From contig NZ_CANMNK010000005.1 in the NCBI RefSeq assembly GCF_947499265.1, positions 370,173-434,172 of the forward strand: 64,000 bases of DNA, given 5' to 3'. Shown piece after piece: positions 1 to 64,000 of this stretch. The position numbers were made by a program, and so were the translations under genes. This DNA is from an uncultured Roseobacter sp. Lineage in GTDB: Bacteria; Pseudomonadota; Alphaproteobacteria; Rhodobacterales; Rhodobacteraceae. A model generated the notes under the pieces. It saw only the letters and a program-made list of their open reading frames with translations, was not told where the DNA came from and searched no databases. Every line of letters begins with the position of its first letter. The stretch's first letter is position 1.

Positions 1-1239
1 GGCGTCGCAGCCGGCGCACATGGCATGACCCCTTCCAGAATTGCACGCGACCATGCCGTGGATTTTCACGCCGCCAGCGCGCCGCAACATGCTGCGCCAC
101 TGCTCTTTGACGGCAGGCAGGCCTCCATTCCCGGTGCGGCCTTTGCCACCGCCACCCAGATCGATAATCTGGACGCGCACGATGGGTTCAACCCGGTCAA
201 GGGACATATCGGCTGCGCCGTTGTGCCCGCGCTCTGCGCCTTTGCGTACCATGTACCGGACCTCACCGGCCAGCAGGCACTGGACATTCTGGCAATGTCC
301 TACGAGATCGGCGCGCGGGCCGGATTGGCCCTGCATGCAACGGTCGCTGACTATCATACCTCCGGGGCCTGGAACGCGCTGGCCGTCGCCGCCATTGGCT
401 GCCACTTGGGCGGTGCTTCGAAGGCGCAGTTGCGCGAGGCTCTGGGCATCGCCGAATACCACGGACCGCGTAGCCAGATGATGCGCGAAATTGCCAATCC
501 GACCATGTTGCACGATGGCTCCGGCATGGGCGCCCTGACCGGATCCATGGCCACCCTGCTCGCCCTGCGCGGCTTTACCGGGGCCCCCGCGATCACCATC
601 GAAGCGCCTGAAGCAGCACCTTTCTGGGCAGATCTGGGCACCCGCTGGACGATTGAAGAAAACTACATCAAGCCCTATCCGATCTGCCGCTGGGCACATG
701 CACCTCTGGACGGGCTCGACCAGATCATGCGCGCGCATAACCTCTCCCACGATGAGATCAAATCTGTCCGCGTGGGCACTTTCGCCGAAAGTGCTGCCCT
801 CTACCCGCATATGCCGGACACCACCGGTCAGGCCCAGTATTCTCTGCATTTCGCGCTGGCCACGCTGATGCGTCACGGCCAGGTCGGCCCGCAGCACATT
901 GATGGCGCGGGGTTGAAGGACCAGCAGGTGGCGGAGCTTATCTCCCGCATTTCCGTACAGGTCGAGGACAGGCACAATGCCAGTTTCCCGAACCACCGGA
1001 TGGCCGATGTCGCCGTGACCCTCAGGGATGGGCGTGTCTTTCATTCCGGCGATATCCACGCGCGCGGCGGGCTGGACGCGCCGATGGATGAGGCGGAGGT
1101 TGCGCAAAAATTCCGCAACTTTGCGCAGCCGACGCTTGGCAGTGAGCGAAGCGCCGCGATTTGGGCGATGCGTGAAAAGCTCCTTTTGCCCGACACGCAA
1201 TTTGCCGAATTATCCGCTCTCTTGTCTCAGGCTCCTTAA
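1..1239 (+). CDS. MmgE/PrpD family protein, 5'-truncated by window start
   Basis: The reading frame is open from base 1, so the gene begins before the window; the first ATG inside is at 25. The 412 visible residues compare with about 450 for the family, so a few dozen N-terminal residues are missing. Family marks are GFNPVKGHIGCAVVPALCA and, near the middle, KPYPICRWAHAPLDG, the usual K-x-YP-x-CR...H region. Known members are 2-methylcitrate dehydratase (PrpD) and cis-aconitate decarboxylase-type enzymes, but many MmgE/PrpD proteins have no assigned substrate. Its stop codon shares the bases TTAA with the stop of the opposing ABC permease, so the two genes converge with no spacer. No prpB or prpC is visible, so a propionate role is not supported here. 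Confidence 0.85.
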   Translation, partial: GVAAGAHGMTPSRIARDHAVDFHAASAPQHAAPLLFDGRQASIPGAAFATATQIDNLDAHDGFNPVKGHIGCAVVPALCAFAYHVPDLTGQQALDILAMSYEIGARAGLALHATVADYHTSGAWNALAVAAIGCHLGGASKAQLREALGIAEYHGPRSQMMREIANPTMLHDGSGMGALTGSMATLLALRGFTGAPAITIEAPEAAPFWADLGTRWTIEENYIKPYPICRWAHAPLDGLDQIMRAHNLSHDEIKSVRVGTFAESAALYPHMPDTTGQAQYSLHFALATLMRHGQVGPQHIDGAGLKDQQVAELISRISVQVEDRHNASFPNHRMADVAVTLRDGRVFHSGDIHARGGLDAPMDEAEVAQKFRNFAQPTLGSERSAAIWAMREKLLLPDTQFAELSALLSQAP

Positions 1240-2030
1240 GTGCGCCAGTTCAGCACACGTCGCTCAACCGCGCCAATGACCGCACTGACCATCACCCCCA
1301 GGACCGACAGAATGACCACACCAGCAAAGAGCCTTTCCAGATCATAAAGCGCACCGGCCTCCAGAATATAAGCGCCAATGCCATATTCCGCGCCCAGCAT
1401 TTCCGCGGCCACCAGCAGGATGATCGCAATGGCCAGGCTGATGCGCAGCCCCGCCAGGATACCCGGCATTGCGCCGGGCAGAACGATCTTGCGCACAATC
1501 GACAGCCAGGAGAGCCCGAAGCTTTGCCCCATCCGGATCAGCGTACGGTCCACATTGTCCACCGCCGCATAGGTCGCAACGACCGTCGGGGTAAAGGTGC
1601 CAAAGGCGATCAGCGCGTATTTGCTGCCCTCATCAATCCCGAACCAGATCACGAAAAGCGGTAGCAGCGCGATCTTGGGGATCGGAAAAATCGCCGCAAC
1701 AAGTGGCACCAGACCGGCGCGGATGTAGGAGAAGAGCCCCATCAAGAGCCCAACCCCGATACCCGCGACCGCACCAAACGCAGCCCCGATGGCGAGACGT
1801 GCCAGAGACGGCAACAGGTGCTTGAAGAGCAATCCCGATGCGTAAAGCTCTTGAAACGTCCATAAAACATCGCTGGGCCGCGGCAGGGTCAGCGGGGAAA
1901 TCACGCCCGCGCGGGTCCCCCATTCTGCCAGAATCAGCAGCACCGCAAAAACGACAAATCCAACCCAACGCCGGGTAACCGGCGCAAATCCACCGCCGCG
2001 GAAGGTGACCTTTTGCACGGGCTCAGGCAC
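1236..2030 (-). CDS. ABC transporter permease, SsuC/TauC type
   Basis: A 264-residue integral membrane protein with about six hydrophobic segments. It is a binding-protein-dependent permease of the taurine/sulfonate/nitrate/thiamine-precursor class. The EAA-type cytoplasmic loop lies around residues 165-205 and contains RKIVLPGAMPGILAGLRISL, where the ATPase docks. The start overlaps the end of the ATPase gene by 8 bp, so the two are translationally coupled. It is the last gene of a binding protein-ATPase-permease operon. The substrate cannot be read from the permease; the neighbouring MmgE/PrpD gene hints at an organic acid or its precursor, which is inference. Confidence 0.9.
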   Translation of the reverse strand: MPEPVQKVTFRGGGFAPVTRRWVGFVVFAVLLILAEWGTRAGVISPLTLPRPSDVLWTFQELYASGLLFKHLLPSLARLAIGAAFGAVAGIGVGLLMGLFSYIRAGLVPLVAAIFPIPKIALLPLFVIWFGIDEGSKYALIAFGTFTPTVVATYAAVDNVDRTLIRMGQSFGLSWLSIVRKIVLPGAMPGILAGLRISLAIAIILLVAAEMLGAEYGIGAYILEAGALYDLERLFAGVVILSVLGVMVSAVIGAVERRVLNWRT

Positions 2031-2790
2031 CCAAAAGCTCCGCGTCCGCTGCCGCAGCCTCCGCGCGCATCACCTCCCAAAGGTGTTTTTGCTGCGCTTC
2101 CAGATCCGCGTCACCGTAGCCGCGTGCCCCGAGCGGTTTGTCCAATGTCACCACCTCGCGGATTTCGCCCGGACGCCGCGACAGAACCACAATCCGGTGC
2201 CCCAGCCGCACCGCTTCTGCGAGATTATGCGTGACATAAACGGCGGTAAACGGCGTGCGTGTCCACAGCCCGATCAGATCGTCCATCAGCAATTCGCGGG
2301 TTTGACTGTCGAGCGCAGAGAGCGGTTCATCCATCAGCATCACCGCCGGTTTGACCACCAGCGCCCGTGCAATCGCCACGCGCTGTTTCATGCCCCCGGA
2401 CAGTTGCCGTGACAGCGCATCCGCGAATTCCGTCAGCCGCGTGCGGGCCAACACGTCGCGGATCATCGCATCCGCCTCGGCCTTGGCGATGTCGTGGTCT
2501 TCCAGCACCAGCGATACGTTTCCCGCAACCGATCGCCATGGCAGCAAGGCGAAATCCTGAAAGATATAGGTCAGCGGGTTGAGACAGCCGTCCGGTACCG
2601 CGCCGATTTGTGCAATCTCGCCCGTATCTGGCTGCTCCAGCCCGCCCATCATCCGCAACAATGTGGATTTGCCGCAGCCCGAGGGCCCGACGATACAGAC
2701 GATCTGCCCCGCCGGGATCTCCAGATCAATGCCGCGCAACACTTCTCGGTCGCCATAGCGATGACCCACCCCGGTCAGACGGAGCTCCAC
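2023..2790 (-). CDS. ABC transporter ATP-binding protein, SsuB/TauB type
   Basis: A 255-residue nucleotide-binding subunit with all expected motifs in order: Walker A GPSGCGKST near residue 36, Q-loop IFQDFALLPW, signature LSGGMKQRVAIARAL, Walker B MLMDEPLSALD and H-loop VTHNLAEA. The short insert and the FQDFALLPW Q-loop are typical of the taurine/nitrate/sulfonate group. It powers uptake together with the adjacent permease and periplasmic binding protein. The gene starts 5 bp after the binding-protein stop and overlaps the permease start by 8 bp, so all three form one operon. Confidence 0.92.
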   Translation of the reverse strand: MELRLTGVGHRYGDREVLRGIDLEIPAGQIVCIVGPSGCGKSTLLRMMGGLEQPDTGEIAQIGAVPDGCLNPLTYIFQDFALLPWRSVAGNVSLVLEDHDIAKAEADAMIRDVLARTRLTEFADALSRQLSGGMKQRVAIARALVVKPAVMLMDEPLSALDSQTRELLMDDLIGLWTRTPFTAVYVTHNLAEAVRLGHRIVVLSRRPGEIREVVTLDKPLGARGYGDADLEAQQKHLWEVMRAEAAAADAELLGA

Positions 2791-2795
2791 CGGGC

Positions 2796-3815
2796 TTAGC
2801 TGCCGACCGTTTCAACGTAGGAGGTGTCGAGCAGAGTATCGAGTGAGATATCCATATCCACCAGCCCTTCGGACTGGAACCACGCCAATTGATCCGCCAC
2901 AGAGGAGACGTTCAGCTTGGCGCCCTCATTGAGGCGCATGGTGCCGTTGATGATGGACGGCGCCGCCTTTTCGCGCGGGCGGTCGGTGTAGACATATTTG
3001 TGGATCAGATCGACCATCGCATCGATACCCTCATCGCCGCCGTCTTTGGCAATCATCGTGGCGTTGTAATCGGCAACACCCTTGGAATAGGCGGTCAGAT
3101 AATCCTGTGTCAGTGCCTTTTCCTCGCTTGCATTGCGGGCCGAAGTGAAAACGGTCGTGACCTGATAATCCGGCAGATAATCCGCGATATTGCCAATGAT
3201 ATGCACGGCGCCGGAGCCTGCCAGCGGCTTGGCGATATGGGGCACAATCGACCAGGCATCGATCTGGCCGGATTTCAGCGCGCCGATGATCGCGCCGACC
3301 TTTTGCAGTGGCTTGAAGGACATCGAAACGCCTTCCGCAGCAGCCACCTTGGAGCCCATGTAATGGAAAGAAGAGCCCGCCGTCGACATGCCGAAGCTCT
3401 TGCCATCAAGGCCCGCAGGCGCGGTCAGACCCGCCTGAAAAGCGGCATCACTGGCGAGAATTTTCTGGCCATCGATCCCTGGTTCTTCAGACAGCGCGCC
3501 GCCGATGACCTTGATCGCCCCCTTGTCCGCCAGCGAGACCAATCCACCCGAAATCGCCGTCACTGCATAATCGACATCCCCGCTGGCGATGGCCACGGCC
3601 ATGGGCTGCGCCGCCTGAAAGAATTTCAGCTCCACCTCCAACCCGGCATCGGCGAAATAGTTGCGTTCAAAGGCAATGAAGCTGCCCGAATGGCTGGTAA
3701 AACGCAGCGCGCCCACGGTGATCTTCTTGCCTGTGGCATAGGCCGGTGCGGCCAGCCCCACGGCGGTTGCGGCGCTCAGTGTTCCGATGGCCTGACGGCG
3801 ATTGAATTTCAGCAT
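2796..3815 (-). CDS. ABC transporter substrate-binding protein, NMT1/SsuA-like
   Basis: A 339-residue periplasmic binding protein. I chose the ATG at 3815 because GGAGG lies 5 bases upstream and a good export signal starts there (MLKFNRRQAIGTLSAAT..., with a twin-arginine pair and an alanine-rich stretch ending near AYA). The longer frame up to 3893 would add an implausible leader. The mature part begins KKITVGALRFTSHSG and follows the NMT1/THI5-like pattern of nitrate, sulfonate and taurine binders. It is the first gene of the importer. The roughly 155-bp gap to the divergent epimerase gene must hold both promoters. The ligand is unknown. Confidence 0.88.
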   Translation of the reverse strand: MLKFNRRQAIGTLSAATAVGLAAPAYATGKKITVGALRFTSHSGSFIAFERNYFADAGLEVELKFFQAAQPMAVAIASGDVDYAVTAISGGLVSLADKGAIKVIGGALSEEPGIDGQKILASDAAFQAGLTAPAGLDGKSFGMSTAGSSFHYMGSKVAAAEGVSMSFKPLQKVGAIIGALKSGQIDAWSIVPHIAKPLAGSGAVHIIGNIADYLPDYQVTTVFTSARNASEEKALTQDYLTAYSKGVADYNATMIAKDGGDEGIDAMVDLIHKYVYTDRPREKAAPSIINGTMRLNEGAKLNVSSVADQLAWFQSEGLVDMDISLDTLLDTSYVETVGS

Positions 3816-3971
3816 GATGTCCTCCCGGGTGCTCTTCAAAAGACGCCTGCGCGCCGTTTGCGCAAAGCTTACCGCAAGCAGCCAAAGCTGCAAGCAGACA
3901 GTCCCCCTTGCCTCGCGTCCCGCGGCAGGGGTATAGCGCCTCTATCAAACCTCCACTGACAAGGTGCGCGC

Positions 3972-4664
3972 ATGTCCTTTGACCGATCCCTGAAAATTGC
4001 CCCCTCGATCCTCTCTGCCGATTTCGCCAATTTTGGCGCGGAATGCGAGGCGATTGAGGCGCAGGGCGCGGATTGGGTACATGTCGATGTGATGGACGGT
4101 CATTTCGTGCCCAACATCACTTTTGGCCCGGCAACCTGCGCCGCGATCCGGCCGCATATCAAGGGTGTTATGGATGTGCATCTGATGGTTGCGCCGGTTG
4201 ACCCCTATATCGAAGCTTTCGCGCAGGCGGGTGCCGATGTGATCACGGCCCATGTCGAGGCCGGCCCGCATATTCACCGCACCCTTCAGGCCATCCGTAG
4301 CGCGGGCGCGAAGGCCGGTGTCGCGTTGAATCCCGGCACGCCGGCAGCCGCTGTTGAATATCTGCTCGATATGGTCGATCTGATCTGCGTCATGACCGTG
4401 AACCCCGGTTTTGGCGGGCAGAAATTCATCCACAGCCAAGTCGAAAAAGTGCGCCAGCTGCGTGCGATGATTGGCGACCGGCCTGTGCACATCGAAATCG
4501 ACGGCGGTGTCGACCCGACCACCGCACCTTTGGTCGCCAAGGCCGGTGCCGATGTGCTGGTGGCAGGCTCGGCGGTCTTCCGTGGCGGCTCGGTCAGCGA
4601 CCCGGCCCCCTATGGCGCGAATATCCGGGCGATCAGAGAGGCGGCCGCGGGCACCTACGTCTGA
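3972..4664 (+). CDS. rpe: ribulose-phosphate 3-epimerase
   Basis: A 230-residue TIM-barrel enzyme that interconverts D-ribulose 5-phosphate and D-xylulose 5-phosphate in the pentose phosphate and Calvin pathways. Diagnostic blocks are IAPSILSADF at the N-terminus, HVDVMDGHFVPNITFG (metal-binding and catalytic Asp), HLMV, LNPGTP, MTVNPGFGGQKFI, and EIDGGV with the second catalytic Asp. Its length is normal for the family. It stands alone between the divergent ABC importer and the convergent CoA-ligase gene, whose stop lies 31 bp away. No CbbR or Calvin gene is adjacent, so this is most likely the housekeeping copy. Confidence 0.97.
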   Translation: MSFDRSLKIAPSILSADFANFGAECEAIEAQGADWVHVDVMDGHFVPNITFGPATCAAIRPHIKGVMDVHLMVAPVDPYIEAFAQAGADVITAHVEAGPHIHRTLQAIRSAGAKAGVALNPGTPAAAVEYLLDMVDLICVMTVNPGFGGQKFIHSQVEKVRQLRAMIGDRPVHIEIDGGVDPTTAPLVAKAGADVLVAGSAVFRGGSVSDPAPYGANIRAIREAAAGTYV

Positions 4665-4695
4665 GAGCCACATGCGAGGTCATGCGATCAGGCGG

Positions 4696-6189
4696 TCAGG
4701 TCAGTTGATCAGCAAAACTGTCTAGAAGTTTGTGTTTCAGGATTTTTCCCGTCGGGGCCGCGGGGAGCTGCGCCGCCAGCACGATGCGGCTTGGACGCTT
4801 GTATCCGGCCAGACGATCCTTGAGAAAATCGCGCAAAGCGTCGTTGGTCAGATCGCACCCCATCGCCACCTGCACAAAGGCCAGCACTTCTTCATCCCCT
4901 GAAGTCATGCGCCCGATCACCGCGGATTGAATGACCTGCGGATGGTCGTTGATCGCCGCTTCCACCTCCGGCGGGTAAACGTTGAAACCGCCGTGGATGA
5001 TCAATTCCTTCGATCTGCCAAGAATATGCAGATGGCCCGCCGCATCGAATTTGCCCAGATCGCCCGTGTGCATCCACCCCTCGGCATCCAGCACCTGCGC
5101 GGTCTCGGCGGGATTGCGGAAGTATCCCAGCATGACGTGCGCGCCCCGTGTCAGCACTTCCCCCATACCCTCGCCACCGCCCGGCACGGTCTCGTCAATG
5201 CGCACCTCGACGCCCGGCAAAGGGGGGCCAACAGAAATGTCTGCGGACCCCAGCGGGTTGTTTGTAATGGAGACGCCTGCCGTGGTTTCGGTCATGCCGT
5301 ATCCATTTTGCAGCGGCACACCATAGAAGGCTTCGGCCTTACGCTTCCATGCGGGATCCAGAGGTGCGGCCCCGGAGGACACATAGCGCAGATCATCCGA
5401 GCCAAGTTGGTCATATCCCTGCTCAGCGGTGTATTGCATCAACAAGGCATGCATCTGCGGCACGGCAGACAGCAGCGTCACCCCTTTGCGCAGCGCGGTA
5501 TAGAGCTTTTCCGCCGAAAACCGCGCTTCGAACCGGATCTGGGCCCCGGTGTAGACGGCTGCCGTCACAATTGATGCCAGACCAAAGACATGGGTGATGG
5601 GCAGGACGCCGTAGATCACATCGTCGGCTGTCATCCCGCGCAGATTGGCCGACGCCATACCGCCAAACGCGAGGTTTTCATGACTAAGCATCACCCCTTT
5701 CGGCGCACCGGTTGTGCCTGTGGTGTAAAGCAGCACCGCGATGCGCGCATCGTCTTCGGCGGGTGAGGCAGGCCGCGTCGCTATATGAACGGTGCCAAAA
5801 ACCGCCGCGCAGGGCATCGCCGCCAGCCGCTTTGCATGCGCGCGCGCCTCGGGCGACACATCGGTTGTTAGGACGATGACAGCGGGGGTGGCATGATCCA
5901 GAATGCGCGTCACTTCGGAGGTGGATTGGCGCGCATTGACCGGCACGGCAATCGCCCCGATCCGCCAGCAGCCAAACAGAAAGGCGACGGCGGCGGTGCA
6001 GTTTTCACAGAGGATGACAACGCGGTCGCCAACCCGGCAACCCCGCTGCGACAGGCCATCGGCGGCGGCAACGGCGGCGGTTTCCAAATCCCGCCAGGTC
6101 CATGCCACACCGGTGCCATCCGTCATGGCCAAGGCATCAGGCCGCCGCGCGACCTGATCCGCGAGGAAGCGATGCGCCCGCGCGGTCAT
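4696..6189 (-). CDS. AMP-dependent acyl-CoA synthetase/ligase
   Basis: A 497-residue member of the ANL adenylating superfamily, which activates a carboxylate to acyl-AMP and then acyl-CoA. Core motifs are TTGTTGAPKGVMLSHENL (phosphate loop), NGYGMTETTAG, the TGDLGKFDAAGH hinge region, GRSKELIIHGGFNVYP, and the C-terminal catalytic lysine in PTGKILKH. It is the last gene of the beta-oxidation operon and overlaps the upstream flavoprotein gene by 4 bp. By position it would supply the CoA thioester that the operon degrades, the role PimA plays in the pimelate operon of Rhodopseudomonas palustris. The chain type cannot be deduced by eye. Confidence 0.92.
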   Translation of the reverse strand: MTARAHRFLADQVARRPDALAMTDGTGVAWTWRDLETAAVAAADGLSQRGCRVGDRVVILCENCTAAVAFLFGCWRIGAIAVPVNARQSTSEVTRILDHATPAVIVLTTDVSPEARAHAKRLAAMPCAAVFGTVHIATRPASPAEDDARIAVLLYTTGTTGAPKGVMLSHENLAFGGMASANLRGMTADDVIYGVLPITHVFGLASIVTAAVYTGAQIRFEARFSAEKLYTALRKGVTLLSAVPQMHALLMQYTAEQGYDQLGSDDLRYVSSGAAPLDPAWKRKAEAFYGVPLQNGYGMTETTAGVSITNNPLGSADISVGPPLPGVEVRIDETVPGGGEGMGEVLTRGAHVMLGYFRNPAETAQVLDAEGWMHTGDLGKFDAAGHLHILGRSKELIIHGGFNVYPPEVEAAINDHPQVIQSAVIGRMTSGDEEVLAFVQVAMGCDLTNDALRDFLKDRLAGYKRPSRIVLAAQLPAAPTGKILKHKLLDSFADQLT

Positions 6190-7187
6190 TCCGCCGCCTT
6201 CGGCATCGGCATCACGCCGGCCAAACGCTGCTGCGCGGCCACCGCCTGCGCCTCGATGCGCTCAATGATGTCCGCCATCGGTTCAATCCGGTCGGTCAGC
6301 CCCAAAGCATGCCCGGCGGAGAGCAACCCGCGGCTGACATCCCCGGTCTCATAGGCTTTGCGCCCGATCTGGCCGGACACCAGCGGCATCAGATCCTGAA
6401 TGGTGATGTCCGGCACCTCCGCTTCCATGCGCATCACCTCAGCCGTGGTGTCATTGGCGAGGGTCCGGACCGTGTTGCGCAGGGATCCCATGGTCAGCAC
6501 CGTGTCGCGCTCCGTCGCCTCCACCAGCGCCTGCTTGTATCCCTCATGCGCACAAAGCTCCTGGGACACCAACAGCCGCGTGCCCATCACGACGCCCGCT
6601 GCCCCCATGCCCAAAGCCGCAATCAGCTGGCTGCCGTGTCCGACACCGCCGCCAATGAGAAACGGGATGTCCAACGCATCGCCCGCCATGGCGCCATTCA
6701 CAAACGACCCGATCATATCCATCCCCGGATGTCCGCCGCATTCCGCACCGACAATAGAAACCATATCGACGCCGACCGCCTGCGCCTTGAGCGCATAGCG
6801 CACGGCGGGCACCTTGTGCAGCACGGTCAGACCCAGATCTTTCAGCAGCGGGATGTAAGGTTCAGGATTACGCCCGGAGGTTTCGACAACATGGACGCCC
6901 TCATCAGCGATGAGACGGAAGATATCCTCCGTCTGATCCCCCGGCACAAGCTTGGGCAGCATCGAGACGTTCACCCCAAAAGGCAGGTCGCCGCAGGCCT
7001 TGCGCGCCGCTCTGATTTCGGCGCGCAGGGCGTCGCGCTCCGGAAAACTCGCCGCCGTGATGAAGCCCATGATCCCCGCTTGTGCCGCCGCCGTGACATA
7101 GGGCGCGTTAGCCAGCCACTGCAACCCGCCCGCCACGATGGGCCGTTTGATACCCAATCGGCGGGTCAGTTCGGTGTCCCAAATCAT
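6186..7187 (-). CDS. nitronate monooxygenase-family FMN flavoprotein
   Basis: A 333-residue TIM-barrel flavoprotein of the 2-nitropropane dioxygenase / nitronate monooxygenase family. Visible marks are the N-terminal PIVAGGLQWLANA strand, GAECGGHPG around the FMN-phosphate and His region, and IGGGVGHGSQLIAALGMGA with the following GVVMGTR. Family members oxidise nitronates or act as enoyl reductases. Many operon-associated members have no proven substrate. Here it is translationally coupled by 4 bp on both sides inside a beta-oxidation operon, which suggests an acyl-CoA-related redox step rather than nitronate detoxification. That role is inference. Confidence 0.88.
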   Translation of the reverse strand: MIWDTELTRRLGIKRPIVAGGLQWLANAPYVTAAAQAGIMGFITAASFPERDALRAEIRAARKACGDLPFGVNVSMLPKLVPGDQTEDIFRLIADEGVHVVETSGRNPEPYIPLLKDLGLTVLHKVPAVRYALKAQAVGVDMVSIVGAECGGHPGMDMIGSFVNGAMAGDALDIPFLIGGGVGHGSQLIAALGMGAAGVVMGTRLLVSQELCAHEGYKQALVEATERDTVLTMGSLRNTVRTLANDTTAEVMRMEAEVPDITIQDLMPLVSGQIGRKAYETGDVSRGLLSAGHALGLTDRIEPMADIIERIEAQAVAAQQRLAGVMPMPKAAE

Positions 7188-7954
7188 AGACCAAACCTCG
7201 GCGCGCGTTTTTCCAGAAAGGCCGCGATCCCTTCGGCGGCCTCGTCACCACCTGCTGCGCGGGCCATGGCATCGCGTTCCGCATCCAATTGCGCAGCCTC
7301 GGTGGTTTCATAAGCCTGCGCCACAAGGCTTCGGATCACCCCATGTGCCGCGCGCGGGCCTTCTGCCAGCCTGTCCGCCAGAGACATTGCGGCATGCAGC
7401 GCTTCGCCGGGCGGCGTGGTTTCATTCACCGCCCCAAGCGCCATCATTCGTTCCGCCGATATCGGATGCGCCAACAAGCACATCTCCATCGCCAGAGGAC
7501 GCGGCAGGCACCGTGCCAGAGAGGCCGTGAGACCTGCGTCCGGCACCAGCCCTGCCTTAACATAGGCGGCGGTAAATTCCGCACCCTCTGCTGCGACGAT
7601 AAGATCGCAGGCCAAGGCCAGCGACAGCCCGGCCCCCGCTGCACCGCCCTCAACTGCCGCAATCAAGGGCACCGGACAGTCACGCATCGCCCGCACAAGC
7701 GCGTGCAGCTCATCCACCTTTTCGCAGCGTTCGGGTTCGGTCAGCTGGCGCCGTTCGATAAGGACGTTCAGATCGCCACCGGCGCAGAAAAAATCCCCTT
7801 CCGAGGTCAGGATCACGGCCCGGATGCGCGGTGCCTGCGCCTGGACCATCGCTTGTGCAATGCAATCGTAAAGCGCCGGGCTCAGCGCCCCACGCCGCGC
7901 CGCATTGCCGTTCCAGATGATCAGGCGATCGCCTTTGTCTTCGATCCGCGCCAT
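7184..7954 (-). CDS. enoyl-CoA hydratase/isomerase family protein
   Basis: A 256-residue crotonase-fold protein. The oxyanion-hole segments are FFCAGGDLNVL and AAVEGGAAGAGLSLALACDLI, followed by TAAYVKAGLVPDAG, the canonical order for the family. It would hydrate or isomerise an enoyl-CoA. It is separate from the hydratase domain of the large bifunctional protein at the operon start, so the pathway has two crotonase activities, as expected when a branched, cyclic or dicarboxylic acyl chain must be handled. The start ATG shares a base with the stop of the upstream thioesterase gene, and the end overlaps the flavoprotein gene by 4 bp. Confidence 0.9.
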   Translation of the reverse strand: MARIEDKGDRLIIWNGNAARRGALSPALYDCIAQAMVQAQAPRIRAVILTSEGDFFCAGGDLNVLIERRQLTEPERCEKVDELHALVRAMRDCPVPLIAAVEGGAAGAGLSLALACDLIVAAEGAEFTAAYVKAGLVPDAGLTASLARCLPRPLAMEMCLLAHPISAERMMALGAVNETTPPGEALHAAMSLADRLAEGPRAAHGVIRSLVAQAYETTEAAQLDAERDAMARAAGGDEAAEGIAAFLEKRAPRFGL

Positions 7955-8355
7955 TACGATACCCTTTTGAAAACGCCCGGGGCCTTGGCGATCAACGCGC
8001 CCGCTGCGTCGCGCAGCTCTGCATCCGCACAGACAATCTTGCGCCCGCCGCCCGAGATCGTACCCCTGGCCACAACGCGCCCCTCATGCACGGCGGCCAT
8101 AAATTGCGTGGTGAGCGAAACCGTGACCACGCGTGCCAGCTCATCACCACCAAAATGAAGCGAGGCCGCAAATCCCGCAGCGCTGTCGAGCATCATCGCG
8201 ATGATCCCGCCGTGCAGGCTTTCGTTACGGTTCAGATGCGGGGCCGCGATGTCGAGCACGACTTCCGCGCGCCCGGCCGCGCGCTCCAGATCGACCCGGT
8301 AGCCGATCAGACCCTGCGCCCCGCTGATCGGAAAGTCAGGCGGCGGAGAGGGCAA
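7954..8355 (-). CDS. PaaI-type hotdog-fold thioesterase
   Basis: A 133-residue single hotdog domain. The motif NRNESLHGGIIAMMLDSAAG is the PaaI/YigI-like HGG...D active-site helix. Such enzymes hydrolyse dead-end or unproductive acyl- or aroyl-CoA esters and free trapped CoA during catabolism. The gene overlaps the upstream acyl-CoA dehydrogenase by 20 bp and abuts the hydratase gene, so it is made in step with the pathway. The role as CoA rescue is inferred from the family and location. Confidence 0.88.
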   Translation of the reverse strand: MPSPPPDFPISGAQGLIGYRVDLERAAGRAEVVLDIAAPHLNRNESLHGGIIAMMLDSAAGFAASLHFGGDELARVVTVSLTTQFMAAVHEGRVVARGTISGGGRKIVCADAELRDAAGALIAKAPGVFKRVS

Positions 8356-9469
8356 TGAACCGCTCCAGATGATGATCGCAATCGCCGAAGCGATGCTCCG
8401 CCATCACGATACGTTTCGCAATATGCGCCAGTTCGTATTCCTGTGTCATTGCGATACCGCCGTGCATTTGAATGCTGTCCTCGGCGACCAGGCGGCCCGC
8501 GCGTCCCAGCAGATTTTTGGCCGCCGACACATGCCGTTCGCGGAGGACGCGATCCTGTTCCAGATGGCCCGCCGCGTTGATCACGGCGGAACGCGCCTGC
8601 TCCATCTCGATCAACAGATCGGACATGCGGTGGGCCAGCGCCTGAAAGCTACCGATGGGGCGACCAAACTGCTTGCGGGTCATCAGATACTCCCGCGTCA
8701 GGGCGGTGGCAGTTTCCATCGCGCCGAGCGTTTCCGCACACATCGCGACGTTTGCCGCGGCGATGCGGCTTTCGATGGCGGCAAAGGCCTGCCCTGTCGC
8801 ACCGAGCCGTGTCGAAGTGGGCAGGGTGACATCTTCCAGGATCACTTCACCCGCCCGGCCACCGGCCAGCAGCGCGTAGCCCTGCACGCTCAGCCCTTGT
8901 GCATCTTTTGGCACCAGAAAGAGGGAAATGCCCGTTTCGTCATCAATCGCCCCATGTTCACGCGCTGAAACGACGATACAATCCGCCGCCTCCGCGTTGA
9001 CCACAACCGTCTTGCGCCCGTTCAGCACGAGATCCTCGCCCTGCGCAATGGCCGACGTCTGGACACGGCTCAGATCGTAGCGGCTGGTGGGTTCACCATG
9101 GGCAAAGGCGAGCTGCAGGGTGCCGCTGATGACCTCCGCCACCCGGCAGATCTGATCGGTGCCGCCCAATGCGGCAATCAACCCTCCGGCCAGAACGCCA
9201 GTGTCCAGAAACGGCTCCACCACACCCGCGCGCCCAAGTTCCTCAAAGACAACCGCGAGATCGAACCCCTGCCCGCCAAAACCGCCCTGCTCTTCGGTAA
9301 AAAGCGCGCCGATCACGCCAAGATCGGCAAGGTCTTTCCAAAGCGCCGCGGACATGCCGGTATCACTTTCAAGGATATCGTTGCGGGTTTTGGTGGTGTA
9401 GCGATCCGCCAGAAACCGCCGCAAGCTATCCTGCAGCATCTGCCGCTCTTCGGTGAGATCAAAGTTCAT
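8336..9469 (-). CDS. acyl-CoA dehydrogenase (small-subunit type)
   Basis: A 377-residue FAD-dependent acyl-CoA dehydrogenase beginning NFDLTEERQMLQDSLRRFL, with the C-terminal helix QMHGGIAMTQEYELAHIAKR. The YE glutamate in that segment sits where medium/isovaleryl-type enzymes keep a catalytic or structural Glu. It overlaps the next dehydrogenase gene by 4 bp. Adjacent non-identical dehydrogenases often form one heteromeric enzyme, as with PimD/PimC of the pimelate operon. This one matches the shorter partner. Its product would be a 2,3-enoyl-CoA. Confidence 0.9.
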   Translation of the reverse strand: MNFDLTEERQMLQDSLRRFLADRYTTKTRNDILESDTGMSAALWKDLADLGVIGALFTEEQGGFGGQGFDLAVVFEELGRAGVVEPFLDTGVLAGGLIAALGGTDQICRVAEVISGTLQLAFAHGEPTSRYDLSRVQTSAIAQGEDLVLNGRKTVVVNAEAADCIVVSAREHGAIDDETGISLFLVPKDAQGLSVQGYALLAGGRAGEVILEDVTLPTSTRLGATGQAFAAIESRIAAANVAMCAETLGAMETATALTREYLMTRKQFGRPIGSFQALAHRMSDLLIEMEQARSAVINAAGHLEQDRVLRERHVSAAKNLLGRAGRLVAEDSIQMHGGIAMTQEYELAHIAKRIVMAEHRFGDCDHHLERFIALSAA

Positions 9470-10665
9470 TTGCCACCTCCCAGCATCGATTTGGCGATGA
9501 TCTGGCGCTGGATTTCGTTGGACCCTCCGAAGATCGAAAGCTTGCGATTGTTGAAATACTGTTTTGCCACCGGACCTGCCTGCAGCGGATCGGGCAGCGC
9601 ATCGTTGGCGCCCGCCACCGCCTCCGATGCAAAGGGCATCGCATAGACACCCGCGGCCCGGCGGGCCAGATCATTGATCTCCTGCCGGATGATCGTGCCC
9701 TTGACTTTCAGCATTGAGCTTTCCACGCCCGGCGCCTGCCCGGCAGCGGCCCTGGAGATGATGCGCAGGTTGGTCGTGGACATCGCCATCAGATCAATCT
9801 CCACCTGCGCCAGACGCGCGGCAAAATGCGGATTTTCGATCAGCGGCCTGCCACCCGCCATCTCGGATTTCGCGATCCGTTTCACCGCCGCCAGCCCGGC
9901 CTGAGAGAACCCGACACCGGCGATATTCGTGCGCTCGTGGGTCAGCAGATATTTCGCGTAGGTCCAGCCCTTGTTTTCCTCGCCCACCAGATTTTCCACA
10001 GGGACGCGCACGTCCGTGAACCAGACCTCGTTCACCTCAGCCCCGCCATCCAGCAGCACGATCGGGCGCACCTCGATGCCCGGTGTGTTCATGTCGATCA
10101 GTAGAAAAGAAATACCTTCCTGTTGCTTGACGTCCTTGTTCGTGCGCACCAGGCAGAAAATCATATTCGCGTGCTGACCCAGCGTCGTCCACGTCTTCTG
10201 ACCGTTCACAACGTAGTGGTCACCATCACGCACCGCGGCCGTTGTCAGTGACGCCAGATCAGACCCGGCGCCCGGTTCGGAATAGCCCTGACACCACCAA
10301 TCCGCGCCCGACAGGATGCGTGGCAACCAATGGTCCTGCTGCGCTTTGGAACCGAACTTCTGCAAAACCGGGCCCAGCATCGACAGCCCGAAGGGCACGA
10401 TGCGCGGCGCGTAGGCCAATGCGCATGCGTCCTCGAAAATGTGACGTTGCACCGCGTTCCACTCCGCCCCACCAAAGGCTTTAGGCCAATTCGGTGCCAG
10501 CCAGCCCTTCGCGTTCAGGATGGTGTGCCAGCGTTCATGATCGGCCTTTGACAGGGCGATGCCCGCGCGCACCTTATCCGAGAGCTCAGACGGTAGGTGT
10601 GCGTCCAGAAAACCGTGCACGTCATCACGGAAGGCCAGTTCTTCGTCGCTATAGCTCAGATCCAT
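9466..10665 (-). CDS. acyl-CoA dehydrogenase (large-subunit type)
   Basis: A 399-residue acyl-CoA dehydrogenase with the full family signature in the middle domain, QGYSEPGAGSDLASLTT and VNGQKTWTTLGQHAN. The C-terminal FAD/adenine contact is SIFGGSNEIQRQIIAKSML. It begins 9 bp after the thiolase stop and overlaps the smaller dehydrogenase gene by 4 bp. By gene order and length it resembles PimC, the large subunit of pimeloyl-CoA dehydrogenase. Electron acceptor genes (ETF) are not in the window. Confidence 0.92.
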   Translation of the reverse strand: MDLSYSDEELAFRDDVHGFLDAHLPSELSDKVRAGIALSKADHERWHTILNAKGWLAPNWPKAFGGAEWNAVQRHIFEDACALAYAPRIVPFGLSMLGPVLQKFGSKAQQDHWLPRILSGADWWCQGYSEPGAGSDLASLTTAAVRDGDHYVVNGQKTWTTLGQHANMIFCLVRTNKDVKQQEGISFLLIDMNTPGIEVRPIVLLDGGAEVNEVWFTDVRVPVENLVGEENKGWTYAKYLLTHERTNIAGVGFSQAGLAAVKRIAKSEMAGGRPLIENPHFAARLAQVEIDLMAMSTTNLRIISRAAAGQAPGVESSMLKVKGTIIRQEINDLARRAAGVYAMPFASEAVAGANDALPDPLQAGPVAKQYFNNRKLSIFGGSNEIQRQIIAKSMLGGGK

Positions 10666-10674
10666 ATGCCACCC

Positions 10675-11850
10675 TCACTGATAAATTTCGAATAGTCCCG
10701 CAGCCCCCATGCCGCCACCGATGCACATCGTGACAACGCCCAGCTTGGCACCGCGCCGCCTGCCCTCGCGCAAAAGATGCCCGGCCAGCCGCGCACCGGT
10801 CATTCCGAACGGATGCCCGATGGCGATGGATCCGCCGTTGACGTTGAACTTTTCGGGATCGATGCCCAGCCTGTCGCGACAATAAAGCGCCTGACTGGCA
10901 AAGGCTTCGTTGAGCTCCCAAAGATCGATGTCATCCACTGACAGACCATGGCGTTCCAGCAATCGCGGCACGGAAAAGACCGGACCGATGCCCATCTCAT
11001 CCGGCGCACAGCCCGCAACAGCGAAGCCCTTGAACGCTCCCAGGGGTTCGACACCCTCGCGCTCGGCCTCGCCTGCATCCATCAGAACAAGCGCGGCTGC
11101 GCCATCGGACAACTGGCTCGCATTCCCGGCCGTCACAAACCCGGCGTCGCGCACCGGGTCGAGCTTTGCCAGACCCTCCTGCGTTGTGTTTGGCCGGTTG
11201 CATTCGTCCCGTGCGACCGTCACGGCATGCATTGAAACCTCTTTGGTTTCCTTGTCCTGCACCGCCATCGTCGTTTGCATGGGCACGATTTCCATATCGA
11301 ACAAACCCTCTTCCTGCGCTGCGGCAATCCGCATCTGACTGCGCAGGCCATATGCATCCTGTGCGTCGCGGCTGATGTTATAGCGCTTAGCAACAATGTC
11401 CGCCGTGTCGATCATGGCCATGTAGACATCGGGCTGGTGCTCCAGCAGCCATGCCTCAGGCGTGGCTTCGGTCTTGGGCTGCACCAGTGAAATGCTCTCG
11501 ACCCCGCCCGCAACAATCGGTCCGGTGCCATCAACCGTGATCGCATGTGCCGCCATCGCAATGGCCTGCAAACCGGAGGCACAGTAGCGGTTCACCGTCA
11601 TGCCGGAGGTGGTGATTGGCAGCCCGCCGCGCAGGGCGATCTGGCGCGCGATGTTCTGGCCGGTTGCGCCTTCGGGAAAACCGCAGCCGATGATGCAGTC
11701 TTCGATCCGGTCGGGCGCGATACCCGCCCGCGCGACCGCTGCGGCCACCACATGCCCGCCCATCGTCGCCCCATGCGTCTGATTGAACGACCCCCGGTAG
11801 GATTTCGCAAGGCCCGTCCGCGCGGCGGAGACGATAACGGCTTCCTTCAT
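10675..11850 (-). CDS. acetyl-CoA acetyltransferase (thiolase)
   Basis: A 391-residue thiolase. The nucleophilic Cys is at about residue 90 in [15 protein letters not shown]; the second catalytic block is [16 protein letters not shown] with the active His, and the C-terminal [13 protein letters not shown] carries the second catalytic Cys. The length is standard. It would split a 3-oxoacyl-CoA to acetyl-CoA and a shortened acyl-CoA. It follows the bifunctional hydratase/dehydrogenase after 3 bp, the usual FadBA-like pairing. The N-terminal [13 protein letters not shown] block is typical of the PimB-like catabolic group, from memory of the family. Confidence 0.93.
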
Positions 11851-11853
11851 GGT

Positions 11854-13944
11854 TCAGCCTTCCTTGTTCAGATCGTCAAAGCTGCGACCCTCAGCCACCA
11901 GCTCCTGCAGGAGCGGCGCGGGTTGCCAGAAATAGTCGTCCTCCTGCGCGTAGCGTTCGATATCAGACAAGAGCGCGGGCAATCCCACCAGATCCGCCCA
12001 CTTCAGCGGCCCGCCCCAATAGCGCGGGAACCCATAACCGAAGAGCAGCACCATATCGGCATCAAGCGGGCGGCGCGCGATGCCTTCTCCCACCACTTTC
12101 GCCGCCTCATTGGCCATCGCCGCCATGTAGCGGCGCACGATCTCTTCATCGGTGAAGTCGCGCGGCGTGAGGCCTAGATCCGCCCGCTCCGTTTCGATCA
12201 GTGTCATGACCTCCGGGTTCGGCACACCACCGCGTTTGCCCTTTTCGTAAATGTAAAATCCTTTGCCGGTTTTCTGCCCGAAATGCCCTGCTTCACAGAG
12301 CTTATCCGGGTACCGGCCCACCCGCTCGCGCGCATCCCGTGTGGGCGCCAGCCGTTTCCGCATGGCCCAACCGATGTCCAGCCCGGCCAGATCCGCGACG
12401 GCATAAGGCCCCATCGCGAAACCGAAACCGGTCAGGGCCGCATCGATCTGAAACGGGGTCGCACCATCCAGGATCATGTGATCTGCCGCCGTGCGGTAGG
12501 TGCTGAGAATTCGGTTGCCGATGAACCCGTCACAGACCCCGGCGCGCACCGAGACCTTGCCCATGCGCTTGCCCAGCGCAAACCCGGTCGCCACGACCTC
12601 GGGCGCGGTCTGATCGGCCACAACCACTTCCAGCAGCTTCATGACATGTGCGGGCGAAAAGAAATGCAGCCCGATCACATCACCCGGGCGGGACGTGCTT
12701 GCTGCGATTTCGTTCACATCCAGATAGGAGGTGTTGGTGGCCAGAACCGCACCCGGTTTGCAAACCTCATCCAATTGCCGGAAGACGGATTTCTTGACAT
12801 CCATCTCCTCAAACACCGCCTCGATCACCAGATCGGCCTCTTTCAGCGCGCTGTAATCGGTGGCCATGGTGAGCGCGCTGCCCAGCATCTCATCATGCGT
12901 TTCCTGCGTGATCTTTCCGCGTTTCAAAGCGCCTGCAAGGTTGCCCGCGATCCGCGCCTTTGCGGCCTCAGCCGCCGCTTCATCCCGTTCGATCAGCGTA
13001 ACACGCAAACCCGCCAGCAAGGCGGCTGTTGCAATGCCTGCCCCCATCGTCCCGCCGCCAATCACCCCAACCGCCTCCACCGGCCGCGGCGCGATACCCT
13101 TGAGCTCAGGCAGATTGCTGACCGCCCTTTCGGAGAAAAACGCATGGATCATGCCCTGGCGCTGATCCGTTTGCATCAGATCGCGGAACATCTGCCGTTC
13201 CGCCTTGAGCCCCTCGGCAAACGACATCTCGACACTGGCCTGCACCGCGCGCACCGCTTGTGCGGGCGAAATCTGGCCGCGCCCCTTTTTCAATACGGCA
13301 TCGTAGGCTTCATCCCAATCAATCGCCTCCGGTGCCGGCATCTCGCTGACGGGTCGGCGGTGCGCGCCCTGAGCCAGCAAATCATTGGTATACTCCAGAC
13401 CAACGGTTTGCGGATCCCCCGCTGCCACCTTGTCGATGACCCGGATGCTCAACGCCTCGGGCGCTTTGACGTGCCGTCCGGATGTGATCATGTCGATGGC
13501 AGCCGGAACGCCGGTGATCCGGGGCAGACGCTGTGTGCCACCCGCCCCCGGAATGAGGCCAAGATGCACTTCCGGCAGCCCCACACGCGCCTCCGGCTGG
13601 GCGATCCGGTAATGCGCCGACAGTGCCACCTCCAGACCGCCGCCCAGGCTGACGCCGTGCATTGAGGCAACCACCAGGAGCGGCGAGTCTTCAATCCGGT
13701 TGCACACATCCGGCAGGTGCGGCGCCAGCGGCGTTTTGCCAAATTCCTTGATGTCGGCGCCCGCGATAAAGGCGCGCCCGTCCCCAACAATCAGCACCGC
13801 TTTGACACCGGTCTCCGCCTCGGCACGGTCCACCCCGGCCATCAACCCGCTGCGCACCTCTTGGCTGAGCGCGTTGACCGGCGGGTTCTGAAGCCGCAAC
13901 ACGGCGATATCACCATGGCGCTCATAAGCGATTTTATCTGTCAT
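11854..13944 (-). CDS. bifunctional enoyl-CoA hydratase / 3-hydroxyacyl-CoA dehydrogenase (FadJ/PimF-like)
   Basis: A 696-residue fusion. The N-terminal crotonase domain has FIAGADIKEFG near residue 60 and then SLGGGLEVALSAHYRIA. The central Rossmann domain starts at VGVIGGGTMGAGIATAALLA, followed by HFFSPAHVMKLLEVV and CDGFIGNRI, and ends in two dehydrogenase C-terminal domains. It hydrates enoyl-CoA and oxidises the L-3-hydroxyacyl-CoA with NAD. I chose ATG 13944, with GAGAG just upstream, over the longer frame from 13974. It is the first gene of an eight-gene operon reaching 4696, so its roughly 115-bp upstream gap should hold the promoter. Confidence 0.94.
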   Translation of the reverse strand: MTDKIAYERHGDIAVLRLQNPPVNALSQEVRSGLMAGVDRAEAETGVKAVLIVGDGRAFIAGADIKEFGKTPLAPHLPDVCNRIEDSPLLVVASMHGVSLGGGLEVALSAHYRIAQPEARVGLPEVHLGLIPGAGGTQRLPRITGVPAAIDMITSGRHVKAPEALSIRVIDKVAAGDPQTVGLEYTNDLLAQGAHRRPVSEMPAPEAIDWDEAYDAVLKKGRGQISPAQAVRAVQASVEMSFAEGLKAERQMFRDLMQTDQRQGMIHAFFSERAVSNLPELKGIAPRPVEAVGVIGGGTMGAGIATAALLAGLRVTLIERDEAAAEAAKARIAGNLAGALKRGKITQETHDEMLGSALTMATDYSALKEADLVIEAVFEEMDVKKSVFRQLDEVCKPGAVLATNTSYLDVNEIAASTSRPGDVIGLHFFSPAHVMKLLEVVVADQTAPEVVATGFALGKRMGKVSVRAGVCDGFIGNRILSTYRTAADHMILDGATPFQIDAALTGFGFAMGPYAVADLAGLDIGWAMRKRLAPTRDARERVGRYPDKLCEAGHFGQKTGKGFYIYEKGKRGGVPNPEVMTLIETERADLGLTPRDFTDEEIVRRYMAAMANEAAKVVGEGIARRPLDADMVLLFGYGFPRYWGGPLKWADLVGLPALLSDIERYAQEDDYFWQPAPLLQELVAEGRSFDDLNKEG

Positions 13945-13998
13945 CAACTCTCTCTTCGTTCCGCTGATCGCCACCAGAGCACTAAGCAGGAGGTGCTC

Positions 13999-14031
13999 AT
14001 GGCAATTTCAAAGACAGAATACGGACGGTGA
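13999..14031 (+). other. 10-codon mini-ORF with a consensus ribosome-binding site
   Basis: On the plus strand, AGGAGGTG sits 5 bases before an ATG that encodes MAISKTEYGR and then TGA. It lies in the 114-bp gap between two minus-strand genes and has no plus-strand gene directly after it. It could be a gene remnant, a leader peptide without an obvious target, or chance. No function is assigned. Confidence 0.2.
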
Positions 14032-14058
14032 CAGAATTAACAATCGCTGCGGCGCCAA

Positions 14059-14544
14059 CTAGCGCCGATAGATGAAACACCGCCCCGGCACGGCCTCCGG
14101 CGGCAGGTCAATCTCGGTCAGCTCATCAAAATACATCCGGTCACTGGAAACCATCACCCCGCCCGGCGCCAACAAAGGGGCAATCAAGGGAGAGATTTTC
14201 CGCGCAAAGATATCGTTCTTCTCGGCATTATGTCCGCCCAGGTCCGCGTGGATCAGACGTGCGGTTGCCCCGAATTGCTTCAAGGCGGCGGGCAGGGTTT
14301 CGAAGACGTCGCCCAGAAACACGCGATCATCGGGGGGCGTGCTGTCGGGGTGCGAGGCCACCGCCCGCTCGAACACATAGATGTCCCGGGCGGGTAAAAT
14401 CTCGCACATGTGGTGATAGGTCCGCCCATTGCCCAGGCCCAACTCAAAAACCGAGCCGCGCAGGTCCCTGGTCAACACCGCGGCGTGATTCAAACACGCG
14501 CGCTGTGAAACCATTCGATTGATGAAGAGATCCAGGCGGCTCAT
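14059..14544 (-). CDS. small class I SAM-dependent methyltransferase
   Basis: A 161-residue protein. The glycine-rich SAM motif VFELGLGNGRTYHHM is at residues 32-46, followed by an acidic strand end (VFERA) and LIHADLGGHNAEKND. I chose the ATG at 14544 (MSRLDLFINRM) because the paralogue at 31395 begins MSRLESMRRR and aligns from there; a weak AAAGG lies upstream. The shared ELGLGNGRT, SPLIAPLLAPGG and C-terminal FIYRR/LFYRAP features mark a subfamily. The acceptor substrate is unknown. It is divergent from the peptide importer, with about 170 bp between the starts. Confidence 0.75.
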   Translation of the reverse strand: MSRLDLFINRMVSQRACLNHAAVLTRDLRGSVFELGLGNGRTYHHMCEILPARDIYVFERAVASHPDSTPPDDRVFLGDVFETLPAALKQFGATARLIHADLGGHNAEKNDIFARKISPLIAPLLAPGGVMVSSDRMYFDELTEIDLPPEAVPGRCFIYRR

Positions 14545-14716
14545 TGTCGGTACCTTTGCAAAATTGTCACCTTCACATGCCTCTTTTGAATGAAAATTGG
14601 TAGCGCAAAGGGGCTCACGTATCTGTGCGCTGGACGTGAGCATCGAAATCAAGTTGACTGATGCCGCCGGGGAGCGGCTTTTTGGGACGTATTTGCATCA
14701 AGGAAGAAATAGCAAC

Positions 14717-16489
14717 GTGGTAACCCCCTTGCTTGAAGTACAAGATTTGAGCATTGGCTTTGGATCAGCAGATTCTGTCGTCCGAGGTGTCAGTTTTCAG
14801 GTTATGCCGGGAGAGACGCTTGCGCTGGTCGGCGAAAGCGGGTCCGGCAAAACCATCACCTGCAGATCCGTGCTCCGCATCCTTCCGGCCAGCGCACAAA
14901 TTCGCAGCGGATCCATCAATTTCGACTGCTCCGGCAAGGTGCTGGACCTGCGAAATCTGAACGAACGGTCGATGAGATCCATTCGTGGAAATCAGATTTC
15001 CATGATCTTTCAAGAACCTATGCGATCACTCTCGCCGTTGCACCGGCTCGGAGATCAGGTGTCGGAAGTGCTGCGCCTGCACCGCGACATGCGCCCCTCC
15101 GAGGCCAAGAAAACCGTGTTGGACACCTTCGAACGGGTTGGTTTTCCGGAACCCGCGCGGGTCTGGCGTGCCTACCCGTTCGAGATGTCGGGCGGGATGC
15201 GGCAGCGCGCGATGATCGCCATGGCGATGGTCGCCAAGCCGGATCTGCTGATCGCGGATGAGCCGACAACCGCGCTGGATGTCACGACGCAGGCACAGGT
15301 TCTGGGGCTGATCAAGGATCTGCAGAAAGAGACGGGAATGGCCGTCATTCTGGTCACGCATGATCTGGGGGTGGTCGCCAATATGGCCGAATCCGTTGTG
15401 GTGATGAACAAAGGCCGTGTGATGGAGCGCGGCCCCGCGCCGGCCGTTCTGGGGGATCCCGCGCATGGGTACACGAAAAAGCTATTTGCTGCGGCCCCGA
15501 TAATCCCTGAGGTTGCTGCCCCTGCGCGTGCGGAAAAACACGACGACCTCATCCTTGATCTGCGCAATGTGTCCAAGACCTATACGATGCGTGCAGGCGG
15601 GTGGAGCAAACCGATGACCGTCACGGCCTGCCACGAGGTCAATCTGGAGTTACAACGCGGCAAAACGCTGGCCGTGGTCGGTGAAAGCGGGTCGGGCAAA
15701 ACCACCTGTGCACGGATCGCCCTGGGCGCGGAGATGCCTGATCCCGGCGGCGAGGTCGTGTTCACACCCACCAAAGACGCGCCGCCCGTCAAGATCAACG
15801 CGATGTCGTTCACGGAGCGAGTTTCGTTCCAGCGTCAGGCGCAGATGGTGTTTCAGGACCCCTATTCGTCCCTGTCTCCGCGCATGCGGGTGCAGGATGC
15901 GCTGACTGAACCCATGGAAATCCACAATCTGGGATCACGATCCGACCGACGCGAGAAGGCGGCTGAAATGCTGCGCTGGGTTGGCCTCGATCCCTCGATG
16001 CTGGGGCGATATCCGCATGCGTTTTCGGGTGGTCAACGGCAACGGCTCTCCATCGCGCGCGCCTTGACGCTCGATCCGGTGTTACTGGTCTGCGACGAGC
16101 CGACCTCGGCGCTCGATGTCTCGGTACAGGAGCAAATCCTCTGCCTGCTCGAAGATATCCGGGATCGGGTTGGCCTCAGCTATCTCTTCATCAGCCACGA
16201 TCTCGCGGTGGTTGCGCGCATCGCGGATGAGGTGGCCGTGATGCGTCAAGGTGTCGTCGTCGAACAGGCCCCGCCTGATACGTTGTTCTACAATCCGCGC
16301 CATCCCTACACCAAGGCCCTGATCGCCGCACAGCCCGAGCCAGATGTGAGCCGACCCATCGATCTTGGCCTTGTGGCAAAAGGGGCGGGCAAACCCTCAA
16401 GCTGGCCGGACGCATTCCGCTTTGAAGGCGTTGCCGCCCCCGCTTTGACCGAACTGGAACCCGGCCATAAGGTGCGTTGTCATGTTTAG
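14717..16489 (+). CDS. duplicated-domain peptide ABC transporter ATPase (YejF/DppDF-like)
   Basis: Two complete nucleotide-binding domains lie in one chain. Domain 1 has GESGSGKT, SGGMRQRAMIAMAM and LLIADEPTTALDV. Domain 2 has GESGSGKTT, SGGQRQRLSIARAL and LLVCDEPTSALDV. The frame is open from an ATG at 14597 (630 aa), but the first 40 residues do not look like this family. The GTG at 14717, giving VTPLLEVQDLSIGFG with AGGA upstream, fits better (590 aa). It overlaps the binding-protein gene by 8 bp. Fused ATPases of this kind drive di- or oligopeptide or microcin-C-type uptake (YejABEF). Confidence 0.88.
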   Translation: MVTPLLEVQDLSIGFGSADSVVRGVSFQVMPGETLALVGESGSGKTITCRSVLRILPASAQIRSGSINFDCSGKVLDLRNLNERSMRSIRGNQISMIFQEPMRSLSPLHRLGDQVSEVLRLHRDMRPSEAKKTVLDTFERVGFPEPARVWRAYPFEMSGGMRQRAMIAMAMVAKPDLLIADEPTTALDVTTQAQVLGLIKDLQKETGMAVILVTHDLGVVANMAESVVVMNKGRVMERGPAPAVLGDPAHGYTKKLFAAAPIIPEVAAPARAEKHDDLILDLRNVSKTYTMRAGGWSKPMTVTACHEVNLELQRGKTLAVVGESGSGKTTCARIALGAEMPDPGGEVVFTPTKDAPPVKINAMSFTERVSFQRQAQMVFQDPYSSLSPRMRVQDALTEPMEIHNLGSRSDRREKAAEMLRWVGLDPSMLGRYPHAFSGGQRQRLSIARALTLDPVLLVCDEPTSALDVSVQEQILCLLEDIRDRVGLSYLFISHDLAVVARIADEVAVMRQGVVVEQAPPDTLFYNPRHPYTKALIAAQPEPDVSRPIDLGLVAKGAGKPSSWPDAFRFEGVAAPALTELEPGHKVRCHV

Positions 16490-18404
16490 AGTTTTCGCTG
16501 CCCTTCTGATCGTGCTGACGACCGCCGCAAGCGGCCATGCCGACACGCCGACCCCATCTGAGAGCAGTTTCTGGCAAAAAGAAGTGGGCAAAGGCATTCT
16601 GCCGCCCGTGACCCAACGCCTGCCGCAAGAGCCGCTGGTCGTTGACCTCGAAGCTAAAGGCCGCACCTTGGGGGAGCAGGGCGGCACGTTGCGCACGCTG
16701 GTGTCGCGCTCAAAAGATGTGCGGCAGATGGTGGTCTATGGCTACGCGCGGCTCGTAGGCTATGACCAGAACTACAATCTTTATGCTGACATCCTGCGCG
16801 ATATCGAGGTGGTCGAGGGCCGCAAATTCACGCTGCACCTGCGCAAAGGGCATCGCTGGTCCGATGGGCATCCCTTTACCTCCGCGGATTTCGAATACTA
16901 CTGGAAACACGTGGCTCAGAACAAGGAACTGAGCCCCGCCGGCCCGCCACAACATATGGTCGTGGACGGCGTGTTGGCGGATGTCACCTTTCCCGATGCG
17001 CATACCGTGGTGATCGAATGGCCGACGCCAAACCCGCAGTTCTTGCAGCTGCTGGCGCAGGCGAGCCCCTTTTTCATCTACCGGCCTGCGCATTACCTGA
17101 AACAGTTTCACGCGGAGTTCACAGACGCCAAGACCCTGAAGAAAAAAATCAAAAAAGCCCGTGTACGCGCCTGGGCGGCGCTGCACAACGACCGTGACAA
17201 CATGTATAAATTCGACAATCCGGACCTGCCGACGCTGCAGCCCTGGATGAACGCATCCGGCACGAAATCCAGCCGTCATCTCTTTGTGCGCAACCCCTAT
17301 TATCATCGGATCGACACGCAGGGTGTGCAATTGCCCTACATCGATATCGTGGAAATGACGATTGTCGGTGGCGGGTTGATCGCAGCCAAGGCCAACGCGG
17401 GCGAGGTGGATCTGCAGGCGCGGGGGCTGGATTTCCCGGACATCTCGATCCTGAAAAAGGGCGAGACCGATGGGGCGGGATACAAGACGCTGCTCTGGGC
17501 CAATGGCGCGGCAAACCAGATCACCATCTATCCCAATCTGAACTTCGCCGACCCGGTATGGCGCGAGGTGATCCGCGATGTGCGCTTTCGCCGCGCGCTC
17601 AGCCTTGGCATCGACCGGCGCATGATCAACCGCGCGCTGTACTTTGGCCTGGCGAAGGAAGGCGGCATGACCGCACTAGCCAAAAGCCCGTTCTTTGACC
17701 CCGCCAATCTCTTCTCATGGTCCATCTACTACCCGGCCAAGGCCAACGCGCTGCTGAATGAAATGGGGCTGACGGAGCGCACCCCCGATGGCATCCGCAA
17801 GTTGCCGGACGGGCGCCCGATGGAATTTGTGATTGAAACCGCAGGTGAGCGGCAGGAGGTCGAAAACGCGCTGGCCATCGTGACGGATACCTGGCGCGAG
17901 ATCGGCATCAAGCTGATCATGCGCCCGCTGGACCGCGATATTCTGCGCAACCGGGTCTATTCGGGTCTGTCAATGTCTGCGGTCTGGTTCGGCTGGGACA
18001 ATGGCCTGCCGCAAGCCTACACACCGCCCGAATACCTCGCGCCGACGCATCAGGAGTTCTTCGCCTGGCCCAAGTGGGGGCAGTACTATCAAACCGGTGG
18101 CGAGGTTGGCGAAGCCCCGGACATGCCTGCGGCCAAACGGTTGATGCAGCTGAGCTGGGATTGGGATCACACCACCGACACGGACGAACGGGCCGCGATC
18201 TGGCGCGAAATGCTGGCCATTCATGCAGATCACCAGTTTGGCATCGGCATTCTATCGGAAGCGCCACAACCCGTTGTCGTCTCGGACCGGCTGCGCAATG
18301 TCCCCGAGGTGGCCAAATGGGCCTGGGACCCTGGTGCCCATTTCGGCATTCACCGGATTGACGAATTCTACTACGACGAACCGTTCCAGCAGCTCACGCA
18401 ATGA
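16482..18404 (+). CDS. extracellular solute-binding protein family 5 (YejA-like)
   Basis: A 640-residue periplasmic binding protein with a Sec signal, MFRVFAALLIVLTTAASGHA, cleaved before DTPTPSE. At over 600 residues it is larger than DppA or OppA and close to YejA. The typical family-5 block FTLHLRKGHRWSDGHPFTS lies near residue 115. It overlaps the ATPase gene by 8 bp and the first permease gene by 4 bp, so the complete importer is one operon. The ligand is probably a peptide or peptide-like compound, by family; the large insert could reflect a bulky ligand. Confidence 0.88.
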   Translation: MFRVFAALLIVLTTAASGHADTPTPSESSFWQKEVGKGILPPVTQRLPQEPLVVDLEAKGRTLGEQGGTLRTLVSRSKDVRQMVVYGYARLVGYDQNYNLYADILRDIEVVEGRKFTLHLRKGHRWSDGHPFTSADFEYYWKHVAQNKELSPAGPPQHMVVDGVLADVTFPDAHTVVIEWPTPNPQFLQLLAQASPFFIYRPAHYLKQFHAEFTDAKTLKKKIKKARVRAWAALHNDRDNMYKFDNPDLPTLQPWMNASGTKSSRHLFVRNPYYHRIDTQGVQLPYIDIVEMTIVGGGLIAAKANAGEVDLQARGLDFPDISILKKGETDGAGYKTLLWANGAANQITIYPNLNFADPVWREVIRDVRFRRALSLGIDRRMINRALYFGLAKEGGMTALAKSPFFDPANLFSWSIYYPAKANALLNEMGLTERTPDGIRKLPDGRPMEFVIETAGERQEVENALAIVTDTWREIGIKLIMRPLDRDILRNRVYSGLSMSAVWFGWDNGLPQAYTPPEYLAPTHQEFFAWPKWGQYYQTGGEVGEAPDMPAAKRLMQLSWDWDHTTDTDERAAIWREMLAIHADHQFGIGILSEAPQPVVVSDRLRNVPEVAKWAWDPGAHFGIHRIDEFYYDEPFQQLTQ

Positions 18405-19429
18405 TGTTTCTCCGCTACGCCATCTATCGGTTCATCACGATGCTGCTCACCCTCTGGGTGGTGTCAATCATGATTTTCGTGATCATCAACCTGCCGCCCG
18501 GCGACTATCTGTCTAACCAGATCGCAGAGCTGCGCGCCACGGGACAGGCCGAAGGGGTGGCCAAGGCCGAGTTCCTGCGCACCGAATATGCGCTCGACCG
18601 ACCGATCTGGGAGCAGTACCTGATCTGGGTCGGCATGGCGCCCGGCCCGCAGGGCTGGTACGGGCTCATTCAGGGTAATTTCGGCTGGTCCTTTGAATTT
18701 GACCGGCCTGTGTCTGAAATCGTGGGCGATGCATTGTGGCTGACGGTTCTGGTGAACCTTGCCGCCGTGCTCTTTGTCTATCTGGTCGCCCTGCCGCTGG
18801 GCGTCATCGCTGCGGCAAGATCCGAGACATGGGTGGATTATACCGCGGCCTTTGTCGGCTACCTAGGGCTGGCCACGCCAAACTTCCTGCTCGCGCTGAT
18901 GCTGTTTTATTATGGGAACAAGTATTTCGATCTGCCCATTGGCGGGCTGATGGATCCGCAGTTCGAGGGGGAGCCGATGTCCTTTGACAAGGTGAAATCC
19001 ATCCTTGTCCACCTGATCGTGCCAACCTTCGTCATCGGGACCTCGGGGGCCGCTGCCATGATGCAACGGCTGCGCGCCAATATGCTGGACGAGCTCAGCA
19101 AACCCTATGTCGAGACCGCCAAGGCCAAGGGTCTGGCCCCGTCAAAGCTGCTCGCCAAATATCCCCTGCGCATGGCGTTCAACCCCTTTGTGGCGGATAT
19201 TGGCAACCTGCTGCCCGCGATGGTATCTGGGTCGGTTCTGGTCTCTGTTGTTTTGGGCCTGCAAACCATCGGGCCGTCGCTGCTGACTGCACTGAAGTCT
19301 CAAGACCAGTTCCTGGCCGGGTTCGTGTTGATGTTCGTTGCCCTACTCACCCTCATCGGCACGATGATTTCGGATTTACTGCTGGTTCTGCTTGACCCGC
19401 GCATCCGCTACGGAGCCCGCGGCACATGA
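18401..19429 (+). CDS. peptide ABC transporter permease (YejB/DppB-like)
   Basis: A 342-residue inner-membrane permease. The N-terminal helix MFLRYAIYRFITMLLTLWVV followed by INLPPGDYL is the standard DppB/OppB opening. The EAA loop is in AKGLAPSKLLAKYPLRMAF. It ends in DPRIRYGARGT, typical of the family. About six hydrophobic segments are visible. It overlaps the binding-protein gene by 4 bp and the second permease gene by 4 bp. Confidence 0.92.
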   Translation: MMFLRYAIYRFITMLLTLWVVSIMIFVIINLPPGDYLSNQIAELRATGQAEGVAKAEFLRTEYALDRPIWEQYLIWVGMAPGPQGWYGLIQGNFGWSFEFDRPVSEIVGDALWLTVLVNLAAVLFVYLVALPLGVIAAARSETWVDYTAAFVGYLGLATPNFLLALMLFYYGNKYFDLPIGGLMDPQFEGEPMSFDKVKSILVHLIVPTFVIGTSGAAAMMQRLRANMLDELSKPYVETAKAKGLAPSKLLAKYPLRMAFNPFVADIGNLLPAMVSGSVLVSVVLGLQTIGPSLLTALKSQDQFLAGFVLMFVALLTLIGTMISDLLLVLLDPRIRYGARGT

Positions 19430-20580
19430 CCCAATTGCCTGATGGTCGCTATGTCGACGACGCCCCCTATTCCGACACCACCGACCTCAGTGCGCTGGAA
19501 CGTTCTGATATGGACGCTCCCAACTGGGTGTTGGTCTGGCGCAAATTCAAGCGGCACAAGCTAGGTCTGATATCGGGTATCTTTCTGCTGCTCAGCTACC
19601 TGATGCTGCCTGTTGCGGGGTTCATCGCGCCTTATACGCCCAACGAACGCAGCGCGGATTACCTCTATGCGCCACCGCAATCCGTGCACCTGTGGCATGA
19701 GGGCGAGTTTATCGGGCCTTTCGTTTACCCCACCACCGCCACGGCGGATCTGGTCAACTACCGCTGGACCTATGAGACCGACACGACACGGCCCATGCCG
19801 CTGCAATTCTTTTGTGATGGCGACCAGTACAAGCTCTTTGGCCTGATCCGGTCTGACACGCATCTTTTCTGCGCGCCAGAAGGCGCCACGATCTTTTTGT
19901 GGGGGTCGGATCGGTTGGGGCGGGATGTGTTCAGCCGTATTCTCTACGGCGCACAACTCTCGCTCACCGTGGGCCTTATTGGCATCACGGTGTCCTTCGC
20001 CCTTGGCATCTTTTTTGGCTCCATCGCGGGGTATTTCGGCGGCAAGACGGATTGGGTGATCAACCGGGTCATCGAGATTCTGCGCTCCTTGCCAGAACTG
20101 CCGCTGTGGCTGGCGCTGTCGGCAGCGGTGCCGTCGAACTGGAGCCCGGTGGCGGTTTTCTTCATCATCTCGATCATTCTGGGCATACTCGACTGGCCCG
20201 GGTTGGCGCGGGCGGTCCGAAGTAAATTCCTCTCGTTGAGAGAGGAGGAATATGTCAGAGCGGCAGAGATGATGGGAGCAAAACCCGGTCGGGTCATTCG
20301 CAGGCACCTGTTGCCCAATTTCATGTCCCACCTCATCGCTTCTGCCACGCTGTCGATCCCGGCGATGATCCTGGGTGAAACAGCCCTCAGCTTCCTGGGC
20401 CTCGGCCTGCGCGCGCCTGCCGTGAGTTGGGGCGTGATGCTCAATGATGCCCAGAACCTCGCCAGCATCGAGATTTACCCGTGGACGGCCATCCCGATGC
20501 TGCCGATCATCTTTGTGGTACTGGCCTTCAACTTTCTGGGCGACGGGTTACGCGCCTCTTTGGACCCTTACAAATCCTGA
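19426..20580 (+). CDS. peptide ABC transporter permease (YejE/DppC-like)
   Basis: A 384-residue permease, longer than the roughly 300 residues of DppC. The extra length is a periplasmic stretch of about 100 residues between the first hydrophobic segment (LGLISGIFLLLSYLMLPVAG) and the core that starts at WGSDRLGRDVFSR. The EAA loop is RAAEMMGAKPGRVIRRHLLP, and the C-terminus is LGDGLRASLDPYKS. Such an insertion is also found in YejE-type permeases and may dock the large binding protein, which is inference. It is the last gene of the importer. Confidence 0.92.
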   Translation: MTQLPDGRYVDDAPYSDTTDLSALERSDMDAPNWVLVWRKFKRHKLGLISGIFLLLSYLMLPVAGFIAPYTPNERSADYLYAPPQSVHLWHEGEFIGPFVYPTTATADLVNYRWTYETDTTRPMPLQFFCDGDQYKLFGLIRSDTHLFCAPEGATIFLWGSDRLGRDVFSRILYGAQLSLTVGLIGITVSFALGIFFGSIAGYFGGKTDWVINRVIEILRSLPELPLWLALSAAVPSNWSPVAVFFIISIILGILDWPGLARAVRSKFLSLREEEYVRAAEMMGAKPGRVIRRHLLPNFMSHLIASATLSIPAMILGETALSFLGLGLRAPAVSWGVMLNDAQNLASIEIYPWTAIPMLPIIFVVLAFNFLGDGLRASLDPYKS

Positions 20581-20669
20581 GAAATCGTTGAAGTTTGGGC
20601 AACAATTTGCCACGCAAATACCAGATTTCACCTTCAATCTCACGCAACGAACACGTGTGAGGGATATAA

Positions 20670-21677
20670 ATGGATGTGATGTTTGCTCTGTTGGAGTGGT
20701 TCACCAGCTTTCTGTTCAACTGGGAATCTCGCCTCTCGGTGATCTACCTCTGCGCGACCGTGGTGCTGGTTTACGTACTCTGGATCCTGCGCGGACGGTC
20801 AGGCAGTTTCACTGCCTACCTGCTGCCAAAAGAAACATATCTGCACAAATCCAACCTCGTCGACATCAAAATCTTTTTATTCAATACGCTGCTAGCAGTA
20901 TCCGGCTTCTTTGCAGCCGTTACACTGACACCTTTGATGACGGTCTATTTTCTGGATGCAATGTTACTCTTGACCGGCGGTGACCTGGCTCCCGTGCCCG
21001 GTCAAGACGACTGGAAAAAGCTCGCCTTGGCGACGCTGATCATGATCCTCACGCTCGACTTCTGCAAATACTGGGCACATCGGCTACACCATGAAACGGC
21101 GATCCTATGGCCCTTCCATGCGGTCCATCACTCCGCCGAAGTCCTGACACCACTGACGGCCAATCGTAACCACCCGGTTTTCATTGTCATCCGACTGTTC
21201 ATATACGGTCTGATCGTCGGATTGATACAGGCGCTCATGCTGTTTCTACTGATGGGTAAGATCGATGTTCTTACCGTTGGCAGCGTGAATGCCGGATATT
21301 TCCTGTTCAACGCGCTGGGATCAAACCTGCGCCACAGCCACATCTGGCTCAGCTACGGGCGCGTGCTGGAGCATATCTTCATTTCACCCGCGCAACACCA
21401 CATTCATCACTCCATCGAACGCAAACACTACAATAAGAACTACGGCGAGGTTTTTGCCTTTTGGGACTGGATGTTCGGTACGCTCTATGTTCCGGCGAGC
21501 TATGAAAACATCAATTACGGCCTCTCGGACGAAGAAGGGAACCGCATTGAGCAACCGCATCCTACCCTGCGCGCCGCCCTGCTGCATCCCTTCGTCGAAA
21601 GCTGGGAGGCGCTGTGGAAAGGCACCTCGCGCGATCCGAACCTGACGCCCGACGCGGATCAGACGGCACTGCAATGA
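20670..21677 (+). CDS. sterol desaturase / fatty acid hydroxylase family membrane protein
   Basis: A 335-residue integral membrane di-iron oxygenase. The histidine clusters are HRLHH at residues 137-141, HAVHH at 150-154, RHSH at 221-224 and HHIHH at 243-247, which together form the di-iron site. At least four hydrophobic segments surround them. Family members hydroxylate or desaturate sterols, carotenoids and acyl chains. The next gene, an acyltransferase-3 protein, starts inside its stop codon, so the two probably act on the same lipid or glycolipid. The substrate is unknown. Confidence 0.9.
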   Translation: MDVMFALLEWFTSFLFNWESRLSVIYLCATVVLVYVLWILRGRSGSFTAYLLPKETYLHKSNLVDIKIFLFNTLLAVSGFFAAVTLTPLMTVYFLDAMLLLTGGDLAPVPGQDDWKKLALATLIMILTLDFCKYWAHRLHHETAILWPFHAVHHSAEVLTPLTANRNHPVFIVIRLFIYGLIVGLIQALMLFLLMGKIDVLTVGSVNAGYFLFNALGSNLRHSHIWLSYGRVLEHIFISPAQHHIHHSIERKHYNKNYGEVFAFWDWMFGTLYVPASYENINYGLSDEEGNRIEQPHPTLRAALLHPFVESWEALWKGTSRDPNLTPDADQTALQ

Positions 21678-22789
21678 ACCGCGGTCTTTCCCTTTGGCTC
21701 GACGTACTGCGGGTGGGTGCAACGCTTGTGGTCGTCTTGTCGCATATCGCCTATGCCCGTTTTACGCGCGGGGATTATCAGTTCATGCGCGATCTCAATC
21801 TGGGCAGCGATGCTGTCATCGTTTTCTTCGTGATTTCGGGAATTGTGATTGCTTACGCCGCTGAGCGCGACAAGCATCTGCCGACCTACACCTTCAACCG
21901 CGGCACGCGGCTGCTGTCGGTTCTGCTGCCTGCTCTGCTGTTGACCTTCGTCTTTGACCAGATGGGACAACGCATTGACCCCGGTGCCTATCCGGCTGGG
22001 TATTACGGGGCCTTGCCGCTTTGGGAGATGCTGCTGCGCGGGCTGAGCTTTTCCAACGAATGGGGCGCATTTGAGCGCGTGCGTCTGGGCACCAACGGTC
22101 CGCTTTGGTCACTGAGTTACGAGGCCGCCTATTACATCCTTTTCGGGGTGGCATTTTTCATGTCAGGCGCGCGCCGGGTGATCATCCTGCTGGGCCTGGT
22201 CGTGCTCTTCGGTCCGCGGGTTTTGCTGTTGATGCCTGCATGGCTGATGGGCGTCTGGCTCTGGCGCAAACTGGCCGCCGGTGGCGCGGGCACGCTCCCC
22301 TCAAAAACGGCGCGCATGATGGCATGGGGGGCACCCGTGCTCTACGCGGCCTGCTTGTGGATCGGCGTGCCCGACATGCTCGCACATCTGACCGCCGAGG
22401 CCATGGCCCCCGCCCGCTACCGGCACGTGCTGGCCTTCTCCGATGAATTCATCTGGAACGCACTGGTCGGCGTATTCACAACCATCCATATCTTCGGCAT
22501 GGCCCGCCTTTTGCAAAACCACACGCGGGACAACCGCGCCGTGCGCTGGTGGGCCGGTGCGAGCTTCTCGATCTATGTGACCCATTATCCTGCGTTACAC
22601 CTGATCGACTCTGTCTTTCCGGCGGAAACACTGGCGCGAGACGCCCTTTTTGTGGTCGGATCCATCGCCATCAGCCTGATCTTTGCCCAGATCTTCGAAA
22701 GGCGGATCGCGGGGCTGCGCAGCTGCATCCGTGCGCTCATCGGGCATTGGGGCCCTAGCGGTCGTCGCCCGCGTCCTCACCATCCATAA
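21674..22789 (+). CDS. acyltransferase family 3 (OafA/NodX-like) membrane protein
   Basis: A 371-residue, mostly hydrophobic protein with about ten membrane segments. It starts MNRGLSLWLDVLRVGATLVV followed by LSHIAYARF, the characteristic family opening with a conserved His. I chose ATG 21674 because it forms an ATGA overlap with the hydroxylase stop. The family O-acetylates or O-acylates surface sugars and lipids. Its 3' end overlaps the tail of the opposing mechanosensitive channel gene by 35 bp. The acceptor is unknown; coupling to the hydroxylase suggests acylation of the newly made hydroxyl group. Confidence 0.88.
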   Translation: MNRGLSLWLDVLRVGATLVVVLSHIAYARFTRGDYQFMRDLNLGSDAVIVFFVISGIVIAYAAERDKHLPTYTFNRGTRLLSVLLPALLLTFVFDQMGQRIDPGAYPAGYYGALPLWEMLLRGLSFSNEWGAFERVRLGTNGPLWSLSYEAAYYILFGVAFFMSGARRVIILLGLVVLFGPRVLLLMPAWLMGVWLWRKLAAGGAGTLPSKTARMMAWGAPVLYAACLWIGVPDMLAHLTAEAMAPARYRHVLAFSDEFIWNALVGVFTTIHIFGMARLLQNHTRDNRAVRWWAGASFSIYVTHYPALHLIDSVFPAETLARDALFVVGSIAISLIFAQIFERRIAGLRSCIRALIGHWGPSGRRPRPHHP

Positions 22790-25106
22790 GCTCCTCTTCC
22801 ATGGAAGCCTGCGCCGCCGCCGAGATGGATTTCTTATCCTCTTCGGACAGGTCCTCGACCTTGCCATCCTTCAGCCGCACGGTGACCTCTTTATGCGCGA
22901 ACTGGATGCCCTCGCGCTCGAAAAGGATACGGATTTCTTCGTAAACCCGCTTGCGCACCAACCATTGATCGCCGGGTTTGGTCATGAATTTGACCCGGAT
23001 AATCATCGCGGAATCCTGCATTTCAATGACACCCTGGGACTTCAGCGGCTGGATGAAGTTTTCACCAATCACCGGATCGTCCAATAGTTCGACCCCCAAC
23101 TTCTTGATCAGCTTGCGCACCTTCTCCACATCGGTGTCATAGGTCACGCGCAGGGGCAGTTTCATGATCACCCAGTCGCGTGAATAATTCGTCATGACCT
23201 GAATTTCGCCAAAGGGTATGGTATGCAATGCGCCCAGGTGATGGCGCAGCTGGAAAGACCGCACCGAGATTTTCTCCACCGTGCCTTTGACACCACCGAT
23301 GTCCAGATACTCACCTTTGCGAAAGGCATCATCAAACAGGAAGAACCCGCCCGAAAAGATGTCGCGCACCAGCGCCTGAGACCCAAAGCCCACCGCGACA
23401 CCGACCACACCTGCGCCAGCAAAAAGCGGGCCGACGTTCACACCCATTTCCAACAGGATGATGAGGCTGATCGTGACCAACACCACGATCAGAATGAAAT
23501 TGCGGAACAGCGGCAGCAGCGTCGCCAGACGGCTGGCCCCGGTCCCACCACCATCGCCGCCCAGATCCTCTTCGCTCACGTCCCCCTGTTCTTCCAATAT
23601 CTTATTGTCGATCCAGATGCGGAAGGTGTGATAAACAATATAGCCGATGAATATGATCACCATGATGTCGAGAAGCTGGGCCGCGTAGCTTTCCACCATC
23701 TGGGCCGAATTATTGTCCCAGATGTAGAAAAACGCATAGACTCCGGCGACAAACGCCAGAATACCCGCCACACGCCGCGCCAGCGCTTCGAAGGAATTCA
23801 ACGCATGCCGCGGACGCAGCGGCATTGGCGCCTCTTCCATCGGGATGTCGTCCGGGGTGACCCCATCTGCCGCGCCTGCTTCGTTCAATTCGCGCAAGGC
23901 CCGGGCGCGTTGAAAGCTGCGCTCGATCATGAAATTGATCACGCCATAAACCACGATGATCGACATCAGGATGATATACGCCCCGGCGATCAGCGGGATC
24001 GACGACGGGTGCCCCAGCACCAGATCATAGGTCAGTTCGAGCCACGCAAAGATCACGTAAAGGATGACCACCGGGGCCCAGATCGTTGTCATGAACTTCA
24101 CAGCCCAGCTGACCTGGGTCACGGATTTACCGTTCCGCATCGCGTTGGAAATGGCGGCGCGGTTTACCAGCACCATAACGATGTTCAGCAACACCACGAT
24201 GGCCGACATCAGCGAAGACAGGAAGGCGTAGACGTCGTAATTAAGGCCCAACTCACCAATCCAGACGCCAAAGAGAATGGCCGTGATATCAAAGGTGCCC
24301 AGCACCCAGAGCCAGGTGTGAAGCCGTTTGGCATCCCGGTTGCTCATCACGGGCACCCGGTATTGTTCAAGGTAGGGGGATAGCACCATGCGCCACAGGT
24401 TCGCGACCAGACGGCACATGAAATAGGCGGTATTGATCACGCTGACGGTGAACTGCATCGCCTTGTCTTCCAGCGGGCCAAAGATCAGCGCCCCAAGGAC
24501 ATAGGCCACCAGCATGGACACCAGAATACCGATGACGCCCATGAAAAACCTGAAGACGAGAAAGGGCATCTTCTCGGCGTATCCCACCGGGTTTTCCCGG
24601 ATGCGGGAGACCACGAAATTCCTGACAATCCTCTTGCCATAGACCTGGCTCTCGAAAACCATCCCCACAGCGAAAAGCAGCAGCGAGACAATCAGCGCAT
24701 AGGCGAAAGCCCAGATCGTGCCATCCGGGCTGGTGGCGCGCAGGATGTAGATCACCTCGTTGAAGGCATTGGGCAGATCCAGGATGCGATCCACCAGCGC
24801 CGTGCGGAATCGCACCACCGTGTCCTGCGCCTTCATCAGGCGCGATCCTTCGACGCCTTCGGCCGGGGCATCCTCGACCTCGGCGGCTGTGCTCAGAATC
24901 TCGCCATCATTGTTGATGACGACCACGCCGACACCATTCTCCGACGCTTGACGCATGATCTCCGAAATTTGATCGGTGCTTTCGCTGCTCGACGAATTCG
25001 CACCTGGCAGGAGAGAGCCCAAACCCTGTGCATCTGTATCTGTGGGAGAAATCGAACAAAAGAGCGCCAAAAAGCAGAGAAGAATGGCAAAAAAGCGCAC
25101 GCGCAT
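22755..25106 (-). CDS. large MscS-family mechanosensitive ion channel
   Basis: A 783-residue protein. I placed the start at ATG 25106, giving the signal peptide MRVRFFAILLCFLALFCSIS; an upstream in-frame extension to 25232 adds no recognisable signal, though no strong Shine-Dalgarno site precedes 25106. An N-terminal periplasmic region is followed by several membrane segments. The MscS pore and beta domain follows at roughly residues 570-700, with GVVGVAVGFGSQALVRDIF and GEYLDIGGVKGTVEKI. The C-terminus is acidic. It should open under membrane tension to release osmolytes. Its extra helices resemble the bigger MscS paralogues rather than minimal MscS. Confidence 0.9.
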   Translation of the reverse strand: MRVRFFAILLCFLALFCSISPTDTDAQGLGSLLPGANSSSSESTDQISEIMRQASENGVGVVVINNDGEILSTAAEVEDAPAEGVEGSRLMKAQDTVVRFRTALVDRILDLPNAFNEVIYILRATSPDGTIWAFAYALIVSLLLFAVGMVFESQVYGKRIVRNFVVSRIRENPVGYAEKMPFLVFRFFMGVIGILVSMLVAYVLGALIFGPLEDKAMQFTVSVINTAYFMCRLVANLWRMVLSPYLEQYRVPVMSNRDAKRLHTWLWVLGTFDITAILFGVWIGELGLNYDVYAFLSSLMSAIVVLLNIVMVLVNRAAISNAMRNGKSVTQVSWAVKFMTTIWAPVVILYVIFAWLELTYDLVLGHPSSIPLIAGAYIILMSIIVVYGVINFMIERSFQRARALRELNEAGAADGVTPDDIPMEEAPMPLRPRHALNSFEALARRVAGILAFVAGVYAFFYIWDNNSAQMVESYAAQLLDIMVIIFIGYIVYHTFRIWIDNKILEEQGDVSEEDLGGDGGGTGASRLATLLPLFRNFILIVVLVTISLIILLEMGVNVGPLFAGAGVVGVAVGFGSQALVRDIFSGGFFLFDDAFRKGEYLDIGGVKGTVEKISVRSFQLRHHLGALHTIPFGEIQVMTNYSRDWVIMKLPLRVTYDTDVEKVRKLIKKLGVELLDDPVIGENFIQPLKSQGVIEMQDSAMIIRVKFMTKPGDQWLVRKRVYEEIRILFEREGIQFAHKEVTVRLKDGKVEDLSEEDKKSISAAAQASMEEELMDGEDAGDDR

Positions 25107-25385
25107 AAAGAAAGTCCGGGCAATGTTAATTTGGTGTTTGACGGTAGGGGAGCGCATGACCCATTGCAATTGCACATCAGCGCAATATCTCGCGATCACT
25201 GGTGTTTTGCACATAATTCGCTTTTGTGCCAAATATGCAGTGAAAACGGGGCAAAGCGCCCCTCACCCGACCCAAGGACCGGCCGATGCGCCTGAATTAT
25301 TTGCTTTGCACCGCGGCTGGTGTTCCCAAATTCCCCACGACAGGTATACGCTCCCCTGGCTCTGACAGGCGGGACATCCGGTAAC

Positions 25386-26609
25386 ATGAACGTGCATCAT
25401 CAAGCCGGGTCAACGGCCCAACCTGAAAGTGCCGCGGAGCCCGAGCGGTCGCTGCGTGTCATGCTTTACAGCCATGACACCTTTGGTCTGGGGCATTTGC
25501 GGCGCTCACGTGCGCTGGCCTCCGCACTGACGGCGGCAGACCCGAAAGCCTCTGCCATCATTCTGACCGGATCCCCGGTTGCCGGGCGCTTCACCTTTCC
25601 GGAGCGGGTCGACCACATGCGGCTGCCGGGCGTCACGAAACTGCCCGACGGGACCTATGTGAGCCAGACCCTGGGCCTGGACATCGATGATACGACCAAC
25701 CTGCGCTCGGGCCTGATCCAGACGGCGGTGGAGCAGTATGAACCGGACCTGCTGATCGTCGATAAAGAACCCACAGGGTTTCGCGGGGAATTGCTACCGA
25801 CACTGGAATGGCTTGAGGGGCGCGATCAGACCCGCTGTGTTCTGGGCCTGCGCGATGTGCTCGACGCGCCCTCGGTCCTGGCGGCTGAATGGGATCGCAA
25901 GGGTGCGGTCGCAGCAACCGAACGGTTCTATGATCAGATATGGGTCTATGGGCCTCGCTCGGTTTATGACCCGACAGAGGGGTTGCAGCTGTCGGAGGCT
26001 ACGCGCGCGCGGATCTACTGGACCGGGTATCTGCGCCGCGAAGTGATTGATGCCGCAGATACCCCGGATACCCCCTATGTCTTGATCACACCCGGCGGCG
26101 GCGGTGACGGTCAGGCGATGGTCAGCCTTGTCCTCGAAGCTTACGAAAAAGACCCGACCCTGAAACCCGACGCGGTGCTGGTCTATGGCCCCTTCCTGTC
26201 CGGCGAGGTCCGCGAGGCTTTTGAAGCCCGCGTTGCGAAGTTGAATGGCCGGGTGACGGCGGTCGGGTTCGACGCCAAGATCGAAGCGCTTTTTGCCGGG
26301 GCCGAAGGCGTTGTCTGCATGGGGGGCTACAACACGTTTTGCGAGGTCCTGTCATTTGATAAACGGGCCGTGATCGTGCCGCGGACGATCCCACGGCTGG
26401 AACAATGGATCAGAGCATCGCGCGCCGAAGAGCTTGGCCTTGTCCGAATGCTGGACGAAGAGCGCGACGGGATGACGCCGGAGACAATGATCGCATTCAT
26501 CCGCGGCTTACCGTCCCAGAGAAAACCATCGCACGCCGGTGCGAACGGATTGCTGGATGGTTTGGATGTCGTCGTGGCACGCGCTGCACAATTGATGGCG
26601 GATAAATGA
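25386..26609 (+). CDS. GT-B glycosyltransferase, MurG-like (COG4671 type)
   Basis: A 407-residue predicted cytoplasmic glycosyltransferase. MLYSHDTFGLGHLRRSRALA lies near the N-terminus and is the typical opening of this group. GAEGVVCMGGYNTFCEVLSF in the C-terminal half is the nucleotide-sugar-binding turn seen in MurG and family 28 enzymes. The start is ATG 25386; a longer frame from 25320 is possible. It is the first of seven genes joined by 4-bp ATGA overlaps. Donor and acceptor are unknown. The other MurG-like gene of the operon (29501) has a different sequence but the same overall plan. Confidence 0.82.
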   Translation: MNVHHQAGSTAQPESAAEPERSLRVMLYSHDTFGLGHLRRSRALASALTAADPKASAIILTGSPVAGRFTFPERVDHMRLPGVTKLPDGTYVSQTLGLDIDDTTNLRSGLIQTAVEQYEPDLLIVDKEPTGFRGELLPTLEWLEGRDQTRCVLGLRDVLDAPSVLAAEWDRKGAVAATERFYDQIWVYGPRSVYDPTEGLQLSEATRARIYWTGYLRREVIDAADTPDTPYVLITPGGGGDGQAMVSLVLEAYEKDPTLKPDAVLVYGPFLSGEVREAFEARVAKLNGRVTAVGFDAKIEALFAGAEGVVCMGGYNTFCEVLSFDKRAVIVPRTIPRLEQWIRASRAEELGLVRMLDEERDGMTPETMIAFIRGLPSQRKPSHAGANGLLDGLDVVVARAAQLMADK

Positions 26610-27853
26610 CATCAAACCGCGCGCGCCTGGGCGTGATCGTTAAAGGATGGCCGCGCCTGTCAGAGACATTCATCGCCCAGGAGCTTGTGGCGCTGGAGGA
26701 GGCTGGCCTGGCGTTCGAGATCTGGTCGTTGCGCCATCCCACGGATCATAAGACCCACCCGCTGCATGATCGGCTGCGCGCGCCGGTGCATTATCTGCCT
26801 GAATATCTGAAAGATGAACCGTTGCGGGTGCTCAAGGGGTTTTTCAGCGCGCTCACACGCCCCGGTTTCGCCGCTGCCTGGCGCGCCATTCGTGCAGATT
26901 ATCCGCGCGACCGCACGCCAAATCGCCTGCGCCGGTTCGGGCAGGCCTGTGTTCTCGCGCGCGAACTGCCGCCGGAAACGCGCGGGCTCTATGCACATTT
27001 CTTGCATACCCCGTCTTCCGTCGCCCGCTACGCGGCGATACTCACCGGCGTGCCGTGGTCATTCTCGGCCCATGCCAAGGACATCTGGACCTCACCAGAA
27101 TGGGAGTTGCGCGAAAAGCTCTCCGCAGAAAGCCATGGTGCCACCTTTGGCGCGACCTGCACCAGTTTTGGTGCGGCTTATTTAAAAGACCTCACCGACA
27201 CGCCCGACCGGGTGGATCTTGTCTATCACGGGCTTGATCTGGCGCGGTTTCCAGCCCCTCCGCAGCGAAAGCGACGACGCCCGGGTGATCCGATCAAATT
27301 GATGTCCGTCGGGCGCCTCGTCGAAAAGAAGGGGTTTGACCGGCTCATCCAGGCCTTCGGTCTGCTGCCTGCATCGGTTGACTGGCACTGGACCCATATC
27401 GGCGGTGGTGCCCTGAAAGATGAGTTGCAAGCGCTGGCGCGGACGCAGGGCGTCGCCGAGCGGATCACCTGGCATGGCCCCAGCGATCAACCAGAAGTCA
27501 TCGAGGAGATGCGCGCGGCGGACCTCTTTGTGCTGCCCAGCCGGATCGCTTCCAATGGTGATCGCGACGGGCTGCCCAATGTTCTGATGGAAGCGGCCAG
27601 CCAGAAGCTGCCCATTCTATCGACACCGGTCTCCGCCATCCCGGAATTCATCGATACCGGCACCCATGGCATTCTGACCGATGATGCCCCCACAAGCCTT
27701 GCCCGCCAGATCGAGGCGATTGCCGCCAGCCCGGAGAACGCCCAAAAAATGGCGGACGCGGCCTATGACAGACTGGTATCCGCCTTCCAGATGCACCCGG
27801 GCATTGCGCAGCTGAAATCGCGACTGACGCAGATGTTGAGCGACGGGTCATGA
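26606..27853 (+). CDS. glycosyltransferase family 4 (WcaL-like)
   Basis: A 415-residue GT-B enzyme. It opens VKGWPRLSETFIAQELVALE, the pattern of family-4 transferases such as colanic-acid WcaL. It then shows FSAHAKDIW, the hinge MSVGRLVEKKGFDRLIQAF, and LPSRIASNGDRDGLPNVLME, with the conserved acidic donor-binding motif shifted to DGLPNVLMEA. The start overlaps the preceding stop as ATGA, and the same junction joins it to the next gene. It would add a sugar with retention of configuration. The sugar is unknown. Confidence 0.88.
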   Translation: MTSNRARLGVIVKGWPRLSETFIAQELVALEEAGLAFEIWSLRHPTDHKTHPLHDRLRAPVHYLPEYLKDEPLRVLKGFFSALTRPGFAAAWRAIRADYPRDRTPNRLRRFGQACVLARELPPETRGLYAHFLHTPSSVARYAAILTGVPWSFSAHAKDIWTSPEWELREKLSAESHGATFGATCTSFGAAYLKDLTDTPDRVDLVYHGLDLARFPAPPQRKRRRPGDPIKLMSVGRLVEKKGFDRLIQAFGLLPASVDWHWTHIGGGALKDELQALARTQGVAERITWHGPSDQPEVIEEMRAADLFVLPSRIASNGDRDGLPNVLMEAASQKLPILSTPVSAIPEFIDTGTHGILTDDAPTSLARQIEAIAASPENAQKMADAAYDRLVSAFQMHPGIAQLKSRLTQMLSDGS

Positions 27854-28923
27854 CCAAAGTTGCCTTCTATGCGCCGATGAAACCGCCGACCCATCCGGTG
27901 CCCTCGGGGGACCGTGCGATGGGCCGCGCCATCCTCGCGGCGCTCAGATATGGCGGGATAGAGGCTGAACTGGTCTCAAAGCTGCAGACACGCGACAAGG
28001 ACGGTCATGTCGATACCCAAGCGCGGCTGCTGGCGCTGGCAGAGGCGGAAGCAACACGGTTGATCGCGCAAGGGCGCTATGCGGATTGGCAGGTATGGAT
28101 CACCTATCACTGCTATTACAAAGCCCCTGATCTGGTCGGCCCGACGGTGGCCGCGGCGTTGAACCTGCCATATTTCCAGATCGAGGCCACACGGGCACGC
28201 AAGCGGTTGAACGGACCGTGGTCCACCTTTGCCCAGGCCGCAGAAGCGGCCAGCGATGCAGCGGATGTGATTTTCCACCTGACCGCCAGAGACGCAGAAT
28301 CTCTTTATGCCTACGCGCCCGCACACCAGCGGATCGTCCACCTGCCGCCCTTCCTGCCGCGCAACGATTTACCCCCCGCCAGCTCCGGCGATGGCCCGAT
28401 GCTCAGCGTCGGCATGCTGCGGCATGGCGACAAATTCGCGTCCTACGAGCTTATCGCCGACACGCTGACCCTTCTCAAAACGCCCGACTGGCGCTTGGTG
28501 ATCGCGGGTGACGGGCCAGCGCTCAACGCCGTCGCCTCCATCATGCAACCCTTTGGAGATCGGGTAGAGCTACGCGGATCGCTGGACGACGCGGCATTGG
28601 GGGAGGCTTACGGGCAGGCCAGCCTGCTGTTTTGGCCCGGTGTCAACGAAGCCTTCGGCATGACCTACCTCGAAGCACAGGCCGCAGGGCTGCCCGTCGT
28701 CGCGCAGGACAGACCGGGTGTGATTGACGTTCTGGCACCACATCAGCATCCAACGCCCGCAGGCGGGCCGGAGGTATTGGCGCAGGAAATTGATTTGCTC
28801 CTCGGTGATTGCGCGGAACGCGCGCGGCGCGGACAGGCCGCACGCGACTATGTTGCAACCCACCATCTGCTCGGGGCTGCAAGCAAGACACTCTGCGATG
28901 CCGTCACCGGGGCAATTGCATGA
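27850..28923 (+). CDS. glycosyltransferase, GT4-like
   Basis: A 357-residue GT-B protein beginning MTKVAFYAPMKPPTHPVPSG, with a glycine-poor acceptor domain. The C-terminal donor domain contains GDKFASYELIADTLTLL, VIAGDGPAL and GVNEAFGMTYLEAQAAGLPV, in which the E-x7-E retaining family-4 motif is visible. Four-base overlaps on both sides place it in the same transcript as its neighbours. The N-terminal half is less typical than in the preceding transferase, so a different acceptor is likely. Confidence 0.83.
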   Translation: MTKVAFYAPMKPPTHPVPSGDRAMGRAILAALRYGGIEAELVSKLQTRDKDGHVDTQARLLALAEAEATRLIAQGRYADWQVWITYHCYYKAPDLVGPTVAAALNLPYFQIEATRARKRLNGPWSTFAQAAEAASDAADVIFHLTARDAESLYAYAPAHQRIVHLPPFLPRNDLPPASSGDGPMLSVGMLRHGDKFASYELIADTLTLLKTPDWRLVIAGDGPALNAVASIMQPFGDRVELRGSLDDAALGEAYGQASLLFWPGVNEAFGMTYLEAQAAGLPVVAQDRPGVIDVLAPHQHPTPAGGPEVLAQEIDLLLGDCAERARRGQAARDYVATHHLLGAASKTLCDAVTGAIA

Positions 28924-29504
28924 TACGTCTCGCATTGATCCGCCACGGCCACACCGCCTGGAACCGGCAGGGCCGCATTCAGGGACGCACCGATGTGCCG
29001 CTGGATGCAGAAGCCGAAGCGCAACTTGCCAGCCTGGCATTGCCGGATGACTGGCGCGCGGCAATGCTCTGGTCGAGCCCTTTGCAACGTGCAACGCGCA
29101 CGGCAACCCTGCTGGCGGGCAGACCTCCCAAGACCGCCCCCGCGTTGACAGAGATGGATTGGGGCGATTGGGAAGGTCAGGAGGGCGCAGTCCTGCGGGC
29201 CGATCCATCGTCTGGATACCGGGACATAGAAGATTGGGGGTGGGATTTCCGCCCCCCAAAGGGTGAAACCCCCGCAGAGCTACGCGCGCGCCTTCTGCCC
29301 TGGGCGCAAGACCTGCGTGAGGACGCAGTAGCGGTCTGCCATATCGGCATCATGCGCGTTCTGATGGCCCATGCTACGGGCTGGGATTTCAAAGGTCCCG
29401 CGCCCTTCCAGATCAAGCGCAACAGGCTATTCGTGATCACGATCTCCGATGATATCTGGACCACTACAGATACCCCCATCAGACTAAGGCAACGCGCGTC
29501 ATGA
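28920..29504 (+). CDS. histidine phosphatase family protein
   Basis: A 194-residue phosphoglycerate-mutase-like enzyme. The catalytic RHG is at residues 8-10 (LIRHGHTAWNRQGRIQGRTD), and a second catalytic His is in AVCHIGIMRVL. I chose ATG 28920 since it overlaps the preceding stop as ATGA; the longer frame from 28809 lies inside the glycosyltransferase gene. The family includes GpmB, CobC and sugar-phosphate phosphatases. Inside this glycan operon it may dephosphorylate a sugar-phosphate intermediate or the final product, which is inference. Confidence 0.88.
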   Translation: MIRLALIRHGHTAWNRQGRIQGRTDVPLDAEAEAQLASLALPDDWRAAMLWSSPLQRATRTATLLAGRPPKTAPALTEMDWGDWEGQEGAVLRADPSSGYRDIEDWGWDFRPPKGETPAELRARLLPWAQDLREDAVAVCHIGIMRVLMAHATGWDFKGPAPFQIKRNRLFVITISDDIWTTTDTPIRLRQRAS

Positions 29505-30640
29505 AGATCATGATCGCCGTGACACATCTTTTGGGCACGGGTCATCTGACCCGCGCGCTCACGCTTGCACGGGCCTTCGCGGCGGAAGGACATGCCAGCA
29601 CGGTCGTGACCGGCGGTATGCCTGCGCCCCATCTGGACAGCACGAATGTGTCCCTTGTCCAACTGCCGCCACTGCGGTCGGACGGGGTGAATTTCACGCG
29701 GCTCCTGAACGCCGAGGGGCTGGATGCCGGTGAAGAGGTAATGCAGGCCCGGATGCAGGCGTTGGAGGTGACGCTGCACGACCTCAGGCCCGACGTCCTG
29801 ATCACGGAGCTATTTCCCTTCGGACGTCGGGTGCTGCGCGCGGAATTCTTGCATCTGCTCACCTGCGCCGCGACACAGCTCAAGCGGCCGCTGATCTGCG
29901 CCTCGGTCCGCGATATCCTCGCACCCCCTTCCAAACCTGAAAAGGCCCATGCCACCGAAAACATCATCACCTCCCACTACGATGCGGTACTGGTGCATTC
30001 GGATCGGGCGATAACACCGTTGAACATCAGCTGGCCCGTGACCGAAACGCTGGAGGATTACCTGGACTATACCGGATTTGTGGCTCCGCCCGCACCTGCC
30101 CCGCATCCGCACCACCTGGGATCTGGAGAGATCCTGGTCAGCGCGGGGGGCGGCGACGTCGGCACAGATCTCTTCGCCGCGGCCCTTGATGCCGCACGCC
30201 GAGATCCGGCACGGTCCTGGCGGTTGCTGATCGGGGGGACAAATGCCCAGAGCAGGGTAGCGGCGCTGCAGGTCGATGCCCCCACAAACGTCGTCATTGA
30301 ACCCGCCCGGCCCGATTTCAGACACATGCTGCACCACGCGGCGGCATCCATTTCGATGGCAGGCTACAACACCGCGCTTGATCTTCTGCAAACCGGCACA
30401 CCGGCTGTCTTTGTCCCCTTCGATGCCGGTGGCGAAGTCGAGCAGAGCCTGCGCGCCAAAGCTTTGGCAGCGCTGCCCGGCATATCAGTGCTTCCCACCG
30501 CGCAGTTGAGCGGCGACGCGCTCTTGCACCATCTGGCGCAGGTGATGACCGCGCCTCAAAGATCGCCGCAAACCAACGCACTGGACGGCGCACGCAAGAC
30601 CGTTGAAATCGTCGAAACCCTCGTGAGCGCCCGCCGATGA
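29501..30640 (+). CDS. GT-B glycosyltransferase, MurG-like
   Basis: A 379-residue protein starting MKIMIAVTHLLGTGHLTRAL, a glycine-containing N-terminal loop like that of MurG. The C-terminal part has ILVSAGGGDVGTDLFAAAL and HHAAASISMAGYNTALDLLQ, the nucleotide-sugar turn, then TPAVFVPFDAGGEVEQSLRA. It is a second MurG-like transferase in the operon, with 4-bp overlaps on both sides. Donor and acceptor are unknown. Confidence 0.8.
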   Translation: MKIMIAVTHLLGTGHLTRALTLARAFAAEGHASTVVTGGMPAPHLDSTNVSLVQLPPLRSDGVNFTRLLNAEGLDAGEEVMQARMQALEVTLHDLRPDVLITELFPFGRRVLRAEFLHLLTCAATQLKRPLICASVRDILAPPSKPEKAHATENIITSHYDAVLVHSDRAITPLNISWPVTETLEDYLDYTGFVAPPAPAPHPHHLGSGEILVSAGGGDVGTDLFAAALDAARRDPARSWRLLIGGTNAQSRVAALQVDAPTNVVIEPARPDFRHMLHHAAASISMAGYNTALDLLQTGTPAVFVPFDAGGEVEQSLRAKALAALPGISVLPTAQLSGDALLHHLAQVMTAPQRSPQTNALDGARKTVEIVETLVSARR

Positions 30641-31398
30641 GCATCGACTGGTCTCCCCTGCGCGCGGAACTGGCCCTTTGGCGCGCGGAACAGATGGTCC
30701 TGCCCCTATGGTGGCGGGATGATGATGCGATTGCTGCAACCTCCGAACTGGACCGTTTGGCGCAGCTGTCTGACGATCTGTCACTGCCTGTGCATCTGGC
30801 CGTCATTCCCGCCCACGCGGAGACGTCACTCGCCACCATGGTCACGGCGCATCCCAATCTCATCCCGATGGTGCATGGCTGGGCGCATGAGAACAGGGCG
30901 CCCAGCGGGTCAAAGAAAGCTGAGTTTGGCCATCCGCGCGTTGGTGCCAACGACGAACTTCAGAGAGCTCTAAGCACCTTGCGCGGCCTTTTCGGGTCAA
31001 GCCTGATGCCTGCCTTTGTTGCCCCATGGAACCGCCTGCATCCCTCCTTCATGCAAAACCTGTCCGACCTGGGCTATGCCGCAGTTTCCACGTTTCTGCC
31101 CCGCCCCTCCGCGCATCCCGCGCCGGGATTGCTGGCCGTCAATACACATATCGACCCGATTGATTGGCGGGGCACGCGTGGCTTGCTGGACCCTGATCGC
31201 ATCATCGCCGACGCCGTCGCCCAGCTTCAGGCCCGACGCCGAGGGGATGTCGATAGGACAGAGCCACTTGGCTACCTCACACACCACCTCGTGCACACCC
31301 CGGATGTCTGGACATTCTCACGCGCCTTTCTGAGCGAAATGCTCAACGGTGGTGCGACGCGCACACTACTGACCGAAGCCATAAAGGAGACGACATGA
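30637..31398 (+). CDS. polysaccharide deacetylase (NodB-like) family protein
   Basis: A 253-residue protein with the metal-binding pattern of carbohydrate esterase family 4. WWRDDDAI at residues 25-32 gives the Asp pair, and VHGWAHENRAP around residues 79-89 gives the two His ligands. There is no signal peptide, so it probably acts in the cytoplasm on a nucleotide sugar, lipid-linked or soluble N-acetyl substrate. It sits between a glycosyltransferase and a methyltransferase with 4-bp overlaps on both sides. The product would carry a free amino sugar. Confidence 0.82.
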   Translation: MSIDWSPLRAELALWRAEQMVLPLWWRDDDAIAATSELDRLAQLSDDLSLPVHLAVIPAHAETSLATMVTAHPNLIPMVHGWAHENRAPSGSKKAEFGHPRVGANDELQRALSTLRGLFGSSLMPAFVAPWNRLHPSFMQNLSDLGYAAVSTFLPRPSAHPAPGLLAVNTHIDPIDWRGTRGLLDPDRIIADAVAQLQARRRGDVDRTEPLGYLTHHLVHTPDVWTFSRAFLSEMLNGGATRTLLTEAIKETT

Positions 31399-31874
31399 GC
31401 CGATTGGAATCCATGCGCAGGCGATTGTCCGCACAGATCGATGGCCTGAACTGGGCGTCGAAATCTGTCGCGGACATGCCGGGCGATGTTCTGGAATTGG
31501 GGCTCGGGAACGGGCGGACCTTCGATCACCTGCGCGAGCGCCTGCCCGACCGCCGGATCTGGGTGATCGACCGGGTGCTGAAACCGCATCCGTCCTGTAT
31601 TCCGCCAGAGGATGATTTCCTGTTGGGTGAGGCCGACGACATGTTGGCTGAACTGGCCAACCGCGATGCCAAGATGGTTTTGGCCCACTATGATTTTGGA
31701 TTTGGCGTCAAGGAACTGGATGTCGAAGAGGGCGCGCGCCTCTCACCCTTCATCGCCCCCCTGATGCACCCTGGCGGCCTGATCGTCAGCCAACAACCTC
31801 TGATCGGGTTCACCCAGATCACAGGCCCGGACACCATTGATCCGGAACGCTATCTCTTTTACCGCGCCCCATAA
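31395..31874 (+). CDS. small class I SAM-dependent methyltransferase, operon end
   Basis: A 159-residue protein with the SAM motif VLELGLGNGRTFDHL near residue 35 and WVIDRVLK. It is clearly paralogous to the methyltransferase at 14059-14544: same length, the MSRL start, ELGLGNGRT, and the SPFIAPLMHPGG segment. It starts in the stop codon of the deacetylase gene and is the last member of the seven-gene operon. It may cap or decorate the glycan product. The acceptor is unknown. Confidence 0.8.
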   Translation: MSRLESMRRRLSAQIDGLNWASKSVADMPGDVLELGLGNGRTFDHLRERLPDRRIWVIDRVLKPHPSCIPPEDDFLLGEADDMLAELANRDAKMVLAHYDFGFGVKELDVEEGARLSPFIAPLMHPGGLIVSQQPLIGFTQITGPDTIDPERYLFYRAP

Positions 31875-31991
31875 TTTCCCGCGCGGCTTGCAGGAAGAGG
31901 TCGTTCGAAAAAGGGGGGCACAGCGTCCTGATCTCGGGAACTCTTTGCCCTGTCAGCGCGTTCTCTTGGTGGAACTGGAAAGGAAAAAACC

Positions 31992-32120
31992 ATGCTTAGA
32001 ATTGCTACATTGTGCGCTGCCCTGATCGCTCTTGCCGCTTGTGAAACCACAAAGGGTGCTGGAGAGGACATTCAGGACCTTGGTGAGGCGATTGAAGGGG
32101 CCGCAACCAACCCGACCTGA
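31992..32120 (+). CDS. entericidin EcnA/B-like small lipoprotein (copy 1)
   Basis: A 42-residue protein with an AAAGGA ribosome-binding site 8-9 bases before the ATG. It has a short hydrophobic leader and the lipobox LAAC at residues 14-17, followed by the amphipathic ETTKGAGEDIQDLGEAIEG. This is the entericidin pattern (ACNTxxGxGxDIxxxGxxI). Entericidins are outer-membrane or envelope lipoproteins linked to stationary-phase lysis in enterobacteria; in alphaproteobacteria the role is untested. A second, diverged copy follows 105 bp downstream. Confidence 0.88.
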   Translation: MLRIATLCAALIALAACETTKGAGEDIQDLGEAIEGAATNPT

Positions 32121-32225
32121 TCACTCAAATGCATCTCGCTGGTGGGAGAATGCCGTTTTTTGCGTGAAGTCAGGTCCTGAATCGGGTTATCCTGCTCTGG
32201 ATATTCTTCAACAAAGGACCATCCG

Positions 32226-32342
32226 ATGATCAGACTTGCTTTTGCACTCGCTGCCGTTCTGGCTTTGACCGCATGCGAAACCACCAAGGGCCTTGGGCGC
32301 GACGTCCAGAATGCGGGCGAAGCGCTGGATCAGGCCATCTGA
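32226..32342 (+). CDS. entericidin EcnA/B-like small lipoprotein (copy 2)
   Basis: A 38-residue protein preceded by AAAGGA. Its lipobox ends in LTAC at residue 17, followed by ETTKGLGRDVQNAGEALDQA. It shares the CETTKG-LG-D-Q--GEA spacing with copy 1, so the pair arose by duplication. The entericidin locus of E. coli also holds two tandem small lipoproteins, described as antidote and toxin. Whether the same split exists here cannot be seen. A strong terminator follows. Confidence 0.88.
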   Translation: MIRLAFALAAVLALTACETTKGLGRDVQNAGEALDQAI

Positions 32343-32393
32343 TCGGGGCGTCCCACGGATACCATGGGCCACGGTGCACCGCGCCTGCCCCCT

Positions 32394-32423
32394 AACCCGG
32401 CCCAATATGCGGCCGGGTTTTTT
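32394..32423 (+). terminator. Rho-independent terminator after the entericidin-like pair
   Basis: A perfect 9-bp stem AACCCGGCC / GGCCGGGTT with an 8-base loop, running straight into six T residues. It ends the plus-strand entericidin transcript 50 bases after its last stop and lies just before the convergent DksA-type gene. Confidence 0.88.
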
Positions 32424-32449
32424 CGTGAACCCTCTATACTATCGCCTGA

Positions 32450-32764
32450 TCACGCGGTGCAGGATCTGCAAAACGGTGTCGCCGGCACCAGAATAAGCCG
32501 CGCATCGCTGATACCCTCGCCACAGGTGACGCAGACGCCATAGGTGCCTTTTTCAATCCGGTCCAAAGCGGCATCGATGCTTCTAAGCTCCGCTTGATCC
32601 GCCAATCCCATGGCCTCCAGAACCTCGTCCCCCTGCCGCTCCGAAGAACGGTCTTCCCAGTCTTTCGACGGCGACTCGTCAAGCTGGTGTTCAATCCATT
32701 GCATCATGCTCGCGAGCTCTTCACGACGGGCCAGCAAAATCTTTTTCTGAGCAGTGATATTCAT
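32450..32764 (-). CDS. TraR/DksA family zinc-finger protein
   Basis: A 104-residue protein. The N-terminal half is a predicted helical hairpin. The C-terminal C4 zinc finger uses Cys 78, 81, 99 and 102 (CVTC ... FCRSC). Members bind the RNA polymerase secondary channel and adjust transcription with or without ppGpp. At 104 residues it lacks part of the coiled coil of full-length DksA, so it belongs to the shorter DksA-like/YbiI/TraR group. An FNR-type palindrome lies 53 bp upstream of its ATG, which suggests oxygen- or NO-linked expression. Confidence 0.88.
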   Translation of the reverse strand: MNITAQKKILLARREELASMMQWIEHQLDESPSKDWEDRSSERQGDEVLEAMGLADQAELRSIDAALDRIEKGTYGVCVTCGEGISDARLILVPATPFCRSCTA

Positions 32765-32817
32765 GAGGGCGCTCCCATTCGGCGCAGGCAGGGTGGCACA
32801 CTCTCAGCCGCGCCGCA

Positions 32818-32831
32818 TTGATTTGGGTCAA
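32818..32831. promoter_or_regulatory. FNR/CRP-type binding site upstream of the DksA-like gene
   Basis: TTGATTTGGGTCAA matches the FNR-family consensus TTGAT-N4-ATCAA with one change. It lies 53 bp before the start of the minus-strand DksA-like gene. An identical 14-mer is found at 33167, in front of the next minus-strand gene, which makes chance less likely. Confidence 0.6.
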
Positions 32832-32908
32832 GCTGGCGTAGCATGGCGGAGGCGCGCGCTATCTCACCACCCAAAAGATACCCAAGACCGACCGGCACGC
32901 GCTCCGAA

Positions 32909-33088
32909 CTACTGGCCGATTTTACGCGCCACCAGATACGATGCGGGCAGGGCCAGCACCGCACCCGCCGCCGCCGCGATCACGATCGGCAGCACATCCG
33001 TCATACCCGCGCTGAGCACGGCAATGACGCCGCTTCCGGCCAGGGTGGCAGCAATGAAGCAATACAGGATGGCAGTGAGGCGGAACAT
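32909..33088 (-). CDS. 59-aa small membrane protein
   Basis: The protein starts MFRLTAILYCFIAATLAGSG and ends ASYLVARKIGQ. Two hydrophobic helices, residues about 3-27 and 33-55, are joined by a short polar turn. It resembles a short Rhodobacterales membrane protein that databases often mislabel as CTP synthetase; that match is from memory. It is on the same strand as the DksA-like gene, 144 bp upstream of it. An FNR-type palindrome is 78 bp before its ATG. Function is unknown. Confidence 0.75.
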   Translation of the reverse strand: MFRLTAILYCFIAATLAGSGVIAVLSAGMTDVLPIVIAAAAGAVLALPASYLVARKIGQ

Positions 33089-33166
33089 TTTCAGGGCCCT
33101 TTGTCAGGCGCACGCAAGCGCGGTTTCAGTCTGCGCACAACCTATTCTCAGGCAGCAGAAAACGCC

Positions 33167-33180
33167 TTGATTTGGGTCAA
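33167..33180. promoter_or_regulatory. FNR/CRP-type binding site upstream of the 59-aa membrane protein
   Basis: TTGATTTGGGTCAA, identical to the site at 32818-32831, lies 78 bp before the minus-strand start at 33088. It fits the FNR/Dnr family consensus in nine of ten conserved positions. Confidence 0.6.
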
Positions 33181-33998
33181 TTTCAGAATGGGTTTGAACG
33201 ATGTGCGACGCGCCGCCGCAATAGCGAAAGGCGTCAGGGGATCGGACCGAAATCCTTTCCATGCCTTGCGGCACATCCTGACGCCTTCTTGAACCTATCA
33301 TCCCCCCAGAGGGCGATATATATGGCCCAGCTTGCATAAGAGCGTTACCCCTCTCAGCCGAGACGCCTGGTCCAAAAACCAACCATCCCCCGCTCAACCC
33401 TGCCTAAACCTATCGTCCGTCCTGATCCTTGCGGACCCGTCAGGTAAGATCTGCCTCTGCTTATCCAGACCTTCGCCACGGCCCTTTCGAGCCCACACGA
33501 TCCGACCTGTATCCTCCTGATGTTCTGCGATCCGGACCTGACCCCGAGGAGCCTATCCCGTTCCGCTTTCCACCCTGAGGGGCTTTTGCGTCCACCCCTT
33601 TGTTCGAAGAACTCCGTTGCGGTGATCTAAAGGTGCACCCAAAGGTTGAGTCGCGCAACAGAAAAATGACGGTTTCGCGAAATTTCTTGTGGATAAGCTG
33701 TTGATTTATTTGGTATTTCTATTGTGGGTAACTTGGGGATAAGCGCGAAATATCGTTTAAGTCAGGCGGCTTGCCGCGCTGCGGAAAGGCTGTGGATTGG
33801 GGTGGATTTGCGCGGGCTACTTTTTCGAAATGCTGCAAACCTATTTCACCTCTTAAAATCGAGGAATTCCGCACCACTTAGCGCTAGCCGGTTTCCTTCC
33901 TCTAGGCCCTCTAACCAGCAAGAACAATTTAGAATGTGATTAAGCTTTCTTTTTCCTTCAACTTTTGGTAGTATCAAAGAATATTTTGGAGCATCTGA
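33181..33998. other. gene-free 0.8-kb stretch with DnaA-box-like cluster and AT-rich run
   Basis: No convincing gene is seen on either strand. The left half (33290-33560) is GC-rich and repeats short words such as CCTATC and ATCC...GACC (ATCC at 33425, 33463, 33500, 33530). The right half becomes markedly AT-rich. It holds TTATCCAGA (33461), a perfect DnaA box TGTGGATAA (33688-33696), and near-boxes TGTGGGTAA (33723), TGGGGATAA (33734) and TGTGGATTG (33791). The AT run TTGATTTATTTGGTATTTCT (33701-33720) lies between the perfect and the next boxes. It may be a replication-origin-like or DnaA-titrating element, or a remnant of acquired DNA. Confidence 0.4.
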
Positions 33999-34361
33999 GT
34001 GTTTGTAGTATATTTATCCATCTCGGCAGCAATAGGAATCTCTTTTGGAGGCGCAATTTCGGAGAAAAGAGCCGAAACGGTCATCACACTACCTCCAGCT
34101 GGGCACCTTATGGCTCAATGCGAGAATGAATGCTTAGAGCAAATTGAGGAATATGAAACGTGGAAGCGGAGCTTTGAGGCATCCAGCTTCTCGCAGTTTG
34201 GAGCTAAGAATGATATCGAAGACAAGTTCATGCCGAAGTCATTTGATGGCATGAATCAATCTACTCCGTTGGTTGCGCCGCCTTCATCGGGAATAAATAC
34301 TCGCAACTTGAGAATTCAAAAAAAGATAGACGGCCTAAATATTTATAATGGAATAAAATAA
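33999..34361 (+). CDS. hypothetical protein, low-GC, GTG start
   Basis: A 120-residue frame beginning at GTG 33999, with TTTTGGAG about 8 bases upstream. The first 20 residues (MFVVYLSISAAIGISFGGAI) are hydrophobic and could be a signal or membrane anchor. The rest is polar, with two Cys in AQCENECLEQIEEYETW. Codon use is much more AT-rich than in the flanking genes. I recognise no family. It is followed after 41 bp by another low-GC gene on the same strand, and the two may be co-transcribed and co-acquired. Confidence 0.5.
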   Translation: MFVVYLSISAAIGISFGGAISEKRAETVITLPPAGHLMAQCENECLEQIEEYETWKRSFEASSFSQFGAKNDIEDKFMPKSFDGMNQSTPLVAPPSSGINTRNLRIQKKIDGLNIYNGIK

Positions 34362-34402
34362 ACCAAGGGCTTCCGATTTTTTTTGGAAAGGATGGTTATA
34401 TT

Positions 34403-35167
34403 TTGAGCAAATTTCACTTAAACACCAGTGGTTGGTTTCTCGTTGTCGCACTCGCTATTACACTCACTTTTTTTGCACCTTACTTTTTTGGTTTACACAA
34501 TTCCTTCAAGGCAATTGATCATGCAATAGGTGAAGCGCACACGCTCACTGTAGATGGATCACGCCGCTCGATCATATCGAGAGGGCAATTTACCTGCGCG
34601 GAACCCGCCCCTGACACTATGTCAGCTTTTGCCACACAACTCGCTTCAAGCATTTCAATGAGCAGTGCATCGAGTAATACGCAAGAAGATGCCGCTAAGG
34701 CGATGATGGATATTGCCTCTGACCCCAAAACGCAGGCATTGTTTCGGCGAACACAAGGAATTCAAGCAATTCGGGACGGGATGTTCCGCCTGTGCGAAGC
34801 AAGAATGAATACTGCTGTTAACGAGGACTTTTATGAAGAGCAAATGACAGATTTGCTGATGACACTAAATTTCATTGTCCCGTTGGAGCTCTGCATAAAT
34901 GCAAGCACCAAGATGGGTGAAATATTTTCACCTCCCGCTAGTGAAATCCTGGAAGACTCAAGGAGCACAGGCGAAAACGACAGCGCAGTCTTAATAGCCA
35001 ACTATATGAACCTTTGTCTAGACATCTCGAAGGAGTATGGCCTAACGCTTGCGCGAAATGCTTCAGAGACCCGCGCCCAAAGAAGGCAAGTCGAATACGA
35101 ACTGAAGGTAGAACAGGCGAAACTTGATGCTTTTTCACGTCGACTAGAAACTGATTCAGAGAACTGA
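34403..35167 (+). CDS. hypothetical membrane-anchored protein, low-GC
   Basis: A 254-residue frame from a TTG at 34403 preceded by AAAGGA. One membrane helix is visible at residues 12-30 (FLVVALAITLTFFAPYFFG). A predicted periplasmic helical region follows with four Cys (FTCAEP, RLCEAR, LELCINA, NLCLDIS), and a charged C-terminal coiled-coil-like stretch (EYELKVEQAKLDAFSRRLE) closes it. The amino-acid pattern and single reading frame support a real gene, but no family is recognised. GC content is below that of lepA next door, whose stop is 11 bp away on the opposite strand. Confidence 0.6.
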   Translation: MSKFHLNTSGWFLVVALAITLTFFAPYFFGLHNSFKAIDHAIGEAHTLTVDGSRRSIISRGQFTCAEPAPDTMSAFATQLASSISMSSASSNTQEDAAKAMMDIASDPKTQALFRRTQGIQAIRDGMFRLCEARMNTAVNEDFYEEQMTDLLMTLNFIVPLELCINASTKMGEIFSPPASEILEDSRSTGENDSAVLIANYMNLCLDISKEYGLTLARNASETRAQRRQVEYELKVEQAKLDAFSRRLETDSEN

Positions 35168-35178
35168 ATATGTGAGCT

Positions 35179-36978
35179 TCAGCCGTCCATCTTCAACGCC
35201 GAAATAAACGCTTCCTGTGGAATATCCACCTTCCCAAACTGCCGCATCTTCTTCTTCCCCGCCTTCTGCTTGTCCAGCAGCTTGCGCTTCCGCGTGGCAT
35301 CGCCGCCATAGCACTTCGCCGTCACGTCCTTGCGCATTGCTGAGAGCGTCTCGCGGGCAATCACTTTGCCGCCAATGGCCGCCTGAATCGGGATTTTGAA
35401 CATGTGGCGCGGGATCAGGTCCTTGAGCTTTTCGACCATCGCGCGGCCACGCTGCTCGGCCCGGTCGCGGTGCACCATGGTGGAGAGCGCATCGACGGGT
35501 TCGTCATTCACCAGGATCGACATTTTTACCAGCTGGTCCTGCCGGTAGCCGATCATCGCGTAGTCAAATGAGGCATAACCCTTGGTCACCGATTTCAGCC
35601 GATCGTAGAAATCAAACACCACTTCGTTGAGCGGCAGATCGTAGACCACCATGGCGCGGGATCCGGCATAGGTGAGGTCCATCTGGATGCCGCGCCGGTC
35701 CTGACAGAGTTTCAGCACATCGCCGAGGTAGTCGTCTGGCACCAGAATGGTCGCCTTGATGCGCGGCTCTTCAAGGTGATCGACCAGCGTGAGGTCGGGC
35801 ATGTCGGCGGGGTTGTGCAGCTCCATCATCTCGCCATCCTTCATGTGGATGTGGTAGATGACGGAGGGCGCCGTGGTGATCAGCTCGATGTCATATTCAC
35901 GTTCGATCCGGTCGCGGATGACCTCGAGGTGCAGCAGCCCCAGAAAGCCACAGCGGAAGCCGAACCCAAGCGCGGCAGAGGTTTCCATTTCGTAAGAGAA
36001 CGACGCATCGTTCAGCGCCAGTTTTTCGATGGCATCGCGCAGGTCTTCGAACTCCGCAGAATCCACCGGGAAGAGGCCGCAGAAGACCACGGGCTGCGAG
36101 GGTTTGAAACCCGGCAGCGCGTCCTCGGTGCCCTTCTTTTCATGGGTGATGGTGTCGCCGACGCGGGTGTCGCGGACCTGTTTGATCGAGGCGGTCAGGA
36201 AGCCGATCTCGCCCGGCCCAAGCTCATCGATCACGGTCATTTCGGGGCGGAAGACGCCGATGCGGTCCACGTGGTGGGTGGAGTTGTTCGACAGCATCCG
36301 GATGCGTTCGCCCTTCTTCAGCACCCCGTCCATGATCCGCACCAGAACGATCACGCCAAGGTAGCTGTCATACCAGCTGTCCACCAGCATCGCCTTCAGC
36401 GGCGCATCACGCGTGCCCGTGGGCGCGGGTAGGTTCTGGACGATGCTCTCCAGCGTTTCCATGATCCCCTGCCCGGTCTTGGCGGAGACCTGGATGGCCC
36501 CGGAGGCATCAATGCCGATGACATCCTCGATCTGCCCGGCCACGCGGTCACAATCCGACGCGGGCAGGTCGATCTTGTTCAGCACCGGCACGATTTCATG
36601 ATCGGCGTCGATGGCGTGATAGACATTGGCGAGCGTCTGCGCCTCGACCCCTTGGGTGCTGTCCACAACCAGCAACGAGCCTTCGACCGCGCGCATGGAG
36701 CGGCTGACCTCATAGGCGAAATCGACGTGGCCGGGGGTGTCAATCAGGTTGAGGACATAATCCTCGCCATTCTGGGCGGTGTAGTTGATGCGCACGGTCT
36801 GCGCCTTGATGGTGATGCCGCGCTCGCGCTCGATGTCCATGCTGTCGAGCATCTGCTCCTTCATATCCCGGTCGGCCACCGTATTCGTGGACTGAATGAG
36901 CCGGTCGGCCAGCGTGGATTTCCCATGGTCAATGTGCGCGACGATGGAGAAATTGCGGATATGTGAAAGCGGTGTCAT
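35179..36978 (-). CDS. lepA: elongation factor 4 (LepA)
   Basis: A 599-residue translational GTPase, standard length. The G1 motif is AHIDHGKST at residues 15-23, followed by [15 protein letters not shown] (switch I), [18 protein letters not shown], and the LepA-specific C-terminal domain ending [20 protein letters not shown]4 back-translocates or remodels stalled ribosomes and assists initiation and assembly. It often precedes lepB, but here it is monocistronic, between the low-GC genes and an unknown plus-strand gene. Confidence 0.98.
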
Positions 36979-37024
36979 GGTGAGGATATGTAGGGGTTTT
37001 ACGGGGCGGTCAAGGTAGTGCGTG

Positions 37025-38305
37025 ATGGTTGAGATTACGAACCAAGAAACAGCGCTAAAATGGCTGGAGCAACAGGACCACCAAACTCAGATTTGGTTCG
37101 CAACACGTTGCGCGTTGCGTGCTCTACCGGGCCTCTACAACGACGCCTCGGGCGATCAAGGTGCAGACCTCGCGATTGTTCTTAACTGCTTTCGCGCCGG
37201 AGTGATCGCAAGCGCAGCATCCACCATGCAACCCTTTGATCTCGATGTCCTTGAGGTACGCGCCGCATCGGCCATTGCTGCTCTCAACGCACTTGAGGCT
37301 GACGGTACGCGACGTCAGGATGCCAAATTGGCCAGCAAGAGTGCATTGAATTGCATCGTCTCACCACCCCCCGCTCGACACGCAGCCGAAGCTTTGCAAC
37401 GCTGTTCTCAAGTGGTTGACTATGACCAAATTGGCCCCGTTTCTTTTGAACGCGCCACACAAGATATCGAAGATCCACTCAACTGGGATGTGTTGTGGTC
37501 ATCTGGTTATCCCGACTCCGACGACCCGTTCAGGGAGACTGGTATCCTCGGCGATGAGTGGAGCGATCTGCGCGGCCAAATGGGCCGGGAAGGAACAAAT
37601 TTGGCCTTCTGGATTGAATGGTACCAAGGGATTATGAATGGCGCGCCGCTCCCGTGGGCTTTGATTCAGCGGATTGCGCTCGAAATAAAGGATGACGAGT
37701 GGGACGCTGGACCCAGCGTCGTGGCAAAACGTATCACGGAAATCCGCAAGGAATTTGACGCTGCTCAATCGATTGGGTCGGAAGAAACAGCATCTCAACC
37801 GTCGGAAGCACAAAAGGAAGCCATCGCAAAGCGGATTGCGAGTAACCGCGATGCGATTGCCCTCGCCGTTGCAAGCGTCTTGGAACAGTTGAACGAGTAC
37901 CGCGAACGAGTACGAGGTCTGAACGGATTGGAGCCGGATTATCGTGAAGAGCTACTAAGCTTCATCGACCAGCTGTCGGTAAAGCTATCAGAGCTTATGA
38001 GTATGCTCCCGGATGAAACCGACATCACCATCCGTGAAACCGGTGATAAGGCCGCTAGTTGGCTAAGCCAGTATCGCGCGCTGGTTCCCGGCATAGCGAA
38101 ACGTTATGCCGAACCTGAAAATTTTGCAGAAGCAACAGTGCCTGTTGGGATCATTCTTGGCTGTACAAGTATTGGCGCAATGATAGGCGGTCCGTTTGGC
38201 GCAACGGCGGGCGGCGTCGTCGGCGGATTAATCAGCAATCAGATGAAACCAGGTCAGGCAGCCAAGGCGATCTTGGATAGCTCATCTACATCACCCGACG
38301 CATAG
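37025..38305 (+). CDS. hypothetical protein with WxFWxxWY-type domain and glycine-zipper tail
   Basis: A 426-residue protein. A GTG at 37022 directly precedes the ATG at 37025; I prefer the ATG. The N-terminal half contains [14 protein letters not shown], then [20 protein letters not shown] and [16 protein letters not shown] recall this tryptophan-rich pattern in unassigned Rhodobacterales proteins. Residues 260-350 are helical and charged. The C-terminus has [14 protein letters not shown] and [14 protein letters not shown], a glycine-zipper hairpin that could insert in a membrane. No enzyme motif is seen. It is alone between lepA and the porin, and its GC content is slightly lower than the genome average. 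Confidence 0.72.
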
Positions 38306-38310
38306 TCTAT

Positions 38311-38357
38311 GCCCAATCTATGATTGGGCAGCGCCCGAACCGCCCCCACGGGGCGGG
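38311..38357 (+). terminator. two adjacent hairpins after the hypothetical gene
   Basis: GCCCAATC-tat-GATTGGGC (38311-38329) is a perfect 8-bp hairpin 6 bases after the stop codon. CCGCCCC-cac-GGGGCGG (38340-38356) follows immediately. Neither has a T-run, so they are likely Rho-assisted terminators or mRNA 3'-end protectors rather than classic intrinsic terminators. Confidence 0.5.
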
Positions 38358-38705
38358 CGCTTCGCTTCCTGCCCCTCGGTTCGGACGCGATACACTAAAT
38401 TGAGCGCACTGAATCTATTGTGCGTCCCCGGGGCTCCGGCTATCCAATCGTGAAACCATTACCCAGACAGTTTCCGAGAATAGCATGCACGCAGGATGCG
38501 GCGGCTCGAACACGATCGCGGCCTGACCCAGCAATTCAGCTCTGCGGTCCCACGGATGCGAAAATTTTACCCTTCATAGTTGAAATTTCTGGGTTTCTTG
38601 AAGAGCATGCGTATAATTTGACAGGACATGTGCGAAATTGCGCAGTGGCACGGCGCGGAGCAATTCTTAAGTCGCTCCTGTAAATCCCTGAATATGAGGT
38701 CTCCA
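38358..38705. other. intergenic region upstream of the porin
   Basis: No gene with a plausible start and composition is visible in these roughly 350 bp. The stretch should carry the porin promoter and 5' untranslated region. I see no known riboswitch or clear operator. Confidence 0.4.
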
Positions 38706-39800
38706 ATGAGCCACTCCCCCTTTCTCCGCACCATTGCCCCCGTCGTCGGTGGCCTGGCCATTGCAGCCCCACAGGTGGCCAGCGCCCAGGACGCGACCTT
38801 CAAATTCTACGGGCAGCTCAACTTTGGCCTTTTCAGCGTCGATGATGGTACCCAGAGCGAAAGCTTCATCACCGACAATGACAATTCCAACACGCGGTTT
38901 GGGGCCATCTGGGAATCCCCGCTCGCCAATGGCGCAAAGCTCAAATTTCATTTTGAAACGGCCGTGGGCCTGAACGGATCCGGGTCCGTGTCGATTGACG
39001 ATACGGATTTGGAATTCGACTGGCGCCGCACCGAACTGCGCAAGGTCGAAGTGGTTTATACGACCCCAACCATCGGCGCGTTCTCCTTCGGTCAGGGCAG
39101 CACGGCCACGGATGGGTTTGCGGAGGCAGATTTTTCCGGCACCTCGGTGATCGCCTATTCCGCGCTGGGGGATCTGGCAGGCGGCATTGATTTCCGACCT
39201 TTGGGCGGTGCGGCATCCGGTGTCGATGTGGGGGACGCTTTTTCGAACTTTGACGGCGCACGGCGGTTCCGCATCCGCTACGACACACCGGACTTCAACG
39301 GGTTTTCGGTCAGCGCCTCCGCGGGCGAAGAGGTCCTGCGCGAGGGCGATGATCGTGAATTCTATGATCTTGGTCTGAAATATGCACGCGATTATGGCGA
39401 CATCAAGGTCGATGGTCGTCTGGGGTACTCCTGGATCGACAGCGACGAAGAGGTCGCATTTGGCTCACTGGCCGTGCTGCATGAGCCGAGCGGCTTGAAC
39501 GCTGCGGTCTCCACCGGACGGCAGCAAGAAGGCGATGACGACTATGTCTATGTCAAACTGGGATACATCCAGAACTGGTTCACGGTCGGTTCGACCGCGC
39601 TTTCCGTTGACGTCTACGAAGGCAATGATTTCGCCATCACCGGATCGGAAAGCTCCTCGGTGGGCCTGGGCGTGGTGCAACGCTTCGATGACCAGAACCT
39701 GGAGGTTTATGCGACATATCGGACCCTCGAATTTACCGAAGCGTCGACGCCTGTCGAAGACATTGACGTGATGGTCATCGGTGCGCGCTGGAAGTTCTGA
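38706..39800 (+). CDS. outer-membrane porin
   Basis: A 364-residue protein with a signal peptide ending VASAQ (MSHSPFLRTIAPVVGGLAIA...). The mature part begins DATFKFYGQLNFGLFSVDDG and consists of short alternating strands. It ends in ...VIGARWKF, with the C-terminal Phe needed for BAM recognition. It belongs to the trimeric alphaproteobacterial porin group with a RRFRIRYDTPDFNGFS strand, known in roseobacters. I chose ATG 38706 because the signal starts there. It allows diffusion of small solutes. No partner gene is adjacent, and an AATTGC...GCAATT hairpin follows about 40 bases after the stop. Confidence 0.88.
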   Translation: MSHSPFLRTIAPVVGGLAIAAPQVASAQDATFKFYGQLNFGLFSVDDGTQSESFITDNDNSNTRFGAIWESPLANGAKLKFHFETAVGLNGSGSVSIDDTDLEFDWRRTELRKVEVVYTTPTIGAFSFGQGSTATDGFAEADFSGTSVIAYSALGDLAGGIDFRPLGGAASGVDVGDAFSNFDGARRFRIRYDTPDFNGFSVSASAGEEVLREGDDREFYDLGLKYARDYGDIKVDGRLGYSWIDSDEEVAFGSLAVLHEPSGLNAAVSTGRQQEGDDDYVYVKLGYIQNWFTVGSTALSVDVYEGNDFAITGSESSSVGLGVVQRFDDQNLEVYATYRTLEFTEASTPVEDIDVMVIGARWKF

Positions 39801-39923
39801 CCCCATCTCTGCGCGCGATCTGACTGGGCGGGCAGGTGAAATTGCGCCTTTTGTGCAATTGCAACCTGGCCGCGCCTGCGGCATAGCTTTAGGAAAAGGC
39901 TAAAAAGCGGGGCATCGGATCAG

Positions 39924-40289
39924 ATGTTGAAGGGGTTTGTAATAGTAGCAGCAGTTGGCCTGATGGTGGCTGGATGCTCCGGCAGGGCGCCTGAACCGGT
40001 GCCTGGGCGTCTCAACATCAGCGATGCAAACACGTTCTCGTCAGGGCCCATTCAATCTGCCTGTCTGATCCAGCGACGCCCCGATGCAACCCCGGAACGC
40101 TGCGGCTGTATTCAGCACGCCGCCAATCGCACGCTCAGTGCGTCACAGCAGCAGCGCGGGCTGCAATACTTCGAAGAGCCCCACCTTTTGCAAGAGGTGC
40201 GCCAGTCCGGCACGCCCAAGAACGAACGGTTCTGGGAGGCTTGGAAGACCTTTGCAGAAACCGCCGGCGCGCTCTGCCGAGGGGTTTAG
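39924..40289 (+). CDS. small conserved lipoprotein
   Basis: A 121-residue protein with a hydrophobic leader and lipobox VAGC at residues 15-18. The mature part has paired cysteines (SACLIQRR and CGCIQHAA) and a helical C-terminus (NERFWEAWKTFAETA). A similar lipoprotein is often labelled arginine transporter in roseobacter genomes, without supporting biochemistry; that comparison is from memory. It stands alone between the porin and the convergent acetyltransferase gene. Function is unknown. Confidence 0.7.
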   Translation: MLKGFVIVAAVGLMVAGCSGRAPEPVPGRLNISDANTFSSGPIQSACLIQRRPDATPERCGCIQHAANRTLSASQQQRGLQYFEEPHLLQEVRQSGTPKNERFWEAWKTFAETAGALCRGV

Positions 40290-40313
40290 GACCACCCCTT
40301 TGTGAGCTTCAGA

Positions 40314-40901
40314 TCACAGCTCCCGCATCCAGAACCGCAACGGCTTGGCCGTCTCTTCTGTCTCGCCCACGTCTTTCCAGGAAAATGACGCGATGACATC
40401 TGGCAGCGGCGCATAGCCCCGTTTGCGCCAAAACCTGTCCAGCGGCCTGTAATCTACTGGTCGTTCTGGATGGTCTTTGGGTCGGATAACCGAACAGAAA
40501 CAGACCCTTGAGTAGTCTAACGCCTGCGCATGTGCTTCGCGGGCATCGAAAAAAGCGTGTCCAACCCCCTGCCCGCGATATGCAGGCAACAACACGCTTT
40601 CTGCGCAATAAAATACCTCCGAAAGCGCCACGCCCGTGCCAGCGAAGGCGCCGGCAAAATCATCCGCGTGATCCGTGAGCGGCGCACCGGTTGCGGCCCC
40701 GACAAGCCGCGCGCCATCAAAAGCGCCCACAACCAGCGCGCCCGCGCTTTCAACGTAGTGGCTCAGGTAAGCTTGCTCATAGGCCGCATCGCCGTCGTAG
40801 AGATAAGGCCAGTCGCGAAACACCTCAATCCGAAGTGCGGCCACTTCCGCCAGCACATTTTTCAGCGCGTCACCGGTCAAAGGGCGGATGTCGAGCGCCA
40901 T
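40314..40901 (-). CDS. GNAT family N-acetyltransferase
   Basis: A 195-residue single GNAT domain. The acetyl-CoA pyrophosphate loop is LPAYRGQGVGHAFFDAREAH (motif A, R/Q-x-x-G-x-G/A), and the family N-terminal half precedes it. The substrate is unknown. It is the last gene of the minus-strand run that starts at murA and begins 4 bp after the NTF2-like gene stop. Confidence 0.85.
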   Translation of the reverse strand: MALDIRPLTGDALKNVLAEVAALRIEVFRDWPYLYDGDAAYEQAYLSHYVESAGALVVGAFDGARLVGAATGAPLTDHADDFAGAFAGTGVALSEVFYCAESVLLPAYRGQGVGHAFFDAREAHAQALDYSRVCFCSVIRPKDHPERPVDYRPLDRFWRKRGYAPLPDVIASFSWKDVGETEETAKPLRFWMREL

Positions 40902-40905
40902 CGCC

Positions 40906-41298
40906 TCAGGATACCTGCGAAATCCAGTCGTTGAGATTGTACCGGGTTGTCACCCGTGTGATTTTCCCATCCGCGAGATCAAAGAACGACCCCGCCGTCA
41001 AAGTATATCGCTGGCCTCTGGCCTCGGGCAGACCATCGTCGGTGGTGATATAGCGACCCTCGACAACATATTCCGCCGCAGCCCGATCAAACTCCGGCGC
41101 CTCAAAGATCACCATATCCACCAGCGTTTCATCATAGCAGAGCGCCATATGGGTGCAGAATTCAGCAAAGGCCTCCTTGCCCAGGCGCACCGTGCCTTCA
41201 TTGACGTGATGGGCCACGTCATCAGAGAGGCACGCCAGCATCGCCGGGATATCCTTGGCATTGAACGCGTCGAAATACTGCTTGACGATATGTGGCAT
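40906..41298 (-). CDS. NTF2-like/SnoaL-type (ketosteroid-isomerase-like) protein
   Basis: A 130-residue cone-shaped alpha+beta-fold protein. The family pattern is IVKQYFDAFNAKDIPAMLACL followed by strands with RYTLTAGSFFDLADGKITRV. The fold is shared by isomerases, dehydratases and binding proteins, and the specific activity cannot be read. It lies 9 bp after the phosphatase gene and 4 bp before the acetyltransferase gene. The adjacent GNAT and this protein may form a late-acquired pair at the end of the murA operon. Confidence 0.8.
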   Translation of the reverse strand: MPHIVKQYFDAFNAKDIPAMLACLSDDVAHHVNEGTVRLGKEAFAEFCTHMALCYDETLVDMVIFEAPEFDRAAAEYVVEGRYITTDDGLPEARGQRYTLTAGSFFDLADGKITRVTTRYNLNDWISQVS

Positions 41299-41307
41299 TG
41301 GGTCCTT

Positions 41308-41769
41308 TCAGATCATCTCAGTCGGTGGACCGAAGCGGGCGATGAGCCGTTCCATGATCTGGTCCCGCGCCTGCCGGTAGCTCACCAGTTTCGCCTCACG
41401 CGTTTCGCCCAGGCCCGTCGGATCAAGGATCGGCCAGTATTCGACGTCCAGATGATAAAACCGCGTCAAATCCAGCGCGCGGCGTTGGGAGGCCGGGCTG
41501 AGCGCGATCACCAGATCAAACGAGCCCAGATCATCGCCCCAGTTTTCCATCTCGTCAAAACTGCGACTGCGGTGCCTGGACAGCTCCACATCCATCTCCT
41601 GGCAGACCGCGATGGAAAACCCGTCGATTTCCATATCATTGGTCACGCCCGCCGATTGCACGTAGGTGCCTGTGCCATAGAGCTTTTTCATGATCCCCTC
41701 GGCCATCGGTGAGCGCACTGCGTTGTGATCGCAACAAAACAGGACCGACTGGGGAAGCTCCTGCCTCAT
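41308..41769 (-). CDS. low-molecular-weight protein-tyrosine phosphatase family protein
   Basis: A 153-residue phosphatase of the LMW-PTP/arsenate-reductase fold. The P-loop C-x5-R is CDHNAVRS at residues 13-20, and the general acid is Asp115 in ILDPTG. The gene abuts the UPF0262 gene with no gap and follows hisD in the murA operon, a placement I recall as conserved in Rhodobacterales. Whether the substrate is a phosphotyrosine protein or a small ester is unknown. Confidence 0.88.
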   Translation of the reverse strand: MRQELPQSVLFCCDHNAVRSPMAEGIMKKLYGTGTYVQSAGVTNDMEIDGFSIAVCQEMDVELSRHRSRSFDEMENWGDDLGSFDLVIALSPASQRRALDLTRFYHLDVEYWPILDPTGLGETREAKLVSYRQARDQIMERLIARFGPPTEMI

Positions 41770-42249
41770 TCAGCCCCCGAAATGCAAAACGCAGATCAGC
41801 GTGAAGAGGCGGCGCGCCGTGTCGGTATCCACCTCCGCCTTGCCTTCAAGGCGTTCTTGCAACACCCGCGAGCCTTCGTTGTGGATCCCCCGCCGCGCCA
41901 TATCGATGGTCTCAATCTGGCTGGGTGGCAACTTCTTGACGGCCTCGAAATAGCTTTCGCAGATCTGAAAGTAGTCTTTCACCACCTGACGGAAGGGCCC
42001 AAGCGACAGGTGGAACTCCGCCGCCTTTTCCGCGCTTTCGGTATTCACGTCAAAGACCAGCCGCTTGTCGCGGATTGCCAGCCCGACATGATAGGGGCCG
42101 TCCGGCACCACACGTCCATCTCTTTGGGGCAGGACAAATGTGTTGTCTTCCAACAGGTCGAACATCGCAACGCGACGTTCCTGTTCAATTTCCGGTGTCG
42201 CAGGTGGCAGGCCGGAATCGTCTAAAATGATCTCAGATATACGGGACAT
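41770..42249 (-). CDS. UPF0262 family protein
   Basis: A 159-residue cytoplasmic protein of the alphaproteobacterial UPF0262 family. The TPEIEQERRVAMFDLLEDN opening and PYHVGLAIRDKRLVFDV strand are characteristic, as is the C-terminal ARRLFTLICVLHF. Its function is unknown, but it is commonly adjacent to hisD. The gene lies 83 bp downstream of hisD and directly before the phosphatase gene. Confidence 0.88.
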   Translation of the reverse strand: MSRISEIILDDSGLPPATPEIEQERRVAMFDLLEDNTFVLPQRDGRVVPDGPYHVGLAIRDKRLVFDVNTESAEKAAEFHLSLGPFRQVVKDYFQICESYFEAVKKLPPSQIETIDMARRGIHNEGSRVLQERLEGKAEVDTDTARRLFTLICVLHFGG

Positions 42250-42332
42250 GGTCAGGATTCTTTACGCGGGTACAAGTCAGTCGACAATCCTTAGCGTAGG
42301 TGCGCGCCCGTGCGCAATGATCAAGAAGACCG

Positions 42333-43637
42333 CTAGCCCTCGTTGAGTTTTCTCAGCCGCGCCGTAACCGACAGACCGTGTGCTTCAAGGCTTTCGGTCT
42401 GGGCCAATACCTCCGCCGCCGGGCCAATGGCGCGCAGCGCGGCGGGCGTCATTCGGGCCAGTGTTGTGCGCTTCATGAAGTCGAGCACCGAAAGGCCGGA
42501 GGAAAACCGCGCCGACCGGGCAGTGGGCAGGACGTGGTTGGGTCCGCCGACATAATCGCCGATGGCCTCGGGCGTCCACTGCCCCAGAAAGATCGCACCG
42601 GCATGGGTGATCTGGGCGCTCAGGCTCTCGGGATCTGCGACGCAAAGTTCCAGATGTTCGGGCGCAATCCGGTCGGTCAGACGCGCGGCTGTTGCAAGGT
42701 CCGGCACCGTGATGACCGCGCCGAAGTCGCGCCAGCTTGGTCCCGCGATCACTCGGCGTTTTAGCGTCTCCAGACGCGTGTTCACCGCGTCGGCCACCGC
42801 CTGCCCGAAAGCGGCATCGATCGTGATCAGAATGGATTGCGCGCTTTCGTCATGTTCGGCCTGGCTCAGCAGATCCAGAGCAATCCAATCGGGGTCGTTG
42901 TCGGCATCGGCAATTACCAGAATCTCGGACGGGCCCGCAATCATGTCGATGCCGACCTTGCCGAAAACCCTGCGCTTTGCGGCGGCGACAAAGGCATTTC
43001 CCGGTCCGGTGATCTTATCCACCGGCGCGATGGATTGCGTGCCATAGGCCAGCGCCGCGATGGCCTGCGCGCCACCGATCCGGTAAACCTCATCGACACC
43101 CGCCAACTGTGCCGCCGCCAAGACCAGCGGGTTCAACTCACCTTCGGGCGCAGGAACGACCATCGCCAGGCGCGGCACCCCGGCAACCTTGGCGGGCACG
43201 GCGTTCATCAGCACAGAGGATGGATAGGAGGCCAGCCCACCCGGCACATAAAGCCCCGCGGCGGCAACCGGCGTCCAGCGCCACCCCAACGTTACGCCCG
43301 TGTCATCTGTCCACTCTTTGTCTTCTGGGCGCTGGTGTTCGTGATAGGCGCGAATACGGTCCGCGGCGAGGCTGAGCGCATCCCGCTGATCCTGTGGCAC
43401 ATTGGCGGCCGCTTCGGCAATTTCTGCGTCAGACACCCGCAAGGTATCTGGTGTCAGACTGAGTCGGTCGAACTTTTGGGTCAGGTCGATAACCGCGGCA
43501 TCCCCCTCCTCACGCACCCGCGCGATGATTGCGGCCACCGTATCATCCACATCTGGGCTGTCCTCACGCTTTGCACTGAGCAGCGCTTGAAAACCGGTTT
43601 CGAAATCTGCGTCGTCGGTGTTCAAAAAAACTGGCAT
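42333..43637 (-). CDS. hisD: histidinol dehydrogenase
   Basis: A 434-residue zinc enzyme that oxidises L-histidinol to L-histidine in two NAD-dependent steps. Hallmarks are GWRWTPVAAAGLYVPGG, the NAD-site GAQAIAALAYGTQ and GPGNAFVAAAKR, AGPSEILVIADAD, and the Zn/substrate residues QAEHDESAQ. Length is standard. It lies in the murA operon, away from other his genes, as in many alphaproteobacteria. It starts 72 bp after the DUF2948 gene. Confidence 0.97.
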   Translation of the reverse strand: MPVFLNTDDADFETGFQALLSAKREDSPDVDDTVAAIIARVREEGDAAVIDLTQKFDRLSLTPDTLRVSDAEIAEAAANVPQDQRDALSLAADRIRAYHEHQRPEDKEWTDDTGVTLGWRWTPVAAAGLYVPGGLASYPSSVLMNAVPAKVAGVPRLAMVVPAPEGELNPLVLAAAQLAGVDEVYRIGGAQAIAALAYGTQSIAPVDKITGPGNAFVAAAKRRVFGKVGIDMIAGPSEILVIADADNDPDWIALDLLSQAEHDESAQSILITIDAAFGQAVADAVNTRLETLKRRVIAGPSWRDFGAVITVPDLATAARLTDRIAPEHLELCVADPESLSAQITHAGAIFLGQWTPEAIGDYVGGPNHVLPTARSARFSSGLSVLDFMKRTTLARMTPAALRAIGPAAEVLAQTESLEAHGLSVTARLRKLNEG

Positions 43638-43709
43638 TTTGGAACCTTTGGCGGATCACCAGAAGAGAATAGTGCCTTCGGCGAGGATATTTGCGGCCAG
43701 AAGAATGGC

Positions 43710-44177
43710 CTATTCGGGATGCTGCGGTGTTTTCTTTGAGGGCGCCTGGTAGGGCTTGGTCACATCTTTCAATGTCACCTCAAGGGCTTCCACGGCGAGG
43801 CGAATGGCACCATCACCGGCCAGCGTCAGCAGAACATGCCCCGCAGGCGCTTCCGTTTCCTCGAAACTGGTCGAGAGGATCGACAGAACCGTATCGGTGT
43901 CCTTGCGATCAATCCCGTTGCTGGCAACGGCGGTGACCCCTTCGAAGACCAGAAGCGATTGCACGCGTTCCGGGGAAGCAACACGCGCGGGTCCTTCCTC
44001 CCACCGGAACCGATTGATCAGCAGCGCAAACCTGTTGGCAGCACGATCCCAGCGCATTTCACCGGTTGGGAATACCGCATCCTGCACCAGCGCCGAGATC
44101 ACCGAGAGATCTTCGGAATCCAGCGCGCCGAGATTTAACGGCGCCTCGCGGCTGTCCTCAAAACGTGCGTCTGTCAT
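43710..44177 (-). CDS. DUF2948 family protein
   Basis: A 155-residue protein of the alphaproteobacterial DUF2948 family. It shows [40 protein letters not shown] and [20 protein letters not shown]. The start ATG at 44177 overlaps the murA stop by 4 bp; the longer frame running up to 44492 is antisense-free murA sequence in another frame and is rejected. Function is unknown. The fixed position between murA and hisD suggests it is needed alongside peptidoglycan synthesis or histidine synthesis, but nothing proves this. Confidence 0.88.
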
Positions 44178-45442
44178 GTGTCTGAAATCCGTTCGATGTT
44201 CGCGCCGACGCCGGAGAGTTTTTTCACCACATGCTCGTAGCCGCGATCGAGATGATAAACCCTGCCGACACGTGTTTCGCCCTCTGCGGCCAAGCCTGCG
44301 AGGATCAGAGAGACGGAGGCGCGCAAATCTGTGGCCATGACCGGCGCCCCTTTGAGCTTCTCGACACCTGTGACCGTTGCGGTCCCGCCATGCACTTCGA
44401 TATCCGCGCCCATCCGCATCAATTCCGGCGCATGCATGAAGCGGTTTTCGAAGATCTTTTCCTCCAGCACAGACGTGCCGCTCGCTGTGCACAAAAGCGC
44501 CATCATCTGCGCCTGCAGGTCCGTAGGAAAGCCCGGAAAGGGTTCCGTCGTCACATCGACCGCGCGAATATCACCGTTGCGGCGTTTGACCGACAATCCG
44601 TTTTCCGTCTCAGCAACATCAATTCCTGCTGCGTCGAGTTTTTCGCAGAAGGCCTCAACCAGATTGATCCGCCCCCCCAACAACTCGACCTCACCACCGC
44701 AAATCGCAGGCGCCAACATGTAAGTGCCCAATTCGATCCGGTCGGTCACAACAGTGTGCGTGGCACCGCCCAGACGGTCGACACCTTCAATGGTGATGAT
44801 CGACGTCCCCTCACCCGCGATGCGCGCGCCCATCGCCCGGAGGCAGCGCGCCAGGTCCACGATTTCGGGTTCGCGCGCGGCATTGTTGAGCACGGTTGTG
44901 CCCTTGGCCAAGGTGGCCGCCATCAATGCGTTTTCGGTGGCACCGACTGAGGCGAAATCGAAATCGACAGTGCCGCCCTGTAATCCGCGTGGCGCTTTGG
45001 CGTGCACATAGCCATCTCTAAGCTCCAATTCCGCCCCCATCGCTTCAAGCGCTTTGAGGTGCAGATCGACAGGTCGCGCACCAATCGCACAGCCCCCCGG
45101 TAGCGACACAACGGCGTGACCCTCGCGCGCCAGCATCGGCCCCAGCACCAGGATAGACGCGCGCATTTTACGTACAATGTCATAGTGTGCTGTGTGGTTA
45201 TTGATGTCGTGGCTGGACAGGGCAATCACCTGACCGCCTTGCAAAGATGTGACTTCAGCGCCCAGCGATTGCAGCAGTTGGGTCATCGTGCGGATGTCGC
45301 TGAGGCGCGGCGCGTTGATTAAAGTCAGCGGTTCCTCAGACAACAGCGTTGCTGGCATCAGCGTCAGGCAGGCGTTTTTGGCACCCGCAATGGGGATTTG
45401 CCCGGAAAGCGGGCCGCCGCCTGTAACAAGAATGGAATCCAT
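44174..45442 (-). CDS. murA: UDP-N-acetylglucosamine 1-carboxyvinyltransferase
   Basis: A 422-residue EPSP-synthase-fold enzyme that catalyses the first committed step of peptidoglycan synthesis, transferring enolpyruvate from PEP to UDP-GlcNAc. Lys22 in GAKNA and the reactive Cys118 in [13 protein letters not shown] are present, the Cys being the residue fosfomycin attacks. [13 protein letters not shown] and the C-terminal [11 protein letters not shown] are also standard. It follows the 59-aa gene by 4 bp and overlaps the DUF2948 gene by 4 bp. Confidence 0.98.
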
Positions 45443-45446
45443 ACGC

Positions 45447-45626
45447 CTATGCGTCCTTTTCTGATCCGGTTGCTACCGGGTTGCCTGTTTGCGCCCCTTT
45501 CACGCCTGCCCGCGCGCGCGTTTGCGCCTTGCGCCGCGCTAGGTTCGCTTTCAGCGCAGCCTTGAGTCGGTCTTCGCGCGTGTCCGCGGCTGCGTTGGGC
45601 GTTTTGGGGTCTGTTTTCTTCGCCAT
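45447..45626 (-). CDS. 59-aa basic small protein upstream of murA
   Basis: It starts [20 protein letters not shown], then [20 protein letters not shown], a charged helical stretch. The ATG at 45626 begins a minus-strand frame whose stop lies 4 bp before the murA ATG, so it is the first gene of the murA operon. I recall a similar lysine/arginine-rich small protein in this position in other Rhodobacteraceae. Function is unknown. Confidence 0.7.
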
Positions 45627-45712
45627 GGCGCTTGTCTACCGCAGGGTGCAGGCAGGGTCCAGATTAGGCTTGCGCAGATGTCCGATTGGGTCTAATCAGC
45701 CACCGCATCGGC

Positions 45713-45787
<75 letters not shown>

Positions 45788-45864
45788 GTTTGTCTCCTTG
45801 TTTTTAGGACTGTCCCTGTTTTTAAGGGCGAAGCGTTGCCACCACTGGTACATGAAGGCGGTAC

Positions 45865-45981
45865 ATGATGAGACTGATAGTGCCCAACCCTACATTGCTG
45901 AACGGCGTATACCATATCCGAATGAGCATTCCCTCGGACATCGCCGAAAGGGTACGAGGAATACGAATGCAATCCCGATAA
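45865..45981 (+). pseudogene. tyrosine-recombinase (phage integrase) N-terminal remnant
   Basis: Two adjacent ATGs (45865, 45868) open a 38-codon frame. It reads MMRLIVPNPTLLNGVYHIRM and then SIPSDIAERVRGIRMQSR before TAA. The LLNGVYHIRMSIPSDIA block resembles the beta-strand opening found at the N-terminus of many alphaproteobacterial phage integrases. The remaining 350 or so residues are absent, and later frames are broken by stops. Position just after tRNA-Thr fits the scar of an integrative element. Identity is based on a short stretch only. Confidence 0.5.
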
Positions 45982-46733
45982 GCCAACTGTTGAACAGGCC
46001 TTGTTCAACGATGATGCGATCCCTGAAAAACAACAATTGTTCGCACAATGAAAGTTGTGCGACTGTGCTATTCCAATCTGCCAGAGGATGATCAGGAGGC
46101 AGCACGGCAGCGCGTGGTCGCTGCGATAGGGTCGATTGAGACTACAAAAAGACCCTGACAAGCTTGAAGAAGAAGGCGCCGAAATCAAACCAAACACTCA
46201 TCTATTGGATGGAACTAGGCGGTACGTGATGGATGTTCGAGACTTGGACGTCCGTCTCATTGATACAATCAATCCGTTTCAATCCGCGTATTCTATCCTT
46301 TCTAAGAATGTGGATGAAGGAACCCACCCCAAAATAGGTCGGGTCTGGCTCTCGCGAACTGAACCCGCTGCGGGGTTTCAGCCATTCGGCTTCGATCCCC
46401 TTCGCGTAAACTGGCAGCCTTGGAAGGCTGGCAGTTTCTCATTGTTGAAGTGGGGTTGCGGCCCCCAGGCTATCAAGACCTGAACGCCCATAGCCGATTG
46501 GTCCCATCGCAGGCTCAGGCGCACCTAGCTTAGACAAAATTTTCTTGCTTGTTCATGCATTCTGGGTCGATGGTGGCGATGGGACGGTGAAATGTCGATC
46601 AAGCAACACAGAGAAAAACGGGCCTTTGACCAGCATTTGAAATCTGCGGTCAACGGCACTGCTGTGCGCGCTGTGTAACCAACATTGATCACTTACGTCC
46701 CGGTAAAAGAATAGCCTGAAAGGGAGATAATTT
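45982..46733 (+). other. degenerate region between integrase remnant and binding-protein gene
   Basis: Short frames run through this stretch, including an open one from 46136 to 46483 whose later part (after about residue 75) looks like random translation. A 28-codon frame lies at 46592-46678. None has a family I recognise. I read it as decayed mobile-element DNA plus the promoter of the gene at 46734; AGGGAG lies 6 bases before that ATG. Confidence 0.35.
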
Positions 46734-47897
46734 ATGCTCAACTGTCGAAAGCGTGCTTATCGATGGCGACCAGCGGCATGCGCGGCGCTGTTTCTTATAT
46801 TTCAACCGGGAATCACCAGTGCTCAGGAAGCGCAAGGGGCGGAAACACTTGTCGCACCGCCTGCGCCAGAAATCACCTTCACCTCCTGGACCGGCCCCTA
46901 CATGCGGAGCCAGATGCTGGGCTTTGTGCGCCCCTATGAGCAGGAAAACAACACCAGCGTGCATGTGGCGCATTACAACGGCGGGATCAATGAAATCCGC
47001 GATCAGGTCGAAAGCGCCAATGTGATCTGGGACGTGGTGGACCTGACCCAAGCCGACAGCCTGCGCGCCTGCCGCGAGGGTTTGCTCGAAAATCTCTCGG
47101 ACATCGACCTGCCAACCGGCGCGGATGGGACAGCCGCGAGCGAGGATTTTGTGCCCGGCGCGCTGAATGAATGTGGCGTGGGTGTGATCGTCTGGGCCAC
47201 GGCTTTTGCGCATAGCAATTCGACCTATGGGGACAGTCCGCCGAGCACCATTCAGGACTTCTTTGACGTCGACACCTATCCCGGGGCACGGGCCATCCGA
47301 AACGATCCATCTGTCATCATGGAATGGGCTCTGATGGCGGATGGCGTGGCGCGCGAAGACGTCTACCCCATGCTGGAGACCGAAGAGGGTGTCGAACGTG
47401 CCTTTGACATGATGGACAATATCCGGTCGGGTTTGCAGCTCTGGAGCGCGGGGCGCGAGCCCGTCCGCATGCTCAACTCCGGCGATGTCGCAATGTCGAT
47501 GATCTGGGCGACGACGGGGGCGACGGCTTCTCAGGAGGATGGTGCGGACTTCTCGGTGAACATGGATGGGCGGGTGATCGAGCTTGATCTCTTCGGCATC
47601 CCGAAGGGCAGCCGCTACAAGGAGGAAGCGATAGATTTCATCCGCTACGCCAGCAGCACGCAAGCCCTGGCTGACATGGTCGGATACCTGCCAAACGGCC
47701 CGGCGCGCAACTCTTCGCTTGACCTGCTCAGCGCGGAGACCCTGGCGCAGATCCCGAATGGCCCAGCCTATGAGGACCAGGCTTTCATCCGGTCGGATGC
47801 CGAATGGTGGGCTGCCAATCACGCCCGCCTCGAAGAAGCATTCAAGATCTGGACATCCGCCGGAGCCCGTCAGGGCGCGGCCGGAACTGTGCGCTAA
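46734..47897 (+). CDS. orphan PotD-like ABC substrate-binding protein
   Basis: A 387-residue periplasmic binding protein with an export signal ending about QPGITSAQ. The mature part starts ITFTSWTGPYMRSQM, and ESANVIWDVVDLTQADSLRA is the spermidine/putrescine (PotD) family pattern, as are FFDVDTYPGARAI and WWAANHARLEEAFK near the end. Neither a permease nor an ATPase gene is adjacent. Instead a BCCT transporter starts 29 bp downstream. The ligand is probably a polyamine or other small cationic compound, by family. The protein may feed a distant ABC importer or cooperate with the BCCT carrier, the latter being speculative. Confidence 0.85.
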   Translation: MLNCRKRAYRWRPAACAALFLIFQPGITSAQEAQGAETLVAPPAPEITFTSWTGPYMRSQMLGFVRPYEQENNTSVHVAHYNGGINEIRDQVESANVIWDVVDLTQADSLRACREGLLENLSDIDLPTGADGTAASEDFVPGALNECGVGVIVWATAFAHSNSTYGDSPPSTIQDFFDVDTYPGARAIRNDPSVIMEWALMADGVAREDVYPMLETEEGVERAFDMMDNIRSGLQLWSAGREPVRMLNSGDVAMSMIWATTGATASQEDGADFSVNMDGRVIELDLFGIPKGSRYKEEAIDFIRYASSTQALADMVGYLPNGPARNSSLDLLSAETLAQIPNGPAYEDQAFIRSDAEWWAANHARLEEAFKIWTSAGARQGAAGTVR

Positions 47898-47926
47898 GCG
47901 CGGACCAACAGGAAAAAGGTAAGAAA

Positions 47927-49528
47927 ATGAGTGAACAAACAACACAAAAACCCGATAATCTTGTTGCCAAGTCCGGGCTGTTTGCCGGGATGAACCCGGT
48001 CATGGGCATTTTGTCGATGATCATGATCATCGGCTTTGTCGGCTATACGATCATGGACGTCGAACGCTCCTCGGAGGTGTTCCTGTTGGGCAAGGATTTC
48101 ATCATCAACACGATGGACTGGTTCTATGTGATCGTGGTGAATGCCGCGCTGTTCTTCGTCATCTGGCTGATGATCAGCCGCTTTGGCGACGTGAAATTGG
48201 GCAAGGATGACGACACGCCGGATTTCTCGACATTTTCATGGATCTGTATGCTCTTCTCAGCCGGGCTTGGCTCAGGCCTGATTTACTGGGGTGTGGCGGA
48301 GCCGATGTTCCACATTCAGGGCAGCCCCTTCATGGAACGCGCAGGATATGAAGCCGGCAGCGTGGATGCTGCGGTCAAGGCCGTCACCGTGACCAATTTC
48401 CATTGGGGGTTCCATGGGTGGGGTCTTTATGTGCTTGTGGGCCTATGTCTGGCTTACTTTTCATACCGTCGCGACCTGCCGCTCACACTGCGCACAGCGC
48501 TCTACCCCGTGCTGAAGGAGAAGATCTACGGCCCCTGGGGTCATCTGGTTGACCTTATCGGCGTCTTTGGCACCATTTTTGGTCTGGCCACATCGCTGGG
48601 GTTGGGGGTCACGCCCATTGCCGCCGGATTGGAAAATCTTGGCTGGATGGCGAACACGCAAACCAACCAATTGATCCTCGTCGCCATCATTACCTGCCTC
48701 GGCACCGCGTCGGCAGCCTCCGGCGTGGGCAAGGGCGTGCGCATTTTGTCGGAATGCAATGTGATGGCATCGATTGGCCTGCTGGTCCTCTTCATTATTC
48801 TCGGGCCAACGGCCTTCCTGCTGGGGATCACGATCTCCGGCTTTGGCGACTATCTGTGGAATGTCATCCCGATGGGCTTCTGGATCAATGGCGATCCAGA
48901 GGTGCAATGGCAGGGCTGGTGGACGATCTTCTACTGGGGCTGGTGGATTGCCTGGTGCCCCTTTGTCGGGCTCTTCATTGCCCGTGTCTCAAAGGGACGC
49001 ACAATCAAGCAATTCTGTTTCTGCGTGCTGCTCATTCCAACCTCGGTTGTGATGCTATGGATGGGCGTTTTTGGCGGCGCGGCCACCGGTGTGGATCTGT
49101 TCAATAACGCCGGTGTTGTGGACGCGGTGAACAATGACTACGCCGCTGGTGTCTTTGCCACCGTTGCGGGGTTTGGCTTTGACTGGCTGACCTATCCGAT
49201 CACGGTGCTGATCACGATCCTGCTGATCTCCTGGTTCGTGACATCGTCGGATTCCGGGACGTTGGTGATGTGCACGATGCTGTCGATGGGAGATGAGCAT
49301 CCGCCGGTCAAGTTTCGCATCTTCTGGGGTCTGACTGCGGGTCTCGTAGCTGCCGTGCTGATGCTGGCCGGAGGTTTGAGTGCCCTGCAGACGGCCTCCA
49401 TCGTGGCCGGTCTGCCCATCGCGGTGATTTTGCTCCTGATGATCTACGGCATCGTCAAAGCGCTGCACGAGGACAACCCGGCTCCGGAATATGTGGACAA
49501 ATTCGACCTCGAATTCCTGAACCGCTGA
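47927..49528 (+). CDS. BCCT family betaine/choline/carnitine-type transporter
   Basis: A 533-residue protein with about 12 membrane helices. The family signature WTIFYWGWWIAWCPFVGLFI is followed by ARVSKGRTI. The substrate loop FSAGLGSGLIYWGVAEPM carries the glycine-rich G-x-G-x-G segment. I chose ATG 47927 with GGAAAAAGG upstream; the longer frame starts inside the preceding gene. It imports a quaternary ammonium or related zwitterion such as betaine, choline, carnitine or DMSP using an ion gradient. Without osmosensing tails its use could be catabolic. A strong terminator follows 16 bases after the stop. Confidence 0.93.
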   Translation: MSEQTTQKPDNLVAKSGLFAGMNPVMGILSMIMIIGFVGYTIMDVERSSEVFLLGKDFIINTMDWFYVIVVNAALFFVIWLMISRFGDVKLGKDDDTPDFSTFSWICMLFSAGLGSGLIYWGVAEPMFHIQGSPFMERAGYEAGSVDAAVKAVTVTNFHWGFHGWGLYVLVGLCLAYFSYRRDLPLTLRTALYPVLKEKIYGPWGHLVDLIGVFGTIFGLATSLGLGVTPIAAGLENLGWMANTQTNQLILVAIITCLGTASAASGVGKGVRILSECNVMASIGLLVLFIILGPTAFLLGITISGFGDYLWNVIPMGFWINGDPEVQWQGWWTIFYWGWWIAWCPFVGLFIARVSKGRTIKQFCFCVLLIPTSVVMLWMGVFGGAATGVDLFNNAGVVDAVNNDYAAGVFATVAGFGFDWLTYPITVLITILLISWFVTSSDSGTLVMCTMLSMGDEHPPVKFRIFWGLTAGLVAAVLMLAGGLSALQTASIVAGLPIAVILLLMIYGIVKALHEDNPAPEYVDKFDLEFLNR

Positions 49529-49543
49529 TGGCATAGGACCGTG

Positions 49544-49577
49544 CGAGGGGGAAATGGCATTTCCCCCTCGATATTTT
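49544..49577 (+). terminator. Rho-independent terminator after the BCCT gene
   Basis: An 11-bp stem CGAGGGGGAAA / TTTCCCCCTCG around the loop TGGCA, followed by ATATTTT. It ends the orphan binding protein/BCCT transcript. Confidence 0.85.
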
Positions 49578-49807
49578 CGATCCACCGGCGTTTCGAGATT
49601 TTTGCCTTACAATTGTCTTTGCAAGGCGTGGATGGTGATGACGTCGAAACCCGTGTCATCAGCAGTAAAAAGTAGAACAGAAAGCGCGGCGGCAAGAGGT
49701 CCTTTTCTGCCAACACCCACCAGTGAATTCTGTCTAGCCAGTAGTCTTTGAATCACCCCGAACGCGTGAATGATTGCGAATGCGCGCCGAGGCCCTATGC
49801 TACGGTC

Positions 49808-50404
49808 ATGGAACACCCGCAACCTGATGACGAACGAGAAACTTCATTCAATTATGTCGTGGCAATCGGTGCCTCTGCGGGTGGTCTGAAGGCTATTCAG
49901 GAACTGATTGCCGAACTGCCCGCGGATCTGGACGCCCCAATTGTCATTGGGGTCCACAGCGAACCATCTTCGAAACTTACCGAGATTTTGAAGTCCAAGA
50001 GTTCCCTTAAGATCAGAAAGACCATGGACGGCGACATCCTGAAAAAGGGGTGGATCTATGTGGTTCCCGGAGCAAAACATGCGTTGTTTCAAAACCAGAG
50101 GATTCATCTGTCCGATGTGGTCCGGGACTCGGGCTTTCGTCCGTCCATCGATGCGATGTTCATGACACTTGCTGCGGAATACGGGGGGCGCGGCATCGCG
50201 GTGGTGCTTTCCGGAACAATGAAAGACGGCATGAGGGGAGCCCAGGTTGTTTATGACATGGGGGGACAAACGATTGTTCAGGATCCTGAGGATGCGCAGC
50301 ACGCGGGTATGCCGAACAGCGTGATTTACAACGATCATCCTGAGACAATCCGAACCGCCTCCGAGCTAGGTGTTTGGTTGCGTAACCTTATCGGAGATAA
50401 ATGA
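49808..50404 (+). CDS. stand-alone CheB-type methylesterase domain
   Basis: A 198-residue CheB catalytic domain with no receiver domain. The triad is present: Ser23 in IGASAGG, His50 in IGVHSEPSS and Asp140 in LSGTMKDGMRGA. The ATG at 49808 is used; a TTG at 49748 would give 218 residues. CheB enzymes demethylate or deamidate chemoreceptor glutamates, but there is no chemotaxis gene in the window and the receptor is unknown. Lacking a receiver domain, it cannot be activated by CheA phosphorylation in the usual way. A 53-codon frame overlaps its stop by 4 bp. Confidence 0.85.
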   Translation: MEHPQPDDERETSFNYVVAIGASAGGLKAIQELIAELPADLDAPIVIGVHSEPSSKLTEILKSKSSLKIRKTMDGDILKKGWIYVVPGAKHALFQNQRIHLSDVVRDSGFRPSIDAMFMTLAAEYGGRGIAVVLSGTMKDGMRGAQVVYDMGGQTIVQDPEDAQHAGMPNSVIYNDHPETIRTASELGVWLRNLIGDK

Positions 50405-50562
50405 TCCTACTGTTACACGTGTTTCTAGGTGTGGGCATTGCAAGATTGGGTCAGGCTCATCTTCCGCAGTCCAGCCCTTTCTTGAACGGCGGCTCCGAGG
50501 CGTATGTGTGGCTGGAATTCAGGCGCGGGCAGATTGGCGACTGGAAGAAGGCGCAGACTTGA
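50401..50562 (+). CDS. 53-aa small ORF overlapping the CheB-like gene
   Basis: The ATG is part of an ATGA overlap with the CheB-like stop. The protein starts MILLLHVFLGVGIARLGQAH, a short hydrophobic stretch, and ends WLEFRRGQIGDWKKAQT. The junction type is common for coupled genes in this window, but the sequence has no recognised family and no own ribosome-binding site. It may be chance or a decayed gene. Confidence 0.3.
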   Translation: MILLLHVFLGVGIARLGQAHLPQSSPFLNGGSEAYVWLEFRRGQIGDWKKAQT

Positions 50563-50710
50563 AGCTGGACCAATCTCAGCAGATATTCACAACGCCTGAA
50601 ACCTATCCATCTGAGCAAGAGGGGCATTCCGCCCCCGCCCTCCTCCTTTGAAGGTGCGTGCAATCCGAAGTCCATTTCAAGAGTGTCATTTATCCAATAA
50701 GGGAAATTCC

Positions 50711-50742
50711 CCGCGCGATACGCGCGGTTTGACATGGGTCAA
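50711..50742 (+). promoter_or_regulatory. hairpin and FNR-type site upstream of the cytochrome c gene
   Basis: CCGCGCG-ata-CGCGCGG (50711-50727) is a perfect 7-bp hairpin. It is followed at once by TTGACATGGGTCAA (50729-50742), an FNR/CRP-family palindrome with 5-bp arms. The box is 57 bp before the GTG start of the cytochrome c gene, a placement usual for class II-type activation. The hairpin may end an upstream transcript. Confidence 0.6.
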
Positions 50743-50799
50743 TGGTAGCGAACTCATTTTCACGAAAATGAATACAACTCAAAAAAGGAAGGAGTTGTT

Positions 50800-51213
50800 G
50801 TGCCCGCAAACCATTGGAAAAAAGTGTTGCTTGTTCCCCTGCTCATGGGACTATTCTCTTGCACGGAGGAAGCGATGCCGGACGCTTCAGATGGTGCCGC
50901 TTTCTTTGCCGAGAACTGTGTCGCGTGCCATGGCGCAACAGGACAGGGCGATGGGCAGAACGCAGACGATTTGTCGGCTGTGCCAACCGATTTGACAGAG
51001 CTGAGCCGTCGAAATGGTGGCGTCTTTCCCGCAGCGCGTGCTCTCAGCTATATTTATGGCGATCCGCAACAAGGCCACCTTGCGCGCGTGATGCCGCAAT
51101 TTGGCGGCGCAATGGCGGAAGATTTGGTTCCGGTGGAAATTGACGGCGTATTTACCCCGACACCCCGTGCCTTGGCTGGCCTACTCTTCTATCTTGAGAG
51201 CATTCAGCGCTAG
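50800..51213 (+). CDS. cytochrome c lipoprotein (class I, monoheme)
   Basis: A 137-residue protein starting at GTG 50800 with AAGGAAGGAG upstream. The leader ends in a lipobox with Cys21 (LFSC-TEE), so it is probably anchored in the envelope. The heme motif CVACH is at residues 40-44, and Met98 in VMPQFGG is the likely distal ligand. It should carry electrons to a terminal oxidase or reductase. The FNR-type box upstream suggests expression at low oxygen. No oxidase gene is adjacent. Confidence 0.88.
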   Translation: MPANHWKKVLLVPLLMGLFSCTEEAMPDASDGAAFFAENCVACHGATGQGDGQNADDLSAVPTDLTELSRRNGGVFPAARALSYIYGDPQQGHLARVMPQFGGAMAEDLVPVEIDGVFTPTPRALAGLLFYLESIQR

Positions 51214-51579
51214 CTTTGTTTCAAATGTGATCGCACTGCCCTGACTGTGAACACAGTCGACATTTGTTACCCCGCACTGCCAGCTTTCGGCGGTCTTTAG
51301 GTAAGATGGAAAGCCTGCTTGCGTGATTGATCAACCAATGGAGAACTGATGCGGTATCCCGCAGTTTGATTACTGACGACAAGCCTGCGCGCTCCTTATT
51401 CGAGCTTGGCACGAAAATGAATTCGCTCCAACATATCCAACTCGGCGAACTGCCAACTGAGGGATGGCGATCCGTCCCTAGGGAGCAGATGCAAAACGAC
51501 GAACTTTGGCTTCGAAAGCAAGCCGCGTTGCGGGTTGTTCAGCAGCGTATTGCACCCGATCTGTCGTCGTATGGTCCGT
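51214..51579. other. intergenic region with a 7-bp perfect inverted repeat
   Basis: No supported gene. GACTGTG-aa-CACAGTC at 51243-51258 is a perfect palindrome 30 bases after the cytochrome stop with no T-run; it may be a transcript 3'-end hairpin or an operator. A plus-strand frame from 51327 runs on into the antisense of the ABC gene and is not accepted. Confidence 0.4.
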
Positions 51580-52581
51580 TTATGAGGGCGTTTCCCCTTC
51601 GGAATGATAGGGGCATGCGACAAAGTGGTCGTTCTCAAGCACTGCAACCGCGGGCATCGTCTCTGCGCAGCTCGCGCGGGCGATGGGACAACGCGTGCGA
51701 AAAACACAGCCGGACGGTGGCGCCATTGGCGACGGCAGCTCACCCTCCAGAACAGGGCGGTGGCGTTGTCGTTCCGCTTTTGGTGAGGGGATCGGCACCG
51801 AGGCGATCAGTGCCTTGGTGTAGGGGTGGCGCGGATTTGCGATCAGCTCAGGCGCCGCTGCGGTCTCCACAATCCGGCCCAGATACATGACCGCGATCCG
51901 GTGCGAGATATGCCGCACGACGCTAAGATCATGCGCGATGAACAAAAGCGCGAGCCCCATGTCGCGCTGCAGATCCTGCAGCAGGTTCACGACCTGCGCC
52001 TGTACGGAAACATCCAGCGCACTGACCGGTTCATCACAGATCAGCAGTTCAGGACCGGTGATCAGGGCGCGAGCAATCCCGATCCGTTGGCATTGCCCGC
52101 CTGAGAACTCATGCGGGTATCGATTGATGAGCGCAGGCAGGAGGCCAACCCGTTCCATCATTCCACCGACCTTGGCGCGGATGTCTTCCTTCGAGAGGTC
52201 CGGGAAATGGGTCAGCAGCGGCTCGGCGACGATCTGGCCCACGGTCATCCGTGGGTTCAGAGCGTCCAGCGGATCCTGAAAAACCATCTGAACATGCCGC
52301 CCGCGCGCCCGTTGGTGGGCCGCGCTCAAGCCGACGACATCCTCGCCGCGCCACAGCACCTGTCCGGTGCTGATCGGTACGGTGCCTACAATCGCACGTG
52401 CCAGCGTTGATTTGCCCGAGCCGCTTTCGCCCACAAGGCCAAGTGTCTGGCCCGGCTCCAACATGATCGAAGCCTGCTTCACGGCCTGCAATGCATGCGG
52501 TGGCGTCCAGGGCCAACTACCCTGCCGGGCCACGTCGAATGTGACGCTGACGTCCTGGACCTCAAGCAGCGGCGCGCTCAC
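51580..52581 (-). CDS. oligopeptide ABC transporter ATPase (OppF/DppF-like)
   Basis: A 333-residue ATPase with Walker A GESGSGKST, signature SGGQCQRIGIARAL, Walker B LLICDEPVSALDV and H-loop IAHDLSVV. The C-terminal GCVFRTRCPIARASCAE cysteine cluster is typical of the OppF/DppF group. The signature reads SGGQCQR, with Cys in place of the usual Arg. I chose GTG 52581, which overlaps the stop of the upstream ATPase gene as GTGA; the longer ATG frame from 52662 lies inside it. It is the last gene of a five-gene operon. Confidence 0.9.
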   Translation of the reverse strand: MSAPLLEVQDVSVTFDVARQGSWPWTPPHALQAVKQASIMLEPGQTLGLVGESGSGKSTLARAIVGTVPISTGQVLWRGEDVVGLSAAHQRARGRHVQMVFQDPLDALNPRMTVGQIVAEPLLTHFPDLSKEDIRAKVGGMMERVGLLPALINRYPHEFSGGQCQRIGIARALITGPELLICDEPVSALDVSVQAQVVNLLQDLQRDMGLALLFIAHDLSVVRHISHRIAVMYLGRIVETAAAPELIANPRHPYTKALIASVPIPSPKAERQRHRPVLEGELPSPMAPPSGCVFRTRCPIARASCAETMPAVAVLENDHFVACPYHSEGETPS

Positions 52582-53546
52582 ACTACGGCCTCCAGTGCAG
52601 CGTGACAGGCCCGAATGCGCCCGGTGCCGAACCCTTCGAGCGACGGCATGGCTTGCAGGCAAGGTTCATGGCTGGCCGGGCAGCGGGGACTGAAGGGGCA
52701 CCCCGGCGGCAGCGCTGTCAGATCGGGCGGGTCCCCCGGGATGGTCTGCAGCTTGTCCTGGGGCACATCGAGGCGCGGCACTGCTTTCAACAGGCCCAGC
52801 GTATAAGGATGGGAGGGTGCTTCGAACACATCATCGGTGGCGCCAATCTCCATCACCCGCCCGCCATACATGACCAGTGTTTCAAGGCAGGACCCTGCGA
52901 CAATCGCCAGATCATGCGTGATCAGGATCAGCGCCGTGCCGAAATCCCGCTGGATCTCAGCCATGAGGTTCATGATCTGGTTTTGCACGGTCACGTCGAG
53001 GGCCGTGGTCGGCTCGTCCGCAATCAAGAGTTTGGGACGACAAAGCAGCGCCATCGCGGCCATGATCCGCTGACGCATCCCGCCGGAGAACTCGTGCGGG
53101 TACATCCTGAGCCGCGCGCGCGCGTCGGGGATGCGCACTGCATCGAGCATTTTCGCGCTTTCATCCAGCGCCTGGCGCTTTGACGTGCCCTTGTGCAGCA
53201 TCAGCACCTCGGCCATCTGGTCGCCAACGCGCATAAAGGGATTGAGCGAGGTCATCGGGTCCTGAAAGATCATCGCGATCTCATTGGCGCGGATCGCGTT
53301 CAGCTTGGCCTCTGGCAGGTTCAGAATCTCCTGCCCGTCAAACCGCACAGATCCCGCAGCCGTTCCGTTCTTGGCCAGAAGCCCAAGGATTGCAAAAGCC
53401 AGCTGGGTCTTGCCCGACCCGCTTTCGCCGACGATGGCCAGACTGTCGCCGGCGTTGAGCGTGAGGTTCATGCCGTTCACGGCTTTGACGACCCCATCGG
53501 GGGTGTCGAAACTGACGGTGAGATCGGTGACGTCGAGCAGTGCCAT
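52578..53546 (-). CDS. oligopeptide ABC transporter ATPase (OppD/DppD-like)
   Basis: A 322-residue ATPase. Walker A is GESGSGKTQ, the Q-loop IFQDPMTSLNPFM, the signature SGGMRQRIMAAMALL, Walker B LLIADEPTTALDV and the H-loop ITHDLAIV. The C-terminal LPPGCPFSPRCPASHEPC is the expected oligopeptide-type Cys motif. It works as a heterodimer with the next ATPase. It starts 29 bp after the permease gene. Confidence 0.92.
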   Translation of the reverse strand: MALLDVTDLTVSFDTPDGVVKAVNGMNLTLNAGDSLAIVGESGSGKTQLAFAILGLLAKNGTAAGSVRFDGQEILNLPEAKLNAIRANEIAMIFQDPMTSLNPFMRVGDQMAEVLMLHKGTSKRQALDESAKMLDAVRIPDARARLRMYPHEFSGGMRQRIMAAMALLCRPKLLIADEPTTALDVTVQNQIMNLMAEIQRDFGTALILITHDLAIVAGSCLETLVMYGGRVMEIGATDDVFEAPSHPYTLGLLKAVPRLDVPQDKLQTIPGDPPDLTALPPGCPFSPRCPASHEPCLQAMPSLEGFGTGRIRACHAALEAVV

Positions 53547-53575
53547 GGGTTACCGGTCCTTCGGAAAGTTTGTCA

Positions 53576-54493
53576 TTACCGATCCTTCGGGTCGAGCGCG
53601 TCACGCAGCCCATCGCCGACAAAGAAGAAGCCGAAGAGCGTGATCACGAAAAAGAAAAGTGGCACCAGCAGCATCCAGAGCGTGCCGTTGTTCATCTCGG
53701 AGGCGCCGTCATTGATCAGCGCGCCCCAGCTTGTGAGCGGTTCCTGCACACCGAGGCCGAGGAAGCTGATGAAGCTTTCATAGATGATCATCGAGGGCAC
53801 CAGCAGCGTGGCATAGACGATCACCACACCCAGAAGGTTGGGGATGATGTGGCGCAGGATGATGGTGAAAGGCCGCACCCCCGTGGCGACCGCCGCTTCG
53901 ATATAGGCCTTGCCCTTCAGTGTCAGCGTCTGGCCCCGGGCGATGCGGGCCATGTCCAGCCAGCTGATCAGCCCGATGCCGATGAAGAGCATCAGCAGCG
54001 AGCGGCCAAAGACCACCAGCAGCAGGATCAGGACGAACATATAGGGGATCGACATCAGCACATCGACGATCCGCATCATCACATTATCGATGCGCCCGCC
54101 GAAATACCCCGCGATTGCCCCGTAGAGCGTGCCCACGACCACCGAGATCAGCGCGCCGACGATGCCCACCAGCAAGGAAATCTGGGTGCCTTGCACGGTA
54201 CGGGCAAAGAGGTCGCGGCCCACGGGATCGGTCCCGAACCAATGGCCGCTTTCGAGCGAAGGCCGACCGGCCTCGATGATGTTGCCCAGCACGTTCCAGT
54301 CGATGTCTTCATTGTTCCAGGGCGCGATAAACGGACCGATCAGCGCGAAGGCCGTGACCAGCATCAGTACAATCAGCCCGGCGACCGCCGCCCGGTTGCG
54401 AAAGAAGCGTTGCCGCGCATCGGCCCAGAGCGACCGGCCCTTGATCGGAGCCGCGCCCGCCAGATCATCAGCGATGGATTTGGTCGCAAACAT
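53576..54493 (-). CDS. oligopeptide ABC transporter permease (OppC-like)
   Basis: A 305-residue permease with about six membrane segments. I chose ATG 54493 (MFATKSIADDLAG) because it lies 4 bp after the OppB-like stop, whereas the longer frame from 54538 overlaps that gene's coding end. The EAA loop is EAAVATGVRPFTIILRHIIP, and the C-terminus GDGLRDALDPKDR is standard for the family. It pairs with the upstream permease to form the channel. Confidence 0.92.
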   Translation of the reverse strand: MFATKSIADDLAGAAPIKGRSLWADARQRFFRNRAAVAGLIVLMLVTAFALIGPFIAPWNNEDIDWNVLGNIIEAGRPSLESGHWFGTDPVGRDLFARTVQGTQISLLVGIVGALISVVVGTLYGAIAGYFGGRIDNVMMRIVDVLMSIPYMFVLILLLVVFGRSLLMLFIGIGLISWLDMARIARGQTLTLKGKAYIEAAVATGVRPFTIILRHIIPNLLGVVIVYATLLVPSMIIYESFISFLGLGVQEPLTSWGALINDGASEMNNGTLWMLLVPLFFFVITLFGFFFVGDGLRDALDPKDR

Positions 54494-54497
54494 CGGC

Positions 54498-55421
54498 CTA
54501 ATACCTGATTTTCGGGTCGATCCAGGCATAGAGCACATCGACCAGAAGGTTGAAGAAGATGGTAAGCGCGCCCAGCAGGATGGTGATGCCCATCATCACG
54601 CCGTAGTCGCGGTTGAGCGCTGAGGCGACGAAGAACTGCCCAATGCCACCGGTGGAGAAATAGATATCAATGACCACCGACCCGGTGATCATACCCACGA
54701 AAGCGGGCCCGAGGTAAGAGATCACAGGTAGCAGCGCGGGTTTCAGCGCGTGGCGGAAGATCACGCGCCGCATCGGCAGACCCTTGGCCCGGGCGGTGCG
54801 GATGTAGTTCGAGGTCAGCACTTCGAGCATGGAGGCCCGCGAGATGCGGGCAATCGAGGCCATGAAACTGGTCGAGAGCGCAATCACGGGCAGGATCACG
54901 AATTGCCACTGGCCACCCTGCCAGCCCCCACCCGGCAACCAGCCGAGCCAAAGCGTGAAGGTCAGCACCAGGATCGGCGCCAGCACGAAATTGGGCAACA
55001 CCTGCGCCCCGATCGAGATGCCCACCGCCAGATAGTCGAGCCAGGTGTTGTGACGTACGGCGGCGAGGATGCCGAGCGCGCCGCCCACCACCACCGCGAC
55101 CAGAAAGCTCCAGAACCCGTAGGTCAACGTCACGGGAAAGCCCTGAGCGATGAGACTATTCACATCCTGATCGCGGTAGATGAAGGAGGGACCAAAATCG
55201 AATTCGGTCACGACACCGGTGATGTAGCGCCAGATCTGCATGTGAAAGGGTTGATCCAGCCCATATTGCGCCTGCAGATTTGCAAGGACCGCCGGGGGGA
55301 TGCCGCGCTCGGTCGCGAAAGGGCTGCCGGGGGCTGCATACATCAGCACGAATGTGCAGACGATCAGGATCAGCAGAACCGGGATCGCGACCACCAGGCG
55401 CTTGATTATGAAGACAATCAT
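54498..55421 (-). CDS. oligopeptide ABC transporter permease (OppB-like)
   Basis: A 307-residue permease. The typical opening is IVFIIKRLVVAIPVLLILIV, with the EAA loop in TARAKGLPMRRVIFRHALKP, and it closes in AWIDPKIRY. The gene begins 49 bp after the binding-protein stop, a gap that often lets the binding protein be made in excess. About six membrane segments are visible. Confidence 0.93.
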   Translation of the reverse strand: MIVFIIKRLVVAIPVLLILIVCTFVLMYAAPGSPFATERGIPPAVLANLQAQYGLDQPFHMQIWRYITGVVTEFDFGPSFIYRDQDVNSLIAQGFPVTLTYGFWSFLVAVVVGGALGILAAVRHNTWLDYLAVGISIGAQVLPNFVLAPILVLTFTLWLGWLPGGGWQGGQWQFVILPVIALSTSFMASIARISRASMLEVLTSNYIRTARAKGLPMRRVIFRHALKPALLPVISYLGPAFVGMITGSVVIDIYFSTGGIGQFFVASALNRDYGVMMGITILLGALTIFFNLLVDVLYAWIDPKIRY

Positions 55422-55470
55422 CTAAATTAGGTAGCTCTGGAGCGGGCAAAGTCACCCGCTCCGATGAGCA

Positions 55471-57096
55471 TCACTCAGGTGCGACGCGGTAAATGTCCCG
55501 CACGTACCAGTTGTTTTCCACGTTCTCCATCGGCCAGTTCTTGATGGTCGGGTCGAGCACGAAGTTCTGCGTGTAGTGATAGATCGGCAGGATCGCCATA
55601 TCCTCAGCGAGAATCTGTTCGACCTGCGTATAGACCGGTTGCGGGTCGGACATCGTGACGCTTTCGGCCATCAGCCGGTCGACCTCTTCGCTGACGTATT
55701 TGCCGTCATTGTTGGCGTTGTTCGAGGTCAGAAGGTCGAGGAAAGTCGAGGCCTCGTTGTAGTCCCCACACCAGGCCGAGCGTGCGATGTCGAAATTCTG
55801 ATTGCCCCGAATGTCCAGGTAGGATTGCCATTCGTAGTTGTTCAGCACAGTCGTGACCCCCAAAGGTCGCCACATCTGGCTGATCACGGTTGCAATCTGC
55901 TTGTGGTTTTCCGAGGTGTTGTAGATCAGATTCAGCTCAATGGGATTGTCCGGGCCATAGCCCGCTTCTTCCATCAGCGCCACGGCCTTTTCCATCCGCT
56001 CCTGCTGGCTCCACAGGGCGTATTCGATGGCCGGCAACTCAAAGCCCGCCGTTGCCCAATGGGTGAAACTGAAGGCCGGCGCCTGACCTGCCTTGAGCAC
56101 CTGATCGGTGATCACCTCGCGGTTGATCATATAGCTGAGTGCCGTGCGCACGCGCGGGTCCTGCAGCGCCTCATGGCCGCTTTCGGATTGGTTCACTGTG
56201 TAATAGTACGAGCACAGTCGGGGCACAGAATGCGCCACATCCGGCGTCTCTGCCTCAAGGCGCGGATAGCTGCCCGCGGGCAGATCATCCATCATGTCGA
56301 ACTCGCCCGCCTGGAACCGGGTCAACGCCTGATTTGCATCGTTAATCACAAAGCCGGTGATCTCGGTGATGATCACATCCTCCGCGCCCCAGTATTCCGG
56401 GTTCTGGACCAGGCGCACAAATTCGTTGGTCGCCATGTCATCAAGCGTATAGGCCCCGTTCGAGACGATATTCGCCGGATTGGTCCAGCCCGCACCATGT
56501 GCCTCCACCGTCGGTTGGTGCGTCGGCATGAAGGTGTAATGCACAGCCATCTGCGGGAAGTAGGGTAGCGGCTGGGCCAGTGTGACCTCCAGCGTCCGAT
56601 CATCCAGCGCGCGCACCCCAAGCTCTTGCGGGCTTGCGTCACCGGCAATAACGGCCGCTGCGTTGGTGATCTGGCTGAGCTCCACATACCAGGCGTATTC
56701 AGATGCGGTCGCCGGATCGGCCGCGCGCTGCCAAGCAAAGACAAAATCCTGCGCGGTCACCGGGTCGCCATTGGACCAACGCGCATCCTCGCGCAGCTTG
56801 AAGGTCCAGGTCTGATTATCCTCGGACGACCATTCCTCGGCCACCCCGGGGCGCAATGTGCCGTCCGCATTCTGGGTCAAAAGCCCCTCGAACAACTGGC
56901 GCGCGAGGTGGCCGCCAACCGTTTCCTCGATCAGTTGCGGGTCAATCGACGGGAACTGGTCCAGCAGCCGGTATTGAAAGGTCTGATCCTCGGCAAGCGG
57001 CTCTCCCGTGACAGGGTGTGTGTCCGCGGCCCAAATTGGGGGACAAAGAGCCAGCGTCAGAAGTGTCGAGGTAGCCAAAATTCCATGTTTGGTCAT
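55471..57096 (-). CDS. oligopeptide-binding protein (OppA-like)
   Basis: A 541-residue family-5 binding protein with a Sec signal MTKHGILATSTLLTLALC...AWA-type ending before ADTHPVTGEP. The strong AGGGAGAT ribosome-binding site lies 6 bases before ATG 57096, which decides the start over a longer frame up to 57231. The family block LREDARWSNGDPVTAQDFVF is present near residue 90. It delivers peptides to the OppBCDF-type complex encoded downstream, in the classic gene order A-B-C-D-F. The operon promoter lies in the roughly 220 bp before it. Confidence 0.92.
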   Translation of the reverse strand: MTKHGILATSTLLTLALCPPIWAADTHPVTGEPLAEDQTFQYRLLDQFPSIDPQLIEETVGGHLARQLFEGLLTQNADGTLRPGVAEEWSSEDNQTWTFKLREDARWSNGDPVTAQDFVFAWQRAADPATASEYAWYVELSQITNAAAVIAGDASPQELGVRALDDRTLEVTLAQPLPYFPQMAVHYTFMPTHQPTVEAHGAGWTNPANIVSNGAYTLDDMATNEFVRLVQNPEYWGAEDVIITEITGFVINDANQALTRFQAGEFDMMDDLPAGSYPRLEAETPDVAHSVPRLCSYYYTVNQSESGHEALQDPRVRTALSYMINREVITDQVLKAGQAPAFSFTHWATAGFELPAIEYALWSQQERMEKAVALMEEAGYGPDNPIELNLIYNTSENHKQIATVISQMWRPLGVTTVLNNYEWQSYLDIRGNQNFDIARSAWCGDYNEASTFLDLLTSNNANNDGKYVSEEVDRLMAESVTMSDPQPVYTQVEQILAEDMAILPIYHYTQNFVLDPTIKNWPMENVENNWYVRDIYRVAPE

Positions 57097-57320
57097 TATT
57101 ATCTCCCTGATGTTTGCTGTTGCAGCGTCTGATAGGTTTGCACCTGGCATCGCCATATGGTTGCAAAGATTGGTAGAAATGCCCGCATTGTACACCAAGA
57201 AATTTGGCATCGACCGCCGGATCGGCGACAAAACTCCGATACAGGCTTAAACGCCGCGCTTTAGATGAATAGACGCAATGAAAACCGAGGGTCTGTAACC
57301 CGCAAAGCTCCTATCCGAAA

Positions 57321-57974
57321 CTAGCGGGGCGATGTGGCGGCATGGCGCGCGATTTCGCGAATGCTCCATTCAATCGCATCGCGCATGGTATCGCCAAGCG
57401 CCTCGTCGAAGGCTGCTGTCACGTCGCCGGGCGTATCCGAGGCGGCGGGGACAATTTCCTCGAAAGACCGGGATCCGATGATGCGATCCGAGAAGGCATC
57501 GATGATCTTGATGTTCAGGCGCACATCGATCTGCAGCGCAGACCCTTCCGCACCAACCGGCACAATCGCCTGGAACTCGCGAATGTCCGTCACGATCAGA
57601 TAGTCTGCACGTAGACCAATTGTGGAGCTTCCGACCGCGGGCACCTTGCCGGTGTTCTCAAAGCTCTCGATCAACAATGCCTGAACGATCAGTGGGGCCC
57701 GATCGACCCAGCGCGCACCGGGCAGATATTGAACCTGCAGCGGCGTGGGTTGCACGGCGATCTGATCGGTATCCACCGCCGCCGTTGCGGTTGGCTGATT
57801 GACCACGATCTGATCGCGCAGCTGGGGCAGAGATGCGCTGAACGTGCTTTTGGGGCTGAGCACGTAGAGGTCTGTCGGCGTGGCAACCTCGGTCAGGCTT
57901 GCCAGCCCCGTGCAGCCCGCCAACATCGTCAACAGCAGCAGCCCCCTCATCCATTTCATACTATGTGTTATCAT
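57321..57974 (-). CDS. ABC-type transport auxiliary lipoprotein (PqiC/Mla-associated)
   Basis: A 217-residue lipoprotein with lipobox LAGC at residues 18-21 (LLLLTMLAGCTGL). The mature domain has YVLSPKSTFSASLPQLRDQI, PLQVQYLPGARWVDRAPLIV and ADYLIVTDIREFQA, the PqiC/DUF330 auxiliary-lipoprotein pattern. Such lipoproteins assist MCE complexes, probably as the outer-membrane contact. The gene overlaps the MCE gene by 4 bp and is the last in that operon. Confidence 0.85.
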   Translation of the reverse strand: MITHSMKWMRGLLLLTMLAGCTGLASLTEVATPTDLYVLSPKSTFSASLPQLRDQIVVNQPTATAAVDTDQIAVQPTPLQVQYLPGARWVDRAPLIVQALLIESFENTGKVPAVGSSTIGLRADYLIVTDIREFQAIVPVGAEGSALQIDVRLNIKIIDAFSDRIIGSRSFEEIVPAASDTPGDVTAAFDEALGDTMRDAIEWSIREIARHAATSPR

Positions 57975-59320
57975 CGGCGAAACTCGGAGTTTTGGGTGCC
58001 AAGGAGGAATCGCGCGGGGTCACGTTCGATCTTGTTCACAAGGCGTTCCAGATTGACCACAAGGCTGCGCGCCTCCTCGGTAAAGCGCAGGAACTCTGGT
58101 AGTCCCAACCGCAGGAACTCGGACACCTGTCGTTCATTCCCTGTCACCACCTCGTCCAGCGTATCGGTGAAACTCGCCGCAGATTGCGATGCTGCGAGGA
58201 CCTCATCGGAAATGGCGTCGATATTGGTTGCGGCCCCTTCGACGGCGGTGGTGAAGGCCGTTGCCGCGCCGCGCAGATCGCTGATGATCGTGCCGAAGTC
58301 ATCTTCGATCAGCGCATTTGCCGAGGAGAACGTCTGATCGGCCGAGTTCAGCGTTTCGGATGCATCCCGCATTGCCGTGTCGATCAACGCCAGCGTCTCG
58401 GTCGCGTTGTCAAAGGCCTGCGTCGCGGAGGCCAGCGCTGCCTGCCCATCGTCCGCCAGCACACCTAACCGCTCCGTCACGGCGCCGACGTTTTCGCCAA
58501 GCCCCTCGATCACCCGCTCCCCTGTCTGCACGGTTGTGCGCAGATCGGAGGCCAGCGGCGTAAGCTGGTCTTTCGTGAAGGTATCGATGGTCGCAATCGT
58601 ATCAGTGGCGCTCTCAAACGCCTCCCCCGCGCTGTCCAGCGTTTCGGTGGCGGTCGTCAGCGTCGTTTCCGCCGTATCCCCCAGCTGCGCAAGCCGGTCT
58701 GAGAAGGCTGCAACCTCGCGCGCAGCCGAGCCCAAATCACTGGACAAGGTTTCAAAGTCGCCAAGCACGCCGTCCAATCGACCCGATGATGTCGCCAGAT
58801 TATCGAGGATGGTGCTGACAGCCGCCCGGTTTTCGGGGTCGAAAACGGCATTGACGTCTTCGAGCAACGCAATCGCGCGTTCAAGCAGTTCAGGCGCCCC
58901 TTCGAAAACCGACTGCAAGGGCGAGCGTTCGGAGCGGATGACCGCATCTTCTGTTAGTGGCTGTGCCATGATCGACCCGCCTGACAATGCAACATAGCTC
59001 ACGCCCGTCACACCCTGGGCCTGCAATCTGGCGACTGTCTCCGTGCTGACCGGTGTGTCGGCATCCACTTCGATGCGCACGCGAACGCGGGAGGGGTCCT
59101 CTTCGTCCAGCATCAGTTCGATCACCTGACCCACCGGCAAACCGCTGTAGCGTACGTCGCTCGCCGCGGCCAGTCCGGCCACGTCTTGAAACAGGATATC
59201 ATAGTAGGCGTATTGCCGGTCCACTTCGATCTTGGCCAACCACAGCAACAGCCCGACCGCGCCCAGCACCCCCAGCAAGGTGAAGACACCGATCAGAACG
59301 TAGTTGGCCTTGGTCTCCAT
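57971..59320 (-). CDS. MCE (MlaD-like) family protein with long helical tail
   Basis: A 449-residue protein with one N-terminal membrane helix (YVLIGVFTLLGVLGAVGLLL). The MCE domain runs about residues 38-115 and includes VRYSGLPVGQVIELML and VSYVALSGGSIM. Residues 150-430 are long, repetitive, alanine/serine/threonine-rich helix with heptad-like spacing. This is more like the extended Mce or PqiB tunnels than the 180-residue MlaD of E. coli. It should form the periplasmic lipid conduit. It starts 15 bp after the ATPase gene. Confidence 0.9.
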   Translation of the reverse strand: METKANYVLIGVFTLLGVLGAVGLLLWLAKIEVDRQYAYYDILFQDVAGLAAASDVRYSGLPVGQVIELMLDEEDPSRVRVRIEVDADTPVSTETVARLQAQGVTGVSYVALSGGSIMAQPLTEDAVIRSERSPLQSVFEGAPELLERAIALLEDVNAVFDPENRAAVSTILDNLATSSGRLDGVLGDFETLSSDLGSAAREVAAFSDRLAQLGDTAETTLTTATETLDSAGEAFESATDTIATIDTFTKDQLTPLASDLRTTVQTGERVIEGLGENVGAVTERLGVLADDGQAALASATQAFDNATETLALIDTAMRDASETLNSADQTFSSANALIEDDFGTIISDLRGAATAFTTAVEGAATNIDAISDEVLAASQSAASFTDTLDEVVTGNERQVSEFLRLGLPEFLRFTEEARSLVVNLERLVNKIERDPARFLLGTQNSEFRR

Positions 59321-59335
59321 AAACTGCTGTCGCCT

Positions 59336-60121
59336 CTACATCTTTTCCTGCGCGGCCCGTGCGCGCGGGCCGGTGAAATATTCCTGAACCCAAGGATGGT
59401 CCACGCGCGTCATCTCCTCAATCGGCCCTTCGACCAAAACCCGCTGTTCCGCCAGCACTGCAATTCTGTCGCAGATCGCGTAAAGACTGTCGAGGTCATG
59501 GGTCACCATAAACACCGTCAGGCCCAGCGAGCGCTTCAATTCGCCGATCAGGTCATCGTAGGCAGCGGCCCCAATCGGATCCAGCCCCGCGGTTGGCTCG
59601 TCCAGAAACACGATCTCGGGATCCATCGCGAGGGCGCGGGCCAATGCCGCCCGCTTGCGCATGCCGCCCGATAACTCCGACGGCAGCTTGCCACAGCTGA
59701 AGGGGGGGAGGCCGACCAGACTGATTTTCAACTCGCCTAGCGCCTTCATCAGGCTGTGCGACAGGTTCAGATGCTCCCGCATCGGCGCCATGACGTTTTG
59801 CAGCACGGTCAACGAAGAGAAGAGCGCCCCATCCTGAAACGCGACCCCCCAACGGCGTTCGGTCTGCGCCCGCTCCGCGCGACTGCCATGCAGCACATCT
59901 GCACCAAGCACATGGATCGAGCCTGCTGCGGGACGGTTCAGACCGACAATTGTGCGCAGCAAAACCGATTTTCCGGTCCCGGACCCACCGACAATCCCCA
60001 GGACCTCGCCGCGCCACACATCAAGGTCCAACTGGTCATGCACCACCTGCGGCCCGAACTGGTTGCGCAGGCCGCGCACCCTGATCACCGCCTCGCGGCT
60101 GTCGTCCTGCAGGCGCGTCAT
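59336..60121 (-). CDS. MCE-system ABC transporter ATPase (MlaF-like)
   Basis: A 261-residue ATPase of the MlaF/Mkl group. Walker A is GGSGTGKSV, the signature LSGGMRKRAALARALA, Walker B IVFLDEPTAGLDPIG and the H-loop VTHDLDSL. The GMRKRAALARA signature is distinctive for MCE-linked ATPases. It overlaps the permease gene by 4 bp. It powers phospholipid or other lipid movement between the inner and outer membranes. Confidence 0.93.
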   Translation of the reverse strand: MTRLQDDSREAVIRVRGLRNQFGPQVVHDQLDLDVWRGEVLGIVGGSGTGKSVLLRTIVGLNRPAAGSIHVLGADVLHGSRAERAQTERRWGVAFQDGALFSSLTVLQNVMAPMREHLNLSHSLMKALGELKISLVGLPPFSCGKLPSELSGGMRKRAALARALAMDPEIVFLDEPTAGLDPIGAAAYDDLIGELKRSLGLTVFMVTHDLDSLYAICDRIAVLAEQRVLVEGPIEEMTRVDHPWVQEYFTGPRARAAQEKM

Positions 60122-61242
60122 ACCCCGATCTCCGCAAAGAAGATGGAAAACAGGGCATCCGCCGCGATGACCAGAAAAATGGATTGGACGACGGAAATCG
60201 TGGTGTGACGCCCCACGCTATCGGCTGATCCGCGCACCTGCATTGCCTGCCAACAGGCGACGATTGCAATAATGGCCGCAAAGACCGGTGCCTTGATCAT
60301 GCCGATGGCCAGATGCCAGACATCGGTGTTTTCCTGCAGACGGGTGATGAACATGCCGGGACTGACGTTCAACTGGCTCCAACTCATCAACGCGCCCCCC
60401 AGCAGGCCCGAGATATTGGCGATAAAACCCAGGATCGGCAGCACGATCACAAGCGCGATCACGCGCGGCAACACAAGCACTTCAATGGGGTCAAGGCCAA
60501 GCGTGCGCATGGCATCAAGCTCTTCGCGCACCTTCATCGACCCAATCGACGCGGTAAAAGCCGAGCCCGACCGCCCGGCCACGATGATGGCCGTCAGCAG
60601 GATGCCCAATTCGCGCAGAATGGAGATGGCGATCAGATCGACCACGAAAACCTCCGCCCCAAACTGGCGCAGCTGCGAAGCCCCCTGGAATGACAGGACC
60701 ACCCCGATCAGGAAGCTCATCAGAACCACAATCGGGATGGCGTTGAGGCCGGTCTCCTCCATCTGGCTGACCAGCGCCGCCGTGCGCCAGCGCCGCGGAC
60801 GGAAAACGGTGGCGGCAAGTGACGCGAGGGTCTGGCCGACGAAGCTGAGCAGAGACAAGATCGACTGGCCCACGCCAGCTGTCTTCAATCCGACCCCGGC
60901 GATCCAAGGGAGAATACCGCGCGGCAGATCCTCGATCCCTTTCTCCGACGGCAGCGCCGCGGCGACCGTCGCAATCAGATCGGTCCGCGGGGTCGCCTTT
61001 TCGGTGAACTCGACCTGCACGCCCTGTTTTTCCAGACGCGCCTTGAGATCCGCGATCAGCCAGGCGCCACCTGTGTCAAGGGCTTCCAGATTGCTGAGAT
61101 CGACGTGCAAAACCGTCGCCCGAACCGATGCGCCGGCAAAATCCGCTTCGACAGCACCCAGACTGTCGGTCACCAGCCGTCCGGAGAGGCGAAGAGTGGC
61201 CATTCCGTCGGAGTCGTCCAAGCTGAGCATCGGTCGTGACAT
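60118..61242 (-). CDS. STAS-MlaE fusion permease of the MCE system
   Basis: A 374-residue protein. Residues 1-100 form a STAS-like domain (MATLRLSGRLVTD, LHVDLSNLEALDTGGAWLIA), equivalent to the separate MlaB of E. coli. The MlaE permease follows, with ETGLNAIPIVVLMSFLIGVVL, RELGILLTAIIVAGRSGSAF and LGLDPIEVLVLPRVIALV. I chose ATG 61242, next to a TTG at 61245, with AGGA upstream. It is the first gene of the operon: permease, ATPase, MCE protein and lipoprotein. Confidence 0.92.
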   Translation of the reverse strand: MSRPMLSLDDSDGMATLRLSGRLVTDSLGAVEADFAGASVRATVLHVDLSNLEALDTGGAWLIADLKARLEKQGVQVEFTEKATPRTDLIATVAAALPSEKGIEDLPRGILPWIAGVGLKTAGVGQSILSLLSFVGQTLASLAATVFRPRRWRTAALVSQMEETGLNAIPIVVLMSFLIGVVLSFQGASQLRQFGAEVFVVDLIAISILRELGILLTAIIVAGRSGSAFTASIGSMKVREELDAMRTLGLDPIEVLVLPRVIALVIVLPILGFIANISGLLGGALMSWSQLNVSPGMFITRLQENTDVWHLAIGMIKAPVFAAIIAIVACWQAMQVRGSADSVGRHTTISVVQSIFLVIAADALFSIFFAEIGV

Positions 61243-61694
61243 CAATCGTCCTGGTCAGGCCGCAAAAGACCAATTGGGGCGCGTTTTCGGTATCTTAGAG
61301 ATTGCGCGCCGGGCAACAAGTCAAGGATGGGCCGTCAGCGCGATTGCGCATGTCCCGCATCAGCAAAATGGGACGGTTTTGGTTGAATTGGGAAGGGCGG
61401 GCTTCCGGCCATCGCACCCACCAGGGCGCAGTGATGGGGCAAGACCAAACTGCGCAAGGCGCCTGTCTGCGCACCGGGAAGTTGCAAAGCGTCACCAGGG
61501 CGCCCCATGAGGAAACAATAGAGCTTCCGGACCCAAATAAGCCAACGATCCCCTGCCAATGTCGGCTTGCCATCGAAAGAATTCGCCTGAATACTTTTAG
61601 GAGAGTCGACAACCCAACTGTCCAGTTATAGGTGTACTGTCCTAATATGACGCGTCGAAAATCCCGGCGCCAAAACCTTTACGTTAGAAAGTAA
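61243..61694. other. intergenic region upstream of the MCE operon and LysR-like gene
   Basis: No supported gene in these roughly 450 bp. Short frames on both strands have no recognisable product. Promoters for the divergent MCE operon and the HTH-regulator gene must lie here. Confidence 0.4.
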
Positions 61695-61724
61695 CCCAAT
61701 GGGCATAATGCGTTATCCATTGGG
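61695..61724 (+). promoter_or_regulatory. inverted repeat overlapping the HTH-regulator start codon
   Basis: CCCAATGG at 61695-61702 is the exact inverse of CCATTGGG at 61717-61724; ATAA-tgcg-TTAT lies between them. It covers the ATG at 61699, so it could be an operator or an mRNA hairpin that hides the start. It may alternatively argue that translation begins at a later codon. Confidence 0.4.
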
Positions 61725-62637
61725 CAAAACGCAAATCCGCGTGGAGAGCGATAGTTTGTATCAGACCAAAGGAAATGCCGAAGTCACCGTGGCGATGCTC
61801 CGCGCATTTGTGACCTTAGGCAAAAATTTGAATTTAACGAAAACCTGTGAGGAATTGGGCGTTGCCAGGCAGACGGTTCGTCGCCACATCAATGAGCTGG
61901 AGGGGATCAAAGGCCAGCCGCTTTTCTCTGTCCAGAACCGCGAATACTCCCTGACCCCCTTTGGAAATGCACTGCTGGCCGATGCCGAGATCATCCTGCG
62001 GCAGATCAAAGCCTGGTCCGGTCAGTCCAGATTGACCCGCCGAAGCTCGAACTGGTTGGAAATTGCTCACTATCTGGACGCCAGCGAAAGAGAGTTTTTT
62101 TCGCAACAGCATCCGATCAGCAAAATCGCGGAAGACGGCCTTCCAATCATGAAACGGACCCTCTCCGCCTGGGGGAAGGCGCATACGCAAATAGAAGATC
62201 CCGCAATGGCCGACGTCCGGCCATATCTGGTGATCTACAGAAAGAACCCGAGTGGCTGGATCTGCGTCGAAATCGGTGTGAAATCGGCATATGCGAAATG
62301 GTTCGGGTGGACCTGGTCAAAAAGCGCGATCGGAAAGCTCTCAGAAGCAGACAACGCCGGGGACGACTACAATGACTTCATTTCGGGCGCCTATGCCCGG
62401 ATCCACGGCGAAGGTGGCGTGCGTCTCGATCATCTCTTTGCCTATCTGCCGCGTGAAAGTAATCCAGACCCTATTCCGATCAGTTTTCAGCGCTTGTTGA
62501 TGGGCTGCGCCTTCCCGGATGGCGCCCCGGGGCTTGCAGTTCTCGTGTTGATGACGAATCAGGTTGAAATCGACGCGCTCCCCGAGAAGGACGTTTTATT
62601 CGTCCCGAACGACCTTGTTATGGACTTTGAACCCTGA
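61699..62637 (+). CDS. LysR-type HTH protein with atypical C-terminal domain
   Basis: A 312-residue protein. Residues 30-85 are a LysR-like winged helix-turn-helix (TVAMLRAFVTLGKNLNLTKT, CEELGVARQTVRRHINELEG). The remainder lacks the usual LysR substrate-binding pattern. Instead it has YLVIYRKNPSGWICVEIGVK and AYAKWFGWTWSKSAIGKLSE, unlike any effector domain I know. The first 30 residues before the HTH are longer than usual, so an internal start is possible. The gene is followed 95 bp later by a GNAT-like protein on the same strand, its likely target or partner. Confidence 0.75.
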   Translation: MGIMRYPLGKTQIRVESDSLYQTKGNAEVTVAMLRAFVTLGKNLNLTKTCEELGVARQTVRRHINELEGIKGQPLFSVQNREYSLTPFGNALLADAEIILRQIKAWSGQSRLTRRSSNWLEIAHYLDASEREFFSQQHPISKIAEDGLPIMKRTLSAWGKAHTQIEDPAMADVRPYLVIYRKNPSGWICVEIGVKSAYAKWFGWTWSKSAIGKLSEADNAGDDYNDFISGAYARIHGEGGVRLDHLFAYLPRESNPDPIPISFQRLLMGCAFPDGAPGLAVLVLMTNQVEIDALPEKDVLFVPNDLVMDFEP

Positions 62638-62732
62638 TTTTTACCGTTGCTACAAAGACGTATGCCCTAAAATGGTATTTCGATGATATTTTTCCTTTTA
62701 TGACTGTAGTCATTCAAAACAAAGGAAAGCAA

Positions 62733-63488
62733 ATGTCGGCACTCAACCTCTACACAATGATTGTTAACGTCGCGAACATAACCAAGGAACTTGAAGCTGC
62801 GGGGATGCGCTTAGAGATTGGAGATGATTTTGCGGCATACCGAAGATTACGGAACTCCCAGACGGATCGTTCACCGCTCTACCCGATGTTCGATGTCGCC
62901 TGTTCCTATGTCGATGTCTCCAACGCCTTCTGGGTGTGTGGTTTCAACGACAACAACCAATTGATCCACACTCAGGCGATCAGGCTGCTGGACTTGTCCG
63001 GCGTGGCTTTGGGCGAGCACATCAATATGCATCGCCACAAATACATCACGCCCAATTCAACGCCTGATCCTGACAGAACCTTTTACTCGCGGCCGCCTTC
63101 CCTGGACCAAATCACCGGGAAGGTTTGCTATCACGGCGAGTTCTGGCTGAGCGGTGGCGAAGGCGGGCACAGAAAACAAGGCTTCACGGCACTGCTGTCA
63201 CGCGTCGTTTTCGAAATGGCGCTGAAGATGTGGGTGCCGGATTATGTTTTCGGCCTGGTGCCGGAACCGCTTGCGTTCAAGGGCATTCCCAGTCGTTATG
63301 GGTACACCCGTTGTGAGCCAGGCGCCTGGTACGGGCCAGACAACGAGATCACAGAAGAGGATTCGCTTGTTTGGATGAACACAGACGACATCGTTCACTT
63401 CCTCGAAACCCCGCCAAAAGCGCTTTCGCGTGAACGTCAGATCCCTGCACGCAGATTGAGGACGAATACTATTGATATGGTCGCATGA
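62733..63488 (+). CDS. GNAT-like protein of unknown substrate
   Basis: A 251-residue protein starting MSALNLYTMIVNVANITKEL. I chose ATG 62733 because AAAGGAAAG precedes it; an ATG at 62700 adds 11 residues. The C-terminal half has FWLSGGEGGHRKQGFTALLS then DYVFGLVPEPLAFKGIPSRY and GYTR, which resembles the acetyl-CoA-binding R-x-x-G loop and late strand of GNAT or autoinducer-synthase-like folds. No precise family is assigned. It sits between the atypical HTH protein and an MFS exporter gene. Confidence 0.6.
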   Translation: MSALNLYTMIVNVANITKELEAAGMRLEIGDDFAAYRRLRNSQTDRSPLYPMFDVACSYVDVSNAFWVCGFNDNNQLIHTQAIRLLDLSGVALGEHINMHRHKYITPNSTPDPDRTFYSRPPSLDQITGKVCYHGEFWLSGGEGGHRKQGFTALLSRVVFEMALKMWVPDYVFGLVPEPLAFKGIPSRYGYTRCEPGAWYGPDNEITEEDSLVWMNTDDIVHFLETPPKALSRERQIPARRLRTNTIDMVA

Positions 63489-63576
63489 AAGAATGTCAGG
63501 AATCGATAGAGCGTATCTTGGAACCATGACAGTGAGTTGTTGAGTTGAATAAGTTATTTCGGTGGCGGTTGTGACC

Positions 63577-64000
63577 ATGTCCCTGTTCAGGGCAATTGCA
63601 GGTCCAATCGCCGCCAGTATCGCCTTCGTCATGGAACTTACGCTGGTTCCTCTCATTCTTCCTGCGATTCAATCGCACTATGACCTGAGCCTTGGAAGCA
63701 TGGCTTGGGTTTTCAATGCCTATGGCATTGCTGTGGCCGTGGGTGTCATCGCCGGCGGCTGGATCGGTGATGCCTTCGGTGCCAAACGGATCTTTGGCAT
63801 CGGCGTTCTGATGTTTGCGTTGGGTGCGGCCATTGTCGCATCCTCGGCAAGCTTTGAGGCGTTGATTGCCGGGCGCGTTTTGCAAGGCTTTGGCGGCGGT
63901 GTCTTCTCTCCGTTGGTGCCGCTGCTGCTTACCAAAGCCCTGCCCCTGCGGCCCGGTAAAATCCTAATCATCTGGGGCAGCGTGACGGGCTATGTGGCTG
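63577..64000 (+). CDS. MFS transporter (DHA2-like), 3'-truncated by window end
   Basis: The open frame runs from ATG 63577 (an in-frame GTG at 63571 is an alternative) to the end of the window, so only about 141 residues are visible. It starts MSLFRAIAGPIAASIAFVME and shows four hydrophobic segments. The loop GGWIGDAFGAKRIF between segments 2 and 3 is MFS motif A. GRVLQGFGGGVFSPL follows. This layout is typical of drug/proton antiporters. It begins 88 bp after the GNAT-like gene and may export a compound made or modified there. Confidence 0.8.
   Translation, partial: MSLFRAIAGPIAASIAFVMELTLVPLILPAIQSHYDLSLGSMAWVFNAYGIAVAVGVIAGGWIGDAFGAKRIFGIGVLMFALGAAIVASSASFEALIAGRVLQGFGGGVFSPLVPLLLTKALPLRPGKILIIWGSVTGYVA

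Follow-up and report, generated by a model that had tools for sequence, protein, structure and literature searches.

A seven-gene glycosyltransferase operon shares its distribution with an Opp-type importer and a degenerate exporter-like ABC protein among Rhodobacterales

The window analyzed here, a stretch of 64,000 nucleotides from an uncultured Roseobacter sp., carries seven closely packed genes, four of which encode glycosyltransferases, and raises the question of what such an operon makes and with which partners it works. The genes form one run at positions 25386-31874, all on the + strand:

g1, 25386..26609, +, GT-B glycosyltransferase whose C-terminal domain is GT28-like; the module's core gene
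g2, 26606..27853, +, GT4-type glycosyltransferase (PF00534, 99.9 bits)
g3, 27850..28923, +, GT4-type glycosyltransferase (PF00534, 63 bits)
g4, 28920..29504, +, histidine phosphatase, branch 1 (PF00300, 135.8 bits)
g5, 29501..30640, +, second GT28-like glycosyltransferase (PF04101, 34.7 bits)
g6, 30637..31398, +, cytoplasmic NodB/CE4-fold deacetylase (predicted structure)
g7, 31395..31874, +, PF12692 SAM methyltransferase (236.9 bits)

A 4-bp ATGA overlap is present at 6/6 junctions, and coordinates and junctions alike agree with an earlier note on this DNA, which had described seven genes fully overlapped by ATGA. Such close spacing is not special to the source strain: in 80 relatives, ATGA or GTGA was found at the stop in 71/78, 40/80, 76/80, 72/80, 62/80 and 40/60 cases for junctions 1 to 6 respectively, counts that omit cases in which the two genes were not both found. 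Overlaps by themselves are ordinary, since the adjoining importer operon also shows them, with four bases at 2/3 junctions. The "stoichiometric assembly line" once read into them does not follow, as overlaps mean coupled translation and not equal amounts, and g3-g7 are absent from some relatives: one locus (L112) holds g1-g4 only and Sinorhizobium holds g1-g2-g5.

Pfam names g2 and g3 Glycos_transf_1, g4 His_Phos_1 and g7 PF12692 Methyltransf_17, as expected from the two GT4-type transferases, histidine phosphatase and small methyltransferase noticed earlier. The closest solved chains to g4 are those of alpha-ribazole phosphatase, and the solved relative of g7 is 3iht. Both g1 (25.1 bits) and g5 (34.7 bits) exceed the cut-off of 22 of the Pfam model Glyco_tran_28_C and are GT28-like, but the label "MurG-like" given to them before is a loose one: against the MurG equivalog TIGR01133 (cut-off 250.25) g5 reached 27.1 bits and g1 had no match, and a PDB sequence search returned a weak MurG relative of g5 (7d1i, E 0.017) and no match for g1. 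Neither a signal nor a membrane helix was apparent in g1-g7, as no 19-residue segment has a mean Kyte-Doolittle value above 1.6, and all seven proteins look cytoplasmic. A PADLOC search of g1-g7 and one ABC copy gave no defence-system match at 1e-5.

The sixth gene product could be classified through its predicted structure. No Pfam model, whether for deacetylases or otherwise, exceeded its cut-off for g6, and a sequence search of the PDB returned just two adenosine deaminase chains at E ~1. The model (pLDDT 96.4) has the NodB/CE4 fold, and g6 is on this prediction a NodB/CE4-fold deacetylase, which, with no signal helix seen, matches the "signal-less polysaccharide deacetylase" proposed from the letters. 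Residues D28-D29-D30, H80 and H84 are invariant across 55 aligned sequences and were assigned by eye to the Asp-His-His metal site of the CE4 motif.

Loci were counted by tblastn because ORF calling got some frames wrong where loci are GC-rich. The operon order was found again in 80 loci of named records, mainly roseobacters; among 60 loci of other alphaproteobacteria, g1-g6 are in the same order in 34 and g1-g5 in 40, with g2 following g1 in 56/60. The genes thus co-occur, and their order is kept widely, outside the source strain, a point that the earlier note had proposed to check; its "no known product" stands as well, in that no curated family in the libraries searched names a pathway, and literature searches found no description of this cluster. 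Orthologs of g1 were detected in 47/176 Rhodobacterales and 45/160 other alphaproteobacteria, more than a quarter of those sampled. Relatives are present in roseobacters, Azospirillum and nitrogen-fixing rhizobia, with plasmid-borne orthologs in Sulfitobacter, Tritonibacter, Ruegeria TM1040, Azospirillum and Sinorhizobium. The Sinorhizobium locus additionally encodes a nucleotide-sugar dehydrogenase, a protein with a cyclase domain and a polysaccharide lyase; the PDB sequence search gave no match for this lyase.

Within the window, the operon is accompanied by the following genes:

Second PF12692 methyltransferase, adjoining the importer, 14059..14652, - (G000:C5:384234-384716 (-), 239.7 bits)
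Opp-type ABC importer, fused ATPase, 14597..16489, +, two intact Walker A motifs
Importer substrate-binding protein (SBP), 16482..18404, +, closest solved chain 5ipw
Importer permease B, 18401..19429, +, best NCBIfam model Opp4B (210.9 bits, below the cut-off of 450)
Importer permease C, 19426..20580, +, best NCBIfam model Opp4C (263.3 bits, below the cut-off of 350)
MscS-family mechanosensitive channel, 22755..25232, -, divergent from g1, context only

The channel occupies the site where other alphaproteobacteria often carry the degenerate ABC protein described below. The whole importer spans 14597-20580. Its SBP aligns with the solved chains 5ipw (279.3 bits), pectin-binding SPH1118 (210.4 bits, E 4.7e-61) and alpha-galactoside-binding 6epy (86.5 bits), and is by sequence related to pectin- and galactoside-binding proteins; 5ipw itself bears the name oligopeptide-binding. 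A YejABEF muropeptide/microcin C importer was considered and rejected, the scores lying under the equivalog cut-offs (YejF 526.4/834, YejB 112.1/445, microcin C permease 112.2/439 bits).

The distribution of these genes points to partners of the operon. Of 176 Rhodobacterales genomes, an identical set of 47 carries g1, the importer SBP and an exporter-like ABC protein, and none of the three was detected in the remaining 129 at the thresholds used, the limit of 1e-100 for the ABC protein having been chosen post hoc. PF12692 above 200 bits is found in 41/47 g1-positive and 0/129 g1-negative genomes. As an unrelated-family comparison, the PF14099 lyase family was counted in 14/47 g1-positive versus 26/129 g1-negative Rhodobacterales (Fisher p 0.22); Fisher p-values exaggerate strength here because related genomes are not independent observations of presence. 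This uronate lyase, whose distribution does not track g1 in Rhodobacterales, was discarded as a constant part of the module. In 30/47 genomes the ABC protein lies more than 30 kb from g1 or the SBP or on another contig, some linkage among these 30 possibly being hidden by contig breaks, and one genome (G141) retains both importer and g1 at a distance of 1 Mb. The 160 other alphaproteobacteria, of which 137 were sampled as one per family, divide into 44 with both g1 and the ABC protein, one with g1 alone, two with the ABC protein alone and 113 with neither (157/160 concordant). At 45 of the 60 class loci, the ABC gene or a cyclic-nucleotide-binding (cNMP) gene is the immediate, divergent upstream neighbor of g1; at 43, importer genes lie downstream, within about 250 bp in 33/40 measured. 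The operon forms one half of a larger module: the seven genes co-occur, but the earlier note's view of the operon alone gives way, as the importer and the ABC protein share its distribution in the 176 Rhodobacterales.

The source genome encodes two copies of this ABC protein on other contigs; the earlier observation of "no export gene" is hence true of the window only, and the argument from it to a cytoplasmic product breaks down at genome level. All five copies scanned have the PF00664 transmembrane domain (61.5-83.2 bits), the nucleotide-binding domain contains a long insertion, and a cNMP-binding domain is fused to the protein or adjacent. The canonical Walker A motif, G-x4-GK-[ST], is absent from 56 of 58 copies (ORFs no shorter than 700 aa, drawn from 75 loci) and present in L132 and L168. 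The protein may be unable to hydrolyze ATP, so that by sequence it is at most a candidate exporter. Rhodobacterales copies are just 30-35% identical to the query, and their orthology is assumed.

Our preferred reading, which we hold tentatively (probability about 0.45), is that the operon provides the synthesis arm of an ancient glycan module of alphaproteobacteria, to which the ABC protein and the importer also belong. Two GT28-like and two GT4 enzymes, all of GT-B type and cytoplasmic, would assemble a short hetero-oligosaccharide. A precursor or carrier would be dephosphorylated by g4, g6 would de-N-acetylate a sugar to leave an unsubstituted amine, and methylation of the product would fall to g7 and its paralog. 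The product, probably on a small or lipid carrier, would be handed to the degenerate exporter-like ABC protein, and the Opp-type importer next to the operon would recover the glycan or its fragments. Observed here are the genes and their order, the joint distribution, the missing Walker A, and the predicted fold and conserved metal residues of g6; an oligosaccharide as product, the task of each enzyme, the transport direction and cyclic-nucleotide control are inferences. This reading is supported because g1, the SBP and the ABC protein share a distribution, class loci often place an ABC or cNMP gene upstream of g1 and importer genes downstream, relatives of the SBP bind pectin and galactosides, g6 combines a conserved CE4-type triad with a fold shared with ArnD, and Sinorhizobium has the dehydrogenase, cyclase-domain protein and lyase at its locus. 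It is weakened because 5ipw is named oligopeptide-binding and Opp-type importers frequently carry peptides, because the ABC protein may lack ATP hydrolysis, because the lyase link of Sinorhizobium is absent in Rhodobacterales, and because the ABC gene sits inside the retrieved stretch in only 1/80 named loci. It seems improbable, though conceivable, that the degenerate ABC protein acts as a cyclic-nucleotide-controlled, ATP-independent glycan translocator or receptor; operon, importer and ABC protein would then form a class-wide loop, governed by a second messenger, through which alphaproteobacteria produce a private oligosaccharide, release it and take it up again. The co-occurrence itself supplies a functional context for PF12692 (structure 3iht), for a deacetylase named by no library searched, and for an Opp-type importer and an ABC protein without canonical ATP site.

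About half as probable as the preferred reading is an order of events in which import comes first, the transporter bringing in an environmental oligosaccharide or peptide that the operon glycosylates, deacetylates and methylates in the cytoplasm. The importer genes close behind the glycosyltransferase genes and the resemblance of the SBP to pectin- and galactoside-binding proteins would fit, whereas the distribution shared with an exporter-like protein and four transferases points to a made product rather than catabolism, and no glycoside hydrolase was found in a small selection of neighbor proteins scanned. We consider it unlikely that the operon is part of a conventional capsule or surface polysaccharide cluster whose flippase and polymerase genes are dispersed: the dehydrogenase and lyase at the Sinorhizobium locus, and the S. 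meliloti msbA2 operon, which elsewhere joins glycosyltransferases to an ABC exporter (excerpt of PMC3687685), speak for it, but no initiating transferase, Wzx or Wzy was recognized among g1-g7 and the neighbor proteins scanned, and the ABC protein is degenerate. Moreover, gene content is rather constant throughout the class. Capsule loci are typically variable in this respect. A small cofactor-like glycoside in the style of mycothiol or bacillithiol, whose synthesis uses the same trio of GT4, phosphatase and deacetylase, is very improbable: g2 (49.9 and 44 bits) and g3 (28.6 and 33.4 bits) are far under the MshA (462.5) and BshA (273.7) equivalog cut-offs, g6 has a NodB and not an LmbE fold, and the importer and ABC partner would be left unexplained. 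That the genes lack a functional link and merely co-travel on replicons or islands, as the plasmid-borne orthologs might suggest, seems the least probable reading, since the distribution is identical despite the ABC gene not being found within 30 kb in 30/47 Rhodobacterales and despite the separation of importer and g1 in G141.

Viewed as a glycan module, the system resembles several known ones in part. The partner ABC protein is like the type IV ABC exporters MsbA, PCAT1 and TM287/288 in its transmembrane domain and unlike them in the loss of Walker A, the insertion in the nucleotide-binding domain and the cNMP-binding domain. Predicted fold and metal-binding residues of g6 are those of CE4/NodB deacetylases, ArnD and HP0310, at only ~7-17% identity in structural alignments; the substrate of ArnD is a sugar linked to lipid, on the cytoplasmic face. 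With mycothiol and bacillithiol synthesis, in which the deacetylase is of the LmbE fold, the operon shares the logic of GT4, phosphatase and deacetylase, but it differs in its four transferases, its deacetylase fold and its scores below the equivalog cut-offs. The msbA2 operon of S. meliloti (SMb21188-SMb21191), described in excerpts of PMC3687685 and PMC12239276 as glycosyltransferases with an MsbA-like ABC protein for a polysaccharide of undefined type, offers the same combination in an alphaproteobacterial host; it lies at ~938 kb on pSymB, whereas the S. meliloti relative of the present operon lies at 832,991-840,796, and this distance of about 100 kb led us to reject it as the counterpart. 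A guess that this relative corresponds to tags near SMb20802-20808, of which smb20804 and smb20805 are linked to capsule in one paper, was set aside, as no result obtained here connects the tags to the locus. The importer finds its nearest parallel in SPH1118 of Sphingomonas sp. A1, a homologous SBP that, according to an excerpt of PMC7055323, binds pectin though its importer is annotated for oligopeptides; that system imports external pectin, whereas the importer here is tied to a synthesis operon.

The run of seven genes proved to be as tightly packed as the earlier note had claimed, with ATGA shared at every junction as a 4-bp overlap, and among g2 to g7 a clear Shine-Dalgarno sequence could be recognized by eye only at g7, which fits translational coupling. 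The relevant features of the window and of the source genome (G000) are the following:

14597-20580, Opp-type ABC importer, including a substrate-binding protein (SBP)
20670-22789, fatty acid hydroxylase relative and Acyl_transf_3 protein, between importer and operon
22755-25232 (- strand), MscS channel
25386-31874 (+ strand), operon g1-g7: GT28-like (g1, g5), GT4 (g2, g3), phosphatase (g4), deacetylase (g6), methyltransferase (g7)
31992-32120 and 32226-32342, tandem small ORFs for similar lipoprotein-like peptides, ACETTKG in both, which we take to be entericidin-like
G000:C1:539187-541742 and G000:C9:86907-89453, two copies of an exporter-like ABC protein associated with a cNMP-binding domain

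Pfam assigned g1 and g5 to GT28-C, g2 and g3 to GT4-type transferases, g4 to the histidine phosphatases and g7 to PF12692, and no Pfam model exceeded its cut-off for g6; among the matches listed, none of the NCBIfam models reached its cut-off for any of g1 to g7. Hydrophobic segments above 1.6 were found in none of the seven proteins.

The gene order recurs far beyond this strain, in roseobacters and in other alphaproteobacteria. A genome scan with g6 gave 249 relatives, of which the best 80 were retained, and the same order is seen among the loci listed; g6 is present in these loci by construction, since it was the query. Both members of a pair were found in 78 loci for g1-g2, in 80 for g2-g3 through g5-g6 and in 60 for g6-g7, with a gap of at most 30 bp in 75/78, 79/80, 80/80, 80/80, 79/80 and 60/60 cases from the first junction to the last. 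The records are titled Roseobacter, Sulfitobacter, Shimia, Ruegeria, Tateyamaria, Phaeobacter and others, uncultured MAGs included, and in Ruegeria sp. TM1040 a megaplasmid carries operon, importer and MscS channel. Outside Rhodobacterales we selected 60 alphaproteobacterial loci for a g1 match (54 of 108 non-Rhodobacterales positives plus 6 from a phylum sample, five named records being excluded from the count): 56 begin with g1-g2, 40 run from g1 to g5 and 34 from g1 to g6. Shorter forms consist of g1-g4 only (G141), of g1-g2-g5 with a GT4 gene and a deacetylase gene at some distance (Sinorhizobium) or, in several loci, of little besides g1, g2 and ABC/cNMP genes. In the phylum sample of 299 genomes g1 was matched in 24 at 1e-20, 22 of them alphaproteobacterial; the other two matches (235-236 bits) are paralog-like. 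In a plasmid search, ten records named Escherichia matched g1 at less than 60% identity.

The distribution of the operon coincides with that of two transport proteins. Among 176 Rhodobacterales genomes, g1 was matched in 54, of which 47 were taken as orthologs (at least 454 bits, the next match having 236), the importer SBP at 1e-60 in 58, 47 of them with at least 798 bits (next 253), and the ABC protein in 47 at 1e-100; the three sets comprise the same 47 genomes. The ABC limit was fixed after a prior search in which full-length matches extended down to 1e-106, followed by partial ones at 5e-65; the query stems from another family and shares 30-35% identity with the Rhodobacterales copies. 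Two or three ABC copies occur in 28 of the 47 genomes, any one of which may be the partner. PF12692 exceeded 200 bits in 41/47 g1-positive genomes versus 0/129 others, which show only weak matches of 20-27 bits, whereas the control family PF14099 did not track g1 (14/47 versus 26/129, Fisher p 0.22). The deacetylase gene g6 was found in 45/47 g1-positive genomes and can exist alone, as in G138 (C2, 9075-9824), where g1, SBP and ABC protein were absent at the thresholds used. Importer and g1 lie within 20 kb in 45/47 genomes. Only 17/47 have the ABC protein at most 30 kb from importer or g1, although contig breaks may hide some links, so that close linkage does not explain the matching distribution. 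In 160 further alphaproteobacterial genomes (137 of them one per family), compared by eye, g1 and ABC protein were both present in 44 and both absent in 113, with g1 alone in G199 (86% complete) and ABC alone in G218 and G245; weak g1 matches in G238, G244 and G245 (77-180 bits) were scored absent. Since related genomes are not independent, the p-values of the Fisher tests on both sets serve as a guide only.

Neighbourhoods in the 60 loci link the same parts. An exporter-like ABC or cNMP-binding gene is divergent and immediately upstream of g1 in 45, importer genes follow the operon in 43, and g1-g5, importer and ABC/cNMP genes are all present in 30; the importer ATPase starts about 250 bp or less from the preceding gene in 33/40 cases measured. 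The Rhodobacterales arrangement differs, with the importer upstream and the ABC protein usually elsewhere: its gene directly follows g6 in G105 and in a Sulfitobacter dubius locus, probably one and the same genome, and was not within the fetched stretch in the other 79 named loci. Relatives of a 160-190 aa protein (L137 12092-12583; L146 11763-12335), itself with no Pfam or NCBIfam match, occur in 32/65 loci, mostly between g6 and importer. The window's hydroxylase relative scored 69.9 bits against the OlsE model (cut-off 475) and has relatives in 6/65 loci.

The ABC partner retains an exporter transmembrane domain, and a long insertion splits its nucleotide-binding domain. A cNMP-binding domain is fused C-terminally in three scanned Rhodobacterales copies and encoded by a neighbouring gene in G141 and the L137 genome. 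Canonical Walker A is absent in 56 of 58 ABC ORFs from 75 loci; by eye, many copies keep the lysine followed by Asp or Glu, and most Rhodobacterales copies lack the loop. The window importer ATPase, by comparison, has two intact Walker A motifs. L115 (G000:C13, 8765-11296), L116 and L117 carry a paralogous g1'-g2' set close to genes for an ABC protein and a long protein. In L117 there is also a third GT4 gene, and the ABC exporter has an intact Walker A and is followed by a protein with an APH phosphotransferase domain. The set resembles a sister system in which the exporter is functional.

As to the cargo, the window SBP scored 279 bits against 5ipw (named oligopeptide-binding), 210 bits against pectin-binding SPH1118 and 86.5 bits against an alpha-galactoside-binding protein; SPH1118 binds pectin although its importer is annotated for oligopeptides (PMC7055323). 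Extra genes at the Sinorhizobium locus encode a nucleotide-sugar dehydrogenase, a cyclase-domain protein and a PF14099 lyase. Together, these relatives and extra genes favour a carbohydrate cargo and a link to a cyclic nucleotide, as far as sequence can tell. At L153 (3341-7648, Sinorhizobium), genes for a DUF3095 protein and a guanylate-cyclase-domain protein cluster with a cNMP-binding gene.

We consider it very likely (about 90%) that operon, importer and ABC protein are parts of one functional module. What is shown for the mechanism is the distribution and neighbourhood that these parts have in common; the remaining steps are our inference. The transferases g1, g2, g3 and g5 would most likely assemble a short oligosaccharide, from which g4 could trim a phosphate and g6 an acetyl group, and which methyltransferases may modify; the ABC-cNMP protein would accept it or hand it on, and the importer would recover it. 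This loop is a tentative proposal, to which we give slightly less than even odds. The suggestion that the cluster belongs to no named pathway held in Pfam, NCBIfam and PADLOC searches, and a literature search found no description, which, with subscription journals thinly covered, is no proof of novelty. The enzymes themselves are of known kinds; the new element is their combination with a degenerate ABC-cNMP partner.
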